Shown: positions 1-64,000 of the stretch, piece after piece
Layout of the letters: every line of letters begins with the position of its first letter
Position numbering within the stretch: position 1 is the stretch's first letter
Origin: Phycisphaerae bacterium
GTDB taxonomy: Bacteria > Planctomycetota > Phycisphaerae > JAJVII01
DNA: 64,000 nucleotides
Assembly (NCBI GenBank): GCA_022072085.1
Contig: JAJVII010000013.1
Coordinates: 1 to 64,000, forward strand
Reading direction: 5' to 3'
Position numbers and translations under genes: made by a program
Notes under the pieces: model-generated
The model's database searches: none
What the model was told of the DNA's origin: nothing
Seen by the model: the letters and a program-made list of their open reading frames with translations, nothing else

Positions 1-44
1 GCATCCGTGGCACACGTCGAAATTCCCCTTGCAAGCCGAAAAAG

Positions 45-75
45 CGGATATACTATGTCAATAGTAGAATATCCG
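45..75. promoter_or_regulatory. AT-rich bulged hairpin upstream of first gene
   Basis: Bases 45-56 (CGGATATACTAT) pair with 61-66 plus 70-75 (ATAGTA and TATCCG) around a GTCA loop, giving a 12-bp stem with a 3-nt GAA bulge at 67-69. The element is markedly AT-rich in very GC-rich DNA and lies about 84 bases before the start codon at 159. It could be a leader RNA structure, a protein-binding dyad, or the end of an upstream transcript. No long U-tract follows on either strand, so a standard terminator is less likely. Function is not known. Confidence 0.45.
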
Positions 76-158
76 GCACGGGTTCTCGGCGGTCGTTCCG
101 GCCTGCCGACAGTGTCGGTTCACGTTCTGGGCGGGGTTCCGCCCGGGGAGAGAATTCC

Positions 159-1055
159 ATGATCAAGTGGGGCCTTTGCAGAAGCGGCATCGTCGGTCTG
201 GTCGTGGCGGCTCTGTGCGTCGGCGCGGCACTGGCCGACGGCGATGCACCACCGGTGAAAGACCCGGCCGCGACGGACAAACCGGCGACTGACAAGCCTG
301 CGCCGCCCAAGCCGGCGCCGACTTCGACGGTGATCACCCCGTCGAGCAAACCGCCGGACAGCGGGCCGGTTGAAGCGGCCAGCCGGCAATTGCAGGCTGA
401 CCAGAAGGCCCTGGCCAACGCCAGGGAGGTGCACAAGATGGTGGCGTCCAAGCTGGTCAGCCAGTTCGAGGACACGCCTGAGATGAAGGCGGCGCTGGCG
501 GCGGAGGAAAAGGCTCAGAGCGCCTATCAGGCGGCCCTGGACGCGGTGCTGGCCAGGCTCCAGACGCAGGAGGATTACAAGGCGGCGGTGGCTGCCCGCG
601 ATTCGGCCCGCGCCAAGGTGGACGAGGTCAAGCGGAGCGGCCGCCGACCTGACGATCTGATCGCGGCGGCCAACGAGGCGATGAACGCCGGCGCGGCGGT
701 CAGCCGCCTGGAAGACGCTGCGAAGGAGGCCGACCCCGCATTCAAGACGGCCCAGAGCGTGCTGATCGAGGCCCACAGGAAGGTGATGGCCCTGCGCGAT
801 GCATTCGCCAAGAAGATGCAGAGCAATGAGGAGTGGACAAAGGCCAACAAGGCGGTCGAGGAGGCCCAGGCCAGGGTAAACAGCGATCAGCAGCAGTTGA
901 ATGATGCCCAGAAGCAGTACAACACGGAGAGGGCCGCCTATGCCCTCTACCTTCAGAAGAAGCAGGAAGAGGAGCGGCTGCAGCGTGTTCATGACGGCGG
1001 GACGATCATCATCGTGCCCGGCGGAGGTCGAGGCGGCCGAGGCCGAGGCCGCTGA
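159..1055 (+). CDS. Secreted coiled-coil protein with Gly/Arg-rich tail
   Basis: A 298-residue protein that I cannot assign to a named family. The ATG at 159 follows a GGGGAG ribosome site at a good distance. It opens with a Sec signal peptide (about residues 1-26, ending near ALA-DG). A Pro/Ala/Lys/Thr-rich linker follows (about 27-68) with PATDKPATDKPAPPKP-type repeats. The bulk (about 70-275) is alanine-, glutamine- and charge-rich with heptad-like spacing, suggesting a long helical coiled coil. It ends with a short hydrophobic stretch (TIIIVPGGG) and a Gly/Arg tail (GGRGGRGRGR). It is likely periplasmic or envelope-associated, perhaps structural. It stands alone and a strong terminator follows, so it appears to be monocistronic. 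The tail could bind anionic polymer or nucleic acid, but that is a guess. Confidence 0.8.
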   Translation: MIKWGLCRSGIVGLVVAALCVGAALADGDAPPVKDPAATDKPATDKPAPPKPAPTSTVITPSSKPPDSGPVEAASRQLQADQKALANAREVHKMVASKLVSQFEDTPEMKAALAAEEKAQSAYQAALDAVLARLQTQEDYKAAVAARDSARAKVDEVKRSGRRPDDLIAAANEAMNAGAAVSRLEDAAKEADPAFKTAQSVLIEAHRKVMALRDAFAKKMQSNEEWTKANKAVEEAQARVNSDQQQLNDAQKQYNTERAAYALYLQKKQEEERLQRVHDGGTIIIVPGGGRGGRGRGR

Positions 1056-1091
1056 CCGGCGCCCGGCGAGAAGATCGCCGAAAGCAACGCG

Positions 1092-1120
1092 GGCCGGGAG
1101 GCATTCCTCCCGGCCTTTCT
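1092..1120 (+). terminator. Rho-independent terminator
   Basis: A perfect 10-bp stem, GGCCGGGAGG (1092-1101) with CCTCCCGGCC (1106-1115), closed by a CATT tetraloop and followed by TTTCT. It lies 37 bases after the stop of the coiled-coil gene and before the next gene on the same strand, so it should separate the two transcripts. Confidence 0.8.
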
Positions 1121-1298
1121 CATGCGCCTTGCAGTTGCCAACGGCGAGCGGCGTGGGGAACTGACAATCGGCACAAGGTTTCTAGGTGAAACATCCGTAG
1201 CCTTCGCCGCGTGCCGGGGTTTGACGTAGAATAGCAGGAGGTTCTTCGCTGCGCGCGGAATACGGCCGCGGCCTGCCAGCCACCGAAAGGGCATTCAA

Positions 1299-4211
1299 GT
1301 GCATCGCCTTGCGATTCGCAGTGCGGCAACGCTGGCTTTGATGCTGGTCGGGTCGGGGCCGCTTCTGGCGGCGGACATTGACGAGCTTACAGTCAAGCCG
1401 GAGCAGGTCTTCGAGTTCACCGAGAAGCCCGCGGTCACGCGTGACGGCGACAGGTTCACCATCACGTTTGCGAGCAAGGGGCATTGCGACGCGACGGTGG
1501 CGATCGAGGACAGCGGCGGGAAGATTCTCCGGCATCTGGCCAGCGGCGTGCTCGGGCCCAAGGCCCCGTCGCCGTTCCAGCAGGACTCGCTCAGGCAGGA
1601 GATCGTCTGGGACGGCAAGAACGACCAGGGCGCGTATGTCTGCGACCAGAACGGGCTGGGCGTGCGGGTCTCGCTGGGCCTGAAGGCCCGGCTGGAGCGG
1701 ACGCTGTACTGGTCGCCCTGCAAGCGGGCCGCCCAGACGGTCGGCCGGACCTTCGCCGGCGCTGTCGGCGGCGTCGCCATCCAGGCGGCGCCCGAGGGCG
1801 TCTATGTCTTCGACGGCGGTCAGGCGGCTGACCACGTTCGCCTCTTCGACCACGCCGGCAAGTACCTGCGGACGATCTACCCGTTCTCGGCCGACAGCCT
1901 GCCCAAGGTGCAGGGCCTGATGCGGCACCAGTTCCCCGGCGACAGCCGGCAACTGCCGATCAAGCCGAGTTACCAGATGTGCACGCTGTTGACCAGCGGC
2001 GACAACGCCCTGAACATCATTTTCAAGGACGATCGCTACTTCCTCGGTCCGATGGACCCTGCCCACAAGGGCGAGCACGGCCGCGCCACTACGGACATCG
2101 CCGTGGCCGGCGGCCGGATCGCCCTGGCAGCCCACCGCCTCAACCGCCTGTCGACCGACGGCGCCAGCGGCGGGCTGGAGGTCTACGGCCCGCGTGTCGA
2201 TTCGAGGAGTCCCAAGGGGTTCTACAAGGCCACGGAGTCGTCGCTGTCTCTGTTGCGAGGCGGCTACGACCTGCTGACCAACCTGCGCCCGCACCGGTTC
2301 GCTTTGAGCCTGGACGGCAAGACGCTCTACCTGACACGTTACCTCCAGAATTTCGGCATCACCGGATACGGGGCCTACAACTACTGGCAGCACGGCGTCT
2401 ACCGGATGGACTTCGAGGGCCAGAAGGAGCCGGAACTGTTCCTCGGCGCCGCCGAACTGGGCCAGGACGCGCGGCACTTCGATATGCCTTCAGACGTCGC
2501 CTGCGACGCCAGGGGCCGAGTGTATGTGGCTGATTGCGGCAATCATCGCGTGCAGGTGTTCGAGCCCAACGGGACGCTGTTCAAGAGCATCCCGGTCGAG
2601 GCCCCGGCCCAGTTGGCCGTCTCCCCGAAGACCGGCGAACTCTATGTCTTCTCCTGGGAGATGCGCCCGTTCTCCACGCGGGAGCGGATGAAAGTGAAGC
2701 GGCCCTACACGCTTCGCAAGTTCCGCTCGGCCGAGGACCCGACGCTGCTGGCCGCCTGGGATCTGCCGATGACGGACACCGACGAGAAGTATGACCAGTG
2801 CGCCGACATCGACTTCTGGGCCGACCCGCAGGGCGTCCCGACGGTCTGGCTGAATCCGGGCCGGCTGCCGCTGGAATCCCAGACCCCTTCAGACCGCGCC
2901 CAGCCGAGGGACATACTGGTCCTGGCGCTCAAGGACGGCGGCCTGGAACTGATCCGCGACTTCCGCGCGGAGACGGAAAAGGCGGTTGTCCGCTCCCAGG
3001 CGCCCGGCAACAACCGCCAGCGGCTTTCCTTCGACCCCAGGCGCGAGGTCCTCTACATCGGCGAGGACGGGTTCTACTTCAAGGACGCCGTGGCCATCAA
3101 GCTCAGCGACGGGAAGTGCCGGCCGGTCAACCTGCCGTTCGACGCCGAGGACATGTGCTTCGACATCGAAGGCAACGCATACCTGCGCTCGCACAACCTC
3201 GTGGCCCGCTACGAGCCGGACTCCTGGCGCGAGGTGCCCTGGGACTACGGCGAGGAGCGCGAGCACGTGACCTACAACAGCAATTCGAACCGTCGCGAGG
3301 CGAAGGTCGTCTCCGGCCTGGCGCTGCCCGTCAATTCGGGGTGGCATCACGGCGGGATGCACGTTTCGCCCAAGGGGAGCCTGGCGGTCGGTTGCCTCTA
3401 CCTTTACGGTCCCAAGGAACGCGGCCCGCTTGGCCAGCAGCCGTTGCCGGAAGGCCGGCCCTATACGCCCAAGCTCTATCCGGGACGGATCGTCAACTCC
3501 GTGTACGGCTGCGAGTATGTGCACGTGTGGGACAAGTATGGGCGAACGGCCTACGAAGACGCCATCCCCGGACTGGGCACGCTCAACGGAGTGGGCATCG
3601 ACAACGAGGACGGGCTGTATGTCCTGTCGGCCGCCCCGCGCAACTACGGCGACAAGCCGCCGTTCAACTTCCTGGCCGGCACGCTGATGAAGTTCGCACC
3701 CGGCAAGGGCAAGATCGTCAGCGACAGCGACCGGTGCCCGATCCGCCTCCCGGCCGACGACAAGCCCAAACGGTCGCCCGACCTGACCCTCCTGCCCGGC
3801 CACGCCTGGGTCGAGGGCGCCCAGTGGTTCTACGGCGGGGTCGGCTGGCACGGCAAGAACCACGGCCTGGGCTGCGGCTGCCGCAACACGCGGTTCGCCC
3901 TGGACTATTTCGGGCGGTCGTTCGCTCCGGAGGTCGACCGCTACAGCGTGGCGGTCGTGGATACCGCGGGCAATCTGATTCTGCGGATCGGCCGGTGCGG
4001 CAATGTGGATGACGGCGTCCCCCTCATAGCCGAGGGGGGGCCTGCCGGGACGCGGGCGATCGGCGGCGACGAAGTGGCCCTGATGCACGGCGCCTACGTG
4101 GCGACGCAGACAGACCGGCGGGTGTTTGTCGCCGATATCGGCAATTACCGCGTGGTCAGCATCCTGCTGGGCTACCATGCCGAGGAACGGGTGGCTTTGA
4201 AGAACAACTGA
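1299..4211 (+). CDS. Secreted NHL-type beta-propeller protein with FlgD-like Ig domain
   Basis: A 970-residue exported protein. The start is taken as GTG at 1299 because it gives a complete signal peptide (about 1-25, cleaved after LLAA) and has an AAAGG-like ribosome site; no internal ATG would keep the signal. Residues about 45-130 resemble a FlgD-type Ig fold (VAIEDSGGKILRHLASGVLG, then a W-D-G-K-N-D turn). The rest carries NHL/SMP-30-like propeller blades, such as DVACDARGRVYVADCGNHRV near residue 405. Near the C-terminus it has a Cys-Gly-Cys motif (HGLGCGCRNTRF), then DYFGRSF and a VVDTAGNLILRIGRCGN blade. It is paralogous to the protein at 7860-10637. Such proteins are usually extracytoplasmic binding scaffolds; no catalytic residues are recognisable. 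The two flank a lyase-like gene, suggesting a shared role in glycan handling. Confidence 0.75.
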   Translation: MHRLAIRSAATLALMLVGSGPLLAADIDELTVKPEQVFEFTEKPAVTRDGDRFTITFASKGHCDATVAIEDSGGKILRHLASGVLGPKAPSPFQQDSLRQEIVWDGKNDQGAYVCDQNGLGVRVSLGLKARLERTLYWSPCKRAAQTVGRTFAGAVGGVAIQAAPEGVYVFDGGQAADHVRLFDHAGKYLRTIYPFSADSLPKVQGLMRHQFPGDSRQLPIKPSYQMCTLLTSGDNALNIIFKDDRYFLGPMDPAHKGEHGRATTDIAVAGGRIALAAHRLNRLSTDGASGGLEVYGPRVDSRSPKGFYKATESSLSLLRGGYDLLTNLRPHRFALSLDGKTLYLTRYLQNFGITGYGAYNYWQHGVYRMDFEGQKEPELFLGAAELGQDARHFDMPSDVACDARGRVYVADCGNHRVQVFEPNGTLFKSIPVEAPAQLAVSPKTGELYVFSWEMRPFSTRERMKVKRPYTLRKFRSAEDPTLLAAWDLPMTDTDEKYDQCADIDFWADPQGVPTVWLNPGRLPLESQTPSDRAQPRDILVLALKDGGLELIRDFRAETEKAVVRSQAPGNNRQRLSFDPRREVLYIGEDGFYFKDAVAIKLSDGKCRPVNLPFDAEDMCFDIEGNAYLRSHNLVARYEPDSWREVPWDYGEEREHVTYNSNSNRREAKVVSGLALPVNSGWHHGGMHVSPKGSLAVGCLYLYGPKERGPLGQQPLPEGRPYTPKLYPGRIVNSVYGCEYVHVWDKYGRTAYEDAIPGLGTLNGVGIDNEDGLYVLSAAPRNYGDKPPFNFLAGTLMKFAPGKGKIVSDSDRCPIRLPADDKPKRSPDLTLLPGHAWVEGAQWFYGGVGWHGKNHGLGCGCRNTRFALDYFGRSFAPEVDRYSVAVVDTAGNLILRIGRCGNVDDGVPLIAEGGPAGTRAIGGDEVALMHGAYVATQTDRRVFVADIGNYRVVSILLGYHAEERVALKNN

Positions 4212-4652
4212 GCACAGGGCATCGGCCGCATGGAAGACCGCGTATGCCACGACCCGGCCGGCGGGCGGTCAACTGCTCCCGGCGCGGGCCTGTGACAGTC
4301 TGCAATGGCCTGTAATTGCCTGCATCTCGCGGCGGGCACGCCTGCGAAAATCCGCCCAAAATTCCGACAATCTTTCGCCGGGCCAACCGCCGGCCGGGCC
4401 GACGGATGGGCCGACGGCCGGAATCGGCCCCGTTTACGCGGCTTCCGTAAGTCCCATTCTCGACCGGCCGCGACCCTATATACGGAGGGCTTGCATCCTC
4501 GCTGGCAACAGGCGCGGCCGGCGAACCGGGCCGGCAAGGCGGACCTCCTCCCCGGCAAGGGCCGGCCTTGTGCGGGTTGAATGAACGGATAGGATTGCAG
4601 GGGGCCTGGCGAACGCCGAGTGGGTTGAGCCGTTCATCTCCTGGAGATTGCC
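4212..4652. other. Intergenic region, no gene
   Basis: This 441-bp spacer lies between two same-strand genes and has no convincing open frame. It is rich in GGCCGGC-type short palindromes, for example around 4389-4425. A CTATATA tract at about 4482-4488 resembles a -10 element, but no matching -35 sits at the right spacing. A promoter for the following lyase-like gene could lie here. Confidence 0.5.
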
Positions 4653-7600
4653 ATGAAGCGAACTTGCCCGATCGTCGCGGTCATCGCGATGCTGCTGGTC
4701 GGCTGGGCCCGGGCGGACGGCGACCCGAGCCTGGTCGGGTTCTACGGCGAGACGGCCTGCCAGAACCTGCCGGGGGCCGACTTCAGGCCCGGGGCGCTCA
4801 AGCTGCCGCTGGTGGTTCAGGAGCGGAGCGGCGTAGCCCGCAGCGGCGCCATCGTCACCTCCGGCGTGCCCTTCCCGCCGGGCTTCCTGCCTGACGTGAG
4901 CAAGCTGCGCGTGGTGGACAAGGACGGCCGCCCGGTGATCTGCCAGGCGGCGGTGATGACGCGGTGGTGGAAGCCGGCCTACGACGACTCGGTGCAGTGG
5001 GCGCTGGTCAGTCTTCTGGCTGACGTGCCGGCGGAGGCCACGGCCACCTACTACCTGACCGACGACGGGCAGGCGGCGGCGCCGGCCTCGCCGCTGAAGG
5101 TGACCCGGACCCAGAGCCGGATCGAAATCGACACGGGGGCGGCGACGTTCGCGATCCCGCTGGCCGGCGAGGCGCTGCTGTCCAACGCGACAGTGGGCGG
5201 GCGTGAGATTCTGGGCCCGGGCGGCCTGCGCGGCACGGCCGTCGCCGGCGACTGGCCCGACCGCGGGCTGAAGGCCGGCGACCGGATGGCCGCGACGCAC
5301 GAGGCGGCGGGCGTGACGGTCGAGGAGTCGGGCCCGGCCCGCGTGGTCGTTCGCATCCAGGGCAGCTACGCCCCCGGCGACAAGGAGCACAAGTTCTACA
5401 CGTTCACCGCCCGGCTGACCTTCGCCGCCAACGATCCGTCGGTGCGGCTGGTCTACATCCTGGAGAACACCCGCCTGGACGCCAAGCTCTATGACGGCGA
5501 GAAGGGCAAGAGCCGCTTCGCGTGGATCTGGCCGTTGCAGGATGTCTCGCTGGTGGCGGACCTGGCGGCAGGCGGCGGGGCGAGCGCCTCGACGGTTGTC
5601 GACGGCAAGACGGTCAGCGCCCAGGTGGGCAATGAGTCCCTGGCAGTCCACCAGACCAAGCTGGCCAGTTTCGATGTGTCCGTGGGCGGCCGGCAGCAGG
5701 CAACGGGGAAGGAGCATGCGGGCGTCATCGACTTGCTTCAGCAGGCCGGGCGGGGCCTGGCCGTCGCTCGGCGGTATTTCCATTCCGAGTGGCCGGGCGT
5801 GCTGGCGGCTTCGGCGACGGAACTGCGGATCGGCCTGCTGCCGGGGGAGTCGGGCGAGAACCTTAAGTACCACTTCAACGTCGGCCAGCGGAAGAGCTGG
5901 GACGTGCTGCTAGCGTTCCACGGGCCCCGGGCGCCGGACCTGAGCAACCTGGCAGCGGAGCAGGAGACAAAGCTCATGTTCCGCCCCCTGCCGGCGTGGA
6001 TGGTGCGGGCGGCGGGGGTGACGGGCTCGTGGTCGGCGGGTCTGCACCTGGAGGAGGCCCCGGCCAAGGTCGCGCTGCGGCGGACGGTGGACAATCTGGA
6101 ACTGCCGTACGGCGGGCGGTTTGCCGACACGCGGATCACCAGCGGCGGGGACCATTTCGGCGTCATCAGCGCCTGGAACGCCGGCGGCGGGCACTGGAAC
6201 GAGAACAGCGCTTTCTGGAGGTGGGTCCTCTTCGGCGATGGCGGCGAGTTCGACAGCAGCGAGGCCCGCACGCTGTGGGCAGCCGATCTGTGCCCGATCC
6301 AGTTCGACACGTCGGACATCGGCGCGTTCGGCTCGTACATCTATTACGGTCGGTTCAACCTGGCTCGCATCCAGGTGCTGACCTACCCCGGTTATGTCAA
6401 TCGCCACACCGACTACCCCGACACCGGCCACATGGGCATGTGGATGTGGCATGAATACTATCTGCTGACCGGCGACCCCCGCGCCCGCGACGCCACCTGC
6501 CACCTGGGCAACTACGCCCGCGCCTATTTCTGGAGATACACGCACGACGGCCGCAGGGACGGCACCGGCCCCGAAGCCGGAGACGGCGGGTACAGGAAGA
6601 TGGACCCGGACGCCGATCCGGAATTCAAGCTGGACCGCCGCTACACCGGCTGGCCGCTCTACTGCCTGATGCAGGGCTACCAGTTCACGGGCGACCCGGA
6701 GGTGCTGGCCGAGGGGCGACTCATCGCCCGGGCGTTCCGCAACACGGCCCGCACCTCGCCCATCGGGCAGTTGGTCAAGGACGCTGCCAGCAAGACCGGC
6801 GGCGAAGACATTGACGATAAGCGCACGCACTCGATGGAGTACGCGACGGCCATCTTTGCCGGCGTTAACGGGGCGGCCTCGCAACTGCGCGACTGCCGCA
6901 AGTCGGCCAGCCTGGTCAGCAGCAACTTCTACAATGCGTATGTGACGGCTGCCCTGCGGGAGTATTACACCTGGAGCCGCGACGTCGAGGCCCTGGACAC
7001 GCTGGTGGGCGAGGCCGACCATTTCTGCAAACACATCCTGATTCGCAACCCGCAGGGCAAGCCGGCCGGCTGGTCCTACATGTTCGCGGACTACTGGGGG
7101 CCGTACACGTGGGACGACGCCACGGCCGACGTGAAGCCCTTCACCGACAAGATGAAGACGACCCCGGGCGTCGGGTTCAACGCCTTCGTCATCGACGCGG
7201 TCGCGGGTCTCTATTACCTGACCAACCGGCCCTATGTCATGGAGGTCTGCGAGGAAGCCGCCGCCACGAATCCGTACAAGAGCGACCTGGCCGACATGGT
7301 CAACTGTCTGCGGATGGCCCTGACGCACCCCAAGGCGGACCAGACACCGCCGGCAACGATCATGGACCTGAAGGCTGAACTGCTCGACGACGGGAAGATT
7401 CGACTCACGTGGACCGCCCCCGGCGGCGACGGCGGGAACGGCCGGGCGGCGTGGTACCAGGTCAAATGGTCGCCGGCGTCGATCGTCGAGATCACCGAGG
7501 GCTGGCCCGATCGGACCGAGCCGCTGCCGGCGACCAACAAGGAATGGCGTGCGCGGGCTGCCGCGTTCAATGCCCGCCAGCGGGCGTTCTGGGCGGCGTT

Positions 7601-7760
7601 CAACCTCGCCGGCGAGCCGGACCCCGGCCCGCCGGGCGCCGCGCAGAGCATGACCGTCGAGGGAATCCCGGCCGGCAAGGCCTGCCTTGCGATCAAGGCC
7701 TGGGATGCCGCCAACAACGCGAGCGACCTGTCCAACGTCGTCCAGGTGCAGGTCAGGTAG
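4653..7760 (+). CDS. YetA / exo-rhamnogalacturonan lyase-like secreted enzyme
   Basis: A 1,035-residue exported protein. The ATG at 4653 has a CTGGAG ribosome site 7 bases upstream and gives a signal peptide ending near WARADG (about residue 22). The first 250 residues resemble the N-terminal RIFT-barrel module of PcRGLX/YetA-like proteins: a leading region with SGVPFPPGFL, then RWWKPAYDDSVQWALVSL and a YYLTDDG strand. A large central region (about 300-880) has alpha-toroid-like helices with aromatic and His motifs (GHMGMWMWHEYYLLTGDPRA). The last 145 residues look like a fibronectin type III domain (IRLTWTAPGGDG ... AIKAWDAANNAS). The family includes PL26 exo-lyases acting on rhamnogalacturonan, so pectin-type polymer cleavage is the best guess; substrate and catalysis cannot be proven here. 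It lies between two NHL-type paralogues on the same strand. Confidence 0.65.
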   Translation: MKRTCPIVAVIAMLLVGWARADGDPSLVGFYGETACQNLPGADFRPGALKLPLVVQERSGVARSGAIVTSGVPFPPGFLPDVSKLRVVDKDGRPVICQAAVMTRWWKPAYDDSVQWALVSLLADVPAEATATYYLTDDGQAAAPASPLKVTRTQSRIEIDTGAATFAIPLAGEALLSNATVGGREILGPGGLRGTAVAGDWPDRGLKAGDRMAATHEAAGVTVEESGPARVVVRIQGSYAPGDKEHKFYTFTARLTFAANDPSVRLVYILENTRLDAKLYDGEKGKSRFAWIWPLQDVSLVADLAAGGGASASTVVDGKTVSAQVGNESLAVHQTKLASFDVSVGGRQQATGKEHAGVIDLLQQAGRGLAVARRYFHSEWPGVLAASATELRIGLLPGESGENLKYHFNVGQRKSWDVLLAFHGPRAPDLSNLAAEQETKLMFRPLPAWMVRAAGVTGSWSAGLHLEEAPAKVALRRTVDNLELPYGGRFADTRITSGGDHFGVISAWNAGGGHWNENSAFWRWVLFGDGGEFDSSEARTLWAADLCPIQFDTSDIGAFGSYIYYGRFNLARIQVLTYPGYVNRHTDYPDTGHMGMWMWHEYYLLTGDPRARDATCHLGNYARAYFWRYTHDGRRDGTGPEAGDGGYRKMDPDADPEFKLDRRYTGWPLYCLMQGYQFTGDPEVLAEGRLIARAFRNTARTSPIGQLVKDAASKTGGEDIDDKRTHSMEYATAIFAGVNGAASQLRDCRKSASLVSSNFYNAYVTAALREYYTWSRDVEALDTLVGEADHFCKHILIRNPQGKPAGWSYMFADYWGPYTWDDATADVKPFTDKMKTTPGVGFNAFVIDAVAGLYYLTNRPYVMEVCEEAAATNPYKSDLADMVNCLRMALTHPKADQTPPATIMDLKAELLDDGKIRLTWTAPGGDGGNGRAAWYQVKWSPASIVEITEGWPDRTEPLPATNKEWRARAAAFNARQRAFWAAFNLAGEPDPGPPGAAQSMTVEGIPAGKACLAIKAWDAANNASDLSNVVQVQVR

Positions 7761-7859
7761 ACGAGTCGCCAATTTGCAGGCCCGCGATGCCGACGGCAAC
7801 GGAGGCGGCCGGCCTCAACGCCGTTCGGGTCGCGACCCGAGGGATGGGAGGAGGGAGCC

Positions 7860-10637
7860 ATGGGGTGTTCGAGGCGAACCGGGGCCGGTGTGTGGCTGCC
7901 GTTCTCGTTCGCGATTCTCTTGTCGGCCGCGTCGGCGGCCATGGCCGCGGGCGAGTCGGCACCAACCTTCACGAAGCAGCCATCCGCCGTCGCCGACGGC
8001 GACAAGGTGCGGATCGCCTTCGCCGTCAGCCGATCGACAGATGTGGCCGTGCGGATCGAAGACGCCCGAGGCCAGGTGGTCCGCCACCTGGTCGCGGGGG
8101 TTCTCGGGCCCAAGCCTCCGGCCCCGCTGAAGGCTGATTCGCTCGAGCAATCGCTCCTCTGGGATCGCCGCGATGATCTGGGCAAGCCGGCGGACGCGGC
8201 GGCCGGGCCGTTCAGCGTCCGCGTCAGTCTCGGCCTCAAACCGACCCTGGACCGTTTCCTCGCCTATGACCCGTCGCACCTGGAGAGCGTTCGGGCTTTG
8301 GCCTGCGGGCCGGACGGCAGCCTCTACGTGTTCGACACCTATGGCGAGACCCATCCTCGTGACGGGAGCACGGTCTGCAAGGTGTTCAGCCGCGAGGGCA
8401 AGTACCTCCGCACGATCCTGCCATACCCGTCGACACTGTCGGACGAGAAGCTCAAGGGAGTCAAGCGAGTCACGCTGCCGGACGGTTCGAAGGCGCCGTT
8501 CATCTATCAGTTCGAGACGCGTTCGTTCATCAAGGGGCTGGGCGACCTGCCGTGCCAGCAGCCGGTGGTGACCTCCGACGGCCGGCTCGCCTTCGTCGGC
8601 ATCCAGGAAGGCCCCAGGCCCAACGCCCAGCCGGGCGAGGCCCGCCTGACGGTGGTCGGCACGGACGGCAGCGTCCCGTCTGAGCCGCCGGGGGCGCTGA
8701 TTGCGCCGCTGAGCGACACGGGGGCGAGCCTGGCACTGTCTGCGGACGAGAAGACCGTCTTCGCAACGGGGGTGCGAATCGCGACGCACCCGGTCAGCCC
8801 GTTCTCGGCCTTCATCTGCAACCAGTGCGACCACGACCCGTCGTGGCACGTGTGGAAGCACACCCTCCCCACCGGATGGGTCTTCCGCTTCCGCTGGGAC
8901 GATCCGCAGGTACAGGTCCTCAACTCGCAGCCGCTGAAGGAGCCGGTCAGCGTCGCGACCGACAAGGCGGACAATGTCTACGTCGCCGACGTCGCCGACA
9001 ACCGCGTCGTGGTGTTCAGGGGGGACGCAATGCCCGGCGGGAATCAATACAGGCCGGGAGAGATGAGCCCGGAGGAGGCGAGGTTCAAGTATTCCAACCG
9101 GCTCCCGGAGATCATTGGCGAGGTGAAGATCGACGCTCCCCAGCGGGTGGCGGTGCACAAGGCCACCGGCGCGATCTATGTGCTCCACGGCACGAAGGAT
9201 CTCGAGCTGGTCAAGATCGACGGGTACAAGAGCGGCAGGATCGTTGCCCGGCAGATGCTCTTTCACCTGCGAAACGAGTCGGCGCTGACGCCCATACGCC
9301 GTCCGACGATGGCGCTGGATGAGACGGCCGAGCACCCGATCATCTGGGCCGGGACCCAGGTCTATTTTCTCGCCATGCAAGGCGGGGGCACGCCGTCGCC
9401 GGTGGGGGTCGTCGATCTCGGTGACGAGTTCAGCGAGCCGGCGCCGCTGCTGCCCAGGCTGACCTTGACCACCGACAGGCCTGAAGGCGTCGCCCCGATG
9501 GAGCTCTCGCTCGATCGCGTCCACGACATCCTGTACCTCAACAACTGGTGGCGTTGCCACCTGGCTGAGAACAGGTGGGAGAAACTGACCCTTTCCGCGC
9601 AGTTCAGCAATTACGGCCCGGGCAACTTCACCGCATTCGCGAGTGGGGCGGCCGGATGCGACGGAAATTACTACGCCATCGCCGGGGCGCGTTCCTCCAC
9701 CGTTGCACGCTTCGATTCGGCGATGCAGTTCGTTCCGTTCTCCGCGCCGCTGCCGGCGACCGTCTCCCCGCAGAACAGGGCCAAGAAGAAAGGCTGCATC
9801 GTCGGCAGCCTGGCCGAGCACAATTCGGGTCTGGCCGCGGACGCTTTCGGGAACGTGTACGTCGGCTGGCGCGACATCGATCGGCGCACCGGGGAAAGGC
9901 TCTATGACCGGGGAGCAGGAGACGTTGACCGGGCCCGCAAGATTCGGTCCTACGACAAGGACGGCAATCCCCGCGGCGACAGGAACGGACTGCTCGTGGA
10001 CTGCGGCATTCCGGGGATATACTGCGTCCGTGTCGACTTCGCCGGGAACATCTACCTGGCGGCCAGCCTGCGTCCGGGCAAGAGCCAACTGCCGCCAGGG
10101 CTCCAGGGCCGGCTGCCGGAAGGCCCGCGCGATCCGGATGCCGTCAACGGGGTCAACAACTACCCCCTCATCTACGGGAGCATCGTGAAGTTTCCCCCGG
10201 CCGGGGGGGCGATCCGCGGGGGCATCGGCGGTGTGGCCTGCAATTACGCCTATGGCTTGCCGATCGACGTCCAGGGCGCCGAATGGATCGCCCCGGGCGT
10301 CAGCACTGTCCTGTCCTCGGCGACGCCGAGACTGGACCCGGGAACCATCCTCACCTGCGGGTGCGAACTGCCGGGCATCGACGTCGACGGCTTCGGCCGC
10401 TGCTTCTACGGCGACACCGGCCGATTCCGGGTCGGCGTCCTGGACACCGCCGGCAACGAGATCTGCACCTTCGGGACCTACGGCAACCAGGACGCGACCG
10501 GCCCCGGGATCGGCTTGTGCTGGCCTCAGGCGGTGGCGGTGGGCGACAGGGCGGCATACGTCGGCGACCGGATGAACCGCCGCATCGTCCGCGTGATACT
10601 GTCCGCCTCGGCCGAGGCGGCCTGCCCGGCGCCATGA
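7860..10637 (+). CDS. Secreted NHL-type beta-propeller protein, paralogue of the 1299-4211 gene
   Basis: A 925-residue exported protein. The ATG at 7860 follows a very strong GGAGGAGGGAG ribosome site. The signal peptide spans about residues 1-30. The N-terminal FlgD-like Ig segment (VRIEDARGQVVRHLVAGVLG, then SLGLKPTLDRFLAY) aligns closely with the protein at 1299-4211. NHL-type blades follow, such as VSVATDKADNVYVADVADNR near residue 365 and GLAADAFGNVYVGW near 660. A Cys-Gly-Cys motif (LTCGCELPGIDVDGFGR), then VLDTAGNEICTFGTYGNQD and a final blade, close the protein. No catalytic motif is seen. It starts 99 bp after the lyase-like gene with no terminator between, so co-transcription is likely. 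Confidence 0.75.
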   Translation: MGCSRRTGAGVWLPFSFAILLSAASAAMAAGESAPTFTKQPSAVADGDKVRIAFAVSRSTDVAVRIEDARGQVVRHLVAGVLGPKPPAPLKADSLEQSLLWDRRDDLGKPADAAAGPFSVRVSLGLKPTLDRFLAYDPSHLESVRALACGPDGSLYVFDTYGETHPRDGSTVCKVFSREGKYLRTILPYPSTLSDEKLKGVKRVTLPDGSKAPFIYQFETRSFIKGLGDLPCQQPVVTSDGRLAFVGIQEGPRPNAQPGEARLTVVGTDGSVPSEPPGALIAPLSDTGASLALSADEKTVFATGVRIATHPVSPFSAFICNQCDHDPSWHVWKHTLPTGWVFRFRWDDPQVQVLNSQPLKEPVSVATDKADNVYVADVADNRVVVFRGDAMPGGNQYRPGEMSPEEARFKYSNRLPEIIGEVKIDAPQRVAVHKATGAIYVLHGTKDLELVKIDGYKSGRIVARQMLFHLRNESALTPIRRPTMALDETAEHPIIWAGTQVYFLAMQGGGTPSPVGVVDLGDEFSEPAPLLPRLTLTTDRPEGVAPMELSLDRVHDILYLNNWWRCHLAENRWEKLTLSAQFSNYGPGNFTAFASGAAGCDGNYYAIAGARSSTVARFDSAMQFVPFSAPLPATVSPQNRAKKKGCIVGSLAEHNSGLAADAFGNVYVGWRDIDRRTGERLYDRGAGDVDRARKIRSYDKDGNPRGDRNGLLVDCGIPGIYCVRVDFAGNIYLAASLRPGKSQLPPGLQGRLPEGPRDPDAVNGVNNYPLIYGSIVKFPPAGGAIRGGIGGVACNYAYGLPIDVQGAEWIAPGVSTVLSSATPRLDPGTILTCGCELPGIDVDGFGRCFYGDTGRFRVGVLDTAGNEICTFGTYGNQDATGPGIGLCWPQAVAVGDRAAYVGDRMNRRIVRVILSASAEAACPAP

Positions 10638-11029
10638 AGATGACCGGGTTTGACGCATGTTGCGGAAAATGAACACGCCGGACGGTTCGTGTTGCCGAAA
10701 AACCACACCCCGTCAGCGGGCGGGGCCGCCCAGGCTGGCGGCGATTCCGCGGAATGAGTCGTAACTTCTTGGCCTGCATTGCTTAGTATGGCGACCGCCT
10801 CCCCGGCGCCGTTACGTCGGCCTCCTGGCACGCCGTTTGCAGGTATTATCACACCATAAAGGTGACTGACTGAAAGCTATCTCGGGGCAGCAACCCTTAC
10901 CTTCCTCTTCCTGTCACCTGATTCCAACACAAGCGTTTCTGTTCACGGCCCGGAGTGCGCGCGGCCGGCAGGTCGCTCCTGCCACGAGCATGTGCGCAAC
11001 TCGGATTTCAGCGGTCCAGGGAGTTTTCT
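10638..11029. other. Intergenic leader region before the surface protein gene
   Basis: A 392-bp stretch without a supported gene. It holds a GGGCGG/CCGCCC dyad at 10718-10731 with a very small loop and no T-tract, which is not a good terminator. A TATTAT -10-like hexamer lies at 10844-10849 without an obvious -35. The leader element at 10852-10919 is described separately. Confidence 0.5.
10852..10919 (+). promoter_or_regulatory. Candidate structured leader (competing stems), unassigned
   Basis: AGGTGAC (10860-10866) is perfectly complementary to GTCACCT (10913-10919), enclosing 46 bases that include a small GGG/CCC hairpin (CGGGGCAGCAACCC). The same GGTG (10861-10864) can instead pair with CACC (10852-10855) across an ATAAA loop. 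Two mutually exclusive pairings in a leader are switch-like. The element lies 110-180 bases before the ATG at 11030. It has no recognisable match to a riboswitch core I know, including GEMM/c-di-GMP, so it is reported as structure only. Confidence 0.3.
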
Positions 11030-14000
11030 ATGCTCAGGTACACTGTAGCGTGCGTTCTGGTCGGCCTGCTGATGGTGAGTTCGGCATCGGCGGCGACGAT
11101 GACCTGGGATGCCGGCGGCGGCGCCGCCGATACCAACTGGTCCACCGGATCCAACTGGACCGGCGCGCCGGACAATACAACGCCCAGCAGCGGCGACGAT
11201 GCGGCCCTGGGCGGTTCGACCGCGCGCACCGTGACCATTGCCACGGGCGATCAGCCCGTTGCCAACGTGAACGTCACCGGGACGGCCGCGTGGACCATCA
11301 ACGGCGCGAACACGCTGAACGTCAGCGGGGCATTCAACTACGGCAGCAGCGGCGCCAGCACGATGAGCGCCATCCTGGGCGGGGCCGGCTCGCTCTCGGT
11401 CACCGGCGGCACGCTGACCCTCAGCGGGGCCAATACCTACGGCGGCGGCACGTTCCTGTCGGCCGGCACGCTGAACATCCGCAACAACACGGCCCTGGGC
11501 AGCGGCACGTTCACGATCACCGGCGGCACATTCGGCGCTACGGGGATGGTGGTCTCCAACGCCGTCAGCCTCGGCGGCAACGTCACTTTCGGCTCGACCA
11601 GCAACCTGGGTCCCCTGGCGATGACCGGCAACTGGACCCTGAGCGGGGCCACGCGCACGCTGACGACCGCCACCGGGGCGGAGCTGCAACTCCTGGGCGC
11701 CATCGGCGAGAACGCCGCGGGCCTTGGTCTGACCAAGGCGGGCAGCGGGACGGTGACGCTCTATGGCGGCAGCAACACCTTCACGGGGGCTTTCAACATC
11801 AGCGCCGGGACGGCCAGGCTGATGAACGCATCGGCGTTGAGCGGGCTGAAGACCCAGGTGAACGGCGGGGGGACGGTGGAACTGGCCGTCGGCAACATGA
11901 CGATGGCGCTGGGAACCGGAGCGGGGCAGATCGACCTGTCGGCCAGCGGATCCACCGGCGCGGGGTTCGCGGCGTTGCGGACGAACCGGGACGTGAACTT
12001 CAACAACGACGCCAGTCAGGTGGCCTGGGCGAGCGGGCAATTCCTGCCCGGCGGGGCGGCGTTGATCCTGGGCAGCACCAGCAGTGACGCCCGGACACGG
12101 CTGGTCAACGCGATCAACCTCAACGGCGCCGCCCGCACCGTGACGGTCAACCAGAACCTCTATGTCGCCAACGACTATGCCGAGATCAGCGGCAACATCA
12201 CGGGCGCCGGCAGCGAAGGGCTGACCAAGAACGGCACCGGAACGCTGGTTCTCAGCGGAACCAACAGCTACAGCGGGGTGACGACGATATCGGCCGGTGC
12301 GCTGCGGGTCGGCGGCACACTGGCCAACAGCAATGTATTGCTGGCCGGCGGCGTGCTGGAACTCACGGCCGACTTGACCGCCGACCTGGGCGTCGGGGCG
12401 GCGGCCGTCGGCAAGATCGACCTGAGCGGCACCACCAGCAGCGGCGGATTCGCCGCCTATGGCGGGGCCCGCAGCGTGACCCTCAACTCCGGGAGCACGC
12501 TGGTCTGGGGGAGCACGGCCGGTTTCCTGGGCGCCGGGAAGTCGCTGCTGTTCGGCGATGCGGCCACGGCCGACGCGGCAATCACGCTGACCAACAATAT
12601 CGACCTGAACGGCGCCGCCCGCACCATCGCGGTCACCGACAACATCATGAACCAGAGCGACAAGGCCGTGCTGTCCGGCACGATCTCCGGCGCCGCCGGT
12701 TCCCTGGTCTTCAACAGCACTGGCGGGACACTGGTTTTGACCGGCTCCAACAGCTACGGGGCGGGCACGACGCTGACCGCCGGCTACCTGCGGGTTGGCA
12801 ACAACAGCGCCCTGGGCGGCGGCACGCTGACATTGAACGGAGGCATCCTGACCACCGACGGCCAGACGGCCCGCTCGCTGGCCAACACCCTGACCATCAA
12901 TGCCAATTCCACGCTCGGCGACAACACCCGTGCCTCCGAGAACGGGGCGGTGACTTTCATTGGCGCGGTGACGGCGCTGGCCGCCAGCCGCACCCTGACA
13001 GTCTGGAACGATACGACCATTCAGGGCAACATCGGGGAGACGGCGGTTTCGACGCTGACCAAGGACGGCGGAGGCGCCCTGACGCTGTCAGGCAACAACT
13101 CCTTCTCCGGGGGCGTGACGGTCAGCGGCGGCGTGCTGCGCATCGGCCACAACGGCGCCATCGGCGGCGGGACGCTGACCGTGGCCCCCGGCGCCGGCAA
13201 GGTGGCGGTCGTCACCGCCGCCGGCTCGACCGCCCGCTCGATCAGCAATGCGATCAACTTCAACAACACGGTGTACCTTGGCGATGAGACCGGCGGCACG
13301 GCCAACAACGGGGCGTTGACCTTCAGCGGCACGCAGACCGCTTTCACCGCGGATCGCACCTGGACTATCTTCAATACGACGACGCTCACCAGCAACCTGC
13401 CGGCCGCCGCCTTCGGCCTGATCGTCCGCGGAACCGGCACGCTGGTTCTGGAGGGAAGCGCCAACGCCCTGACCGGCGGCACCGCACTGAGCATACAAGA
13501 GGGCACGGTCAAGCTGGATAGCCTCGGAAAATTTTCTTCGGCCACCGGCGGGATTGCCGTGTTCAACCCCGGCCTGCTGGTGCTGGACAACGACGCCACC
13601 AACGTGACCCATCGGCTGGCCGGCAAGGCCGTCACGCTCAGTGGTGGAGAACTGCGGCTGCTGGGCAATTCCGGCGGCGCCAGCCTGGAGACCATCGGCG
13701 CCCTGACGCTGAGTCCCGGCGCTGACAAGGTGACCGTGACCCCCAACGCCCTTCAGGCCGCCACCTTCACCGCCGCGGACCTGACCGGGCGGACCACCAG
13801 CAACGGCAAGGGCTACACGATCTTCTACCAGGGTGCAGGCTTGGGCGGGAGTTCCGGGGCGGGAGTGGCCAATATCAAGTCGGCCACGGCCCCAACGCTC
13901 TTCGGCAACGGCAGCGGAAGCGGCACGCAGACCAAGGTGCTGGTCGCCGCCGTGGGGTCCGACCTGAACACCGGCCCAGCCAAGGGCTTTGTCACTTACG

Positions 14001-17000
14001 ATGCGACCAACGGCGTCACGCTGTTGAGCAGCTTCACGACCAGTCTGGACAACCTGGGCGTCAACAACGTCCGGCTGACCTCGGCGGCAGCCCCGACCGG
14101 GGCCTCCGACGCCGGAACCCTGACTCTGGGCGCAGGCGCCGGAATCGCCACCGTCGGCCCACAGACGGTCGCCGCCCGTTTCGGCATCTTCGTCGAGAGC
14201 GGCGCGGACGTGACGATCGCGGCCAACAGCCTGGTCCTGGGGCAGAATTTCTCCACCCTGGGCGCGGGGCTTTACGAGGGCATCCTCTACACCGTGGGCG
14301 ACCTTACCGTGAATGCCCAGTTGAGCGTCTCGGCGGCGGCGGACCGGCACGTGGTCAAGAGCGGATCCGGCACGCTGACCCTGGGGCAGGCCGCTGCCTA
14401 CGGCGGCAGCCTCTACCTCAACGAAGGCACGGTCAAGCTGGCCGGCGGCTTCAACACCCTGCCTGGCGGGCAGACCGTGGTCATGAACGGCGGCACGCTG
14501 GACCTGGCCGGCAACACCCAGCGCGTGGACCTTCAGAGCAGCGTGACTTACGGCAGCGGCGGCGGGATCGTCACCAGCACCGGGCCCGGCGCCGCGACCC
14601 TGGTGAACAACAGCGCCTCCAGCCGCACACTCCCGATCGCCCTTCAGGGCAACATGAATCTGAGCAAGCAGAACAGCGGCACGCTGACCCTCCGCGGCGG
14701 CAACAGCACCATGACCGGCGAAGTCAACGTCCTGGGCGGGACGCTGGAACTGGTCGACGGGGCGCGTTTCTCTGCGGCCTCGGCGTTCAATGTGAACCTG
14801 GCGACCCTCCGGCTGAACAATCAGGGCGAGTTCGGGCTCGCCGACCGCCTGAACACCGCCGCGACGGTCACGCTGCGGGGCGGCACGATCCGCTACGCCG
14901 CCCGATATGATCAGGTCGCCAACGGCAACTACACGATGGGCCCGGTGGTGTTGGCCCGCGGCGCCAACATCCTGGAGATTCAGCCCCCCGCCGAGGCCAG
15001 CAACTACGGCATTCAACCCAGTTCCCTGACGATCCCGGCCCTGACCCGGACCGACCCGGCCGCCACGGTGCAGTACTCGGCCTACAGCAACGTCGCGGGC
15101 AGCTACTACACCACCTTCCCCGATCCGCAACAGGTCGGCACGGGCAACAACAACGTGCGGTTATATTACACCGCCGCTCCGGCGCTGGACGACGGCATCA
15201 TCGGCGGCTGGGCGGTCGTGGCCGATTACGGCAACACCTATTACGACTTTGCCAGCTACGACGTCGCCCGGGGAGTGACCAGCCTGGACGGCCAGGTGTT
15301 CCGCCCCGGCCAACTGCGCGGGGCGGTGGCTGCCGATAACGTCCGGGCCACGGGCAGCCTGGCCTCTCTGACCGCCGACACCAGCGTGAATTCCTTCGCG
15401 TGGAATGCTTCCGGCACGTTCACCGCCGACCTGGGAGGCTATCGGCTGAATATCGAGAGCGGCGGCCTGATCCGCGGCGACAATGCCGCGGGCACGGGCA
15501 CCCTCTCCAACGGTTCGCTGACCGCCGGCGGCTCGACGCCCAACAGCAATCTCTATGTCTACACCTCCAACTTCAACAGCAACGCGAACACCCTGAACGT
15601 AAACGTCCCGATCGTGAACAACCCCGGCGGGGCGGTGGGCCTGGTCAAGTTCGGGGGGGGCACTCTGGTCCTGGGTGCGGCGAACACCTTCACCGGCCCG
15701 GTGACGCTGAATCAGGGCGTCCTGACCCTCGGCCCGGCGGCCTCCCTGGCCTCCACCAGCGTCCAGGTCGTCAGCGGCACCATGAACATGGGCAACAATG
15801 ACCAGTTGCCGAGCGCCGCGAACCTGACCGTCAATTCCGGCACTTTCGCCCTGACCACGTTCAACCAGACTCTGGCCGGCCTGACGCTGGACTTCTTCGG
15901 CGGGACGGCCGTGCCGACGGTCAGCTCCACGACCGGCACGCTGACCGTGACCGGCGACGTGCGCGTCAGCAACTACAATTACGCCGGCAGCGCGCTGGTC
16001 AGCGGACTGCTGGCCCTGGGCAACAGCGCCGCCCACGCCTTCACCGTCGACGGCCCCGGCGACCTGGTCGCCCTGAACGTGACCGCCTCGATCAGCGGCG
16101 GCGGCAGCGGCTTCCAGATCGTCAAGGAAGGCAGCGGACGGATGAACCTGGCCCCGGCCCTGGCCGCCGGGGGCAACACCTTCACCGGCGACATCGTCAT
16201 CAACGGCGGCAGCCTGTGGGGAGCCATCCTGTCCGGCACGACCACGGCCAGCCCCTTCGGCAACGCCGGCAACGACGTGTTCCTCAACAACGACGGCGCC
16301 CTGGGTTTCTCCGGCGGCGGCGCCAGCCCCTATGGCAACCACAAGTTCACCCTGGACGCGATCACCTTCTCCGGCGGCAACCGGATGGTCACCAACACCG
16401 GCACCAACGGCTACCAGGCGACGGTCACCTCCCTGGCCCGGGCGGCCGGCAGCCGCGGCTCGCTCCTTCTCCAGGGAAACTACACCAGCACCAATTCCAA
16501 CGACCACTTCGCCGGCAACCCGAGCTGGTACATCCTGGATTGGAAGAGCCCCAACCCCGACCCCAACGACGCCGGCGGCCTGCTGCCGGCCTACTTCGCG
16601 ATGGCCGGCTACACCGTTGACAACAAGGTGGCCACCTTCACCCGGGCCGACACCAGCACCGGCCGCATCCTGAACGCCACCGGCGCCAAGACTTCCTTCG
16701 CCGCCGCGACCCTGACCACCCATTGGGTCGATCTGGCCGCCGGCGAAAGCATGTCCGCCTCCAAGGACATCTGGGCCCTGAAGACCGCCTACGACGTCGT
16801 CGTCGCCAGCGGTTCGCCGGTGCTGGGCCTGCTCAACGGCGGGCTGATTGTCAACTATGACAACACCGTGGCCCCGGCCATTCGCTTTGGCCCGTCCGGT
16901 TCGCCGGCCGAGGCGGTGATCTTTGTCGCCGCGACCCGCACTGCCAATCTGCCCGGCACGATGATCACGACGGCCGGCCTGACCAAGTTCGGCGACGGCA

Positions 17001-17659
17001 CGCTGGTCCTGTCGGCCGATAACAGCGCCACCCTCTCCGGCGACATCTGGATCAACAACGGCGTCCTGCGCATGGCCGGCAGCAAGGCTCTGGGGCTGGA
17101 CAGCCAGGCCAACGCGGTGGTCATCCAGCAGGGCGCGACTCTGGACCTGGCGGGGAGCTACACCCTGAGCAACCTGTTCAAGGGCAAGGGCCAGATCACC
17201 ACCGGGGCCAACGTCTTCACCCTCGGCGCCAGCGGCAGGATTGCCCCGGGGCTGAGCATAGGCGCCTTGACCATAGAGGACTTGGACTTCCGCGGGACCT
17301 ACGATTGGGAGTTCAATGAGAACGGGAACGACCTGATCGAGACGCAGACTCTCGTGTTCGGCGCTGCGACGGCGACCCTCAACGTCCTGTGGACCGGCGC
17401 CGGGGACGCGCCGACCGGGACCTGGACGCTGATGACCTACACCGGCAGCGACCCGACCAACGCAACCTGGACCGTCAATGCCCCGGCGGGTCTGACCGGC
17501 CTGGTGACGGTGGACGGCACGAACAACAGAGTGCTGCTGACACTGACCGAGACCTCGGTCCCCGAACCGGCAACTCTGGCGCTGCTGACGCTGGGCGGGC
17601 TGGGTGCGTTCGGCCAGCTTGCACGCCGCCGTCGCCGAAGCGGGCTCGCTTCTCGATAA
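11030..17659 (+). CDS. Giant PATR-repeat surface protein with PEP-CTERM sorting signal
   Basis: A 2,209-residue exported protein. The frame is open from 10955, but ATG 11030 is preferred: it follows a CCAGGGAG ribosome site and directly starts a signal peptide (MLRYTVACVLVGLLMVSSAS, cut near ASAA). The body is Gly/Thr/Ser/Asn-rich with ten or more autotransporter-associated beta-strand repeats of the form GLTKxGxGTLxLxGxNxYxG...ISxGxLRVG, predicting a long right-handed beta-solenoid. There is no autotransporter beta-barrel. The C-terminus has VPEPATLALL, a hydrophobic helix, then LARRRRR: a PEP-CTERM signal for exosortase processing. It is therefore likely sorted to the cell surface or matrix rather than self-transported. 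No exosortase gene is in the window. The next gene is on the opposite strand. Confidence 0.85.
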   Translation: MLRYTVACVLVGLLMVSSASAATMTWDAGGGAADTNWSTGSNWTGAPDNTTPSSGDDAALGGSTARTVTIATGDQPVANVNVTGTAAWTINGANTLNVSGAFNYGSSGASTMSAILGGAGSLSVTGGTLTLSGANTYGGGTFLSAGTLNIRNNTALGSGTFTITGGTFGATGMVVSNAVSLGGNVTFGSTSNLGPLAMTGNWTLSGATRTLTTATGAELQLLGAIGENAAGLGLTKAGSGTVTLYGGSNTFTGAFNISAGTARLMNASALSGLKTQVNGGGTVELAVGNMTMALGTGAGQIDLSASGSTGAGFAALRTNRDVNFNNDASQVAWASGQFLPGGAALILGSTSSDARTRLVNAINLNGAARTVTVNQNLYVANDYAEISGNITGAGSEGLTKNGTGTLVLSGTNSYSGVTTISAGALRVGGTLANSNVLLAGGVLELTADLTADLGVGAAAVGKIDLSGTTSSGGFAAYGGARSVTLNSGSTLVWGSTAGFLGAGKSLLFGDAATADAAITLTNNIDLNGAARTIAVTDNIMNQSDKAVLSGTISGAAGSLVFNSTGGTLVLTGSNSYGAGTTLTAGYLRVGNNSALGGGTLTLNGGILTTDGQTARSLANTLTINANSTLGDNTRASENGAVTFIGAVTALAASRTLTVWNDTTIQGNIGETAVSTLTKDGGGALTLSGNNSFSGGVTVSGGVLRIGHNGAIGGGTLTVAPGAGKVAVVTAAGSTARSISNAINFNNTVYLGDETGGTANNGALTFSGTQTAFTADRTWTIFNTTTLTSNLPAAAFGLIVRGTGTLVLEGSANALTGGTALSIQEGTVKLDSLGKFSSATGGIAVFNPGLLVLDNDATNVTHRLAGKAVTLSGGELRLLGNSGGASLETIGALTLSPGADKVTVTPNALQAATFTAADLTGRTTSNGKGYTIFYQGAGLGGSSGAGVANIKSATAPTLFGNGSGSGTQTKVLVAAVGSDLNTGPAKGFVTYDATNGVTLLSSFTTSLDNLGVNNVRLTSAAAPTGASDAGTLTLGAGAGIATVGPQTVAARFGIFVESGADVTIAANSLVLGQNFSTLGAGLYEGILYTVGDLTVNAQLSVSAAADRHVVKSGSGTLTLGQAAAYGGSLYLNEGTVKLAGGFNTLPGGQTVVMNGGTLDLAGNTQRVDLQSSVTYGSGGGIVTSTGPGAATLVNNSASSRTLPIALQGNMNLSKQNSGTLTLRGGNSTMTGEVNVLGGTLELVDGARFSAASAFNVNLATLRLNNQGEFGLADRLNTAATVTLRGGTIRYAARYDQVANGNYTMGPVVLARGANILEIQPPAEASNYGIQPSSLTIPALTRTDPAATVQYSAYSNVAGSYYTTFPDPQQVGTGNNNVRLYYTAAPALDDGIIGGWAVVADYGNTYYDFASYDVARGVTSLDGQVFRPGQLRGAVAADNVRATGSLASLTADTSVNSFAWNASGTFTADLGGYRLNIESGGLIRGDNAAGTGTLSNGSLTAGGSTPNSNLYVYTSNFNSNANTLNVNVPIVNNPGGAVGLVKFGGGTLVLGAANTFTGPVTLNQGVLTLGPAASLASTSVQVVSGTMNMGNNDQLPSAANLTVNSGTFALTTFNQTLAGLTLDFFGGTAVPTVSSTTGTLTVTGDVRVSNYNYAGSALVSGLLALGNSAAHAFTVDGPGDLVALNVTASISGGGSGFQIVKEGSGRMNLAPALAAGGNTFTGDIVINGGSLWGAILSGTTTASPFGNAGNDVFLNNDGALGFSGGGASPYGNHKFTLDAITFSGGNRMVTNTGTNGYQATVTSLARAAGSRGSLLLQGNYTSTNSNDHFAGNPSWYILDWKSPNPDPNDAGGLLPAYFAMAGYTVDNKVATFTRADTSTGRILNATGAKTSFAAATLTTHWVDLAAGESMSASKDIWALKTAYDVVVASGSPVLGLLNGGLIVNYDNTVAPAIRFGPSGSPAEAVIFVAATRTANLPGTMITTAGLTKFGDGTLVLSADNSATLSGDIWINNGVLRMAGSKALGLDSQANAVVIQQGATLDLAGSYTLSNLFKGKGQITTGANVFTLGASGRIAPGLSIGALTIEDLDFRGTYDWEFNENGNDLIETQTLVFGAATATLNVLWTGAGDAPTGTWTLMTYTGSDPTNATWTVNAPAGLTGLVTVDGTNNRVLLTLTETSVPEPATLALLTLGGLGAFGQLARRRRRSGLASR
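11390..17130 (+). repeat. Autotransporter-associated beta-strand (PATR) repeat array
   Basis: Within the surface protein, units of about 30-35 residues recur at irregular spacing, each with a K-x-G-x-G-T-L-x-L-x-G core then N-x-[YF]-x-G and a G-x-L-x-[VL] strand. Clear copies are at about 11730-11830, 12215-12315, 12705-12800, 13055-13150, 14360-14450, 14665-14760, 15640-15730 and 16975-17090. The intervening sequence is diverged solenoid. DNA-level identity between units is low, so these are old protein repeats rather than recent tandem duplications. Confidence 0.7.
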
Positions 17660-17986
17660 TCTGGACTTCAGTGAGCCGCCGTCAAAGGGCCTCGATGGGT
17701 CCAGCCGGTTTTCGGGAAGGACGTGCCGCTCAGCGACGAACTGGCTCGCCAGATGATCGGCAAGCTGACCGACCAGGCCAGGAAGACAGCCGACCACGGC
17801 CCGGGCGGCGCGCAGTGGTTCAGGCCGGAGCCGGCCAGGCAGCACCGTCCTGCCTTCGTCATGAGGCTTCCCGCGGATACGCTCGACGGTCATCGCTTCG
17901 CCCGCCGCGAGGTCGCCCATGCCGGCGAGAAGCCCTGAGCCTGGCAGTCCATCAGGCATTCAGTCTGGAGCGCAACGGCGCGAGCA
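17660..17986. other. Convergent intergenic region with possible gene remnant
   Basis: A 327-bp gap between converging genes. No hairpin with a T-tract was found. On the + strand a GTG-started frame at 17723-17938 (71 codons) reads like ordinary soluble protein (SDELARQMIGKLTDQARK...), with no start context and no recognised family. It could be a decayed gene end or chance. Confidence 0.3.
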
Positions 17987-20764
17987 TCACGGCGTGAGGA
18001 GGTTCAGCAGGATTCGCTCGGCGGCCGGGTCGCAGCATCCGCCGGTCGGGTCGAGCCGCCTGCGGATGTGCAGCGTCGTCAGCAGCACCTCGCCCCTGTC
18101 CAGCGGCAGGCTCAGGGCGCAGACCCGCTCCGGCTTGTCGATCCACAGCAACTTCGTGCCGGAATCGAGGACTGCGCCTCTGATCGAGCTGTCGGCGATG
18201 GGTTCGGCAACGCCGTTCCATCGCTTCAGCCACTCCGGCTCGATGCCGCCGAGCATCCTGTGCCTCGTGCCATCGAAGGCGAACGCCCGGGAGGAGCGGC
18301 CTTCGACCGGCTCGAAGTCGAGCAGTTCCCTCCACGTCCACTCCTTGCCATGGTGCAGGATAACCAGTCGGCCGCCGGCCTTGACGAATTCAAGGATCGC
18401 CGCGGCCCGGGCGCGCTCGGCGTCGTTCACTTTCAGGTGATCCCACACAAGCACGACGTCGGCCTGGAGCGGTCCTTCGGCGCCCGCCTCCACCACTGCT
18501 GCTCCCTGCGACTTGAGCCAGGCTCGGATTGCGTCTTCCCCGCCGAGCAGGACGACCTTCCGGCCCGCGAGTCTCGCTTCCGGCAGCGGGATCGATCTCA
18601 CCACGCGCTGTGAGACGACGGGTCTGGCGTCCGGGCGGCGAATGACGGCGGCCAGGAAGTAGCTGCCTGGCTTCTCGGGGACCTGCCATGTCAACTTGTG
18701 CGGCGTCATCGAGTATGGCTTGAGCATCAGCTTGTCGCGCGACACCAGCTTGCCCGCGGCCAATGCGTCCTCGTCGGGAACAAACTGCGGGTCGTCTGGG
18801 GTCAGGTAGAGCTCGAGCGTGGCGGCAACTTCCAGGCCGAGCTCGTTGATGAGCATTGCGTCGGTCGTCACGCTCTGGCCGGGGCGATAGTTGCGGTCGT
18901 AGAGGTCCAGGCTGGCCAGCACCGGCGAGAGCGAACTGTGCAGTGCGGCCGAGATCGGCACTGGCCAGCCGGGCCGCCAGGGCTTCCAGTCCGGGTTGTG
19001 CATGGCGTTTCGGGTGGCTGTCCAGCCGCCGTACATGTAGGGAAGAATCAGGTCGTAGCCCGCCCGGCGGAAGGCCTCGGTGTGTTCCATCGCGAATTCG
19101 GCGAAGACGAGCGGGCCGGCGGGGTGGTCTGCCCGGCCCAGCCACTTCAGGTACATCCGGCCTGAGCCGCTGAACAGGTTCATGTACTCCGAGTTGCCCA
19201 GCGTGCGTCCGGGGTCGCGCTCGCGGCTCCTCGTCGCGGCGTCGACCAGAATGTCGCCCTCGCTGTCATCGAGGAAGTTGCCGCAGGTGTGAAGATCGAC
19301 GATCTCGGGCGTCTCGGCGGCGGTGCGCATGGCTGGGCGGGTCGGGTCCAGCGCCTTGACGTATCGCCAGTACGGGCCCGATTCCCATTCGTCGTCGGTG
19401 ACGGATTCGTTGCTGATGACCCACATCATCACCGAGGGGTGATTCCACAGTTTGGTGATCCAGTCCCTTGCGTCGGCCAGCGCGTGGGCGTGAAAGACCT
19501 CATACTCCTGGGGCGTGAACTTCATCGAGTAACCGTTGTAGAGCACCGGCAGTTCAGCCAGCATCATCGTGCCGTAGCGGTCGCACACGTCCAGCCAGTC
19601 CGTCGCCGGCGGAATGGTGTGCGTGCGGAACGTCGTCATGCTCATCGAGCGGGCGTCATCCACGAGATACGACTTGACTCTTCCGGGCTGCCCGGCCCAG
19701 TCGCTCCGCCTGCGCCACTCATTGAGCAGGTTCGATCCGCGGAACGAGATCGGCTGGCCGTTCAGCCGGTAACGGCCCTTCTCGATCGTGATCTCCCGCA
19801 TGCCGAACGCGAAGGCGACCGAATCACAGACCGCGCCGTCTGCCGACACGGTCAGTTCCGCCCGGCAGACGTTTGGTTCGTCGGGGCTCCACAGTCTCAC
19901 GCGATCCAGGGCGACGGGCAGGTCAACCGGCGCGGCAGTCGGAGAGACGCTCATCTGGCCGCGGCCGATCATCCGGCCGTCCTGCCGCACCGTGACGGCC
20001 AGACTCACCCGCCCGGGCAGATCGCCCGCGCTGTCCAGCCAGATGCGAAACGTGGCCCCGGGTGCACGGATGTCCGGCGCCGACAGGGCCCACTTGACGT
20101 AGGCCCGGTCGTAGAACTCCAGCCAGATATCGTCGTATATCTCCGGCCCCTTGGAGCCCCACGGCTGCGTGCTGAACCCCGTGGGGACCAGCGGACGGGC
20201 GCGGGCACTTCTGGGCAGGCCGGCCCAGCCGGGAATCTTCAACACGATCTCGTTGCGCCCCGCCCGGAGCAGATCGCGCGGGATCATCACCGTGTTCGGC
20301 CCGACGGTCGCGTGCTCATCGAGCTTCCGGCCGTTGACCCAGGTCGTCGCTCCGAACCGGATGCCGTTGTGCTTGAGCACCGCGTCTCGGGCGGCATGGG
20401 CTGCGTCCAGCGTGAAACTGCGCCGGGCCCACACCGAGTTCAGCCTCTGCCAGGCGTCCGGCTGGGTTGCCGGGCCGCGGTCCACCAGGTAACCCGGGAT
20501 CGCCCGCTCCTGCCAGCCGCTCATTCGAGCGGCGGTCGCTGGCTGAAAGACATCCTCCTCGCCATGCTCAGCCAGCGCCTGCCAGGTTCCGTTCAGGCTC
20601 AGGTGGTCGCGCTGGTAGTCCAGGGCGATGTCGCCGGCGGCCACAGGCACTCCTGCCGTCCGGTCGAGCGTGGAAGGCGGTGAACCGCAGCCGGCCAGTC
20701 CGAGCAGGCCGGCCAGGATCGACGCCATGGTCGCCAGGATGCGGAAGTCGATGATTCCGGTCAT
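17987..20764 (-). CDS. Glycoside hydrolase family 2 lipoprotein (beta-galactosidase/glucuronidase type)
   Basis: A 925-residue enzyme predicted to hydrolyse terminal beta-glycosides. The ATG at 20764 (not the upstream TTG at 20785) has AAGGGG 6 bases upstream. The N-terminus is a lipoprotein signal with lipobox LAGC, lipidated Cys26. A GH2 sugar-binding domain follows (about 45-190; SLNGTW, WVNGRKLDEH), then an Ig-like domain, then the TIM barrel. NHPSVMMWVISNESV contains the acid/base Glu453, and FAEFAMEH contains the likely nucleophile Glu556. The last about 300 residues include a further beta-domain and a flavodoxin-like or ThuA-like segment. It overlaps the preceding 125-codon ORF by 4 bases (ATGA), implying translational coupling. 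Substrate is not determinable; GH2 enzymes act on galactosides, glucuronides or mannosides. Confidence 0.8.
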   Translation of the reverse strand: MTGIIDFRILATMASILAGLLGLAGCGSPPSTLDRTAGVPVAAGDIALDYQRDHLSLNGTWQALAEHGEEDVFQPATAARMSGWQERAIPGYLVDRGPATQPDAWQRLNSVWARRSFTLDAAHAARDAVLKHNGIRFGATTWVNGRKLDEHATVGPNTVMIPRDLLRAGRNEIVLKIPGWAGLPRSARARPLVPTGFSTQPWGSKGPEIYDDIWLEFYDRAYVKWALSAPDIRAPGATFRIWLDSAGDLPGRVSLAVTVRQDGRMIGRGQMSVSPTAAPVDLPVALDRVRLWSPDEPNVCRAELTVSADGAVCDSVAFAFGMREITIEKGRYRLNGQPISFRGSNLLNEWRRRSDWAGQPGRVKSYLVDDARSMSMTTFRTHTIPPATDWLDVCDRYGTMMLAELPVLYNGYSMKFTPQEYEVFHAHALADARDWITKLWNHPSVMMWVISNESVTDDEWESGPYWRYVKALDPTRPAMRTAAETPEIVDLHTCGNFLDDSEGDILVDAATRSRERDPGRTLGNSEYMNLFSGSGRMYLKWLGRADHPAGPLVFAEFAMEHTEAFRRAGYDLILPYMYGGWTATRNAMHNPDWKPWRPGWPVPISAALHSSLSPVLASLDLYDRNYRPGQSVTTDAMLINELGLEVAATLELYLTPDDPQFVPDEDALAAGKLVSRDKLMLKPYSMTPHKLTWQVPEKPGSYFLAAVIRRPDARPVVSQRVVRSIPLPEARLAGRKVVLLGGEDAIRAWLKSQGAAVVEAGAEGPLQADVVLVWDHLKVNDAERARAAAILEFVKAGGRLVILHHGKEWTWRELLDFEPVEGRSSRAFAFDGTRHRMLGGIEPEWLKRWNGVAEPIADSSIRGAVLDSGTKLLWIDKPERVCALSLPLDRGEVLLTTLHIRRRLDPTGGCCDPAAERILLNLLTP

Positions 20765-21138
20765 GTGCAGCCCCTTGCGGTCCAACGCGATCCCGCGTGG
20801 GTCTTGAAATAGCTTCCGGTACAGCGGCGGACGATCAAGCCCAGCCTGCCGCCGGCCACCGCCGGGCAGGCCCAGTTGCCGCGGATGGCCGGGTCGTCGC
20901 GGACCGCGAGGGTCTTGGCCGTCCTGCCCGTTGCCGCGTCGAGCACTTCGGCGTGATCGGCCACCGCCACGTAGACGCGGTCGCCGACGGCGATGATGCC
21001 GGCCTTCGGGGCCGCAGCCTCGGGCCGTGTCGACTGGCCGGGCGCCGCCGTCGGGGCCAACAGCATGGCCGCGCCTGCCGCGAGCAGAAGCGCCCCCCGA
21101 GCCATCGCGGCAAGCCGTCGGTCAGAGGGTCGTGACAT
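20761..21138 (-). CDS. Short secreted protein, PQQ-like blade fragment
   Basis: A 125-residue ORF with a signal peptide (RGALLLAAGAAMLLAPTAA) followed by one beta-propeller-like blade (IIAVGDRVYVAVADHAEVLD). It stops abruptly in low-complexity-looking sequence (SRWTARGCT). PQQ-like propeller proteins normally carry seven or eight blades, so this is probably a truncated remnant that still drives translation of the GH2 gene through the ATGA overlap at 20761-20764. The GH2 frame just upstream of its start also reads like an NHL blade (DPRGIALDRKGLH), which would fit a rearranged junction. It may or may not make a functional product. Confidence 0.45.
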   Translation of the reverse strand: MSRPSDRRLAAMARGALLLAAGAAMLLAPTAAPGQSTRPEAAAPKAGIIAVGDRVYVAVADHAEVLDAATGRTAKTLAVRDDPAIRGNWACPAVAGGRLGLIVRRCTGSYFKTHAGSRWTARGCT

Positions 21139-21440
21139 GCCTTGTCACTCCTTGGGCCGGGAGTCCCCAGTTGGCGGCTCCGCCGTTCCCAGGTCATGAA
21201 GCGTAAAGGTCCGATTCTCCGAATATGCTGACATGGCGGCGACTTCCAGCGATCCCGGGAGAGGTGCTCGCCGGGCCCACCCCGAACATATAGCACATGC
21301 AGAACATGTTGGCCACACGAAGGGGTGCACAACGGGGTACTGCTTTCGGAGCCAGCCGAATCTCTTCCCGGGTCCTTCGCGGGCCTCTTGTTGGAGCCGA
21401 TTCCTCCACCCGGCAAGGGCGCTGCCCGCGCGACGACTGC
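21139..21440. other. Intergenic region, nothing recognised
   Basis: About 300 bases between the MFS gene end and the short secreted ORF, both on the minus strand. Only short shadow frames are present. A promoter for the PQQ-fragment/GH2 pair should lie here, but no clear -35/-10 pair was seen. Confidence 0.4.
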
Positions 21441-21461
21441 CGGACCTCTTCGGTCCGTCAG
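21436..21461 (-). terminator. Hairpin directly after the MFS stop codon
   Basis: CGGACC (21441-21446) and GGTCCG (21452-21457) pair around a 5-base loop. The stem extends past one mismatch to ACTG/CAGT. It abuts the MFS stop codon on the minus strand. There is no T-tract, so it may only stabilise the mRNA 3' end or act as a weak terminator. Confidence 0.35.
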
Positions 21462-22714
21462 TTCGCGTGCTCCTGTTCGGTCAGCCGCCCGACTTTGCGA
21501 AGACTGGGAAACAGGCCCGCCCAGGCCACGACGACCGCCACGGTGCCGATGCCGCCGGAGACCACGCTGACGACCGGACCGAAGAAGTGGGCGACGGCGC
21601 CGCTCTCGAAGCCGCCGAGTTCGTTGGAACTGCTGATGAACATCGCATTGACGGCTGAGACGCGGCCTCGCATCTCGTTGGGCGTCGCCAACTGCACCAG
21701 CGTGTGACGGACGACGACGCTGATGTTGTCCAGGGCCCCCGTCAGCGCGAGCATGGCGATCGACAGCCAGAGATTCCTGGACAGGCCGAAGACAATGGTC
21801 GCCGCGCCGAAGCCGGCAACGGCCAGCAGCATGGTCCGCCCGGCTTTGCGCAGCGGCGGGGCGTGCGCCAGGACCAGGGCCATCACCAGCGCCCCGGCCG
21901 CCGGCGCGGCGCGCAGGTAGCCCAGCGCCCGTTCCGGCGAGAGCCCGCCGCCGGGGGCCAAAATGTCGCGGGCAAAGATCGGAAGCAGGTAGACCGCCCC
22001 GCCCAGCAGCACGCCGAACATGTCCAGTGAGATCGCCCCCAGGAGCATCTTGCGCCGCCAGACGAACCCGACGCCCTCAGCCACCCGGCGCAGCATCCTT
22101 CCGGGCGCCGCCCGCGTGCCCGCAGGGACGTGCAACGACAGCAGCAGGAAGACAAACAGAATGGTCGTGGCTGCACTGATCACGTAGGCGGCCGGGACGG
22201 ACCAGGCGATGATGAATCCGCCGATGGCCGGGCCGACCATTCCGCTGATCTGGCCCAGGCTGGTTCGCCACTTGATGGCGTTCTCGAAGGCGTCGGCAGG
22301 CACCACGAGCGGCAGCAAGGCGCTGCGTGCAGGCCAGCCCAGGCGCATGGCGCAACTGTCCAGGAAGAGCAGGACGTACATCATCCAGATCGACCCGTGG
22401 AAGTAACTGAAGGCGGCCAGCCCCAGGCTGGTCGCGCTGGTCAGCACCATGCTGACGACCATGAGCCTGCGGCGGTCAGAGATGTCGGCCAGGTAGCCGG
22501 CCGGCAGGGTCAGCAGGAGCATGGGGATTGCCTGGACCAGGCCGACAAGCCCCAGGGCCAGCGGCTCGTTGGTCCGCGCGTACATCTCCCACCCGATGGC
22601 CAGGCTCTGGGCGCTGGCGCCGATGCTGACGATCTGGCCGCCGAGCAGCAGCCGGCGAAACGCGGGGATTCGCAGTGCGGCGTAGGCGTCGTGGCGTATG
22701 ACGGGTTGGGGCAT
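21458..22714 (-). CDS. Major facilitator superfamily exporter (MFS_3/EntS-like)
   Basis: A 418-residue inner-membrane protein with about 12 predicted transmembrane helices. The N-terminus AALRIPAFRRLLLGGQIVS and the loop between helices 2 and 3, GYLADISDRRRLMVVS (an MFS motif A variant), fit the DUF894/MFS_3 branch that includes enterobactin exporter EntS. A second half follows a basic central loop (GRMLRRVAEGVGFVWRRKM). These proteins export small molecules by proton antiport. No siderophore or antibiotic genes lie nearby, so the substrate is unknown. No strong ribosome site precedes ATG 22714. It ends with a hairpin and appears to be transcribed alone. Confidence 0.85.
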   Translation of the reverse strand: MPQPVIRHDAYAALRIPAFRRLLLGGQIVSIGASAQSLAIGWEMYARTNEPLALGLVGLVQAIPMLLLTLPAGYLADISDRRRLMVVSMVLTSATSLGLAAFSYFHGSIWMMYVLLFLDSCAMRLGWPARSALLPLVVPADAFENAIKWRTSLGQISGMVGPAIGGFIIAWSVPAAYVISAATTILFVFLLLSLHVPAGTRAAPGRMLRRVAEGVGFVWRRKMLLGAISLDMFGVLLGGAVYLLPIFARDILAPGGGLSPERALGYLRAAPAAGALVMALVLAHAPPLRKAGRTMLLAVAGFGAATIVFGLSRNLWLSIAMLALTGALDNISVVVRHTLVQLATPNEMRGRVSAVNAMFISSSNELGGFESGAVAHFFGPVVSVVSGGIGTVAVVVAWAGLFPSLRKVGRLTEQEHAN

Positions 22715-22734
22715 TGGAGCGAAAGTCTAGGCGG

Positions 22735-22747
22735 AAACCCCGGGTTT
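22735..22747. promoter_or_regulatory. AAACCC-C-GGGTTT dyad upstream of MFS gene
   Basis: A perfect 6+6 palindrome with a single central base, about 21 bases before the MFS start codon. The position would suit a repressor operator; the small centre makes an RNA hairpin unlikely. No regulator gene is nearby to support this. Confidence 0.25.
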
Positions 22748-22907
22748 GCACAACAGGCAGGGCCCTTCGCGCGACCGCCGCACCCGTGCGGGCCGGCTGC
22801 CGATCGAAGTCGTGAAAGCATGATGTCGCCTCCCTCGGCTTGGGGATCCGATCTTTCGCACTAACGACAGGGGAGCGCCCGGCAACGGCGCGGTCGTGGC
22901 CGATCGC

Positions 22908-25900
22908 TCAGAGCGCCCGGCCTGAGCCGCCCTGCGCGTAGATGACGTCCTGGCCGAGGTCGCCGAGGATCAGGTTCATGCCGCTGCCGACGTAGAGGGT
23001 GTCGGCGCCGGGGCCGGGGTCGACCCGGTTGTTGCCTGCCCCCGTGTCGATCGTGTCGTTGCCCTCGCCGCCCAGCAGGCGGTTGTTGCCGCCGTCGCCG
23101 AAGATCAGGTCGTCGCCGCCCGCGCCGTCGATCAGGTCGTCTCCGCCGCCGCCGTGCAGTTCGTCGTTCAGGTGGCTGCCGGTCAGCGCGTCGGCGTAGT
23201 CGCTGCCGATCGCCACGCGGATGTTGACCAGCGTATCGGTGTCGCCCCAGCCGTCGGTGGCCAGGCCGGCCTCGAGGTCGACGCTGACGGCAGCCGGGTC
23301 GGTGCTGTAATCGGCTGCGCCGCGGCTGCCGTTGCCGATCAGCGTGTCGTCGCCGGCGCCGCCGCGCAGGCGGTCGTCGCCGCCGTTGCCGTCAAGCAGG
23401 TCGTCGCCCGCACCGCCGGCCAGCACGTTGGCCGAACCGTCGCCGCGGATCGTGTCGGCGTGCGACGAGCCGGTGACGTTCTCGGTGCTCTCGTAGCGGT
23501 CCATGCCGCCGAAGCCGTTGTCCCAGGCGACGCGGCGGGCGAGATTCACGTCCACCCCCGCGGGGGCCGCGGAGTAGTCGATCGTGTCCGACCCGCCCGC
23601 CCCGTCGTAGCGGTGGTCGCCGGCGCCGGCGATGAACCGGTCGTCGAAGGCCGACCCGACGATGATCTCGAAGCCGTCGATCGCGTCGCCGCTGCCGGCG
23701 CCGCCGTTGGCCGGCCCGATGCCGTCCAGCGCCGTCCCGCCGTTGACGTCGATCACAACGCCGGCCGTCGAGCTGCTGTACTCGACCGTATTGCGGCCGC
23801 TGCCACCGGTCAGCACGTCGGCCCCGCCGTCGCCGCGGATCGCGTCGTCGCCGCCGCGCCCGTCGATCGTGTCGGCGCCGTCGCCGCCGGCCAGGAAGTT
23901 GGCCGCGTCGTCGCCATAGAGCCGGTCGTCGTGGGCCGAGCCGATCGCGCCGTTGATGTCGGCCAGCGTGTCGTGCCCGCCGAAGCCGTCGTCGGCCGAC
24001 CCGGCCGCCAGGTCGACCGTCACGCCGGCCGGGTCGTCGGCGTAGGAGACGAGGTTGTAAGCCCGGCCCGCGCCGCCCACGCCGACCGAGCCCAGCAGCA
24101 GGTCGTCGCCCGCCCCGCCGATCAGCACGTTGCTGCCGCGGTCGCCGATCAGCGTGTCGTCGCCCGCGTCGCCGGCCAGCGTGTCGTTGCCCCAGGCGGC
24201 CAGCAGCGTGTCGTCGCCCTCGCCGCCGCGGATCGTGTCGTCTCCGCCCTCGCCCATCAGCGTGTCGCCCCCGTCGCCGCCGGCCAGCACGTTGTCCGAG
24301 TTGTCGCCGCGGATCGTGTCGTCGTGCGACGAGCCGGTGACGTTGGCGATGTTGGCCAGCCGGTCCTGCCCGCCCGTTCCGTCGTCGTCGACGCGGCTGC
24401 GGGAGAGGTCCACGCTCACGCCGGCCGGGGCGGAGGAGAGGTCCAGCGTGTTGACGCCCGCGCCGCCGTCGACCCGGTCGTTGCCGCCGGCCGAGTCGAT
24501 CGTGTCGTCGCCCGCGTCGCCGTAGAGCATGTCGTCGCCGCCGCGCCCGGCAATCGTGTCGTCACCGCCGTTGCCGTGGATCACGTTGGCCTGGTCGTCG
24601 CCGGCCAGGTCGTCGGCGTAGGCCGAGCCCTCGATGCCCTGGATATTGGCCAGCGTGTCGCTGTCGCCAAAGCCGTCAGCCGCCGTGCCCGCAGCCAGGT
24701 CGACCGTCACGCCGGCCGGATCAGCCGAGTAGTCGATCGTGTTGAATCCGCCGCCGCCGTCGATGGCGTCGTCGCCGGCGTTGCCGATGAAGATGTTGTC
24801 GCGGCCGTCGCCGGTCAGCGTGTCGTCGTCACTGCTGCCGATCACGCCCAGGACGTCGACCAGCGTGTCGTGGTCGCCGTAGCCGTCGGTGGCCTGGCCG
24901 ATGGAGAGGTTCACGGTCACGCCGGCCGGGTCGAACGAATAGTCGGCCCAGGTGAGTTGCCCGCGGCTGGCAGCCCCGATCAGCGTGTCGTCGCCCTCGC
25001 CGCCGACCAGGTGGTCGTGGCCGCGGCGGTCGCCGATCAGCGTGTCGGCCCCGCCGTCGCCGAACAGCCAGTTGTCGGCTGCCGACGAGACCAGCGTGTC
25101 GTCGCCTTCGCCGCCGTGCACGAGCCCGCCGATGGCGCTCTCGATCCAGTCGCCCTGGGCCGATCCGATGGCGTTCTCGACGTTGCGGATCGTGTCGCGC
25201 CCGCCGTAGCCGTCGTTGCGGGCCCAGCCGCGGCGCATTGATGCGACCACCGCGCCGGGCGCAGCCGAGTAGTCGGCCGTGTCGCCGCCGGCGCCGCCGT
25301 CGATGGCGTCGCGCCCGGCCCCGCCGTCGAGGCTGTCGTCGCCTCCGTCGCCGTAGAGTCGGTCGTTGCCCGTCCCGCCATGCAGTTCGTCGTCGCCCTC
25401 GCCGCCGTGCAGCGTATCGCGACCGTCGCCGCCGTCGAGCATGTCGCCGCCGTCGCCGCCGTCGAGGCTGTCATTGCCGCCCAGCCCGAAGAGCTGGTCC
25501 GCGCCGCCCATGCCGAATATTGTGTTGCCCGCGTTGTCGCCGGTCAGGCTGTCGGCCTGCTGCGAGCCGTAGATGCCCTCGACGCCGGCGATCGTGTCGT
25601 GGCCGCCGTAGCCGTCGGTGGCCGAGTGCGTGAGCAGGTTCACCGTTACGCCGGCCGGGTCGTTGCGGTAGTCGACGATGTCCGCGTCGCGTCCGCCGTC
25701 GATCGTGTCATCGCCGGCGCCGCCCTCGATCACGTCGCGCCCGCGCAGGCCCATGATCGTGTCGTCGCCGGGCCCGCCGATCAGGACGTTGTTGCGGTTG
25801 TCGCCGGTGAGCGAGTCGTCGTAGTCCGAGCCGATCGCCCCGCTGATGCCGACCAGGCTGTCATGGCCGCCCCAGCCGTCGGTGGCTGACCGCGTCAGCA

Positions 25901-25945
25901 GGTTCACGGTCACCGCGGCCGGGTCGAGCGAGTAGTCGGCCAGGC
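22908..25945 (-). repeat. C-terminal array of about ten composite RTX modules
   Basis: Each module opens with D-Y-S-x-D-P-A-G-V-T-V-[ND]-L, then A-T-D-G-[YWF]-G-G-H-D-T-L and I-x-G-x-x-G-S-x-x-[DA]-D-x-L-x-G-D. It then carries a variable number of GGxGxDxLxG nonapeptides. I count ten clear copies from about 25,940 down to the stop, lengths roughly 70-130 residues, several diverged (one reads STAGVVIDVNGGTALDG). The nonapeptide number per module varies widely, so copy number probably changes between strains. Confidence 0.8.
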
Positions 25946-28900
25946 CGGGTCCGACCAGGCGGTCATTGCCGGCCCCGCCGTCGAGTCGGTTGTCGCCGCC
26001 CTGGCCGTAGAGCGTGTCGTCGCCGGCGTCCCCGTGCAGGTCGTCGTCGCCCGCGCCGCCGTAGAGCTGGTCGGCTCCTTCGCCGCCGCGGAGGCTGTCG
26101 TTGCCGCCCTGACCCCAGATGCGGTCATTGCCGCCGCCGCCCATGATCACGTTGTCCGACGCGTTGCCGGTCAGCCGGTCGTCGAACGCTCCGCCGATGA
26201 GGTTCTCGAACACGCCGGTCAGCCGCACGACGTTGCGGGCCGCATCGACGTACTGATATTGCCCGTTGTCCAGCGCCAGGTTGAAGGCGATCGCCGAGCC
26301 GGCGCCGGAGAAGTCGACGGTGTCGATGCCGGCGGCGTCGATCAGCCAGTCGATGCTGCCAGGGGTCTCGACGAACGTGTCGTCGCCGCCGCCGGCGGTG
26401 GGGGCGGTCGCGCGGACAATGTCGGGGGTGAATGGGTCGCCGTCGGGCCCGTTCAACTGCATCAGGCCGTTGTCGCCGATGGCGATGTCGTCGCCCGCGC
26501 CGGGATCGAGGGTGTCGTTGCCGGCCCCGCCGATCAGCAGGTCGTTGCCTGCGCCGGTGGTGATGTAGTCGTCGCCGCCGGTGTCGGGGAACAGTGACCA
26601 GAACAGCTCGAGCACGCCGACGCCCTGCGAATACTGGAACTGGGCGCTGTCGCCTAAGACGACGTTGAGTCCGTCGCCGGCGTCCACGGTGTCGCCGCCG
26701 GCGCCGCCGGCGATGCGGTCGTTGCCGCCCCCGGCGGTGATGTGGTCGTCCCCGCCGTCGCCGCCGTCGGTGCTGCGGGCCAGGTGGAGCAGACCGTCGT
26801 GGAAGTAGACCTCGCCGTTGTCGCCGAAGACCAGGTTGTCGCCCTCGCCCGCGGAGATGGTGTCGCCCGGGCCGCTACCGCTGTCGCCGCCGAGAATCAC
26901 ATCGTCGGCAGCGCCTGCGATGATGGTGTCGGCGCCATCATCGGCCCCGGGGTTGGCGATCGCGATATCCAGGGTCGTGAAGTCCTCGTCGATGTCGGGG
27001 GAGGGCAGGTCGCCCGGCCGGTGCGGGCCGCCGAGCACCACGTCGAATGCCTGCGAGTCGTCGTAGACGGACGGGCGGACGAAGTAGACCTGCCCGCTGT
27101 CGCCGATCAGGACGTTGCCGCTGTCGTTGCCGACCAGCGTGTCGCCGCCGCCGTCGCCGAACAGGAACGCCCGCAGCGTCGTGCCCGAGGCGTCCAGCGT
27201 GTCGTCGTCCTCCTGGCCGCGGACCAGCAGCAGCACGCCGAGGGAGGCGGCCGCCGTCACGGTCACCTCGTCGCTGCCCGCCCCGGCGAACAGCGAGGTC
27301 GCCGTCCGCTCGAACGGCACGCCCATCGCGACGCCGTCGTCCAGGAGGCTGGCGACCGTAATCGCGTCGGCCCCGGCGCCGGCGTAGATGCAGATGCCGC
27401 TGCCGAACAGGCCGATGTTGCCGAGCGCCAGCGTCCAGACGCCCTGGCCGCTGAAGTCGCCGCCGGTCGCAGCGTAGTCGATCTCGGCCGGGGCCAGGCC
27501 GACGATCGCGCTGCTGGTGATCGTCACGCCGGTGTCGGGGTCAGGGTCGTTGTGATCGCTGACAGCCAGGCTGTTGTGCCCCGCGCCGGCCTCGATGTGC
27601 AGCGTGCCGGTGACATAGTCCAGCGTGCCGCCGGGCCGGGCGCCCGCGTCGGCGTGCAGGATCGTGTCGTGCAGGTCGGCCAGGTCGGCGCCGCCGGCCG
27701 GCGGGGCGTAGCTGTCCAGCGCCGCCAGGTTGGCGCCGCTGGAGACGTAGATCAGGTCGTCGCCCGGGCCTGCGTCCAGGAACGTATGGGCCGACGTGCC
27801 GCGGACGTTGAAGCGGTCGTTGCCGCTGCCCAGGTCCAGGTTGAAGGTGTCGATGCCGTAGTACTCGATGCCGACGGCCATGCCCAGGCCGGTCAGCAGG
27901 CTCTCGGTCAGCGTGCCGTCGTTGTCAGCGGTGTCGGCGATGTCAGAGGCATTGAGCGTGTCCGACCCGCCGCCGCCCACCAGCAGCAGGCCGCCGGTGA
28001 TGTCGTTCAGCGTGCCCTGAGTGCCGTCGAACGCCGTCGGGCCGGTGCTGGTCAGCTCGACCGTCGAGGCGACGTTGAGGACGTCGTCGCCCGCGCGGCC
28101 GAAGACGGCGGCCCGGCCGGTCAGCGTCGCCGCCACGATGGGAATGTTCATCGTGTCGCTGCCGCCGCCGAGGTAGATGCCCAGTGCCTGGATGCCCAGG
28201 TAGTCGATGCCCTGGGTCATGCCCAGCCCGCGGATGTGCGTGTCGGTCAGCAGGCCCTGGTTGTCGGCGGTGTCGGAGGTGTCGAACAGCAGCAGCGTGT
28301 TGACCCCGAAGCCGCCGTCGACGCGGATGGGCCCGTTAAGCTGGTTGCCGTCCAGGTCGTTGAGGTTCGCGGGCACGGGCAGGCCCAGCAGCGTGGCCGC
28401 CGGGTCGGACGGGCCGGCGGCGTAGAGGTTCAGCGTCGGGCCGGAGGAGGTGAAGGTCAGCCGCGTCACGCCGTCGCCGCCGGTGAACAGGCTCACGTCG
28501 ACCAGGCCCGCGTCCAGGCCGGCTGCCGTCAGGGCGTCGTCCACGGCGGCGTTCAGATCGTCGACGAGCTGGGCCTGCGTGGTGTTGGTCGTGTTGGCGG
28601 GCAGGGCGACGGTCAGCGGGTCGTAGCCGCCGACCTCCAGCAGGAACGAGGCGGCGTCGGGGTGCCGGCCGTCGGCGCTGGCGAGCGGGCCGGCGAACAC
28701 GACGCTGTCGATCTGCCCGGGCTCGTAGGCTGCCTGATCGACGCCGAATCGGAAGATGTCGTCGCCGCCCTGGCCGAGGATCTGGACGGAGGAGTCAGCC
28801 GGCGTGCTCTGGACGTTGACCTGGTCGTCTCCGCCGCGGAGGCGGAGGGTCATGACCTCCACGCCGCTGTCGGCGCCGCCGGTGCCGTAGGTGATCGTGC

Positions 28901-31900
28901 GGGTGTCGCTCTCGGGCTGGTCGGCGCGGCGGACGGTGATGGCCTGGTTGGTCAGGCCGACGATGTCGGCCTGCTGCGAGCCGTCCGCGAGCAACTGGTC
29001 GACGTTCCAGGTGTAGCCGGTGTCGTGCGGGCCGATGTCGCCAAGCTGGAGCGTGGCCAGGATGTCGGCGATGCCCAGGTCGGCGGCGTGGGTGTCGGCG
29101 TCGCCGTAGATCGCGATCAGGGAGTTGTCGGTGCTGACGAACTGGAGCTTGCCGCCGGCGAACGAGGCCGCGACATGATAGGGAGCCAGGGCGGCGTTGA
29201 TGTCAGCCAGCAGGTTGGCCAGCGTGCCGGCCGGCGCGGAGGCCTGGTTGCCCGCGTCCTTGGTGATGGTCACCTTCTGGGCGTCGCCATCCTCGACGCG
29301 GAGCCAGAAGCTGGCGTCGGCGGACAGGAGCTGTATGGCGTTCTCTGCCGTTACGACCGGCGAAAGCGGGATGGCCCGCGGGTCGCCCAGGAAGAAGCGG
29401 TAGGTGTCGTTGCCGTTTCCGCCGTCCAGGAGGGTCTGGAAGAACAGGTCAGGGATCGTGTCGTTGTTGGTGTCGGCGTTCAGCTCGCTGGCGCTGATCA
29501 GGAACAGGTCGTCGCCCGAGCCGGTGGTGATGTTCTCGACCCGCAGGCCGTCGGCCAGTCCGCCCAGGGCGGTCACGCTGTTGACCCCGTCGGTGACGTT
29601 CGTGCCGTGGACGTCCATCGTGACGACCAGGCCGACGGTGACCGCGGACATGTCGATGGCGTCGTGCTGGCCGTCGTCGCGGGTCTCGGTGATCTGATCG
29701 ACGCCCCAGCCGTCGGCAAAGAGGTAGGTGTCGTCCCCGCCCTGGCCGAAGAGCTGGTCGTTGCCGGTCCCGCCGATGAGCCGGTCGGCCCCGCCGCCGC
29801 CGTGGAGGTCGTCGTTGCCCGCGCCGCCGTCGAGGGTGTCAGCCGACCCGCCGCCGTAGAGGTGGTCGTTGCCCAGTTCGCCGTAGAGGGAGTTGACGCC
29901 CGCGCCGCCGCGGAGGGTGTCGCTGCCGGCGCCGCCGTGGATTTCGACCGGCAGGGCGGCACTGGCCAGGCCGGACAGGTTGAACGTGTCATTGAAATCG
30001 CTGCCGTAGCCGACGATGCCGGCGACGCCCTGGGCCAGCAGGCTGGAGATCGAGAAGGCGTTGCTCGCGCCGAAACCCGAAACGGTCAGCGTGTCGCCGC
30101 TGCTGGAGATGGTGTAGCTGACCGGCCCGTCGGCGTCGGAGGTGTCGCCCTCGATGCGGGCATAGGCGAGGGGGCCGGTGTTCAGCCGCAGGACCTTCTG
30201 CGGCGTTGGGTTGCCGAAGATGGCCGGGAGGGTCGTCACCTCGGCCAACACCGGGTCGATGGCTGGGATCAGGCCGGCGTAGCCCAGCAGGTCGCTCAGC
30301 GAGAGGGTGAGGTTGAAGTGCGGGTCGAAGCCCAGGTCCGACGCGCTGATGCTGGCGCCGACGAGCGTGCCGCCGAAGTCGAATCCGCCGTGGACGTTGA
30401 GCGTCGGGTCGAAGATCTCGATCAGGTTCTGTGGCTGCGCGAAGTCGTCGGTGACGTAGAAGATCTCGTTCAGCCGCAGCCTGCCGTCGTTGTTGGGGTC
30501 GCGGATGTCCAGCCCCAGGCTCATCCCGGCGTTGATGCTGGCGTGGGCCTCGAACAGGGTGATCGAGGGGATGCAGCCGACCAGGGGGATGCAGATGCGC
30601 GGTGTGCGGATGGGCCCGGCCTGGGCGGAGGCGGAGAAGTCGAAAGAGAAGCTCATGCCCGCGCCCGGGCCTGAGTGGATGTAGAAGCCGTCGAGCAGGC
30701 TGGTCGGGTCGGGCGTCGCGCCGGCGCGGAGGGCTGAGACCATACGCTGAAGGCCGGTGGAGTCGTAGACGATGCTGAAGTCGATGTTCAGGGCGGCCCG
30801 CAGGTCGATGCCGGAACCGAAATTCAGAGTGTAGCCGCCGATGTCCAGACTGAAGGGGATCTTGTAGTCGGTCTGGGCGTGGATCTGCGGCAGGCTGAAA
30901 CTGAAGATGTCGAAGGGCTGGCCGGTCAGCCAGTCGAAAATCGAGCTGAAGCTGAGCAGATCGACCTTGAAGCCCCCGCCGGAGGGCAGGCCGGCGATGT
31001 CGAGGTTGTCGCTGTAGGGGGCCAGCGCGGCGAAGCCCTGGACGTTCATGTAGCCGGCGATGGTGGACACGTCCAGGCCGGTGAAGCCCAGGGGGTTGCT
31101 GTCGGTGCCGCCGCTGGCTTCGTAGAGCTTTGTCAGCAGGTTGAACAGACCCTGGACCGCCGACCCGATGGTGTTGCCGATGACGATGGGGATGGGTCGC
31201 TTGAGGCGTGGGAAGTAGAGCGGGCTGGACTGGTCCATGTTCAATTCCCAGCCGCCGAGGTTCAGCGTGCCGGTGCTGCCGAGGGTGCCGATGAGGTTGT
31301 TCAGGCCGCGGACCACCCCCACCGCGTCCTGGAAGGTGTTGAGGGGGTTGAAGCCGCCGAAGGCATAGGTCAGCAGATCGTCGACGGAGACGTGGATGCC
31401 CAGGTTGCTCAGGCCGGGGATGTCCTGGCTCGTCCAGCCGGCCACCGCGCCGGTGCCGTCGCCGACGAAGTTGATGACCGGGTCCAGGGCCGTGTTGATG
31501 CCGTAGGCCACCGGGCCGATGACGTTGTTGAGCAGGTCGCCGACGCTGAGGCGGATATTGTCGAACTCAAACCGCTGGATGAACTGGGCCAGCAGGGAAC
31601 GCTGGGACGAGGGGGTGGCGGCCCCGCCCTTGCCGGCGGCGGTCTTGATCCAGTCGATCGGGCCCTTGCCGGTGCCCAGAAAGATCAGCTCGGCCAGGCT
31701 GGGCAGGCCGGCGTCGATCTTCAAATCGTACTGAAGCGACGGCAGGCCCAGGACGCCGGGGACGGCGCCGAAGGCGGCCTCGATGTTGTTGGTAATGGAG
31801 TTGAGGTTGGTGTCGACGGCCAGGCGGATCTTGCCGTCGATGCTGACGTCAGGCACGAGCACCTGGAAGATGTTGGTGGCGCCCAGGAACTCGCCGAGCA

Positions 31901-34900
31901 GAAGGCGGTCGTCGCCGCCGATGCCCAGCGGAGAGTCGACGAAGTCGATGCCGAAGCCGAGCGCCAGGTGCGTGTGCTCCAGCGGGTCGATGCCGGAAAT
32001 CTCCAGCGTCGTGTCCAGGTCCTTTGTGCGGAAGACGAGCTTGCCGGCGCCCGCGTCGTAGAGGACGGTGACGGTCTGGTCGGCGGGCGAGTCGCCGAGA
32101 TATCCGTTGACGTCGGCCTGGACGGCGCTTACCAGCGCGCTGATGCTGGTGAGGGAGTCGTCCTTGTGCGAGAGGGCGATCGGGACGGCCCGTGCGCCGT
32201 GGGCGGTGTCGGTGACGGTGAGCATCAGGCCGGTGTCCCAGAGCACGCGGCCGTCGGTCGGGGCGGCGGCCGCGGCGATCAGGTCGTTCCTGCTCGCGTC
32301 GACGAGGCTGACGGAACTGGTCTGACCGTTGCGGAAGCCCAGGCCGATGGACCGCTGGTCATCCGTCTGGCCGTTAGCCAGGCCCCATTGCGGCCCGCCG
32401 GAGGTGACGACCTGGATGTTCGTGGCGGTGGGGTCGGAGCTGGTCAGCACGATGGTCGGGTTGAGCAGGTCGCTCAGGTTCAGGGTGAGCAGCATCTGGA
32501 GCGGCGTGCCGTGATCGGACGTCACGCCGAACAGGTAGGCGTTGGCGTCCAGCAGGAAGCTGAGGATGTTCTGGCCGCCGTGGAGCTCGTAGTTGATGTG
32601 GTAGTCGTCGATGACGGTGCTGTTGTTGTGGCCGACCAGCAGGTGGAAGTCGGCGGTGTAGTCGTGATAGAAGGCGGCGATGAAATCCTGGGCGATGTCG
32701 CTGGTGTCCAGAGAAATCACGCCCTGCAAGCCGGTGATGCTGGCCGCGATCTTCGTGCCGTCGGAGAAGTTCGATTGGGCCAGGCCGCTGCCCAGCGTGC
32801 CGGTCAGCCCCGGCGTGGTCGCGTCGAACGAGAAGTTCAGCTCGGGCGTGTCGACGCCGTGCGGGTCGGTGGCGTCGGTGCGGTAGTAGAAGCCGTCGCT
32901 CAGGCTGACGCCGAAGTTGTAGTAGAAGTCCCAGTTGAAGACCAGTTGCACACCGTCGCCGGAAACGTTGAAGCCGAACCCCGGGAAGTTGCCGCTCAGG
33001 CCCGGCAGCGACGCCAGGCCGATGCCCAGGTCGAACGGCTGGCTGGCCAGCGTGACGCTCTGGCCGAGGTGCATGTTGTATTCGACGTAGTCGTTGCTCT
33101 GCTCAGTGGCGTTCACGTCGGCCGGGTCGATCGTCGCCCCCTGGCTGCCGCTCCTGCCGGTCGGCAGGTCAAGCAGCAGGTCAAGCCCGTTGGGCGAATT
33201 CGGCCCGTAGACGTCGAACAGGATGGTCTGGATCTGATCGACCATGCGCTGACTGTCGTCCTGCACCGCCAGCAGCAGTTCGGTCCGCACCCGGCCGCGG
33301 GCCTGCTTCAGCCGCGTGATGAAGTCGAGGATCGGCTGGACGATGCGGTCGCCGACCAGTGGCACCTGGCCGATCGCCTGGAAGACCGTCCGCGACACGT
33401 TCTCGATCTGCCGCAGCATCGCGTCGAAGCCGTTCAGCAGCACGTTGGGGTCGCGCAGCAGCGTGTCCAGCGGGTCGGGGTCGTCGGGATTCGCCGTGAC
33501 CAGGCTGTCCAGGTCCGGCACGGGGCTGGTGAACGCGACCGAACCGGCTGCCCCCTGCGTGGCCGCCAGCAGGTCGGCGATCATGATGCCCAGCGTTCCC
33601 AACGACGGATCAGCGGCCGTCTGGAGGGCCGCCGAGAACGCCGCCTTGCCCGACAGCGTCGAGGTCAGTTGCGCGTCCAGGTCGCCGGCCAGTACGGTGT
33701 CCAGGTCCAGCGCCGCCCCGCTGGGGCTGTCGAAGGCGATATCGTAAGCCGCCGGCCCGGCGCCGGACGCGTCGGTCACCGACACCTGCGCGCCGTTCAG
33801 CAGCAGCGTCGCCGGTCCGTAGAGGGCGTTCAGGCTGTCGTTGGAGCTGGACAGCGACACCTCCAGGTGCAGCGTCGAGCTGTCGTGGATGTGCGTCACC
33901 GGTTCATCGGCCGGCTGGCTGACGGCCGAGAAGTCCAGGTCCATGCCGACGTTCACCGTGGCCGTGGCGTTGACCGGCAGCGTCACCGAATCGGTCACGT
34001 TCAGCGTCCGCGGGTCAGCCAGCGGCGGCGTCGACGCCAGTGCGTTCAGGCTCGCGACGTCGACGGCATACGGCACAGCCGTCGGCGTGGCGCTGATGAA
34101 GCTCAGGTCGATCAGCACCTTGTCGCCGGCGACGGTGAATATCTGCGTCGTCGTGTTCAGCCCCTGGCCGACCAGCGCGTCCAGATCCTGGAGCGTCGCC
34201 GGCGGCGCCTGCTTGCTCAGCGTGTCCACCAGGCTGTTGAAGCTGGTGGTGAAGTTGTTCAGCTGCGACGCGCTCAGCCCGATCAGCGGCAGCACCGACT
34301 GGAGCAGGCTCACGTCGTCCAGCACGCCCACCATGAACAGCCCCGCCTCGTGCAGCACGCTGAACGCCTGGGCGTAGGTCAGATGGTCGGCCACCGTCTG
34401 TGCGGGGCTGGTCACCGAGACGGCCAGCGGCGTGAGCGACACGGTGTTCTCGCGGGCCGTCAGGTCGGTGGAGGTGACCACGACGTCGAACTGCGTGGAA
34501 CTGCCGCCGACAAGGCCGGGCAGGTTCATCACCAGTTGCAGGTCCGTCCCGGCCGCCCGCGCGATCGCGTCGATATCGTCGTCGCTCGCGGGGCTGCCCG
34601 GCAGCGTCTGCGTCAGCCCGGCGGCCGTCGGTATCGTGACGGCGTCGGCCGAGTAGCTCAACTCCGGCGTGCGGACATGACCGTCGCCCGGCTGCCAGTC
34701 GGTGTCGACGACGGTCGTGTCCAGCGACAGGTAGCCGCGGGCGTGGGCGTCGGCGATCTCGGTCGCCAGGATGTTGTAGACGCCCGTCGCGGCGGCGTCG
34801 GAGACTTCCAGCTTCACCGCCGCGTTGACCTGGCTGCCTTCGACCAGGTACATCGGGCCGACCGCGTCGGCGACGCCGGCCTCGGTGTTCATCAGCCCCA

Positions 34901-37835
34901 GGTCGGCCTGGGCTGCCCCAGCCGGATCGGTCAGCAGGCGCAGCATCACGTCGACGGCCCCGGGGCCCAGCGTCAGTTTGATCCGCTCGATCGGGCTGTC
35001 CGTGTCGTAACTGGTGTAGCGGGTGACCACGACTGCATCGCCCGGCAGGCCCGCGTGGAGCAGGGCATCGGAGACCGCCGCATTCATGTCCGCGACCAGG
35101 TCGTCCAGGCTGGCGTTGTCGGCCAGCGTATCGGCGGCGTTGGCCGACCCGTCGGCCTTGAGCTGGTCGCCGACCACGACGTGCACCGCAGGCCGGTTGC
35201 CGAGAAGCAGGTCGAAGGCCAGCACGTTGCCGGCCACCTGCCCGTTCGATGGCACTGTCACCTGGTCGTTGGACAGGACGAACGCGTGGGCGGCCGTCGC
35301 GAAGCGGCCGTCGGCCATGCCCAACTCGGTGAAGATCGGGTCAGCCAGCGCGGCGTCGATCTCGGCCTGCGTCGGCCCGACGCCCAGGTGCGTCGGCGGC
35401 AGGTGGGCCGCGATCGCCAGCCGCTGGTAGATGCTGTTGGAGTTCAGCGAAAGCTTCAGCCGTCCGCCGGTGATCGAGACGGCCACCTCGTCGCCCGGCA
35501 GGTCGGCTGACACCAGGGCCGCGCTGACGGCTGAGTCGATCAGCGCCGCCAGGCTGGCCGGGTCGGTGGCTGCGCTGGTGTCAACAAGCACCTCGACCGG
35601 GGCCAGGTTGCCCAGCACCAGATCGAAATGTAGCTGGTCGCCGGTCACCTGGCCGTCCGCCGGCAGCGTCACGTCGGGATCGGACAGAATCGCTGCCTGG
35701 GCCGACGGGTCGGGCTTGAGCTTTACGCCGTAATCGACGGCCAGCCCGACGTTGAGCGTCAGCGTCACGTTCGCGTCGATCGCCACCTGGCTGAGCGAGT
35801 CCAGCGAGAGGTTGAAAGAGTAGGGCAGGTCGATCGGCGGGCCGTCCTGGCTGGCCGCGACGTGGAACAGCAACTCGCCGGTGGCCGGGTCGTAGTCGGC
35901 TGACAGCCCCGCTCCGCCGGCCGCGACCAGTTCCTGGATCGTGTCAAACCCGGTGAAGGTGTGATCGGCCTCGGTCGCGAACGCCGACCGGAAGGCGTTG
36001 CCGAATCCGTAGTCGCTGCTGCGCGGGTCGGCGCCGTCGGCCACGTCGATCAGGTGGTTGAATCCGAACAGGTTGTTCAGGTTCACGCCGTCGACCAGCG
36101 GCAGCAGGCCGGAGTAGGTCGATGAGTCGCCCAGGTGGTCCAGGAACGTCGCGATCCGCGGCAGGTCGGCAGTCAGGTCCGCCCCGGTCAGGCTCGCGAA
36201 GGCCAGCAGGTCCGACGAGATGAACGTCGGCGGGCCCTCCAGCCGCGTCACGTCCGGCCCGCCGGAAACCAGCGGGCCGGTCTGGATCATCATGTCGGCC
36301 AGGTCGATGGCGGCGGACCCGACCAGGATGTTCCCGTCGATCGAGGTGGCAGTCGTGAGGCCCGCCTTCACCGCCGCCGGGAGCGTCGCGTAGGCCGACC
36401 CCGACAGCGCCGAGCCGGTCGAGTCGCCGTTGGCGTCCAGCGTCTCGGCCACCGTCGCATCCAGCAGGATCGTGCCGCCGGTGACGTGCGTGCCCAGCAC
36501 GCCGACGTTCAGGTCGAAGTCCGCCAGCGCCGCCGGCGAGCCGGCGTTGTCGATCTTCAGGTGCGCGGTGTAGCCGGACACCTGGTCGATGGCCGTGTCC
36601 GGGCCCGTGCTCGGACCGGCGGTGTCATCCAGCGCGCCGAACGAGAAGTCCAGCCCCAGGTCGGCCTGGATCGTCAGGTTCGGCGGCGAGCCGGCAATTG
36701 CCAGGCCCAGCTCCTCCGCGTCGGCCCCGAGGAACAACGGCGTCGTCACCGACGCGCTGGTCCCCAGCGTCAGACCGGTGAAGGTCACCTGCGTCGGCTG
36801 GCCGACCAGTTGCACCGCCGCGCCCGGCGTGCCGGTGAACGAGAGCGTCACCCCGCCGCTCGTGGAACTGAACGCGTTCAGGAAGTCGACGACCGTCTGC
36901 GTGGTGGCCGACCCGTTGGTCGCGATCGTGCTGTCATACTGGCTGACCAGGCTTTCCAGCGCCGTGGTGACTCCGAACAGATCGTCGATGCTCAGAGTGG
37001 TGAACGGGATCTGGAGCGACAGCTTGGTCAGGTTGGCCAGCTTGTTGGGCAGGTCGTCGATCGCCGCCTTCAATGCCGCCGGGTCGACCAGGTCTGACAG
37101 CGGCGTGGCCGTGTCGGTGACCACGACCGATTCGGTGTTCGAGAATCCGGCCGACGCCCCGCCGGTGAAGCCGGCAGCCGATCCGCTGTGGGAGGTGATG
37201 GCCTTGCCCTGCGCGTCGAGCGTCAGGCTGTCGCCCGTTCCGCCGCCGCCATCAACCGTCAGGGCCTGGTTGCCCGTGAGATTCACCTCGATATCGTCGT
37301 CGCCGGAACCGGAGTTGATCTGCCAGGCCTGTGAACCGGTGAAGGCGCTGACGATGACATGGTCTGCCCCGCCCTGGCTGTTGAGGGTGAAGGTCGCATC
37401 GAAGGCCGCGTCCAGGGCGTTGACGGTGATCGTGTCGGCGCCGCCGGGGGTGTTGACGACCAGCCCGGCCCCGGCGCCGGCAGGGTTGCTGAAAACGTTG
37501 GCGGACCCGCCGTCTATCGTCACGTGGAACTTCCCGGCGGCGGCATCGTTCTCGATGACGATTGCGTGCGCGCCGTTGGACGCATCGGTGATGTCGAGGG
37601 TCAGGACGTTGCCCAGCGTGGAACCGACGATGGCGGCCGACAGCAGCAGGCGCGGCTCAAGCAGGTCCAGCCGCGGCGCGACGCGACGCACGGCCGCGAG
37701 CCGGCGGCGGGATCGGACAGCCGGCCGCCGAACCGCCGGCTTCGGGCGCCTCCCTCGCCTTGCAGCGAACTGGCGGGTGAGGACTCGCCGATAGAGATGC
37801 CTCAGCCAGTTCAGTGCCCGGGAGTCGGCTCGCAT
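22908..37835 (-). CDS. Giant LEPR-XLL / RTX-type calcium-binding repeat protein
   Basis: A 4,975-residue protein, uninterrupted over 14.9 kb. The frame is open from 37940, but ATG 37835 is preferred for its AAGGA ribosome site 8 bases upstream. The first 50 residues are strongly basic (RRGRRPKPAVRRP...) and lead into LDLLEPRLLLSAA, the LEPR-XLL signature of giant planctomycete and related surface proteins. Then come a beta-rich GGADxI-type domain (about 70-220) and a very long middle of repeated beta modules with a recurring pattern of about 100 residues (a G-x-L-x-F-x-L strand, then LVADLNAAL-type helix and GGRLxL strand). A first short RTX block lies around residue 2,640-2,710. The last 1,000 residues are dense GGxGxDxLxG nonapeptides. 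RTX repeats bind Ca2+ and fold outside the cell. It is likely an adhesin or matrix protein; the secretion route is not evident here. Confidence 0.85.
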   Translation of the reverse strand: MRADSRALNWLRHLYRRVLTRQFAARRGRRPKPAVRRPAVRSRRRLAAVRRVAPRLDLLEPRLLLSAAIVGSTLGNVLTLDITDASNGAHAIVIENDAAAGKFHVTIDGGSANVFSNPAGAGAGLVVNTPGGADTITVNALDAAFDATFTLNSQGGADHVIVSAFTGSQAWQINSGSGDDDIEVNLTGNQALTVDGGGGTGDSLTLDAQGKAITSHSGSAAGFTGGASAGFSNTESVVVTDTATPLSDLVDPAALKAAIDDLPNKLANLTKLSLQIPFTTLSIDDLFGVTTALESLVSQYDSTIATNGSATTQTVVDFLNAFSSTSGGVTLSFTGTPGAAVQLVGQPTQVTFTGLTLGTSASVTTPLFLGADAEELGLAIAGSPPNLTIQADLGLDFSFGALDDTAGPSTGPDTAIDQVSGYTAHLKIDNAGSPAALADFDLNVGVLGTHVTGGTILLDATVAETLDANGDSTGSALSGSAYATLPAAVKAGLTTATSIDGNILVGSAAIDLADMMIQTGPLVSGGPDVTRLEGPPTFISSDLLAFASLTGADLTADLPRIATFLDHLGDSSTYSGLLPLVDGVNLNNLFGFNHLIDVADGADPRSSDYGFGNAFRSAFATEADHTFTGFDTIQELVAAGGAGLSADYDPATGELLFHVAASQDGPPIDLPYSFNLSLDSLSQVAIDANVTLTLNVGLAVDYGVKLKPDPSAQAAILSDPDVTLPADGQVTGDQLHFDLVLGNLAPVEVLVDTSAATDPASLAALIDSAVSAALVSADLPGDEVAVSITGGRLKLSLNSNSIYQRLAIAAHLPPTHLGVGPTQAEIDAALADPIFTELGMADGRFATAAHAFVLSNDQVTVPSNGQVAGNVLAFDLLLGNRPAVHVVVGDQLKADGSANAADTLADNASLDDLVADMNAAVSDALLHAGLPGDAVVVTRYTSYDTDSPIERIKLTLGPGAVDVMLRLLTDPAGAAQADLGLMNTEAGVADAVGPMYLVEGSQVNAAVKLEVSDAAATGVYNILATEIADAHARGYLSLDTTVVDTDWQPGDGHVRTPELSYSADAVTIPTAAGLTQTLPGSPASDDDIDAIARAAGTDLQLVMNLPGLVGGSSTQFDVVVTSTDLTARENTVSLTPLAVSVTSPAQTVADHLTYAQAFSVLHEAGLFMVGVLDDVSLLQSVLPLIGLSASQLNNFTTSFNSLVDTLSKQAPPATLQDLDALVGQGLNTTTQIFTVAGDKVLIDLSFISATPTAVPYAVDVASLNALASTPPLADPRTLNVTDSVTLPVNATATVNVGMDLDFSAVSQPADEPVTHIHDSSTLHLEVSLSSSNDSLNALYGPATLLLNGAQVSVTDASGAGPAAYDIAFDSPSGAALDLDTVLAGDLDAQLTSTLSGKAAFSAALQTAADPSLGTLGIMIADLLAATQGAAGSVAFTSPVPDLDSLVTANPDDPDPLDTLLRDPNVLLNGFDAMLRQIENVSRTVFQAIGQVPLVGDRIVQPILDFITRLKQARGRVRTELLLAVQDDSQRMVDQIQTILFDVYGPNSPNGLDLLLDLPTGRSGSQGATIDPADVNATEQSNDYVEYNMHLGQSVTLASQPFDLGIGLASLPGLSGNFPGFGFNVSGDGVQLVFNWDFYYNFGVSLSDGFYYRTDATDPHGVDTPELNFSFDATTPGLTGTLGSGLAQSNFSDGTKIAASITGLQGVISLDTSDIAQDFIAAFYHDYTADFHLLVGHNNSTVIDDYHINYELHGGQNILSFLLDANAYLFGVTSDHGTPLQMLLTLNLSDLLNPTIVLTSSDPTATNIQVVTSGGPQWGLANGQTDDQRSIGLGFRNGQTSSVSLVDASRNDLIAAAAAPTDGRVLWDTGLMLTVTDTAHGARAVPIALSHKDDSLTSISALVSAVQADVNGYLGDSPADQTVTVLYDAGAGKLVFRTKDLDTTLEISGIDPLEHTHLALGFGIDFVDSPLGIGGDDRLLLGEFLGATNIFQVLVPDVSIDGKIRLAVDTNLNSITNNIEAAFGAVPGVLGLPSLQYDLKIDAGLPSLAELIFLGTGKGPIDWIKTAAGKGGAATPSSQRSLLAQFIQRFEFDNIRLSVGDLLNNVIGPVAYGINTALDPVINFVGDGTGAVAGWTSQDIPGLSNLGIHVSVDDLLTYAFGGFNPLNTFQDAVGVVRGLNNLIGTLGSTGTLNLGGWELNMDQSSPLYFPRLKRPIPIVIGNTIGSAVQGLFNLLTKLYEASGGTDSNPLGFTGLDVSTIAGYMNVQGFAALAPYSDNLDIAGLPSGGGFKVDLLSFSSIFDWLTGQPFDIFSFSLPQIHAQTDYKIPFSLDIGGYTLNFGSGIDLRAALNIDFSIVYDSTGLQRMVSALRAGATPDPTSLLDGFYIHSGPGAGMSFSFDFSASAQAGPIRTPRICIPLVGCIPSITLFEAHASINAGMSLGLDIRDPNNDGRLRLNEIFYVTDDFAQPQNLIEIFDPTLNVHGGFDFGGTLVGASISASDLGFDPHFNLTLSLSDLLGYAGLIPAIDPVLAEVTTLPAIFGNPTPQKVLRLNTGPLAYARIEGDTSDADGPVSYTISSSGDTLTVSGFGASNAFSISSLLAQGVAGIVGYGSDFNDTFNLSGLASAALPVEIHGGAGSDTLRGGAGVNSLYGELGNDHLYGGGSADTLDGGAGNDDLHGGGGADRLIGGTGNDQLFGQGGDDTYLFADGWGVDQITETRDDGQHDAIDMSAVTVGLVVTMDVHGTNVTDGVNSVTALGGLADGLRVENITTGSGDDLFLISASELNADTNNDTIPDLFFQTLLDGGNGNDTYRFFLGDPRAIPLSPVVTAENAIQLLSADASFWLRVEDGDAQKVTITKDAGNQASAPAGTLANLLADINAALAPYHVAASFAGGKLQFVSTDNSLIAIYGDADTHAADLGIADILATLQLGDIGPHDTGYTWNVDQLLADGSQQADIVGLTNQAITVRRADQPESDTRTITYGTGGADSGVEVMTLRLRGGDDQVNVQSTPADSSVQILGQGGDDIFRFGVDQAAYEPGQIDSVVFAGPLASADGRHPDAASFLLEVGGYDPLTVALPANTTNTTQAQLVDDLNAAVDDALTAAGLDAGLVDVSLFTGGDGVTRLTFTSSGPTLNLYAAGPSDPAATLLGLPVPANLNDLDGNQLNGPIRVDGGFGVNTLLLFDTSDTADNQGLLTDTHIRGLGMTQGIDYLGIQALGIYLGGGSDTMNIPIVAATLTGRAAVFGRAGDDVLNVASTVELTSTGPTAFDGTQGTLNDITGGLLLVGGGGSDTLNASDIADTADNDGTLTESLLTGLGMAVGIEYYGIDTFNLDLGSGNDRFNVRGTSAHTFLDAGPGDDLIYVSSGANLAALDSYAPPAGGADLADLHDTILHADAGARPGGTLDYVTGTLHIEAGAGHNSLAVSDHNDPDPDTGVTITSSAIVGLAPAEIDYAATGGDFSGQGVWTLALGNIGLFGSGICIYAGAGADAITVASLLDDGVAMGVPFERTATSLFAGAGSDEVTVTAAASLGVLLLVRGQEDDDTLDASGTTLRAFLFGDGGGDTLVGNDSGNVLIGDSGQVYFVRPSVYDDSQAFDVVLGGPHRPGDLPSPDIDEDFTTLDIAIANPGADDGADTIIAGAADDVILGGDSGSGPGDTISAGEGDNLVFGDNGEVYFHDGLLHLARSTDGGDGGDDHITAGGGNDRIAGGAGGDTVDAGDGLNVVLGDSAQFQYSQGVGVLELFWSLFPDTGGDDYITTGAGNDLLIGGAGNDTLDPGAGDDIAIGDNGLMQLNGPDGDPFTPDIVRATAPTAGGGDDTFVETPGSIDWLIDAAGIDTVDFSGAGSAIAFNLALDNGQYQYVDAARNVVRLTGVFENLIGGAFDDRLTGNASDNVIMGGGGNDRIWGQGGNDSLRGGEGADQLYGGAGDDDLHGDAGDDTLYGQGGDNRLDGGAGNDRLVGPGLADYSLDPAAVTVNLLTRSATDGWGGHDSLVGISGAIGSDYDDSLTGDNRNNVLIGGPGDDTIMGLRGRDVIEGGAGDDTIDGGRDADIVDYRNDPAGVTVNLLTHSATDGYGGHDTIAGVEGIYGSQQADSLTGDNAGNTIFGMGGADQLFGLGGNDSLDGGDGGDMLDGGDGRDTLHGGEGDDELHGGTGNDRLYGDGGDDSLDGGAGRDAIDGGAGGDTADYSAAPGAVVASMRRGWARNDGYGGRDTIRNVENAIGSAQGDWIESAIGGLVHGGEGDDTLVSSAADNWLFGDGGADTLIGDRRGHDHLVGGEGDDTLIGAASRGQLTWADYSFDPAGVTVNLSIGQATDGYGDHDTLVDVLGVIGSSDDDTLTGDGRDNIFIGNAGDDAIDGGGGFNTIDYSADPAGVTVDLAAGTAADGFGDSDTLANIQGIEGSAYADDLAGDDQANVIHGNGGDDTIAGRGGDDMLYGDAGDDTIDSAGGNDRVDGGAGVNTLDLSSAPAGVSVDLSRSRVDDDGTGGQDRLANIANVTGSSHDDTIRGDNSDNVLAGGDGGDTLMGEGGDDTIRGGEGDDTLLAAWGNDTLAGDAGDDTLIGDRGSNVLIGGAGDDLLLGSVGVGGAGRAYNLVSYADDPAGVTVDLAAGSADDGFGGHDTLADINGAIGSAHDDRLYGDDAANFLAGGDGADTIDGRGGDDAIRGDGGADVLTGGSGRNTVEYSSSTAGVVIDVNGGTALDGIGPANGGAGSGDAIDGFEIIVGSAFDDRFIAGAGDHRYDGAGGSDTIDYSAAPAGVDVNLARRVAWDNGFGGMDRYESTENVTGSSHADTIRGDGSANVLAGGAGDDLLDGNGGDDRLRGGAGDDTLIGNGSRGAADYSTDPAAVSVDLEAGLATDGWGDTDTLVNIRVAIGSDYADALTGSHLNDELHGGGGDDLIDGAGGDDLIFGDGGNNRLLGGEGNDTIDTGAGNNRVDPGPGADTLYVGSGMNLILGDLGQDVIYAQGGSGRAL
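29725..29945 (-). repeat. Internal RTX nonapeptide block
   Basis: About eight consecutive GGxGxDxLxGG units (GGAGSDTLRGGAG, GGAGNDDLHGGGG, GGTGNDQLFGQGG) end in DDTYLFADGW. They form a second, separate calcium-binding beta-roll far upstream of the C-terminal array. Confidence 0.75.
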
Positions 37836-38508
37836 GGTGCTGTCCTTGCGGTCAATGGCGTAGACTAGTGCAGCGGTGTGAAGCGAAGTTGAGATGAACA
37901 CAGTCCGGTTGCGACGGCGTGGAGAATATCCGAAACGCAACCCGCAGGAGCCGGCGGGCCGGCAGGCGGTGGATGCGAAGTCCTTTCAATGGGACAGAGC
38001 TTCCGTGGCATTTGGCGCGGCTCTACACGGCGCCGATGTCGGGGGGAACGCCAACGGATCCGCGAACGGGTTCCTGGGCCACCACGCCCACGGCCTCTTC
38101 CGCAAGGCCTGACGGCGCCAGGCGACGCGGGAGCATTTCCTGCTGGGAGAATGTTAGCCGCGTCCGGCGCGAAGGCAAGGAACAGTGATTTCGTGGGCGC
38201 CGGCTGCGATGTTCCACCAGGCAGCGATCCAGAACCGGTCCGGTGGTACGCCGGCGACTGGGGCCGGACTGGCAAGAAGCTTGAGATGGGCAGGAGCTTT
38301 ATGCGATTCAGCAAGGTCGAGGCCCGACTCTGGTTGTGATCGACGAGTCGAGCCGCCGCGTGCCGGCGGCGCGGCTCATCGACAACTACCGGGTCGCTGC
38401 CAAGGGAAGTGCCCCCGCCAAGAAGTCCGATTGCCGTCCCGCCGCCAAGTGCCCCTTGCTTAAAGCGGCCGCCGGGTCGATGAATCTTGTCCCCTCGCGA
38501 ACAGCCAA
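37836..38508. other. Intergenic region, no supported gene
   Basis: About 670 bases between the giant gene and the broken GH123-like gene, both on the minus strand. Open frames here (for example a 215-codon minus-strand frame at 37865-38512) are Pro/Arg/Ser-rich with no start context and look like chance frames in GC-rich DNA. The promoter of the giant gene is expected here; none could be pinned down. Confidence 0.5.
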
Positions 38509-39675
38509 TCACCGGGCGGCCTGGCGGACCTCGCCGGCCAGCCGGTAGAGTCTGGCGGCCGATTCCCGCCAGCCCGCCCCTGGGGTCGCCCGCAGCGGCG
38601 CGTTGATGCCGAAGCCGTGGCTGAACTGGACGACGCGGCAGAAGTCGGCGCGGGCATCGAGCAGTTCCTGGCAGCGGTTCGCCAGTCCGCCGCCGATCTT
38701 CCCTCCGACCAGGGCCTCCTCAATGACGATGCGGGCCTCGCATTCCTGCACGCCTTGGCGCATGACGACGGTGTCCAGCGAGTTCACCGGCCCGCTCCTG
38801 CCCGGGTAGGCCAACGCCAGGTAATGCGGATTCCGCTGACCGGCGGTCGACTCGGCGATCGCACCGGCCGCCGCGTCGGCCGAGAGCAGCAGATCGCGGA
38901 ATTCGATGTGAGCCCAGATGTCGTCACGGCCTCCCTCCCAGGCCCGCCCCGCAGCTTCCATGTGGAAATCGCTGCGGTGGATCTGGACGGCCAGCACGTT
39001 GACGCCCTTGCGCAGCAGCTTCGTGGGAATCTCCATCGGTCCCAGCGAGCGGTTGCGAAGGGCCTCGGCCGCCTGCCAGGCCTGCTTGTCCTTGATGTGG
39101 ATGAGTTTGCCAGCGGCGTCGACGTAGGCCTCAGGCGGATAGAGCGCGCCGGGCGTCGTCGCCGAGAGAGGGCCGTCGGGCAGGTCCCTGCGGGCAATCT
39201 CGACGCCGTTGAGGTAGACGACGATCCCGCCTCGATAGCCGGCCGACAGCGTCAGCGACGTGACTCCGCCCGGATCGTTCACCGTGAATCTGCCTCGCAG
39301 GCTCAACAGCCCGCGGATACCGTTGTAGCCGTACCAGAACCGGCTTCGCCCGCCGACGGGACCGGGGGAGCGGCACCAGTCCGAGTCGTCAAAATCGGTT
39401 CGAGCCCAGTCTGCCGCCGGCCCGGGCGTTTCGATACGCCCGAATCCGCCGAGGCCCTGTTACCCGGCCAGCAGCAGCGGCTCGGTCGCGTCGGGCTTCT
39501 GCTCACGGACCAGCTCGACGGGCACGACTGCGTCGCGGCAGGCGGCATGGACTCGCCAGTAGCTGCCGGTCTGAAGGATCGGCTCCCTCGGCTGGGCGGC
39601 TGCCGCCGACCCTCCGGCCCCGATAGCCGTCGATGTCGCCAGCACGCCGGCAACGATCAGCGGAAGAATTCGCAC
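38509..39675 (-). pseudogene. Broken GH123-like gene: in-frame stop plus large internal deletion
   Basis: One reading frame runs from GTG 39675 (GAGGAG ribosome site 6 bases upstream, signal peptide VRILPLIVAGVLATSTA) to TGA at 38509, interrupted only by TAA at 39462-39460. Before the stop it ends ATEPLLLAG; after it the frame resumes with GFGRIETPG and AADWARTDFDDSDW, the latter matching ADWARPEFDDSDW in the 901-residue protein at 41892-44597. Further matches are VVYLNGVEIARRDLP and RKGVNVLAVQI. At about the point equivalent to residue 312 of that protein it jumps to the equivalent of about 799 (LALAYPGRSGP, then GVQECEARIVIEEAL). Thus the GH domain core, about 485 residues, is missing. It could be a pseudogene or a short non-catalytic relative whose stop is read through; the former is likelier. 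Confidence 0.75.
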
Positions 39676-40050
39676 GGCAAGCTCCTCGTTACGGGTTTGG
39701 GAATGTCCTGCTTGTGTTCCAAACAACATGCGCCCCCGCATGTTCCTCCCCCGGCGTTGCCCGCCGGTCAAGGCGCCCGCCGACGGCGTGGTGGGCTGCG
39801 CGGACGCCGCCGAAGGCGGCAGGTCTGGGCCCGCCGGTTGGTCGACGGTCCGCCGGCCAACGCCTACGGCTACGCAGCCAGCCCCGTGCTGTACGGCGAC
39901 CCTGCTATCCAGCTTGTCGATCGGGGGCCCCGCTTCCGCAAGGCAGAATTATGAATCCCAGGCGCCCGTGGCCTCGCAAACGGCCCGTCGTGGCCGCGGC
40001 GCTGCTACGGCCCGAAGATCGCCGGAGGCGTCCACCGGTACTGGCAGCTC
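39676..40050. other. Intergenic region with a doubtful coding remnant
   Basis: About 375 bases, mostly low-meaning GC-rich sequence. On the + strand, codons from 39841 to the TGA ending at 39954 read ANAYGYAASPVLYGDPAIQL and then RGPRFRKAEL. The L-Y-G-D-P-A ending recalls the C-termini of some secreted peptidase C25-like or CHAT proteins, but the stretch has no upstream domain and may be chance. Confidence 0.25.
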
Positions 40051-41883
40051 CTATTCCAGGACCGCCTCGGGTTGCTTGCTGTCGGCCTTGATGGTGAGGT
40101 TGCGCCGGCCCTTCCCCGGCAAGCTGTATTGCAGTGTGCAGTTCCCCGGCCAGCGCAAGCTGATCAGCCGACCGGGACGGTGCCCGGTCAGCACCCACGT
40201 GCCGAGGCAGACCGGTAGTTTCTCTCCCTGCCAGGCGCTCACCGTCACCGGCCCGGTGCGCCCCGGGCCCAGCCGCAGGCGCATCCCCGGCGGCGGGGAC
40301 AGGTCGCTGCGGAAGCAATAGGCCTCCCCGCCGACGAAAGCCACTGCCAGGTCCTCGACCCCGTCGCCGTCGAAATCCGCCGCGACGCAGCAACGCACGC
40401 CGAAGGGCTCCAGTCGGGGCGAGCCCTCGACGTCGTCAAGCGGCAAGTCACCCTCCTCTCCAAAGCACCGGAAGCCGCGGTTGAAATGATAAGCCAACCC
40501 GCCTTCAGGGTAGCACAACGCCAGGTCGGTCCGGCCGTCGTGGTTGAGGTCCAGGGCGCAGGCAAAGGACACGCCTGCCGCGGCTTTGTAGCTCAAGCTC
40601 CCCGCATAGTCGCCCACCTCGCGGAAGCCCCCCCGTCCGTCGTTTTCCCAAAGGCGGTTCAGCTTGGCCCCGCCCATGAACATATCCAGAAAGCCGTCGC
40701 CGTCGAAATCGCCCAGGGCGGTGCAGGTCCGTCTGCCCATGCCGGCGACCGGCGACTTCACCGGCGGCGCGAAGACCTCCCCCTTGCGGCGCCACAGCAG
40801 CCCGCCGCCCTCGCGCGGCTGGAGAACCTCCACCAGGCCGTCGTTGTCCAGATCGGCCACGATGCAGGCCGATGGCTCGCCGGCCGGCTCCCCGGCTTCG
40901 CCCTCTTCCGGGGGCAACGCCGACTTCTGCCAGCCCTTGTCGGAGGACCAGGTCAACAGGAGCGGCTGGGCGCCGGTGCTGGCCAAGACCCCCGGGGAGC
41001 CATCAGCGGCGGCAAGCGGCGCCAGGTCCAGGCATTCGTCGAGCTTCAGCGTCGAGCCGCGGCCGGCCGGCGCGAAGGTCCCGTCCTCCTGACAGGGCCG
41101 GATCGACAGCGTGTCCCCGTCCCAGGACACCAGGTCGAGCCAGCCGTTGCGGTCTAGGTCCACCCACGCAAAGCGAGCGGAGCGGCTGTCAAGCTTGACT
41201 GCGGCGGTGACGTCCTCCCAGAGCTGCTCACTGCCGGCCTTGATGCGCAAGAGCCGGTCGCCTTTGGGGCAGGCAACGAAGAGTGCAGGGCGGGCAGCGC
41301 CCGGCAGTTCGATGACGGCCAGGCCGGCCGCCTCGCCAGGCGTCTTGCCGGCCGGCGCGCAGTTCGCCCAGCGCATGCCCACTGCGGCGGGCACTGCCGC
41401 TCCGGGGTCCGCCAGGACGTAGCGCATCATGCGCACGAGCATGTCGGAGCCGCCGGCGTAGGTGGCGTCCAACTTGGATTCGAACTCCAGGACGTCCCAG
41501 CGGGTGTCGCCGGCACGGGCCAGCCGCAACCACTGGCCGCCAACGTGCAGGAAGGCGATGGCCTTGTCCTGTTCCTGGGCATGGGGCACGAACAACACCG
41601 CCGGCGCCTTGACGCTCTGGGCCATCAGCCGACGGGCTTCTTCAAGCTGTTGATTCCTGAAGCCAGCCAACCGAAGCTCCACCTTCTCCGGCAGCTCGCC
41701 CTTGAGTGCTTCGATGCCGGCCAGCCGCCATTGGTCGGCGCCGCCGGCCTCCAGCGACCCGGCGAGGATCGTCCGGGACTCCTTGCCCAACTGGACGGGT
41801 GTGAACTTCGGGTTGATGATCGCCAGGGCATCGCCGCTGGTCATCGCCGCGACGAGCAGGACCGCGAGAAACCTGGTCGCCAT
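40051..41883 (-). CDS. Secreted FG-GAP/VCBS repeat protein
   Basis: A 610-residue exported protein. ATG 41883 is chosen over the GTG at 41895 (which would overlap the upstream stop as GTGA) because GAGG lies 5 bases before it and it starts the signal peptide directly (MATRFLAVLLVAAMTSGDALA). Residues about 25-190 form an unassigned N-terminal region. Five FG-GAP-type calcium-binding loops follow: DLDRNGWLDLVSW, DLDNDGLVEVL, DFDGDGFLDMFMGG, DLNHDGRTDLAL and DFDGDGVEDLAVAF, predicting an integrin-like beta-propeller. A C-terminal beta domain follows. It starts 8 bases after the GH123-like gene, so the two are co-transcribed. It probably binds carbohydrate or protein outside the cytoplasm; no catalytic motif is seen. 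Confidence 0.8.
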   Translation of the reverse strand: MATRFLAVLLVAAMTSGDALAIINPKFTPVQLGKESRTILAGSLEAGGADQWRLAGIEALKGELPEKVELRLAGFRNQQLEEARRLMAQSVKAPAVLFVPHAQEQDKAIAFLHVGGQWLRLARAGDTRWDVLEFESKLDATYAGGSDMLVRMMRYVLADPGAAVPAAVGMRWANCAPAGKTPGEAAGLAVIELPGAARPALFVACPKGDRLLRIKAGSEQLWEDVTAAVKLDSRSARFAWVDLDRNGWLDLVSWDGDTLSIRPCQEDGTFAPAGRGSTLKLDECLDLAPLAAADGSPGVLASTGAQPLLLTWSSDKGWQKSALPPEEGEAGEPAGEPSACIVADLDNDGLVEVLQPREGGGLLWRRKGEVFAPPVKSPVAGMGRRTCTALGDFDGDGFLDMFMGGAKLNRLWENDGRGGFREVGDYAGSLSYKAAAGVSFACALDLNHDGRTDLALCYPEGGLAYHFNRGFRCFGEEGDLPLDDVEGSPRLEPFGVRCCVAADFDGDGVEDLAVAFVGGEAYCFRSDLSPPPGMRLRLGPGRTGPVTVSAWQGEKLPVCLGTWVLTGHRPGRLISLRWPGNCTLQYSLPGKGRRNLTIKADSKQPEAVLE

Positions 41884-41891
41884 TGGCCACC

Positions 41892-44597
41892 TCACTGACC
41901 GGAATCCCCGGTTGCCTCGGCCACTTCGGCGGCGGCCTGGAAGAGCGCCCGCGAACGCCGCTGCCAGCCGGTGTCATTTTCCTCCAGGCTGTAGATCACG
42001 GAGTTGCCCTGAAAGAAGCTGGTGTCGCGGAAGTCATCGGCCAGGACCTTTCTGACCTTGGCGGCCAGGTTCGCGGGCGCCAGGCCGCGTTCCAGGGCCT
42101 GCTCCAGGAAGATGCGCGCCTCGGTGTCCTGGACGCCTTCCCGCAGCGCCTCGAATCGCGCGCTGCTCTGGGCGCCGTCCTTGCCCGGCCAAAGCACGAA
42201 GAGCGTCCCGCGGCCGACCATGTATCTTGGGATGACCATGTCGCAGTAATGGGTCGCGGCCCACTCGTCGGCTCCCACCCGAGCGAAGCCGTTGCGGCCC
42301 ATGGCCAGGGCCCGTCCGGGCATCGCCCGGAAGGCGAAGGGGAACGAACTGGTGTGCAGCGCAAAGACGTTCCCGCCGACCCGCGGGTTGAGCAGGACCG
42401 TGGGGTTGCTGCTCTTCCAGCCCTGGTCGGTGCGGAAGCCGCCCATGCAGCGAATGTCGACGGCCATCTGGTAATACTTCCGGTCGCTGGTTGCGCCGCT
42501 GCCGTACCCGGTCTGGTGCGGTCCGCACGTCCAGAAGATGCCCGGCGCCGCCGCGGCCAGCACTTCCTTCAGGTCGGGGTCGTACTCCTGCTCCTCCGGC
42601 GCACCCCAGTACATGGCCTTGCCCGGGCCCTTCGCCTTCATGTGCGCCGCCAGCGCCGTGGCGAAGGCTCGCCAGGCGGCCCTGCCCGCGGGGTCATTAG
42701 CCCACATGGGGTGCAACGCGCCGCCGATTCGGACCTGCGGCGGAGGCATGGGGCTAAGGCGGCTCTTCATGTTGTGCATGACCACGAACTGAACCACTCG
42801 GGGATTCCCGCAGTGCTTGATGGCCAGGTCCAGATACCTGTCCAGCACGGTGAAGTCGAAGTCCAGGCTGCCGTCCCCCTTGCGCAGCCAGCGGATGGGC
42901 GAATCCTCACCGTTGCCGAACTCGCTGCGGGCCAGCACCGGGACGCTCAGCCAGGCGTTTCCGATCCGCCCGAGTTGCCGGAAGTTCGCCTCCAGCAGCT
43001 CGAAGTGCCGGTCAGACCAGGGCTGCACGCCGTACTGCCTGGCCACGGCGTATGGATTCTCTTCGCAACCCACCAGGGTCTGAAAGTCCCGAGGCGCGGG
43101 CAGCTTCCAGTCGATGACTTCGGCCTCGACGGGCAGTTTCACCGGCTCCATCCCCTGGGCGCGGACCTCCACGGCGCCTCGATACGTCCCGGCTGGGGCG
43201 TCGGCCGGCACACTGAGCAGCAGCCTTGCAGGATAGGAGCAGTTCGCGGGGATGTTCGCCGGCGCCTCGGCGGTGAGCTGGTCGAAGAAGAATGGCCCGC
43301 TTCCCGCGAAGCCGGCCAGTCGGGAAAGCTCGGCGTTGCTCGGGAAGCTGGCGCCCACCCCGCGCTCGTCCCCCAGCTCCGCAAGCGTCCATTTGGCAAG
43401 GGGGTAGGGCACGGTGTAGAGGATCTGCATGGCGCCGGCCGCGAGGCGCCCGGCCCCGCCCGCCTGGACCAGTTCGCCCGCGCTGACCTGGAGTCCCGCC
43501 AGCGGCCGGTCGGACCCGACAACGATCTGGGCGGAGTAGCTGCCGTTGCGAGCGCCTACGAAGCGCACGGTCCCGGCCGGCTCCCCCGGCGGCAGGAAGG
43601 TCGTCGAAAGCAGGCGGTGGTGCGGGTCATCCACCCACACCCGAGGCCCGGCCGGCCGGCGCAGGGCCGATGTCACCCCGTGCCCGTTTGTGCTGAGCAC
43701 CACTTTGGCCAGCCGCGCGTGCGGGAACGGTCGCTGCGGACCGTTCCAGTTCGGCTGCCGTGGGGCAGTCAGCGCTACCGGGTGATAGGCGCTGGCCCTT
43801 ATCTCCACGGCCAGCACGTTGACGCCCTTGACCAGCACAGAGGCGGGGATGGCCACGGGCCCCAGTTTCCGGTCCGCCGGCACGGGGGTCTCCTTCGGGG
43901 CGCTCTGGCCCGGCCCGCCGCTGGTATACTCTGCGACCGCGTAGGCGGAACCGGGATAGCCGTCAGCGCAGGTGTCGGGCGAGAGGTCGCCGGCCGGCAG
44001 ATGACCGCGGGCGATCTCATTCCCGTTGACCAGCACGCGGACGCCGCCGGCGTATGCCAGCCGGACGGTGAGCGTCCCTGCCGCCGCCGGGTCCTCGACG
44101 ACGAACCGCGTGCGGTAGAAGGCCGCCAGGAGCATCATGTCGACGGACTCGTCGAACTGGCCGTAACTCATGTTGGTCAGACGCAGAGCGGCAGAGCCCT
44201 GAAAGGGGTGATCAAGCCGGGCCCAATCGCTGTCATCGAACTCCGGCCTCGCCCAGTCCGCCGGGGGATGAGGCGTGAGCGGAGGATTGAAGGACCGCGG
44301 CCCACGGTAGAGCCAGACGGCATGGTCCCGCCAGTCGCCGGCCTTGATCCCGTGCGCGGCCATGTAGCCTTCGGTGTCCTTCTGAAGGCTGTCCAGAACC
44401 TTGGCCCCCACCGTGCCGGCGCCGGCTCGTTTCAGTTCCACCGCCGAGATCCGGCTGGGGCCGAAACAGTAATAGCGGCGCCAGAGAGTCTGCTCGTTGA
44501 GAACATCCTCGGCGCGGACCAGGGACGCCCCCGGGCCGGCCGTCGCCGACAGGGCGGCGGGCAGCAAGGCCCACCAGGTGATCGTGCCGCATCTCAT
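41892..44597 (-). CDS. GH123-like (DUF4091) secreted protein with altered active-site motif
   Basis: A 901-residue exported protein with a signal peptide ending near LVRAED (about 30). Residues about 90-280 form one or two galactose-binding-like beta-sandwiches (ADWARPEFDDSDWARLDHP; VRVLVNGNEIARG; GVNVLAVEIRAS). Residues about 320-480 match the GH123 N-terminal region and 480-870 its catalytic barrel, ending with the DUF4091 signature (LFVLWPGKDG ... REGVQDTEARIFLEQAL). Known GH123 enzymes are beta-N-acetylgalactosaminidases using an adjacent Asp-Glu pair, usually in a D-E-P context. Here the aligned motif reads W664-G665-A666-P667-EEQEYDP, so the pair seems replaced; activity may be lost or changed. 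First gene of a pair with the FG-GAP protein. ATG 44597 is the only start that keeps the signal. Confidence 0.7.
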   Translation of the reverse strand: MRCGTITWWALLPAALSATAGPGASLVRAEDVLNEQTLWRRYYCFGPSRISAVELKRAGAGTVGAKVLDSLQKDTEGYMAAHGIKAGDWRDHAVWLYRGPRSFNPPLTPHPPADWARPEFDDSDWARLDHPFQGSAALRLTNMSYGQFDESVDMMLLAAFYRTRFVVEDPAAAGTLTVRLAYAGGVRVLVNGNEIARGHLPAGDLSPDTCADGYPGSAYAVAEYTSGGPGQSAPKETPVPADRKLGPVAIPASVLVKGVNVLAVEIRASAYHPVALTAPRQPNWNGPQRPFPHARLAKVVLSTNGHGVTSALRRPAGPRVWVDDPHHRLLSTTFLPPGEPAGTVRFVGARNGSYSAQIVVGSDRPLAGLQVSAGELVQAGGAGRLAAGAMQILYTVPYPLAKWTLAELGDERGVGASFPSNAELSRLAGFAGSGPFFFDQLTAEAPANIPANCSYPARLLLSVPADAPAGTYRGAVEVRAQGMEPVKLPVEAEVIDWKLPAPRDFQTLVGCEENPYAVARQYGVQPWSDRHFELLEANFRQLGRIGNAWLSVPVLARSEFGNGEDSPIRWLRKGDGSLDFDFTVLDRYLDLAIKHCGNPRVVQFVVMHNMKSRLSPMPPPQVRIGGALHPMWANDPAGRAAWRAFATALAAHMKAKGPGKAMYWGAPEEQEYDPDLKEVLAAAAPGIFWTCGPHQTGYGSGATSDRKYYQMAVDIRCMGGFRTDQGWKSSNPTVLLNPRVGGNVFALHTSSFPFAFRAMPGRALAMGRNGFARVGADEWAATHYCDMVIPRYMVGRGTLFVLWPGKDGAQSSARFEALREGVQDTEARIFLEQALERGLAPANLAAKVRKVLADDFRDTSFFQGNSVIYSLEENDTGWQRRSRALFQAAAEVAEATGDSGQ

Positions 44598-44677
44598 GAT
44601 GTGGGTTTCTCCTCTGGACCGGACTTTCCTTCGATTGCCCCGGCCAGCGATCGCCGCAGGCGGCTGGCCCTAATCGA

Positions 44678-44695
44678 CGATACGAAAGAGTATCG
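44678..44695. other. Perfect CGATAC/GTATCG hairpin
   Basis: Six bp pair perfectly around a GAAAGA loop, between the sulfatase stop (44786) and the GH123-like start (44597) on the minus strand. No T-tract follows. It may be an intercistronic RNA structure. Confidence 0.3.
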
Positions 44696-44785
44696 CCTGC
44701 TTCGGCCGCCTTGCCGGGTGCAAATTCGCTTGCTCTCGGCCGACGACCGATTCGTCAGATTGAGCCTGGTGCAACACACAAAGCA

Positions 44786-46135
44786 CTACTCGTATTCCCA
44801 CTTGTGCAGCCAGGGGTCGCCGGTCGCCTCCTGGAACTGACGGATCTCCCGCGCGAAGGATTCCACGAGTTCTTGCCGGGCCGGGTCGTCGGCCAGATTG
44901 TACACCTCGTCGGGATCCGCGTGCAGATCGTAAAGTTCGAACCGGGGGCGGTGTGCGTAGGCCTCCATCGAGCGGACGCCGAACCGATCGAGCCCGTCGC
45001 GCCGTGCCCCCTGCCATGAGGCCGACGCCCACAGGTCCGACGCGAACGAGTAGTCCAGCTTGAAGGCGATGTTCCAGATGAACTTCCAGCGATGCGTTCG
45101 CACCACGCGCATCGGGTAGTAGTTGGTGATCTCGTGGAACGTGTGCGATGCGTGGATGCTCCCTCGCCAGTCGGCCGGCGACTGCCGGTCGATGATGCGA
45201 CGGAAGGACCGCCCGTGGAACCGCCCGGGCTCACCGCCGGCGTCGGCGAAGTCGAGGATCGTCGGCGTCAGGTCCGCCCATGAGATCAGACCGTCGCAAG
45301 TCCGGCCCCGTCCGGCCCCGTCCGGACTGCGGACGATGCACGGCAGGCGCATGCCCGGCTCGTAGAGGGTCGTCTTGGCGTGCGGGAAGGCCGCCCCGTT
45401 GTCCGAGACGTAGATGACCAGCGTGTTATCGTATCGCCCGGCCTCGCGAAGCACCTGCATCAGTCGGCCGACGCCGCGGTCCAGACGGGCGATGGACTGG
45501 TAGTACTGCGCCAGCTCGGCGCGGACCTCGGGCGTGTCCGGCAGGAACCGCGGGATGATGACCTCCGCCTCATCGACCGGCTGCTCGGTGTCGCCGGGGA
45601 ACGACCGGGTCGGGTTGCCGAAGTGGTCCGGCCGCAGCGGATGGCTCTCCAGCGTTCCGGCCCGGTGGGGGTTCCTGGAGCAGTAGTAGAGGAAGAACGG
45701 TTCGCTGCCCGATACGAACTCGCGGCAGGTCTCGGCCATCCGCACGTCGTCTCGACCGCATTCGTCCTCAGGCCGCTGCCAGTCCCATGGGAACGCGGCC
45801 TCGGGTGCGTAGTGCCTCTTGCCGACCCGCCCGGTCCGATACCCGGCGTCGCCGATCATCCGCGGCAGCGTAACGACGTCGTGGAAGCAGGCGAAGTGGT
45901 GGCGCCCGTGCGTGTGGCCATAGGTCCCGTTGGCGTGATTGTGCAGCCCGGTCAGGATGACCGATCGGCTGGCGGCGCAGGAGGCCGTCGTGCAGAAGCT
46001 GTGCGTGAAGCGGACGCCCTCAGCCGCCAGGGCGTCCAGGTTGGGTGTGCGGACCACCGGGTTGCCGTAGCATCCCAGGGCCTCGCGGCCGTGGTCGTCG
46101 GAAACGATCAGCACGATGTTCGGCCTCTCAGGCAT
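44786..46135 (-). CDS. Type I sulfatase, no signal peptide
   Basis: A 449-residue alkaline-phosphatase-superfamily sulfatase that hydrolyses sulfate esters. The metal-binding N-terminus is PNIVLIVSDDHG (Asp13, Asp14). The maturation motif C53-A-A-S-R57 fits C-x-[PA]-x-R, so Cys53 should become formylglycine. HxxG-type residues (GKRHYAPE) and the second metal site YVSDNGAAF are present. Length is normal for heparan/choline-type sulfatases. Unusually for this neighbourhood, it begins directly with the catalytic fold: ATG 46135 (with GGAG about 9 bases upstream) is the furthest possible start, so there is no export signal and it probably acts in the cytoplasm on imported sulfated sugars. A formylglycine-generating enzyme must be encoded elsewhere. 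The gene diverges from the PQQ gene and leads into the GH123-like pair. Confidence 0.88.
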   Translation of the reverse strand: MPERPNIVLIVSDDHGREALGCYGNPVVRTPNLDALAAEGVRFTHSFCTTASCAASRSVILTGLHNHANGTYGHTHGRHHFACFHDVVTLPRMIGDAGYRTGRVGKRHYAPEAAFPWDWQRPEDECGRDDVRMAETCREFVSGSEPFFLYYCSRNPHRAGTLESHPLRPDHFGNPTRSFPGDTEQPVDEAEVIIPRFLPDTPEVRAELAQYYQSIARLDRGVGRLMQVLREAGRYDNTLVIYVSDNGAAFPHAKTTLYEPGMRLPCIVRSPDGAGRGRTCDGLISWADLTPTILDFADAGGEPGRFHGRSFRRIIDRQSPADWRGSIHASHTFHEITNYYPMRVVRTHRWKFIWNIAFKLDYSFASDLWASASWQGARRDGLDRFGVRSMEAYAHRPRFELYDLHADPDEVYNLADDPARQELVESFAREIRQFQEATGDPWLHKWEYE

Positions 46136-46527
46136 GGGCTGCTTCTCCGGGCGGTGCTTGATCGGGTCGCCATCAGACGACTGACGGAGGATGCGGCGAT
46201 AGGATCCCTGGTCCGGCCCAGCCCGCCGGCCAGGCGGTGCGTCAGGGCCTGACTAAGGCCCGCGTCAATCGTATAATCCTCCGCTGGAGCCAGATTCCAC
46301 AACATTACCCCGGCTGGTCGCGGCCGTTCAAGCCCGCAGGCGGCCGGAGCAGGCCGGCGGCCCAGGCCATATTTTCGCAGTCCGAAGCCGCGGAACCGGG
46401 AGGGCCGGGGCGGGATCAAAGGCATGGTGGCGGAGGAAGAGCGGAGGCGGCAGCGGCTGCGGTTGACCTCTGCGGATTACCCGAGCATGCCCAGGAGGCG
46501 CCCGTGTCTGGAGGATCAGTCAGTGTC
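46136..46527. other. Divergent intergenic region
   Basis: A 392-bp region between the minus-strand sulfatase and the plus-strand PQQ protein; promoters for both must lie here. The plus-strand frame is open from 46237 but its Arg/Ala/Gly-rich codons upstream of ATG 46528 look non-coding. No operator or riboswitch was recognised. Confidence 0.45.
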
Positions 46528-49500
46528 ATGACGCGACGGCGGATTCGGTCGGCCTGCGCGGCAATGGCCGTTGCCATGCTGGCCGGCACGACTGCCATTC
46601 GGGCACAGGACTCCGCCGTCGGGCCGGGTCGCCGCGACGCCTATCGCAGCCTCTACTCCGGCTACGTGCCTGACTTCGTGGAGATGATCCGCGGCCGGTC
46701 GGGCTATGGTCAGACGTTTGAGGGCTACCAGCGCGGCGAGAAGGAGATGAAGCTGTCCACCGAGAGCAGCTTCTTCACGCTGAACATGGTGGACGAGGAC
46801 CAGCGGGCAAACGCCCTGGTCGAGGCCGGGCTGAAGAAGGAGGCCGACGGCCAGTACCGCGAGGCCCTGAAGGTCTACCAGGTGGTCATCGAGAAGTATC
46901 CCCGCCAGCTCTACCGCATCAGCGATTACGGGGTCTTCGTGCCGGTCGCGCAGTATTGCCAGCGGCGGATCCTGGGCTTCCCGCCCAAGGAGTTGGCCCA
47001 CTACCGCACGCTGTATGATCCCCGGGCCCAGGAGGCCTACGAGCAGGCCCGCCGGCACTACTCGCTGATCGGGCTGTCGGAGATCCTCGACACGATGCTG
47101 GCCACCAGCTACGGCGGGCGGGCGACGCTGGACCTGGGCGACGCGGCCCTGGACACGGGCCACTACCTGGCGGCGCTGGAGTATTACTCGACGGTCCGGG
47201 ATTTCTTTCCCGACAGGCAGCTCCATACGCCGGAGCTGAGCCTGAAGATCGACTACTGCCGGGGAATGCTGGGGTCAACCGGGGCCGCCGGCGGGCAGGC
47301 CTCCGGGGCGACCGCGCTCAAGGGCCCGGAACTGGACAAGCTGCGCCAGGTGGTTCAGTCTGCCCGGTACGTCCGCCCGGCGTTCCACTCCCAGTTGGCC
47401 AGCGCGCCCAATGTCGCCTGTGACGATTACACGCTGCTGCCGCCGCCGACCGATCCGCTGGGCCTCAAGCCGCCCACCTGGCAGCACGGTCTGCCCGGCT
47501 CCCGCCGCGATGTCGTCGTCTACAGCCAGCCTGTGGTCACCGACAACAGCATCATCTACCGCCACAAGAACATCGTCTACTGCCGCTCCGTTCTCAACGG
47601 CGAGCTGCGCTGGCAGAACAGCCTGGGCGGCCGGGCGATCTGGCAGAACCGCGATGAGCGGCAGTATCCCGAGGAGGACCTCCTGGTGCAGGACGGGCTG
47701 GTCTTCACGGTGGTCAGCAAGGCCGGACCCTCGCTGGTCGCCCTGGACGAGACGACCGGCCAACTCCGCTGGGCCTATGGTCCGATGGTGGCGGCCAACG
47801 AGGAGCAGGCCCGGATGCGCTTCGAGGCCGCCCCGGCCGGCGGGCCGCGGACCGTCTACGCCGGCTACGTCCTGGACAACATCGAGGGCGAGACGCACAC
47901 CGACACCGAGTACGGCGTAATGGCCTTCGAGAGCACGACCGGCCGACTCCAGTGGCGCACGCCGGTCTGCACGCTGGCGCCGGGCAAGTTCGCCGGGGGG
48001 TTCGCCGAGCACCGCCGCAACCGCATTCGCAGCTTCACCAGCCCGCCGCTCTATCACCAGGGCACTGTCTACTACACAACCAACGCCGGCGCGATCGCGG
48101 CGATGGACGCGCTGTCCGGGCGGATCAAGTGGCTGATCCGCTACCCCTATTTCCTCCGGCCTGAGAGCGTCCATGACGCCACCCGCAAATTCGGCGAACT
48201 GCCATTCTGGAGCGGGCTGATCAATACCGGCGGCATGCACGAGCCGTCCTTCTGGTTCAACCAGCGGCCGCTGCTGGTCGGCGAACGGCTCTACGTGCTG
48301 CCGGTCGACAGCCCGGTGATGCTCTGCATGGACCGGCGGACCGGCCGGGTGCAGTGGAGCCTGCCCAAGCCGGCGTCAAACTTTACCTACCTGCTGGGAC
48401 CCACGCGCGAAGGCTGCCTGGTCCTTGCCTCCAGCGGGCGGAAGGGAATGGTCAACCTGCTCGACCCGGCCACAGGCCAGACGGTCTGGACCGCCCCCGA
48501 CCTGATCCTCCCCGAGAGCCACCCCGTGGTGAAATACGGCTATGTTCACTGGGGATACACCTGGATCTCCATCTGCGACCCGCGGAACTACCCCGGCCTG
48601 GGGTTCTACCTGGTCGCCCGCCCGTTCCTGGGCGACGACGACCACCTGATCACCACCTACTACTCCGACTATGGCCATCCGTCGATGGGACCCACCTGGT
48701 GCGTCAGCCTGGCCGACGTCGACCTGAAGGACCGCAAGATCGCCGGCCAGCGCCGTTACTACACTGCCGCCGCCCAGGCCTTTGCCGCCGAGTGCATCAG
48801 GAACGCCCAGGGCATCGTCAAGGACATGGAATCCTGGCTGCCCCCGCAGGACGACAACGACCGCCACATGCGGGAGATCACCAGGGAGATTGCCGCCGAT
48901 ACGGTGCCCGTCAACAGCCAGGGCCCCTTCGTTCCCTTCTCCCGCGTGACGTTCAAACGCTACGGCGTGCCGTTCGAGCTGCGGTTCACGCCGCGGTCGG
49001 TCCAGATGGTCTACGACCGGGCTGCCGTGCGGTCGGCCCTGGCGGCACGCAGCGACCCCCAGTCGGACTTCGCCCGGGCCGAGCTGGAGGTGGCCGACGC
49101 CCGCTACGATCAGGCGGCCGGGCTGCTGCACAAGTGCCTGGACACCATCAGCAGCGAGGACACCGACTTCCGGGCCGCGATCAATCAGCAGCTCTTTCGC
49201 GTCCACGAACGTCTGGCCCGCCGGGCGATCCGGGCGGGCCGTCCGGACGAGGAACTGGCCAACGCTCTGGGCATGGGCCGGACCGCCGGCGCCCTGGCCG
49301 AGGAGATCGAAACGCTCTTTGCCGTCAGCGAGGCCTTCGCCCGCCAGGGCAAGACGGCCCTGGCAGCCAAGGCCCTCCAGACGATCATTTCCACCTACGG
49401 CGGGCACGAGTATCCGGTCAGCCCGGTCGAGGTGGCCGACCCCGCGGCGGTCCTGTCGACGGCCCGTGGAGTCATCGACCGCTACTCCGATTACATGCAG

Positions 49501-51237
49501 GGCTCGTTCTTTGAAGCGGAGATGACGCGGAGCCTGGCCCTCATGGGCCGGGGCCTGCCGCTGTATCTGAGCACGGTCAGCCCGCTGCCGCGGACGCTGA
49601 CGGTGCGTGCCGGAGAACTGGCCAGCGCCAGGCTGCGGGGCCTGGCTGCCGGCTCGCCCGAACTGGCCAAAGCGCTCCAGGCCCAGGCGGCCTCGGAGTT
49701 GTCCGACAAGCCGCCCGACGAGCAGCTCCGTCGCCTGTGCGAATTCCCCGGCACGCCGGCCGCCCAGCGGACGCTGGAGGTCCTGCTGGCGACCGCGACC
49801 AACCAACCCGGACCGGCCGGTCGGACCCAACTCTGGCAACTCGCCGACGTCGCGCGGGTCAGCGACCTGACCATCCCCGCGGCCTATCGGGTCGGGGTGC
49901 TGGCCCGCGCGGGGACTCCCACCAGCCAGCCGGCCGGGCTGTTCGACGAGTCGGTGGCGGTTCCGCAGAACAGCCGCGGTCTGAAGCTGCCGGACAGCGA
50001 GGGATCGGCCCGGGTGGTGCTGGAACGTCGCGGGGATCGGGCAGACCGCCCCGAGTTGCTCTTCGTGGGGGCCCGCATCCGCAGGCGGCTGGACAACAAG
50101 TTTGTCGTGACGGCCATCGACCTGCGGACCGGCCGCCAGGTGTGGGAAACGCCGGAACTGAGGCTCAAGGGAACCGGTCAGGAGACGGGCTTCACCGAGG
50201 CCTTCGTCTGCGGGGACCGGGTGGTGGTGCACGGCCTGTACGACGTGCTGGCGTTCCGGCTCTCCGACGGGGCGCTGCTGTGGCAGTATCGGGTTCCGTT
50301 CGATTTCGAGATCGGCCAGGCGCTGCTGAGCGGCGACCTGCTGGTCCTCTCGGGCAAGACCGAGACACTGGCGCTGTATGTTCCAAGCGACGCGGCCAAC
50401 GGCGAGGTGGTCTGGCAGGTCAAGGAGATGGGGGACGTCTACTACCCCGCCTACATGCGGGGCGACCGCCTGATCAGCGTGCGGAAGCTGCCGTTCAACG
50501 TGACCGAGCGGTATCGTTCGACGGGGCAGTTGATCGGCCGCCTGGACCTGCCGGACCTGAGCCTGCACGGGGATCACCCGCTGCTGGAGAACGGCCCGGA
50601 GGCGCTGCCGGTGGCCCGTTGCGGCCCGCTGCTGGCGGTCAGCGACTCGTGGTACTACATCGTGATCGACACCGACAGGCTGGCGGTGCGGTGGAAGCGC
50701 CTGATCGACAACAACGACCTGACCCGCGAGCCGGCGATGCGGTTCGCCCTCAGCGAGGATTACCTGATCGTGACCAAGGAGGACTACGACCAGAAGTCGA
50801 TCTACGGGCTGGACGCCAGGACCGGCGCCCTGCTGTGGCAGAGCGACCCGAAGGACGCCGCGGGCCCCCAGCCGATGTATGACGTGGTGATCGATGGCCG
50901 GCAGGCCTACGGAATCCAGGCGCACCCGGGGCAGGGGTTCTACCTGCGGGCGGTCGATTGCAGGACGGGCAAGCTGCTGTTCAGGACCGAGTGCAAGGAC
51001 TACCAGGCCCGGCCGCTGGTGCGGCTGGCGGACCGGCTGTATGGCCGCTTCGTCGTGGCCCAGGTGGCCGACCGCCAGGACTTCCAGGTGAAGGCGTTCG
51101 ACCTGTCGGCCAACGGCAAGGACGCCGCGACGGTGTCGGACAAGGGCGTGGGCCCCTTCGGCGAGCCCGGCCGCGTGAGCGCGACCGTCCAGGCCGGCCG
51201 CCTGATCCTGCTGACCAAGGAGAAACTGGGCCTTTAG
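46528..51237 (+). CDS. Large secreted TPR / PQQ-type beta-propeller protein
   Basis: A 1,569-residue exported protein. ATG 46528 is chosen because the signal peptide (MTRRRIRSACAAMAVAMLAG, cut near IRAQDS) begins there, with GGAGGA upstream at 46510-46515. An N-terminal TPR-like helical part (about 90-230; ALKVYQVVIEKYPRQ, YLAALEYYSTVRDFFP) leads to a PQQ-like propeller (about 310-800; NIVYCRSVLNGELRWQN, ALDETTGQLRWAYGP, MDRRTGRVQWSLP). A second helical TPR part follows (about 840-1,130; RAELEVADARYDQAAGLL). A second propeller closes it (about 1,180-1,569; IDLRTGRQVWETPEL, GLDARTGALLWQSDP). The W-docking blades suggest a scaffold like BamB rather than an alcohol dehydrogenase; PQQ ligands were not verified. 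Transcribed alone. Confidence 0.8.
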   Translation: MTRRRIRSACAAMAVAMLAGTTAIRAQDSAVGPGRRDAYRSLYSGYVPDFVEMIRGRSGYGQTFEGYQRGEKEMKLSTESSFFTLNMVDEDQRANALVEAGLKKEADGQYREALKVYQVVIEKYPRQLYRISDYGVFVPVAQYCQRRILGFPPKELAHYRTLYDPRAQEAYEQARRHYSLIGLSEILDTMLATSYGGRATLDLGDAALDTGHYLAALEYYSTVRDFFPDRQLHTPELSLKIDYCRGMLGSTGAAGGQASGATALKGPELDKLRQVVQSARYVRPAFHSQLASAPNVACDDYTLLPPPTDPLGLKPPTWQHGLPGSRRDVVVYSQPVVTDNSIIYRHKNIVYCRSVLNGELRWQNSLGGRAIWQNRDERQYPEEDLLVQDGLVFTVVSKAGPSLVALDETTGQLRWAYGPMVAANEEQARMRFEAAPAGGPRTVYAGYVLDNIEGETHTDTEYGVMAFESTTGRLQWRTPVCTLAPGKFAGGFAEHRRNRIRSFTSPPLYHQGTVYYTTNAGAIAAMDALSGRIKWLIRYPYFLRPESVHDATRKFGELPFWSGLINTGGMHEPSFWFNQRPLLVGERLYVLPVDSPVMLCMDRRTGRVQWSLPKPASNFTYLLGPTREGCLVLASSGRKGMVNLLDPATGQTVWTAPDLILPESHPVVKYGYVHWGYTWISICDPRNYPGLGFYLVARPFLGDDDHLITTYYSDYGHPSMGPTWCVSLADVDLKDRKIAGQRRYYTAAAQAFAAECIRNAQGIVKDMESWLPPQDDNDRHMREITREIAADTVPVNSQGPFVPFSRVTFKRYGVPFELRFTPRSVQMVYDRAAVRSALAARSDPQSDFARAELEVADARYDQAAGLLHKCLDTISSEDTDFRAAINQQLFRVHERLARRAIRAGRPDEELANALGMGRTAGALAEEIETLFAVSEAFARQGKTALAAKALQTIISTYGGHEYPVSPVEVADPAAVLSTARGVIDRYSDYMQGSFFEAEMTRSLALMGRGLPLYLSTVSPLPRTLTVRAGELASARLRGLAAGSPELAKALQAQAASELSDKPPDEQLRRLCEFPGTPAAQRTLEVLLATATNQPGPAGRTQLWQLADVARVSDLTIPAAYRVGVLARAGTPTSQPAGLFDESVAVPQNSRGLKLPDSEGSARVVLERRGDRADRPELLFVGARIRRRLDNKFVVTAIDLRTGRQVWETPELRLKGTGQETGFTEAFVCGDRVVVHGLYDVLAFRLSDGALLWQYRVPFDFEIGQALLSGDLLVLSGKTETLALYVPSDAANGEVVWQVKEMGDVYYPAYMRGDRLISVRKLPFNVTERYRSTGQLIGRLDLPDLSLHGDHPLLENGPEALPVARCGPLLAVSDSWYYIVIDTDRLAVRWKRLIDNNDLTREPAMRFALSEDYLIVTKEDYDQKSIYGLDARTGALLWQSDPKDAAGPQPMYDVVIDGRQAYGIQAHPGQGFYLRAVDCRTGKLLFRTECKDYQARPLVRLADRLYGRFVVAQVADRQDFQVKAFDLSANGKDAATVSDKGVGPFGEPGRVSATVQAGRLILLTKEKLGL

Positions 51238-51335
51238 GCTCTACCCACGGCCCCCGCCCGCCCTCGCGCCGCCCCGCAAAGGCAAAACGTGAAATGTGAC
51301 AACACACATGAGGCTCGCAGGCCCGTGGGCAGCCA

Positions 51336-54300
51336 CTAACGAACCTCCTCCAGTTTGAGGCCATCGTAGCAAGCCGGGTTCTCCGGGTCCATGTTGTACA
51401 GGTATATCGCGCTGCTTCGCGGGTTGGGGTGCGATACGAACGTCGTTTCGAGTGTCTCCCACTCGCCGCGCTGGGTCGAGTTCAGGGCGGCCGACCGCCG
51501 GAACGCGGCGCCTTCCTCGTACTCGATGACGTGGGCGCCGGCCCACTGCGTGCCGGTCCGCCGGATCATGGCCTTGAAGCGGTACTTGCAGTTGGGCTTC
51601 AGCGGGGTGATCGAGATCAGCATCCCGCCCGGGGCGCTGACGCGATCCATCCTGACACATCGCCTCCCTTGGCCGGGGCTCTCGTCGCACGGCTTGGCGG
51701 CCCAGTAGTCGAGCCGGCCATCCCCATCGACATTCTCGAAGCCGCCGTTGACCAGCGCCGGACAGAGCATCGTCCATGCCTCGGCGTGGCTAGCCGGGTT
51801 CTTGGACCAGGCGATCCGGGCCGTCACCTTCTGCCATTGCGTCAGACCGGTCAGACGAGCCGCATCATAGAACGCAACCTGCCGCAAGAAGGGCGAACCC
51901 GCGGGCAACGCTTTCTCCTCCGGGTTGAAGCCCTTCGGCCAGTTGACCTTCCAGATCAGATTCTCAACCGGGCCGACCGGCTGGAAGATCGAGAGCACCG
52001 CCCCGTCGCGGCCGGGCTCCATGATCTGCTCGATCCACGGAATGGCCGCCAGTTCCGGTGAGACGACAGCGACGATCACGGCTACGGAGACCTGGTCCTT
52101 CGGCACGGGAATCGTCTGCGTCGGCTGGTCGGACGGGGCGATCTTCTCCACCCGGCCGTTCAGGCCGAAAAGGTGGACCGCGACCGGCTTGGCGCCGGCC
52201 AGCGGCGACAGGTCAACTTTGACCGTGGCGCCCTCCACGGCGTTCTCATTGAGTATCGTGATCGCGATCGCCTTGTTGCCGCCGTCCGTTCGCCAGAACG
52301 CCCGGGCTTCAACCGCCGGGTTGGAGACCGTCAGACCGACCGTGTCCTTGAAGACGGCCGGCCAATCGATGAACGGCCGAATCCGCCGTCGCAGGTCGAT
52401 GACCCGCTTGACCTCCTGATGGTAGCCGTGAATGTCGAAACGCTCGCCGTCGAGGAAGACGCGTCGGGCCTTCTGCGGCTGGGTCATCTTCCAGGTGTGA
52501 TTGGAGAAGCCATCGACGCACAGATACGACGGGAACGTGTAGCGGAAGACGTTCGGCGTCATCGTCGCCCCGGACATCAGGTGGAAGCCGACGTTCTCGC
52601 CCAGCACGTCGGAGCAGCCCTCGATCGCGCAGGCATAGTCGGGGTTGACCTTCCGCCCATCGCGAAGCGTCCTAGCCAGCAGGTCGCGACAACCGGCCGG
52701 CCACGTGTTCTCCCCGCTGTGGCCGTGCCGTTCGTTGAAGCAGCGGAACGGGCCGTTGCGGCCCATCACGTCCCAGTAGAATCCATCGGCCCCGTACTCG
52801 GTCGCGTAGAGCTTGGCCCAACCGGCCTGCCAGTCCTGCCAGCCCCGCGAGCCCAGGCACATCAGCCGCTCGGCTTCGTAGGGATGCTCCGTGGGCAGTT
52901 TCCCGTCAGGAGCACTCGTCAGGCCGTTCTCGTAATAGAACTCGACCGGCGGAGGCTGGAGTTCCCTCGGGATGTCGCTCCGCCTGCCCGTGCCCATGTC
53001 ATCGGCGCTCGACAGGGCAGGCCGCCAGCGATCGTACAGCGAGTAGAACATCACGCGCCCGCCGGCGTCATGGATCTTGCGGATCGCGGCCTTGAGTTCC
53101 TCGGGTCCGCCCAGGCGTGGGCTGGGGTAGACGTACATCTGCGTTTGGCCGTGGAACTTGTCGTCCTTGCCCCGGCTCATCGAGTCGATGCCCTGGCCCT
53201 GCACGTGCAGATACTCGATACCCATCCACTGCGCCTGGCGGTAGAAGTCCGACAATTGGCGAAACGGGATGTCGTTCTGCAACCCGACCAGCACCCAGCC
53301 GTTGGCCTGCCCAATCCAGACCGGCGGCGATGGGGCGGGCTGCCACGACTCGACCCATGCGCGATAGCGGTCGGCCGACGCGTGCCAATCGCCGACATGC
53401 ACCGCCAGTTCGGCCGGCGGAATCGGCGCCGTCGTCTTCGGAGGAACTACCACTTCCCGGCCGAGCGACAGGTCCATCCCATCGTCCGGCGCGGGCGATG
53501 CGTTCAGCCGGGTTGGCGTGAGCGACGAATCGCCAGTCGCTAGGTATAGGCCGCTCTTCTCGCCGGACAGGTCCATCCAGCCCATCACCCCCTGGCCTGG
53601 CCAGGTTGTCTGGCACCCCTGGGCCCTCGTGGCATCCTTTTCGATCTGGCCGCCCTGGTCCGGCTGGACGAGCGTCAGGCAATCGGCCGGGCCAGCCGGC
53701 CGGACCGACTGGAGTATCGGCATCTCGCAGGACGTGATTCTACGGTCCGAATGGTTGCGGATCTCGCCGCGGAACTGGGCGGAGCCGTCGTCCTTCAACT
53801 CGACGGTCACGTCGAGTTCGATGGCCAGATCGGCCACAGCGAACTTGAGGCGCGCGCGTTTCGGCGGCTGCGCTTCCACGTCCAACAGGCGAAGCCGCTC
53901 GAATGGCACGTGGTCGAACCCGTCGCCGTCCTTGTTCAGCAGTTCCAGTCCGACAAGGGGCAGCCTGGCGCCGACGGCGGAATACGCCTCGCCGGTTGCA
54001 AGGTTCTCGATCCCCGCCAGCGTCCCTGTCTTGCGACAGACGGTCAGCCGCAGGGGACCGCCCGTCAGGCTGACTCGGTCCGCCTTGTCGCTGAGGCCAA
54101 GCCGCGGCCGCGGCGCGACCTCCATCGTCAGATCGTCCAACAGGAAGTCCGCCGGGGCCGACACCTGGCTGATCCACAGGTTGTAGTCGCCCGTCTTCGG
54201 ACATCGCAGCGACACGCTGCCGCGCGTCCAGCCCGAGCCGTTCAACACGGCATGCGACAGAAATGAGGTCTGACCGATCGCGACGATGATCTGCCCGCCG

Positions 54301-54629
54301 GCCTTGATGTTGAACCAGACCGACACGGTCAGGACATCGCCGGCATCATGTCGGCCGAGGCTGCGGCAGGCGCCCTCAAATCCTCCGCCCATCGCGTTCC
54401 TGTTGTCGGTGACGACATGCAGGCAGCGCTGGCCGGTGCGGGCGGCGGGGCTCTTCTCCAGAGTGGTCGGCGTTCCGTACCGCGCCCACGGACCCAGGCC
54501 CGTCAATTCCATGTCGGAGTCGTCGCCGCCCGCGGCCGGCGAAGTCGCAGGCGGCGCGGCTGCCATGAGCGGCCGGGCGTGGCCCAGCAGGAGGCCCAGG
54601 CTGCCGATCGCGAACACGATCCGAATCAT
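51336..54629 (-). CDS. DUF6259-like secreted glycosidase with carbohydrate-binding ends
   Basis: A 1,097-residue exported protein. The frame is open to 55388, but that extension is a shadow of the beta-helix gene; ATG 54629 (GAGGG 8 bases upstream) starts a signal peptide (MIRIVFAIGSLGLLLGHARP). Residues about 45-165 look like a carbohydrate-binding beta-sandwich (WFNIKAGGQIIVAIGQTSFL, DDLTMEV). Then comes a beta-supersandwich and a TIM barrel typical of DUF6259. EYGADGFYWDVMGRNGPF holds Asp615 and Asp620 at the strand-4 position where retaining glycosidases have their nucleophile, and ACAIEGCSD holds Glu670. A second carbohydrate-binding-like domain ends the protein (WAGAHVIEYEEGAAF, IYLYNMDPENPA). 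Function on plant- or algal-type glycans is inferred from the family setting. It follows the beta-helix gene by 61 bp, likely one operon. Confidence 0.65.
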   Translation of the reverse strand: MIRIVFAIGSLGLLLGHARPLMAAAPPATSPAAGGDDSDMELTGLGPWARYGTPTTLEKSPAARTGQRCLHVVTDNRNAMGGGFEGACRSLGRHDAGDVLTVSVWFNIKAGGQIIVAIGQTSFLSHAVLNGSGWTRGSVSLRCPKTGDYNLWISQVSAPADFLLDDLTMEVAPRPRLGLSDKADRVSLTGGPLRLTVCRKTGTLAGIENLATGEAYSAVGARLPLVGLELLNKDGDGFDHVPFERLRLLDVEAQPPKRARLKFAVADLAIELDVTVELKDDGSAQFRGEIRNHSDRRITSCEMPILQSVRPAGPADCLTLVQPDQGGQIEKDATRAQGCQTTWPGQGVMGWMDLSGEKSGLYLATGDSSLTPTRLNASPAPDDGMDLSLGREVVVPPKTTAPIPPAELAVHVGDWHASADRYRAWVESWQPAPSPPVWIGQANGWVLVGLQNDIPFRQLSDFYRQAQWMGIEYLHVQGQGIDSMSRGKDDKFHGQTQMYVYPSPRLGGPEELKAAIRKIHDAGGRVMFYSLYDRWRPALSSADDMGTGRRSDIPRELQPPPVEFYYENGLTSAPDGKLPTEHPYEAERLMCLGSRGWQDWQAGWAKLYATEYGADGFYWDVMGRNGPFRCFNERHGHSGENTWPAGCRDLLARTLRDGRKVNPDYACAIEGCSDVLGENVGFHLMSGATMTPNVFRYTFPSYLCVDGFSNHTWKMTQPQKARRVFLDGERFDIHGYHQEVKRVIDLRRRIRPFIDWPAVFKDTVGLTVSNPAVEARAFWRTDGGNKAIAITILNENAVEGATVKVDLSPLAGAKPVAVHLFGLNGRVEKIAPSDQPTQTIPVPKDQVSVAVIVAVVSPELAAIPWIEQIMEPGRDGAVLSIFQPVGPVENLIWKVNWPKGFNPEEKALPAGSPFLRQVAFYDAARLTGLTQWQKVTARIAWSKNPASHAEAWTMLCPALVNGGFENVDGDGRLDYWAAKPCDESPGQGRRCVRMDRVSAPGGMLISITPLKPNCKYRFKAMIRRTGTQWAGAHVIEYEEGAAFRRSAALNSTQRGEWETLETTFVSHPNPRSSAIYLYNMDPENPACYDGLKLEEVR

Positions 54630-54690
54630 GTTGACGCCCTCGCAAGTCGGTGTCCGGTCTCTTCGGCGGGACGCCCGCGGCCGCCTGCCG

Positions 54691-56346
54691 TCAGGGCCTG
54701 GGGGCGTCGGCGCCGACGAGCCGGAAGGTGCAGTCGCCCTCGCGGCGGGTCGCGGTGACCAGGTCGCCGGCGGCGGTGCGGTTGGACTCCAGGACCGCCC
54801 CGGAAGTATGGTCCATCCAGATCGCGGCGCCCGAGTCGGTGATGCGGTTGAAGGCGACATAGCTGCCGAAGTCGCGGGCCAGGGCGATCGGCCGGCGGCC
54901 GGCCCAGGAGAGGGTGTTGTGCGTGATGCGGTTGGCCTGGAAGAGCCGGCCGGCCAGCAACTTGCCGTCGCCGATGTAGACGAAGGCGATCCCGCCGACG
55001 TGGTCGGGCTCGACGCGGGTGGCTCGGGAGGGCCAGGTGGCGGCGATGCTGTTGCCGCTGATGTCGTTGCCGGCGCAGGGGCCCTGGGGGCTGTCGGGGG
55101 CGTCCAGTCCCACGCAGCCGATGGTGATGCCGTACTGACGCGTGGTGCAGACGTTGCCGGTGATGCGGTTGTGCCAGGCGGCGCCCCACAAGCCGATGCA
55201 GGTGGCGTTGCCGCCGCCGCTGACCATGCCGGCGTTGTCGACGACGTTGTCGCTGATGACGTTGTAGAAGCAGCCGGCGGCGATCCAGATGCGGTCGCCG
55301 GCGGCCAGCCGGTCGGGCAGTTCGACGCTGGTGCGGGGCAGGTCGATCCAGGCGCGGCCGTCGGCGACGCCGCTGCCGACGACCTCAAGCAGCATGCCGG
55401 CGGCCTTGCCGGTGAGCAGGCCGACGTAGTAGTGGTCGGCCCAGCCGTCGGCGTAGGGGTGGCCGGGGTTGGCGGCGTCGGCCAGCGTCACGCGGAGGCA
55501 GTTGTCGTCCGCTGCTACCCCAGCCAGTGCAGCAACGGCCCGGGTAGGGTTCTGTGCGGCGTCGCCGGCGGGCGTTCGGCCCATGGAGTTGTCATAGCAG
55601 ATGCCCTCCTCGCGCAGGCGGGCGATCTGGTTGTTGGCGATGACATTGTGGGCGAAGAGCGTGCCCTGCCAGTGGCCGGCGTGGTCGCCTGTGGTGTAGC
55701 AACTGATGCCCTGGAGGCAGTTCTCGACGTAGTTGTTGGTGATGCGGTTGTGCCAGCCGCCGCGGAAGAGCAGTCCCTGGTTGGGGTGCAGCAGCGTGTT
55801 GCCGTCGAAGCGGCTGTAGCCGACGCCGCGCAGCAGAGTGGCATTGTAGAACAGTTTCGAGTCGCTGTGGTTGGCCCAGTAGTTGTCGCTGAACCGGATG
55901 TGGGTAACGTCGGAAGCCTCCAGCGCGTGGCCACGCATCGCCTCGAAGCGGCAGCCGACGATGCGAAGATCCATTGGCCGCGGCTTGCCGGGCTCGTCCG
56001 ACGCGACGCGGATGGCGCTGCCGTGGGCGAAGGCCGCGTCGCAGACGAACCGCAGGTCGCGCAGCGTGCAGCGCTCGGCAGGCGACAGGCCGGCGGACCT
56101 CGTGGACAGTCGGATCGTGCCGGGGCCTTCCAACGTGGTGTCGGCCGGCATCGCCACGCCCCCCGACAGCGTGAGCGTGACGCCCGCGGGGATGCGGACG
56201 TGGCGATGGTCGGTCACCGCCGCCCGCAGGGCAGCCGTGCCGTCGCCGGGGGGAGCGACCACCTCGAACACGCCGCCCGACTGGCCCCGGGCGGCGCCGG
56301 CGGGCGCGAGAAGCAGGATCACAACGAGCCATCGACGTGCTGCCAT
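54691..56346 (-). CDS. Secreted right-handed beta-helix protein
   Basis: A 551-residue exported protein with signal peptide MAARRWLVVILLLAPAGAA and a strong GGGAGG site before ATG 56346. It is built of short beta-strand/Asn-ladder repeats typical of parallel beta-helix proteins (NHSDSKLFYN, NRITNNYVENC, NVIANNQIARL, NVICDNVV-like units), as in pectate lyases, polygalacturonases and C5-epimerases. No complete pectate lyase or GH28 catalytic signature is visible, so it may be a lyase of another family or a binding protein. It is the first gene of a pair with the DUF6259-like glycosidase, consistent with joint breakdown of a uronic-acid-rich polymer. Confidence 0.75.
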   Translation of the reverse strand: MAARRWLVVILLLAPAGAARGQSGGVFEVVAPPGDGTAALRAAVTDHRHVRIPAGVTLTLSGGVAMPADTTLEGPGTIRLSTRSAGLSPAERCTLRDLRFVCDAAFAHGSAIRVASDEPGKPRPMDLRIVGCRFEAMRGHALEASDVTHIRFSDNYWANHSDSKLFYNATLLRGVGYSRFDGNTLLHPNQGLLFRGGWHNRITNNYVENCLQGISCYTTGDHAGHWQGTLFAHNVIANNQIARLREEGICYDNSMGRTPAGDAAQNPTRAVAALAGVAADDNCLRVTLADAANPGHPYADGWADHYYVGLLTGKAAGMLLEVVGSGVADGRAWIDLPRTSVELPDRLAAGDRIWIAAGCFYNVISDNVVDNAGMVSGGGNATCIGLWGAAWHNRITGNVCTTRQYGITIGCVGLDAPDSPQGPCAGNDISGNSIAATWPSRATRVEPDHVGGIAFVYIGDGKLLAGRLFQANRITHNTLSWAGRRPIALARDFGSYVAFNRITDSGAAIWMDHTSGAVLESNRTAAGDLVTATRREGDCTFRLVGADAPRP

Positions 56347-56586
56347 GGCGACCTCCCATTGAGCCTTGATGACGCCACGAACTTCTATGAGGGCAGGGCC
56401 TGAGTCAAGAGGAATCGTCCGGCGGCGTTCAGGTGCAGAGCATCTTGCGGTTCATTCTCCCGTGGCGGGTCGCTGGGCGGCCGAACAGGGTATGCGCGGC
56501 CTGGGCGGGTACTCTCCGGGAGCAGGATCGCGCCTGGCGTTCTGCGTGTCCTGAAGGTCGCGGGGACGCCCGCCGCCTCGGCACGC

Positions 56587-58413
56587 CTACCGCGGTTTGT
56601 CGCCGGCCGCCCCGTCCAGCAATGCGTCAGCCACCGCCAGCACGTCGCCGTCGCGGTGACGCGTGCACTCGGCCAGCCGCCGCCGCACGCGGTCGGCCGC
56701 GTGGCGGCAGTAGGCCCGCCCGATCAGCAGGTCGCGGGCCAACCCGCGGCCGTGGCCGTCGCCATCTCCGTCGGATGCGGCCAGCATCGCGTCCAGCTTC
56801 GCGATGACGGCGGCCATGGCGTAGATTTCGACGGCCGACAGCGCCACCCGCTGGTGGATGAGTTGGAGATCGAGTATCCGCTCTCGGTGCGTCGCCAGCA
56901 GCCGCGTCACCGTGCGGGCCAGCCGCCGCGTCAGCCTGGCCAGCCGCACGCCCTCGGCTCGCAGCTGCGGGCGAAGCCCGTCCAGCGCGCCATCGGCGGC
57001 GTGGCCAATCAGCACGTCGCGGAACTCGTGCCCGGCGAAGGCGGTCAGTCGGCCGATGTTGGCAATCGGGCGCCGCATCGCCCCCAGCACGGCCTCGAAC
57101 TGCTCGCCCACGCCCTTGAGCCCCATCAGCGCCACGAAGCTGGTCATCACCTCCGTCGTCCCCTCGACGATGCGGTTGATCCGCGCGTCGCGCAGCATCC
57201 GCTCCAGGCCGCGGTCGCGCATGTAGCCCTCGCCTCCGTGCACCTGCACCGCGTCATCGATCACCCGCCAGCCGGCCTCCGAGCAGAACAGCTTGCTGAT
57301 CGCCGTCTCCAGCATGATATCGCCGGCGTGGCCGTCAACCAGGCCGGCCGAAAGGTAGGTCAGCGCGTCCATCGCAAATGTCAATTCCCCCATCCGCGCC
57401 AGCTTCTGCTTGATCAGGTGGAAGTCGCCGATGCGACGGCTGAACTGCCGCCGCGTCCGGGCGTGCTCGACGCTGCGCGCCAGCGCCTCGCGTGCCCCGG
57501 CCAGGCAGCCGGCGCTCAGCGTGCAGCGGCCGTAGTTCAGCACCGTCAACGCCACCTTCAGCCCGCGCCCCATCTCGCCCAGCACGCGGTCGGCCGGAAC
57601 CTTCATCCCGTCAAACCGCAGCTCCGCCTGCCAGCTCCCGCGGATACCGCACTTGGAGCGGTTCTGTCGGACGACGTGAAACCCCTCCAGGTCCGGCGTG
57701 ACGATGAATGCGGAGACCTTGTCGTGCTGCCTGCCGTCGTCGTCGACGACCGCTGTGCGGGCCATCACCGTCATGAAGCCCGCGATGGCCGCGTTGGTCG
57801 CGTACTTCTTCTGGCCGTCGATGATCCAGTATTGCCCGTCTTCACTCAGTCGCGCCCTTGTCTGCACGTTGGCCGCATCCGAGCCGACCTCCGGCTCGCT
57901 GAGGCAGAAGGCGGCGAGCATGCGGCCGCTCGCCAGCTCGGGCAGCCAGCGGCGCTTCTGATCTTCAGTGCCGTTGAGCAGCAGCGCCTTGAGGCCGATC
58001 GACTGGTGTGCGCCGACCATGACGGCCGTGCCCGCGCAGTGCCGGGCGATCCGCTCCAGCACGCGGCAGTAGGCGGTGTGGCTGAATCCGCCACCGCCGT
58101 ATTCCGTCGGCACGGTCATGCCCAGCACGCCCAGCTCGCCCAGGCCGCGGATCACCTCGTCGGGGATCCGCTCCTCGGCGTCGATGCGGTCGGCGTCGAC
58201 CTGGTCGGCCAGGAACGCCTCGACTCGCGCGATCAGCTCGTCAGTTCGCGCCGCCTCGGCCGGATCCTGCCGCGGGTAGGGCATCAGCCGGTCCAGCCGC
58301 AGCCGCCCGAAGAACAGCGACCGCACGAAGCCCATCTCGGCTGCGCCATCGGACTCGATCAGGTCCTTGGCCTTTTCCATCTGCTGCCGGTCGCGCTCGC
58401 TCAGCTTGACCAT
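56587..58413 (-). CDS. Acyl-CoA dehydrogenase, VLCAD/ACAD9-like with C-terminal extension
   Basis: A 608-residue flavoenzyme oxidising acyl-CoA to trans-2-enoyl-CoA, the first step of beta-oxidation. ATG 58413 lies 13 bases inside the upstream gene's end, with GAGG 6 bases before it. Residues about 50-420 hold the ACAD fold: GVLGMTVPTEYGGGGFSH, AAFCLSEPEVGSDAA (FAD/substrate loop), YGRCTLSAGCLAGA. The catalytic base lies in INRIVEGTTEV, the same place as in VLCAD-type enzymes. Residues 430-608 are an extra helical domain as in VLCAD/ACAD9-type and some bacterial long-chain enzymes. Last gene of the beta-oxidation operon; the electron acceptor (ETF) is not in view. Confidence 0.88.
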   Translation of the reverse strand: MVKLSERDRQQMEKAKDLIESDGAAEMGFVRSLFFGRLRLDRLMPYPRQDPAEAARTDELIARVEAFLADQVDADRIDAEERIPDEVIRGLGELGVLGMTVPTEYGGGGFSHTAYCRVLERIARHCAGTAVMVGAHQSIGLKALLLNGTEDQKRRWLPELASGRMLAAFCLSEPEVGSDAANVQTRARLSEDGQYWIIDGQKKYATNAAIAGFMTVMARTAVVDDDGRQHDKVSAFIVTPDLEGFHVVRQNRSKCGIRGSWQAELRFDGMKVPADRVLGEMGRGLKVALTVLNYGRCTLSAGCLAGAREALARSVEHARTRRQFSRRIGDFHLIKQKLARMGELTFAMDALTYLSAGLVDGHAGDIMLETAISKLFCSEAGWRVIDDAVQVHGGEGYMRDRGLERMLRDARINRIVEGTTEVMTSFVALMGLKGVGEQFEAVLGAMRRPIANIGRLTAFAGHEFRDVLIGHAADGALDGLRPQLRAEGVRLARLTRRLARTVTRLLATHRERILDLQLIHQRVALSAVEIYAMAAVIAKLDAMLAASDGDGDGHGRGLARDLLIGRAYCRHAADRVRRRLAECTRHRDGDVLAVADALLDGAAGDKPR

Positions 58414-60509
58414 GATGTCCTCGCTTTCTCGCTTGCGGGTCGGGTGTCGGGCGACGGGCGCCGGTCCGACTCGCCGGCAACCGGCAACCGGTCCTTTGCC
58501 GCGGCCCCTTCCTGCCACACGCCGATGTCGCGGGCGTAGCTCATCAGCCCGCCGCGGAACGGCGCCAGCCCCAGGCCCAGCACTGTCGCCAGATCGACCG
58601 CGTCGGCCGACTCGGCCACCCCCTCGGCCAGCAGCTGCGCGCCGGCCTCGATCATCGCCCCCATCAGCCGTCGCTGGATCGCCTCTTCGTCGCCGGAAAA
58701 TGCGCCCTGCCCATTCTTCCAGACCAGCGGCGGCAGGGCGCGGTTCACGCGGCGGCGTCGGCCGTAGCGGTAGAAGCCGCGCCCGCTCTTGACGCCCAGC
58801 CAGCCGCGGGCGACCGCATGCTCGACGCCGGCTGGGGCGGTGGCGCCTTCGGCCAGCGACCCGCCGGCGCGGCCGAAGATGTCGGCCGCCACGTCCAGCC
58901 CGATCCGGTCCAGCAGTTCGAATGGCCCCATCGGCATGCCCCACCGCCGCATGGCCTCGTCCACGGTCGCTATGTCCGCCCCCTGCCCGGCCATCAGGAT
59001 CGCCTCGGCCAGGTAGGGGATCAGCACGCGGTTGACCACGAAGCCCGGCGCGTCGGCGACGACGACAGGTGTCTTGCCGACGGCCAGCGCCAGCGCGAAC
59101 GCGGCCGCGACGGCCGGCTCACCGCTCTGCTTCGCCCGCACCACTTCCACCAGCGGCATGCGGTTCACCGGGTTGAAAAAGTGCAACCCCACCACGCGGC
59201 GCGCGTCGCCGGCCGCCTCGCCCAACGCCGCGATCGACAGCGAGCTGGTGTTGGACGCCATTACCGCCGACGGCCCCGTCAGCGCGCCGAGCCGCTCGAA
59301 CACGTCGCGCTTCACATCGAGGCGCTCGGCCACCGCCTCGATCGCGAACTGCACGCGGCGCAGGCCCGTCCAGTCCGTCGCCGGCGAGACGCGGCGCATC
59401 GCGGCCGTCGCCTCCGGTCCGCTCATGCGTCCGGCCCGCACGTCCTCGTCCAGCAGCCGCCGCACGCGCCGCAGGGCCGCTGACGCAGCCTGTTCGCTCA
59501 CCTCGATCAGACGCACGGCTATGCCGGCTGCTGCCAGCGCGTGCGTGATGCCCGCGCCCATCGTTCCGCCGCCGACGACGGCCGCCTCGTGCACCTGCGG
59601 CGCCTCGGCGGCTCGCGGTGGGCCGCCGCGCCTGGCGGTCTGCCGCAGGAAAAACAGACGCATCAGGTTTCGACAGGCGTCGGTGTCGGCCAGCGCCAGC
59701 ACGGCGTCGCGTTCCGCGGCCAGGCCGACCGCCACGCCGCCGGCCAGGCCCGCCCGCACGACCTCGACGATCCGCGCCGCTGCGGGGTAATGTCCGTGCG
59801 TCTTGGCGAGCGTCCGCTTTAGCGCCCGCGCGAGGGCCCACGCCCGCAGCAGTGGCACAGCCGCGGCCAGCCTGTCCAGCCGCCCGGGACGGTGCCGGCG
59901 CGGCCGCAGCCGCACGTAACGCCGGGCAGCGGCGTGCAGCGCTTCGGGGCGCACCAGTTCGTCCACCACGCCGGCCGACCGCGCCTGGCGCGGCGTGAAG
60001 GTCCGGCCGGTCAGCAGGGCGGGCAACGCACGGGACAGGCCCACTGTCCGGGAAAGGCGCGTTGTCCCGCCCCAGGCCGGCAGGATTCCCAGCTTGCTTT
60101 CCGGCAGCCCGATGCGGATCGCCCCGGCGTCGGCCGACACCCGCCAGTCGCACGCCAGCCCCAACTCCAGTCCCCCGCCCAGGCAGTCGCCGTTGATGGC
60201 GGCCACGGTCGGCACGGCCAACGCCGCGACGCGCGACAGCACACGCTGGCCGGCGTCGATGAACCGCCGCATGGCCTGGGCGTCCATTTCGCGCATCGCG
60301 AACAGGTCGGCGCCGGAGGCGAAGTTGCCGGACTTGGCCGACGTGAAGATGACGCCGGCCGCCGCCCCGTCGCCCTCGATACGATTCAGCGCCGCGTCCA
60401 GTTCATCGAGCGTCTGCGGCGTGAAGGTGTTTACCGACGCCCCGGCCCGGTCCAGCCGCACAGTCCAGACCCCGTCGTCGTCGCGAACAATGTCGAGCAT
60501 GTCGGGCAT
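58401..60509 (-). CDS. fadJ: Fused enoyl-CoA hydratase / 3-hydroxyacyl-CoA dehydrogenase
   Basis: A 702-residue bifunctional beta-oxidation alpha subunit (FadB/FadJ type) that hydrates enoyl-CoA and oxidises the 3-hydroxyacyl product with NAD+. ATG 60509 lies 2 bases after the thiolase stop with GAGGAG 6 bases upstream. The hydratase domain (about 1-190) keeps both catalytic Glu residues, in GGGLELGLACDW and GLPESKLGILPAWGG. The dehydrogenase (about 290-702) has the NAD motif VVGGGTMGAGI, the catalytic His in GLHFFNPVNRMPLVEVV, and NRVLIPYLAEA with MPMGPFELLDRIGLDV. The C-terminus overlaps the acyl-CoA dehydrogenase start. It should work with the adjacent thiolase as a trifunctional-like complex. 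Symbol by similarity; fadB is equally possible. Confidence 0.9.
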   Translation of the reverse strand: MPDMLDIVRDDDGVWTVRLDRAGASVNTFTPQTLDELDAALNRIEGDGAAAGVIFTSAKSGNFASGADLFAMREMDAQAMRRFIDAGQRVLSRVAALAVPTVAAINGDCLGGGLELGLACDWRVSADAGAIRIGLPESKLGILPAWGGTTRLSRTVGLSRALPALLTGRTFTPRQARSAGVVDELVRPEALHAAARRYVRLRPRRHRPGRLDRLAAAVPLLRAWALARALKRTLAKTHGHYPAAARIVEVVRAGLAGGVAVGLAAERDAVLALADTDACRNLMRLFFLRQTARRGGPPRAAEAPQVHEAAVVGGGTMGAGITHALAAAGIAVRLIEVSEQAASAALRRVRRLLDEDVRAGRMSGPEATAAMRRVSPATDWTGLRRVQFAIEAVAERLDVKRDVFERLGALTGPSAVMASNTSSLSIAALGEAAGDARRVVGLHFFNPVNRMPLVEVVRAKQSGEPAVAAAFALALAVGKTPVVVADAPGFVVNRVLIPYLAEAILMAGQGADIATVDEAMRRWGMPMGPFELLDRIGLDVAADIFGRAGGSLAEGATAPAGVEHAVARGWLGVKSGRGFYRYGRRRRVNRALPPLVWKNGQGAFSGDEEAIQRRLMGAMIEAGAQLLAEGVAESADAVDLATVLGLGLAPFRGGLMSYARDIGVWQEGAAAKDRLPVAGESDRRPSPDTRPASEKARTSWSS

Positions 60510-60511
60510 GG

Positions 60512-61816
60512 TCAACTCCTCTCCAGCAGAATCGCCGCCCCCTGACCGCCGCCGACGCACAGGGCCGCCACGCCCCGCCGCACATCGCGGCGGCGCATTT
60601 CATGCAGCAGGTCCAGCACCAGCCGCGCCCCGGTCGCGCCGACCGGATGGCCCAGGGCGATGGCCCCGCCGTTGACGTTCAGCCGTTCGCCCTCCAACTC
60701 GCCCAGGGCGGCGTGCCGGCCGAGGTGGCGGCGGGCGAAGTCGTCGTCGGCCATCGCCCGCAGGCAGGCGAGCACCTGGGCCGCGAACGCCTCGTTGATC
60801 TCCCACAGGTCGACGTCGGCCAGTGTCAGCCGCGTCTCGGCCAGCAGCCGGTCGATCGCGTAGACCGGGCCAAGCCCCATGCGGGCCGGGTCCAGTGCCG
60901 CCACCGCGTAGGCCCGTACGTAGCCCAGCACGTCCAGCCCCTCGGCCCGGGCCAACTCGCCGTCTGCCGTCAGCAGCGCCACCGCCCCGTCGGTCACCTG
61001 ACAACTGTTGCCCACGGTGACGCTGCCGTCGCGGCGGTCGAAGATGGTCGGGAGCTTGGCCAGCGCCTCCGCCGACTGTCCCGGCCGAGGGCCCACGTCG
61101 GCCGACACCGGCGTGAACGCCTCGCCGGCGTAGACGGTGACCATGTGGCCGGCGAACCGCCCGGCCTCGACGGCGGCTGTCGCACGCCGGTGCGACCGCA
61201 GCGCAAAGGCGTCCTGCTCATCGCGCGAGATGTCGAACTCGTGGGCAAGCACCTCGGCTGTGCGGCCCATGATCATGTCCACGCTGGGGTCGGTCAGGCC
61301 CAGCGTCAGGCCGACGACGGGGCGGAAGTGTCGCGGGCGGAAAGCGGCTAGCGCCCTGAGCCGCTGCCAAGCGGACTTGGCGCGGGCCAGGCGGGCCATC
61401 GGGCCAAGCATATCGCGTGGGAACAGCAGCGGGATGTTGCTCATCGACTCGGCCCCGCCGACGAGCATCAGCCGGGCGTTGCCGGCGGCGATGCGGGCTG
61501 CTGCGTCGGCGATCGACTCCATGCCGGAGGCGCAGTTTCGCTGGACGGTGCGTGCGGGGATGTGCTCGGGCACGCCGGCCGCGATGGCCGCCACGCGGGC
61601 GGGGTTCGCCGCCTCGGGCGGCATAACCACGTTGCCCAGGACGACCTCGTCCAGCCGTCCGCCGCCAATGCCGCTGCGGTAGAGCGTCTCCTGCATCGCC
61701 ATGCGGGCCAGTTCGACCATCGGCACCTCCGCCAGCGCCGTGCCCATCCGCGCGAAAGGCGTTCGCACGCCCCCGACGATCGCGACGCGCCTGTTGTCCG
61801 TCGTGAATGCGACCAT
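60512..61816 (-). CDS. fadI: Acetyl-CoA acyltransferase (3-ketoacyl-CoA thiolase)
   Basis: A 434-residue thiolase that cleaves 3-ketoacyl-CoA to acetyl-CoA and a shortened acyl-CoA. Residues: nucleophile Cys95 in [18 protein letters not shown] near 350, His390 in [14 protein letters not shown], and Cys420 in [11 protein letters not shown]; all expected catalytic residues are present. The length of 434 is closer to FadI-type (about 430) than FadA-type (about 390) thiolases, because of an insertion around residues 120-180. It precedes the bifunctional enzyme by 2 bases, so the two are tightly coupled. The FadI label is by length and neighbourhood only. Confidence 0.9.
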
Positions 61817-61885
61817 CAGCAGACCTCCTGAGAACGCAGAGCCGCTGAACGGCAGAGGGCCGACAGAAGGCCCTTCCTCTTCTTC

Positions 61886-63721
61886 CTACTCGTCCCCCTC
61901 CTCCGTCCCGCTCTGCGGTCTCTGTCCCTCCGCGTTCATCTTCTCTTCCTTCACCGCCTCATGACTCATGTCGCGCAGCTCGTACTTCAGCAGCTTGCCC
62001 AGGGCCGAGCGCGGGAGACGCTGGACGAATTCAAAGCGGCGGGGCACCTCGTGCGGGCCCAGGTGCTCGCGGCAGAGCGCCCGCAACTCCGACGCCAGCT
62101 TCGCCTCGTCGGGCGGCTCGCTCCGCGGCACGATCATCGCGACGACACACTCGGTTTCGACCGGGTCGGGCCAGCCGACGACGGCTACGTCAGCCACCTG
62201 CGGGTGCATGGCCAGTATCCGTTCGACGTGTCCGGGCCAGACCTTCAGGCCGGCGGCGTTGATCATGTCCTTGCGGCGGTCCAGCACGTGGAAGAAGCCG
62301 TCCTCGTCGACGCGGACGACGTCGCCGGTGTGCAACCAGCGGCGGCCTTGCTCGTCGGTGGTGATGGCCGCCGCGGTGGCGTCCGGGTCGGCGAAGTAGC
62401 CGCGCATGATCTGCGGGCCGGCGACGAGCAGTTCGCCGGGCTGGCCGGCCGGCAGGTCGCGTGACGGGTCGTCCAGGTCCACCACGCGGGCCTGGGTGTC
62501 GGGCAGGGGACGACCGATGGAACCCTCGCGCGGCCCGTCGGGCGGGTTGGTGTGCGTGACGGGCGAGGCCTCGGTCAGGCCATAGCCTTGGACGATGGCG
62601 GCCCCGGTCAGCGCGGCGAAACGCTTGGAGGTGGCCGGGCCCAGCGGGGCGGCGCCGCTGGTGACCAGCGCGCCGGCCAGCACGTTGACGGCGGCGCCCG
62701 TGCCCTCGGGGTCGGCCTCGATGCGGTCGCACAGCGCCTCGAAGATGGCCGGCACCAGCGAGACCATGGTGGGGCAGTGTCGGCCGACGGCGTCAAGGAA
62801 CTCGTCCATGCGGAACCGAGTCAGCGGGATGAGCATGCCGCCGCCGAGGACGGCCGATATCAGCGCCGCCGTCAAGCCGTAGACGTGGAACATAGGCAGC
62901 ACGGCCAGTATGCGCTCCTGGCCCGGGCGGATGCGTGCCCACAACGCGAGCTGAAGAGCGTTGGCCAACAGGTTGCGGTGGGTCAACTCGGCCACCTTGA
63001 GTGAGCCGGTGGTGCCGCCGGTTGGCTGGAGGACGGCCACGTCGCCGGGCGACGGGGGGAGCATCGGAGGGCGGGAGGGGGCGCGCTCCATCAGCTCCTC
63101 CAGCGTCGCCTGGCATGAGGCCCGGGCAAGGCTCTGACGGCCCTGCCAGAGCTTGAAGCGATAGCCCAGCCGCTGGAACACCTGCTGGTAGTTCCGCAGC
63201 GAGACCCACAGCCAGCAGACCTCGGCCTGGTCGCCTGCGGCGGCCCGCTCGAGTTGCGGGGCCTGGAGATCCAGGGCGATGACCAGACGCGGCTGGGCCT
63301 TCGCCAGCAGCTCGCGCAGCTCGTCGACGCCCTTGAGTGGACCGGCGTTGACGACCACCGCGCCCAGCGTCTGGACGGCGAAGAAGGCGAAGACGAACTC
63401 GGGGCAGTTGGGTAGCGTTATCAGCACGCGGTCGCCGCGGCGGACGCCCATGACCGCCAGCCCGCCGGCCAGACGGTCGACCTGGGCGCGGACCTGCGAC
63501 CAACTCCAGCGGTGGTCGTTGTAGACCATGGCCGGGGCGTCGGCGAAGCGATCGGCCGTCTGGTCCAGCAGTGCCCCCAGCGTGGTGGCCGGGTAGTTCA
63601 GCGTCGTGCGGCGGACGGGCGGGGGCGGGGCCGGCGGTGAATCGGTCGGCCGATCCGTGCCGCCGGGATGCGGGCGGCGGCGGAACAATTCCAGGATGTC
63701 ATGTAGCGAAAGTCGCATCAT
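61886..63721 (-). CDS. Long-chain fatty acid-CoA ligase (AMP-binding)
   Basis: A 611-residue ANL-superfamily enzyme that activates fatty acids with ATP and CoA. Start ATG 63721 (a second ATG follows at 63718), with GGAGGG about 9 bases upstream; the longer frame to 63934 has no ribosome site and shadows the upstream hydrolase. Motifs: P-loop LQPTGGTTGSLKVAELTH (about 215), YGLTEASPVTHTN, LHTGDVVRVDEDGFFHVLDR, RRKDMINAAGLKVWP, and the A10-type PRSALGKLLKYELR lysine. The P-loop has Leu and Val where Pro and Gly are commonest; the AMP-binding signature allows the first. It feeds the following thiolase/hydratase/dehydrogenase genes. The last about 20 residues are charged and dispensable-looking. 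Confidence 0.9.
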   Translation of the reverse strand: MMRLSLHDILELFRRRPHPGGTDRPTDSPPAPPPPVRRTTLNYPATTLGALLDQTADRFADAPAMVYNDHRWSWSQVRAQVDRLAGGLAVMGVRRGDRVLITLPNCPEFVFAFFAVQTLGAVVVNAGPLKGVDELRELLAKAQPRLVIALDLQAPQLERAAAGDQAEVCWLWVSLRNYQQVFQRLGYRFKLWQGRQSLARASCQATLEELMERAPSRPPMLPPSPGDVAVLQPTGGTTGSLKVAELTHRNLLANALQLALWARIRPGQERILAVLPMFHVYGLTAALISAVLGGGMLIPLTRFRMDEFLDAVGRHCPTMVSLVPAIFEALCDRIEADPEGTGAAVNVLAGALVTSGAAPLGPATSKRFAALTGAAIVQGYGLTEASPVTHTNPPDGPREGSIGRPLPDTQARVVDLDDPSRDLPAGQPGELLVAGPQIMRGYFADPDATAAAITTDEQGRRWLHTGDVVRVDEDGFFHVLDRRKDMINAAGLKVWPGHVERILAMHPQVADVAVVGWPDPVETECVVAMIVPRSEPPDEAKLASELRALCREHLGPHEVPRRFEFVQRLPRSALGKLLKYELRDMSHEAVKEEKMNAEGQRPQSGTEEGDE

Positions 63722-63752
63722 GCTGTGCTTCCCTCCTCTCTCGCGCCGCCGG

Positions 63753-64000
63753 TCAGTTGGCGGCGGTGACGGCCGACAGCGGCCCGTCGCGGCGACGGGG
63801 CGCCGAGGCGGGCGGATCGGGCTCGATGACGCGGCCGTCGGCCAGGAACCCGCCGACGGCGCGGGCCACATAGTCGGGGCACTCGCTGACCGGGTTGTGA
63901 CCTGCCTGCGGAATCTCGACGAATCGGGCGCCACGGATGGAGTTGGCCAACTGACGGCCGTAACAGGCCGGTATCAGCACGTCGTACCGGCCGGACATCA
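63753..64000 (-). CDS. Alpha/beta hydrolase, C-terminal part (runs off window)
   Basis: Only the last about 80 residues are in view; the gene continues past the right edge. GRYDVLIP with IRGARFVEIPQAGHNPVSE is the classic end of an alpha/beta hydrolase: the Asp of the triad in the GxxD turn and the catalytic His in the AGHxP motif. A short linker to VTAAN follows. It lies 31 bases before the acyl-CoA ligase on the same strand, so it probably belongs to the lipid-degradation operon as an esterase, lipase or CoA-thioesterase. Confidence 0.7.
   Translation of the reverse strand, partial: MSGRYDVLIPACYGRQLANSIRGARFVEIPQAGHNPVSECPDYVARAVGGFLADGRVIEPDPPASAPRRRDGPLSAVTAAN

Follow-up and report, generated by a model that had tools for sequence, protein, structure and literature searches.

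A very probable recently inactivated GH123-type gene with an internal deletion and an in-frame stop in a Phycisphaerae bacterium

Background

Two short open reading frames on the minus strand of a 64,000-nucleotide stretch of DNA from a Phycisphaerae bacterium (GCA_022072085.1, contig JAJVII010000013.1, positions 1 to 64,000; hereafter the window) lie in the same frame, separated by a single TAA codon, and raise the question of whether they are the remains of one GH123-type gene and whether that gene can still be of use to its host. The host genome (5.49 Mb in 72 contigs, 97% complete) carries 26 other GH123_cat genes, none of which has a stop inside any match in a profile search, and the number of GH123_cat matches per genome ranges from 3 to 59 across the sixteen Planctomycetota genomes searched. 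These are very large expansions (26 genes in 5.5 Mb in the host, G000; 59 matches in G695) of a family that has few characterised members. Here we report that the locus is very probably a recently inactivated member of this expanded, secreted GH123-type family, carrying an in-frame deletion of ~1.45 kb and the TAA.

Methods

Features were read from the sequence and from alignments of the conceptual read-through protein (the remnant) to GH123 proteins. The remnant was searched against Pfam, and its N-terminal and C-terminal parts were placed separately on a GH123 reference tree. Intact relatives were sought in 397 members of the class and 392 of the phylum (partly overlapping sets), plus named genomes; those searched include one member of the host's family and none of its genus, which limits sensitivity. 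Neutral simulations of decay assumed indel rates of 5-10% of substitutions.

Results

Gene structure and reading frame

The features of the locus, with the evidence for each, are as follows.

38509..39675, minus strand: GH123-type pseudogene, the whole remnant from GTG to TGA (sequence reading, alignments to GH123 proteins)
39682..39687, minus strand: Shine-Dalgarno-like GAGGAG, 6 nt upstream of the GTG (sequence)
39463..39675, minus strand: 71 codons before the stop, comprising a signal-peptide-like stretch and the start of the N-terminal region of GH123 relatives (own match to GH123 proteins)
39460..39462, minus strand: in-frame TAA, lying in a linker of low conservation (sequence, alignment)
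38860..39453, minus strand: accessory N-terminal jelly-roll module, residues 75-272, kept (conserved columns, confident fold, structural matches)
38856..38860, no strand: internal-deletion junction, approximate; 479-507 residues, ~1.45 kb, gone in frame (alignments)
38512..38856, minus strand: C-end kept, consisting of the DUF4091 region and terminal helix (alignments, conserved columns)
38752-38805, minus strand: altered SxRxE...REG motif region inside the C-end (alignment)
41892..44597, minus strand: neighbouring intact GH123 paralog, not the source of the remnant (PF13320 E 1e-24; tree)

Sequence and ORF reading place the remnant on the minus strand (39675-38509) in one frame with a single in-frame TAA: the GTG start (39675-39673) is followed by 71 codons up to the TAA (39462-39460) and by 316 further codons up to a TGA (38511-38509). 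Taken alone, the 71 residues ahead of the stop give a match to GH123 protein L104 (47% over 57 aa, E 1e-9), so that the two ORFs constitute one gene, and alignments of the remnant to GH123 proteins, far above chance (best E 7e-53), continue across the TAA. The claim of the initial annotation that the ORFs are same-frame halves split at 39460-39462 is thus confirmed. A pseudogene is recognised by a disabling lesion with homology to intact genes on either side of it, which is the case here for GH123 genes. Automatic gene callers would give two short hypothetical genes at this position, for which one pseudogene is the proper label. The good ribosome site and signal-peptide-like start described earlier are likewise present, with GAGGAG six bases ahead of the GTG; the translation then thought possible would cover only the 71 codons, mostly signal peptide, unless the TAA were read through, of which there is no sign. 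Elsewhere in the window (22908-37940, minus strand) lies a 5010-residue open frame with many GGxGxD-type repeats, like those of RTX calcium-binding surface proteins.

Internal deletion and lost domains

In alignments to GH123 paralogs, residues 1-272 of the remnant correspond to the N-terminal part and residues 274-388 to the C-end, and the middle is gone. Compared with the protein at 41892-44597, 484 residues are missing (485 had been claimed); the figure is 507 for the closest relative and 479 for L076. What is missing corresponds, in the closest relative, to the PF22680 beta-sandwich (333-443; E 2e-9) and the PF13320 barrel (505-667 and beyond). A Pfam search of the read-through protein gave no match, and hence neither the PF13320 barrel nor the PF22680 sandwich, and a PF13320 search of the genome found no barrel at 38.5-39.7 kb of contig C15; PF13320 is carried by the paralogs and closest relatives of the remnant. 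Loss of the whole catalytic barrel, as first proposed, therefore stands, with its extent understated, since the GH123 beta-sandwich is deleted as well. The junction is flanked by just short, chance-like repeats.

Retained domains

The initial annotation had both an N-terminal sandwich and the DUF4091 end retained; the latter is indeed kept, and the former proves to be an accessory jelly-roll domain that lies ahead of the GH123 sandwich and is not PF22680 itself. This front module retains 51 of 54 conserved columns, and its AlphaFold prediction has a pLDDT of about 90. AlphaFold confidence for the C-end is low, which says little because the input alignment had no C-end rows.

Conservation is weaker in the C-end, where 19 of 25 conserved columns are retained (Fisher p 0.025 against the N module). 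The YPG of DUF4091 is kept, SxRxE has both its Arg and its Glu (each 94% conserved) replaced, and the Glu of REG is also missing. R478 in the DUF4091 of NgaLy makes contact with D95 in that enzyme's N-terminal sandwich, and replacing it by Ala (R478A) caused the protein to precipitate (PMC11087588). Judged by motif spacing, the lost SxRxE Arg would be the equivalent of R478, and the sandwich domain that partners the DUF4091 Arg is deleted in the remnant. The same Arg is also absent from some intact paralogs (L078, L081 and L082). Thus, the remnant lacks the barrel, the N-terminal beta-sandwich and the SxRxE Arg by which a functional GH123 protein was defined.

Relatives and origin of the remnant

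The intact form had been proposed as something to look for in relatives; the closest relatives found, none of them a close ortholog, are full-length proteins, encoded by VGYV01000510.1 and by copies in RA.bin114. The closest one found is the GH123 protein of Planctomycetota MAG M_DeepCast_400m_m2_195 (VGYV01000510.1, L172/L144), which shares 44-49% identity with the remnant over the N module and 37% over the C-end and, unlike the remnant, has a 910-residue open frame with every domain present. The neighbour at 41892-44597, considered as the source of the remnant, is only 32% identical to it in the N part, which ranks close to last among 47 relatives, and is distant in the tree; being among the least similar copies, it is not the source. 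A hybrid of two tandem paralogs, with the N part from one and the C part from the other, was considered because the best C-end identities fall in other clades. When placed separately on the reference tree, however, both parts had the same deep branch as best or unrejected (AU 0.56 and 0.97, respectively), so that no more is needed than a single gene lineage that underwent an internal deletion. One host gene (G000:C10:109931-110413; 710-residue frame) is matched by the remnant at its C-end only and not over the N module.

An intact family of barrel-less relatives would have spoken against a pseudogene, and none consisting of N module plus C-end was found in ~850 phylum genome searches or in the 51 loci that an alignment-based search recovered from the named genomes; the remnant used alone as query in the named genomes gave no match. 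All complete relatives found have the barrel; the short N-module matches either ended with their contig, were interrupted by a stop or belonged to other protein families. L194 and L198 seemed candidates since each had matches to the two ends at close spacing, and each was explained by full-length genes with barrels; L186 is a full-length gene split by a TAG; and short proteins in G522, G619 and G691 have the accessory module alone in common with the remnant.

Broken GH123 copies like the remnant do occur in other genomes, two having been seen. In L186 (JAKLDR010000076.1, RA.bin114), one in-frame TAG at 4585-4587 splits a GH123 gene in which every domain is present, and in L205 (PMYM01000083.1) the frame breaks in the GH123 barrel, with barrel and C-end carrying on in a second ORF. 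The genome of L186 (G695) has a further TAG within a barrel match at C259:6927-7514.

State of decay

The remnant frame is otherwise open across 387 codons, and its GC3 of 0.84 compares with 0.89 in intact paralogs (range 0.78-0.95). In the neutral simulation, one stop without any indel is compatible with drift of at most roughly 0.05 substitutions per site, which indicates that inactivation was recent or that the TAA is new on an already barrel-less gene.

Discussion

Given the open frame, a GC3 within range and the 51 of 54 conserved columns, such little decay would also suit a short protein still in use. Under this explanation, the locus encodes a functional barrel-less secreted protein, acting as a free sugar-binding module, and the TAA is either an error in the consensus or a very recent mutation. 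An N module that is well conserved and predicted with high confidence to fold alone, a good ribosome site with a signal-peptide-like start, and a single disruption in 388 codons all favour it; we nonetheless consider it improbable, given that no such relative turned up in the searches described above and that DUF4091 persists in the absence of its partner domains and lacks its conserved Arg. That deletion has converted a GH123 lineage into a free, secreted module for sugar binding, produced despite or until just before the TAA, is in our view very unlikely. Readthrough or recoding of the TAA to yield the full product is extremely improbable: while the frame stays open past the stop and L186 offers a full-length GH123 gene of another genome split by a single TAG, that stop differs in codon and position, TAA is a normal terminator in 2 of 26 paralogs (the rest use TGA or TAG), and the stop of the remnant falls in a poorly conserved linker where the aligned intact copies are all free of stops.

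A fragmented draft of 72 contigs with many paralogs could also mislead, either by a misjoin across paralogs that creates a false deletion or by a wrong base that creates a false stop, the TAA being one base away from many sense codons. Such a misjoin would require a long shared word, and the 311 bases that surround the junction occur once in the genome, with matches elsewhere of only 27-54 bases at 79-96% identity, mostly in paralogs; a simple repeat-driven misjoin is therefore unlikely. As the stretch also contains no Ns and the N and C parts fit one tree branch, an assembly artefact is quite improbable, and we infer that the deletion and the stop are genuine.

The remnant is thus best read as an ordinary pseudogene of an expanded glycosidase family. 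An in-frame deletion of ~1.45 kb would have taken out the GH123 beta-sandwich and catalytic barrel and left the DUF4091 C-end fused to the accessory N-terminal module, and a base change would have created the TAA after 71 codons; either of the two events may have come first. Translation from the GTG would end at the TAA, and what is secreted once the signal has been removed would probably be a useless peptide of about 44 residues; a useful product is presumably absent. The remnant would then be a copy discarded from a GH123 family of 27, a loss in keeping with the way genes are gained and lost in the carbohydrate-degradation repertoires of Planctomycetota.

Comparison with known systems

The retained module has the same fold as the ancillary jelly-roll domains of CE20, GH2, GH35 and GH78 enzymes (Z 6-9) and a profile match to the Streptomyces alpha-L-rhamnosidase 3w5m (E 7e-10); in contrast to those ancillary domains, it is joined here to GH123 proteins. 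With the GH123/DUF4091 beta-N-acetylgalactosaminidases NgaP, BvGH123, CpNga123 and NgaLy, the remnant shares the DUF4091 C-end. Unlike these enzymes, it has neither the beta-sandwich nor the catalytic barrel with its DE motif, its DUF4091 Arg is changed, and its frame is stopped after 71 codons.
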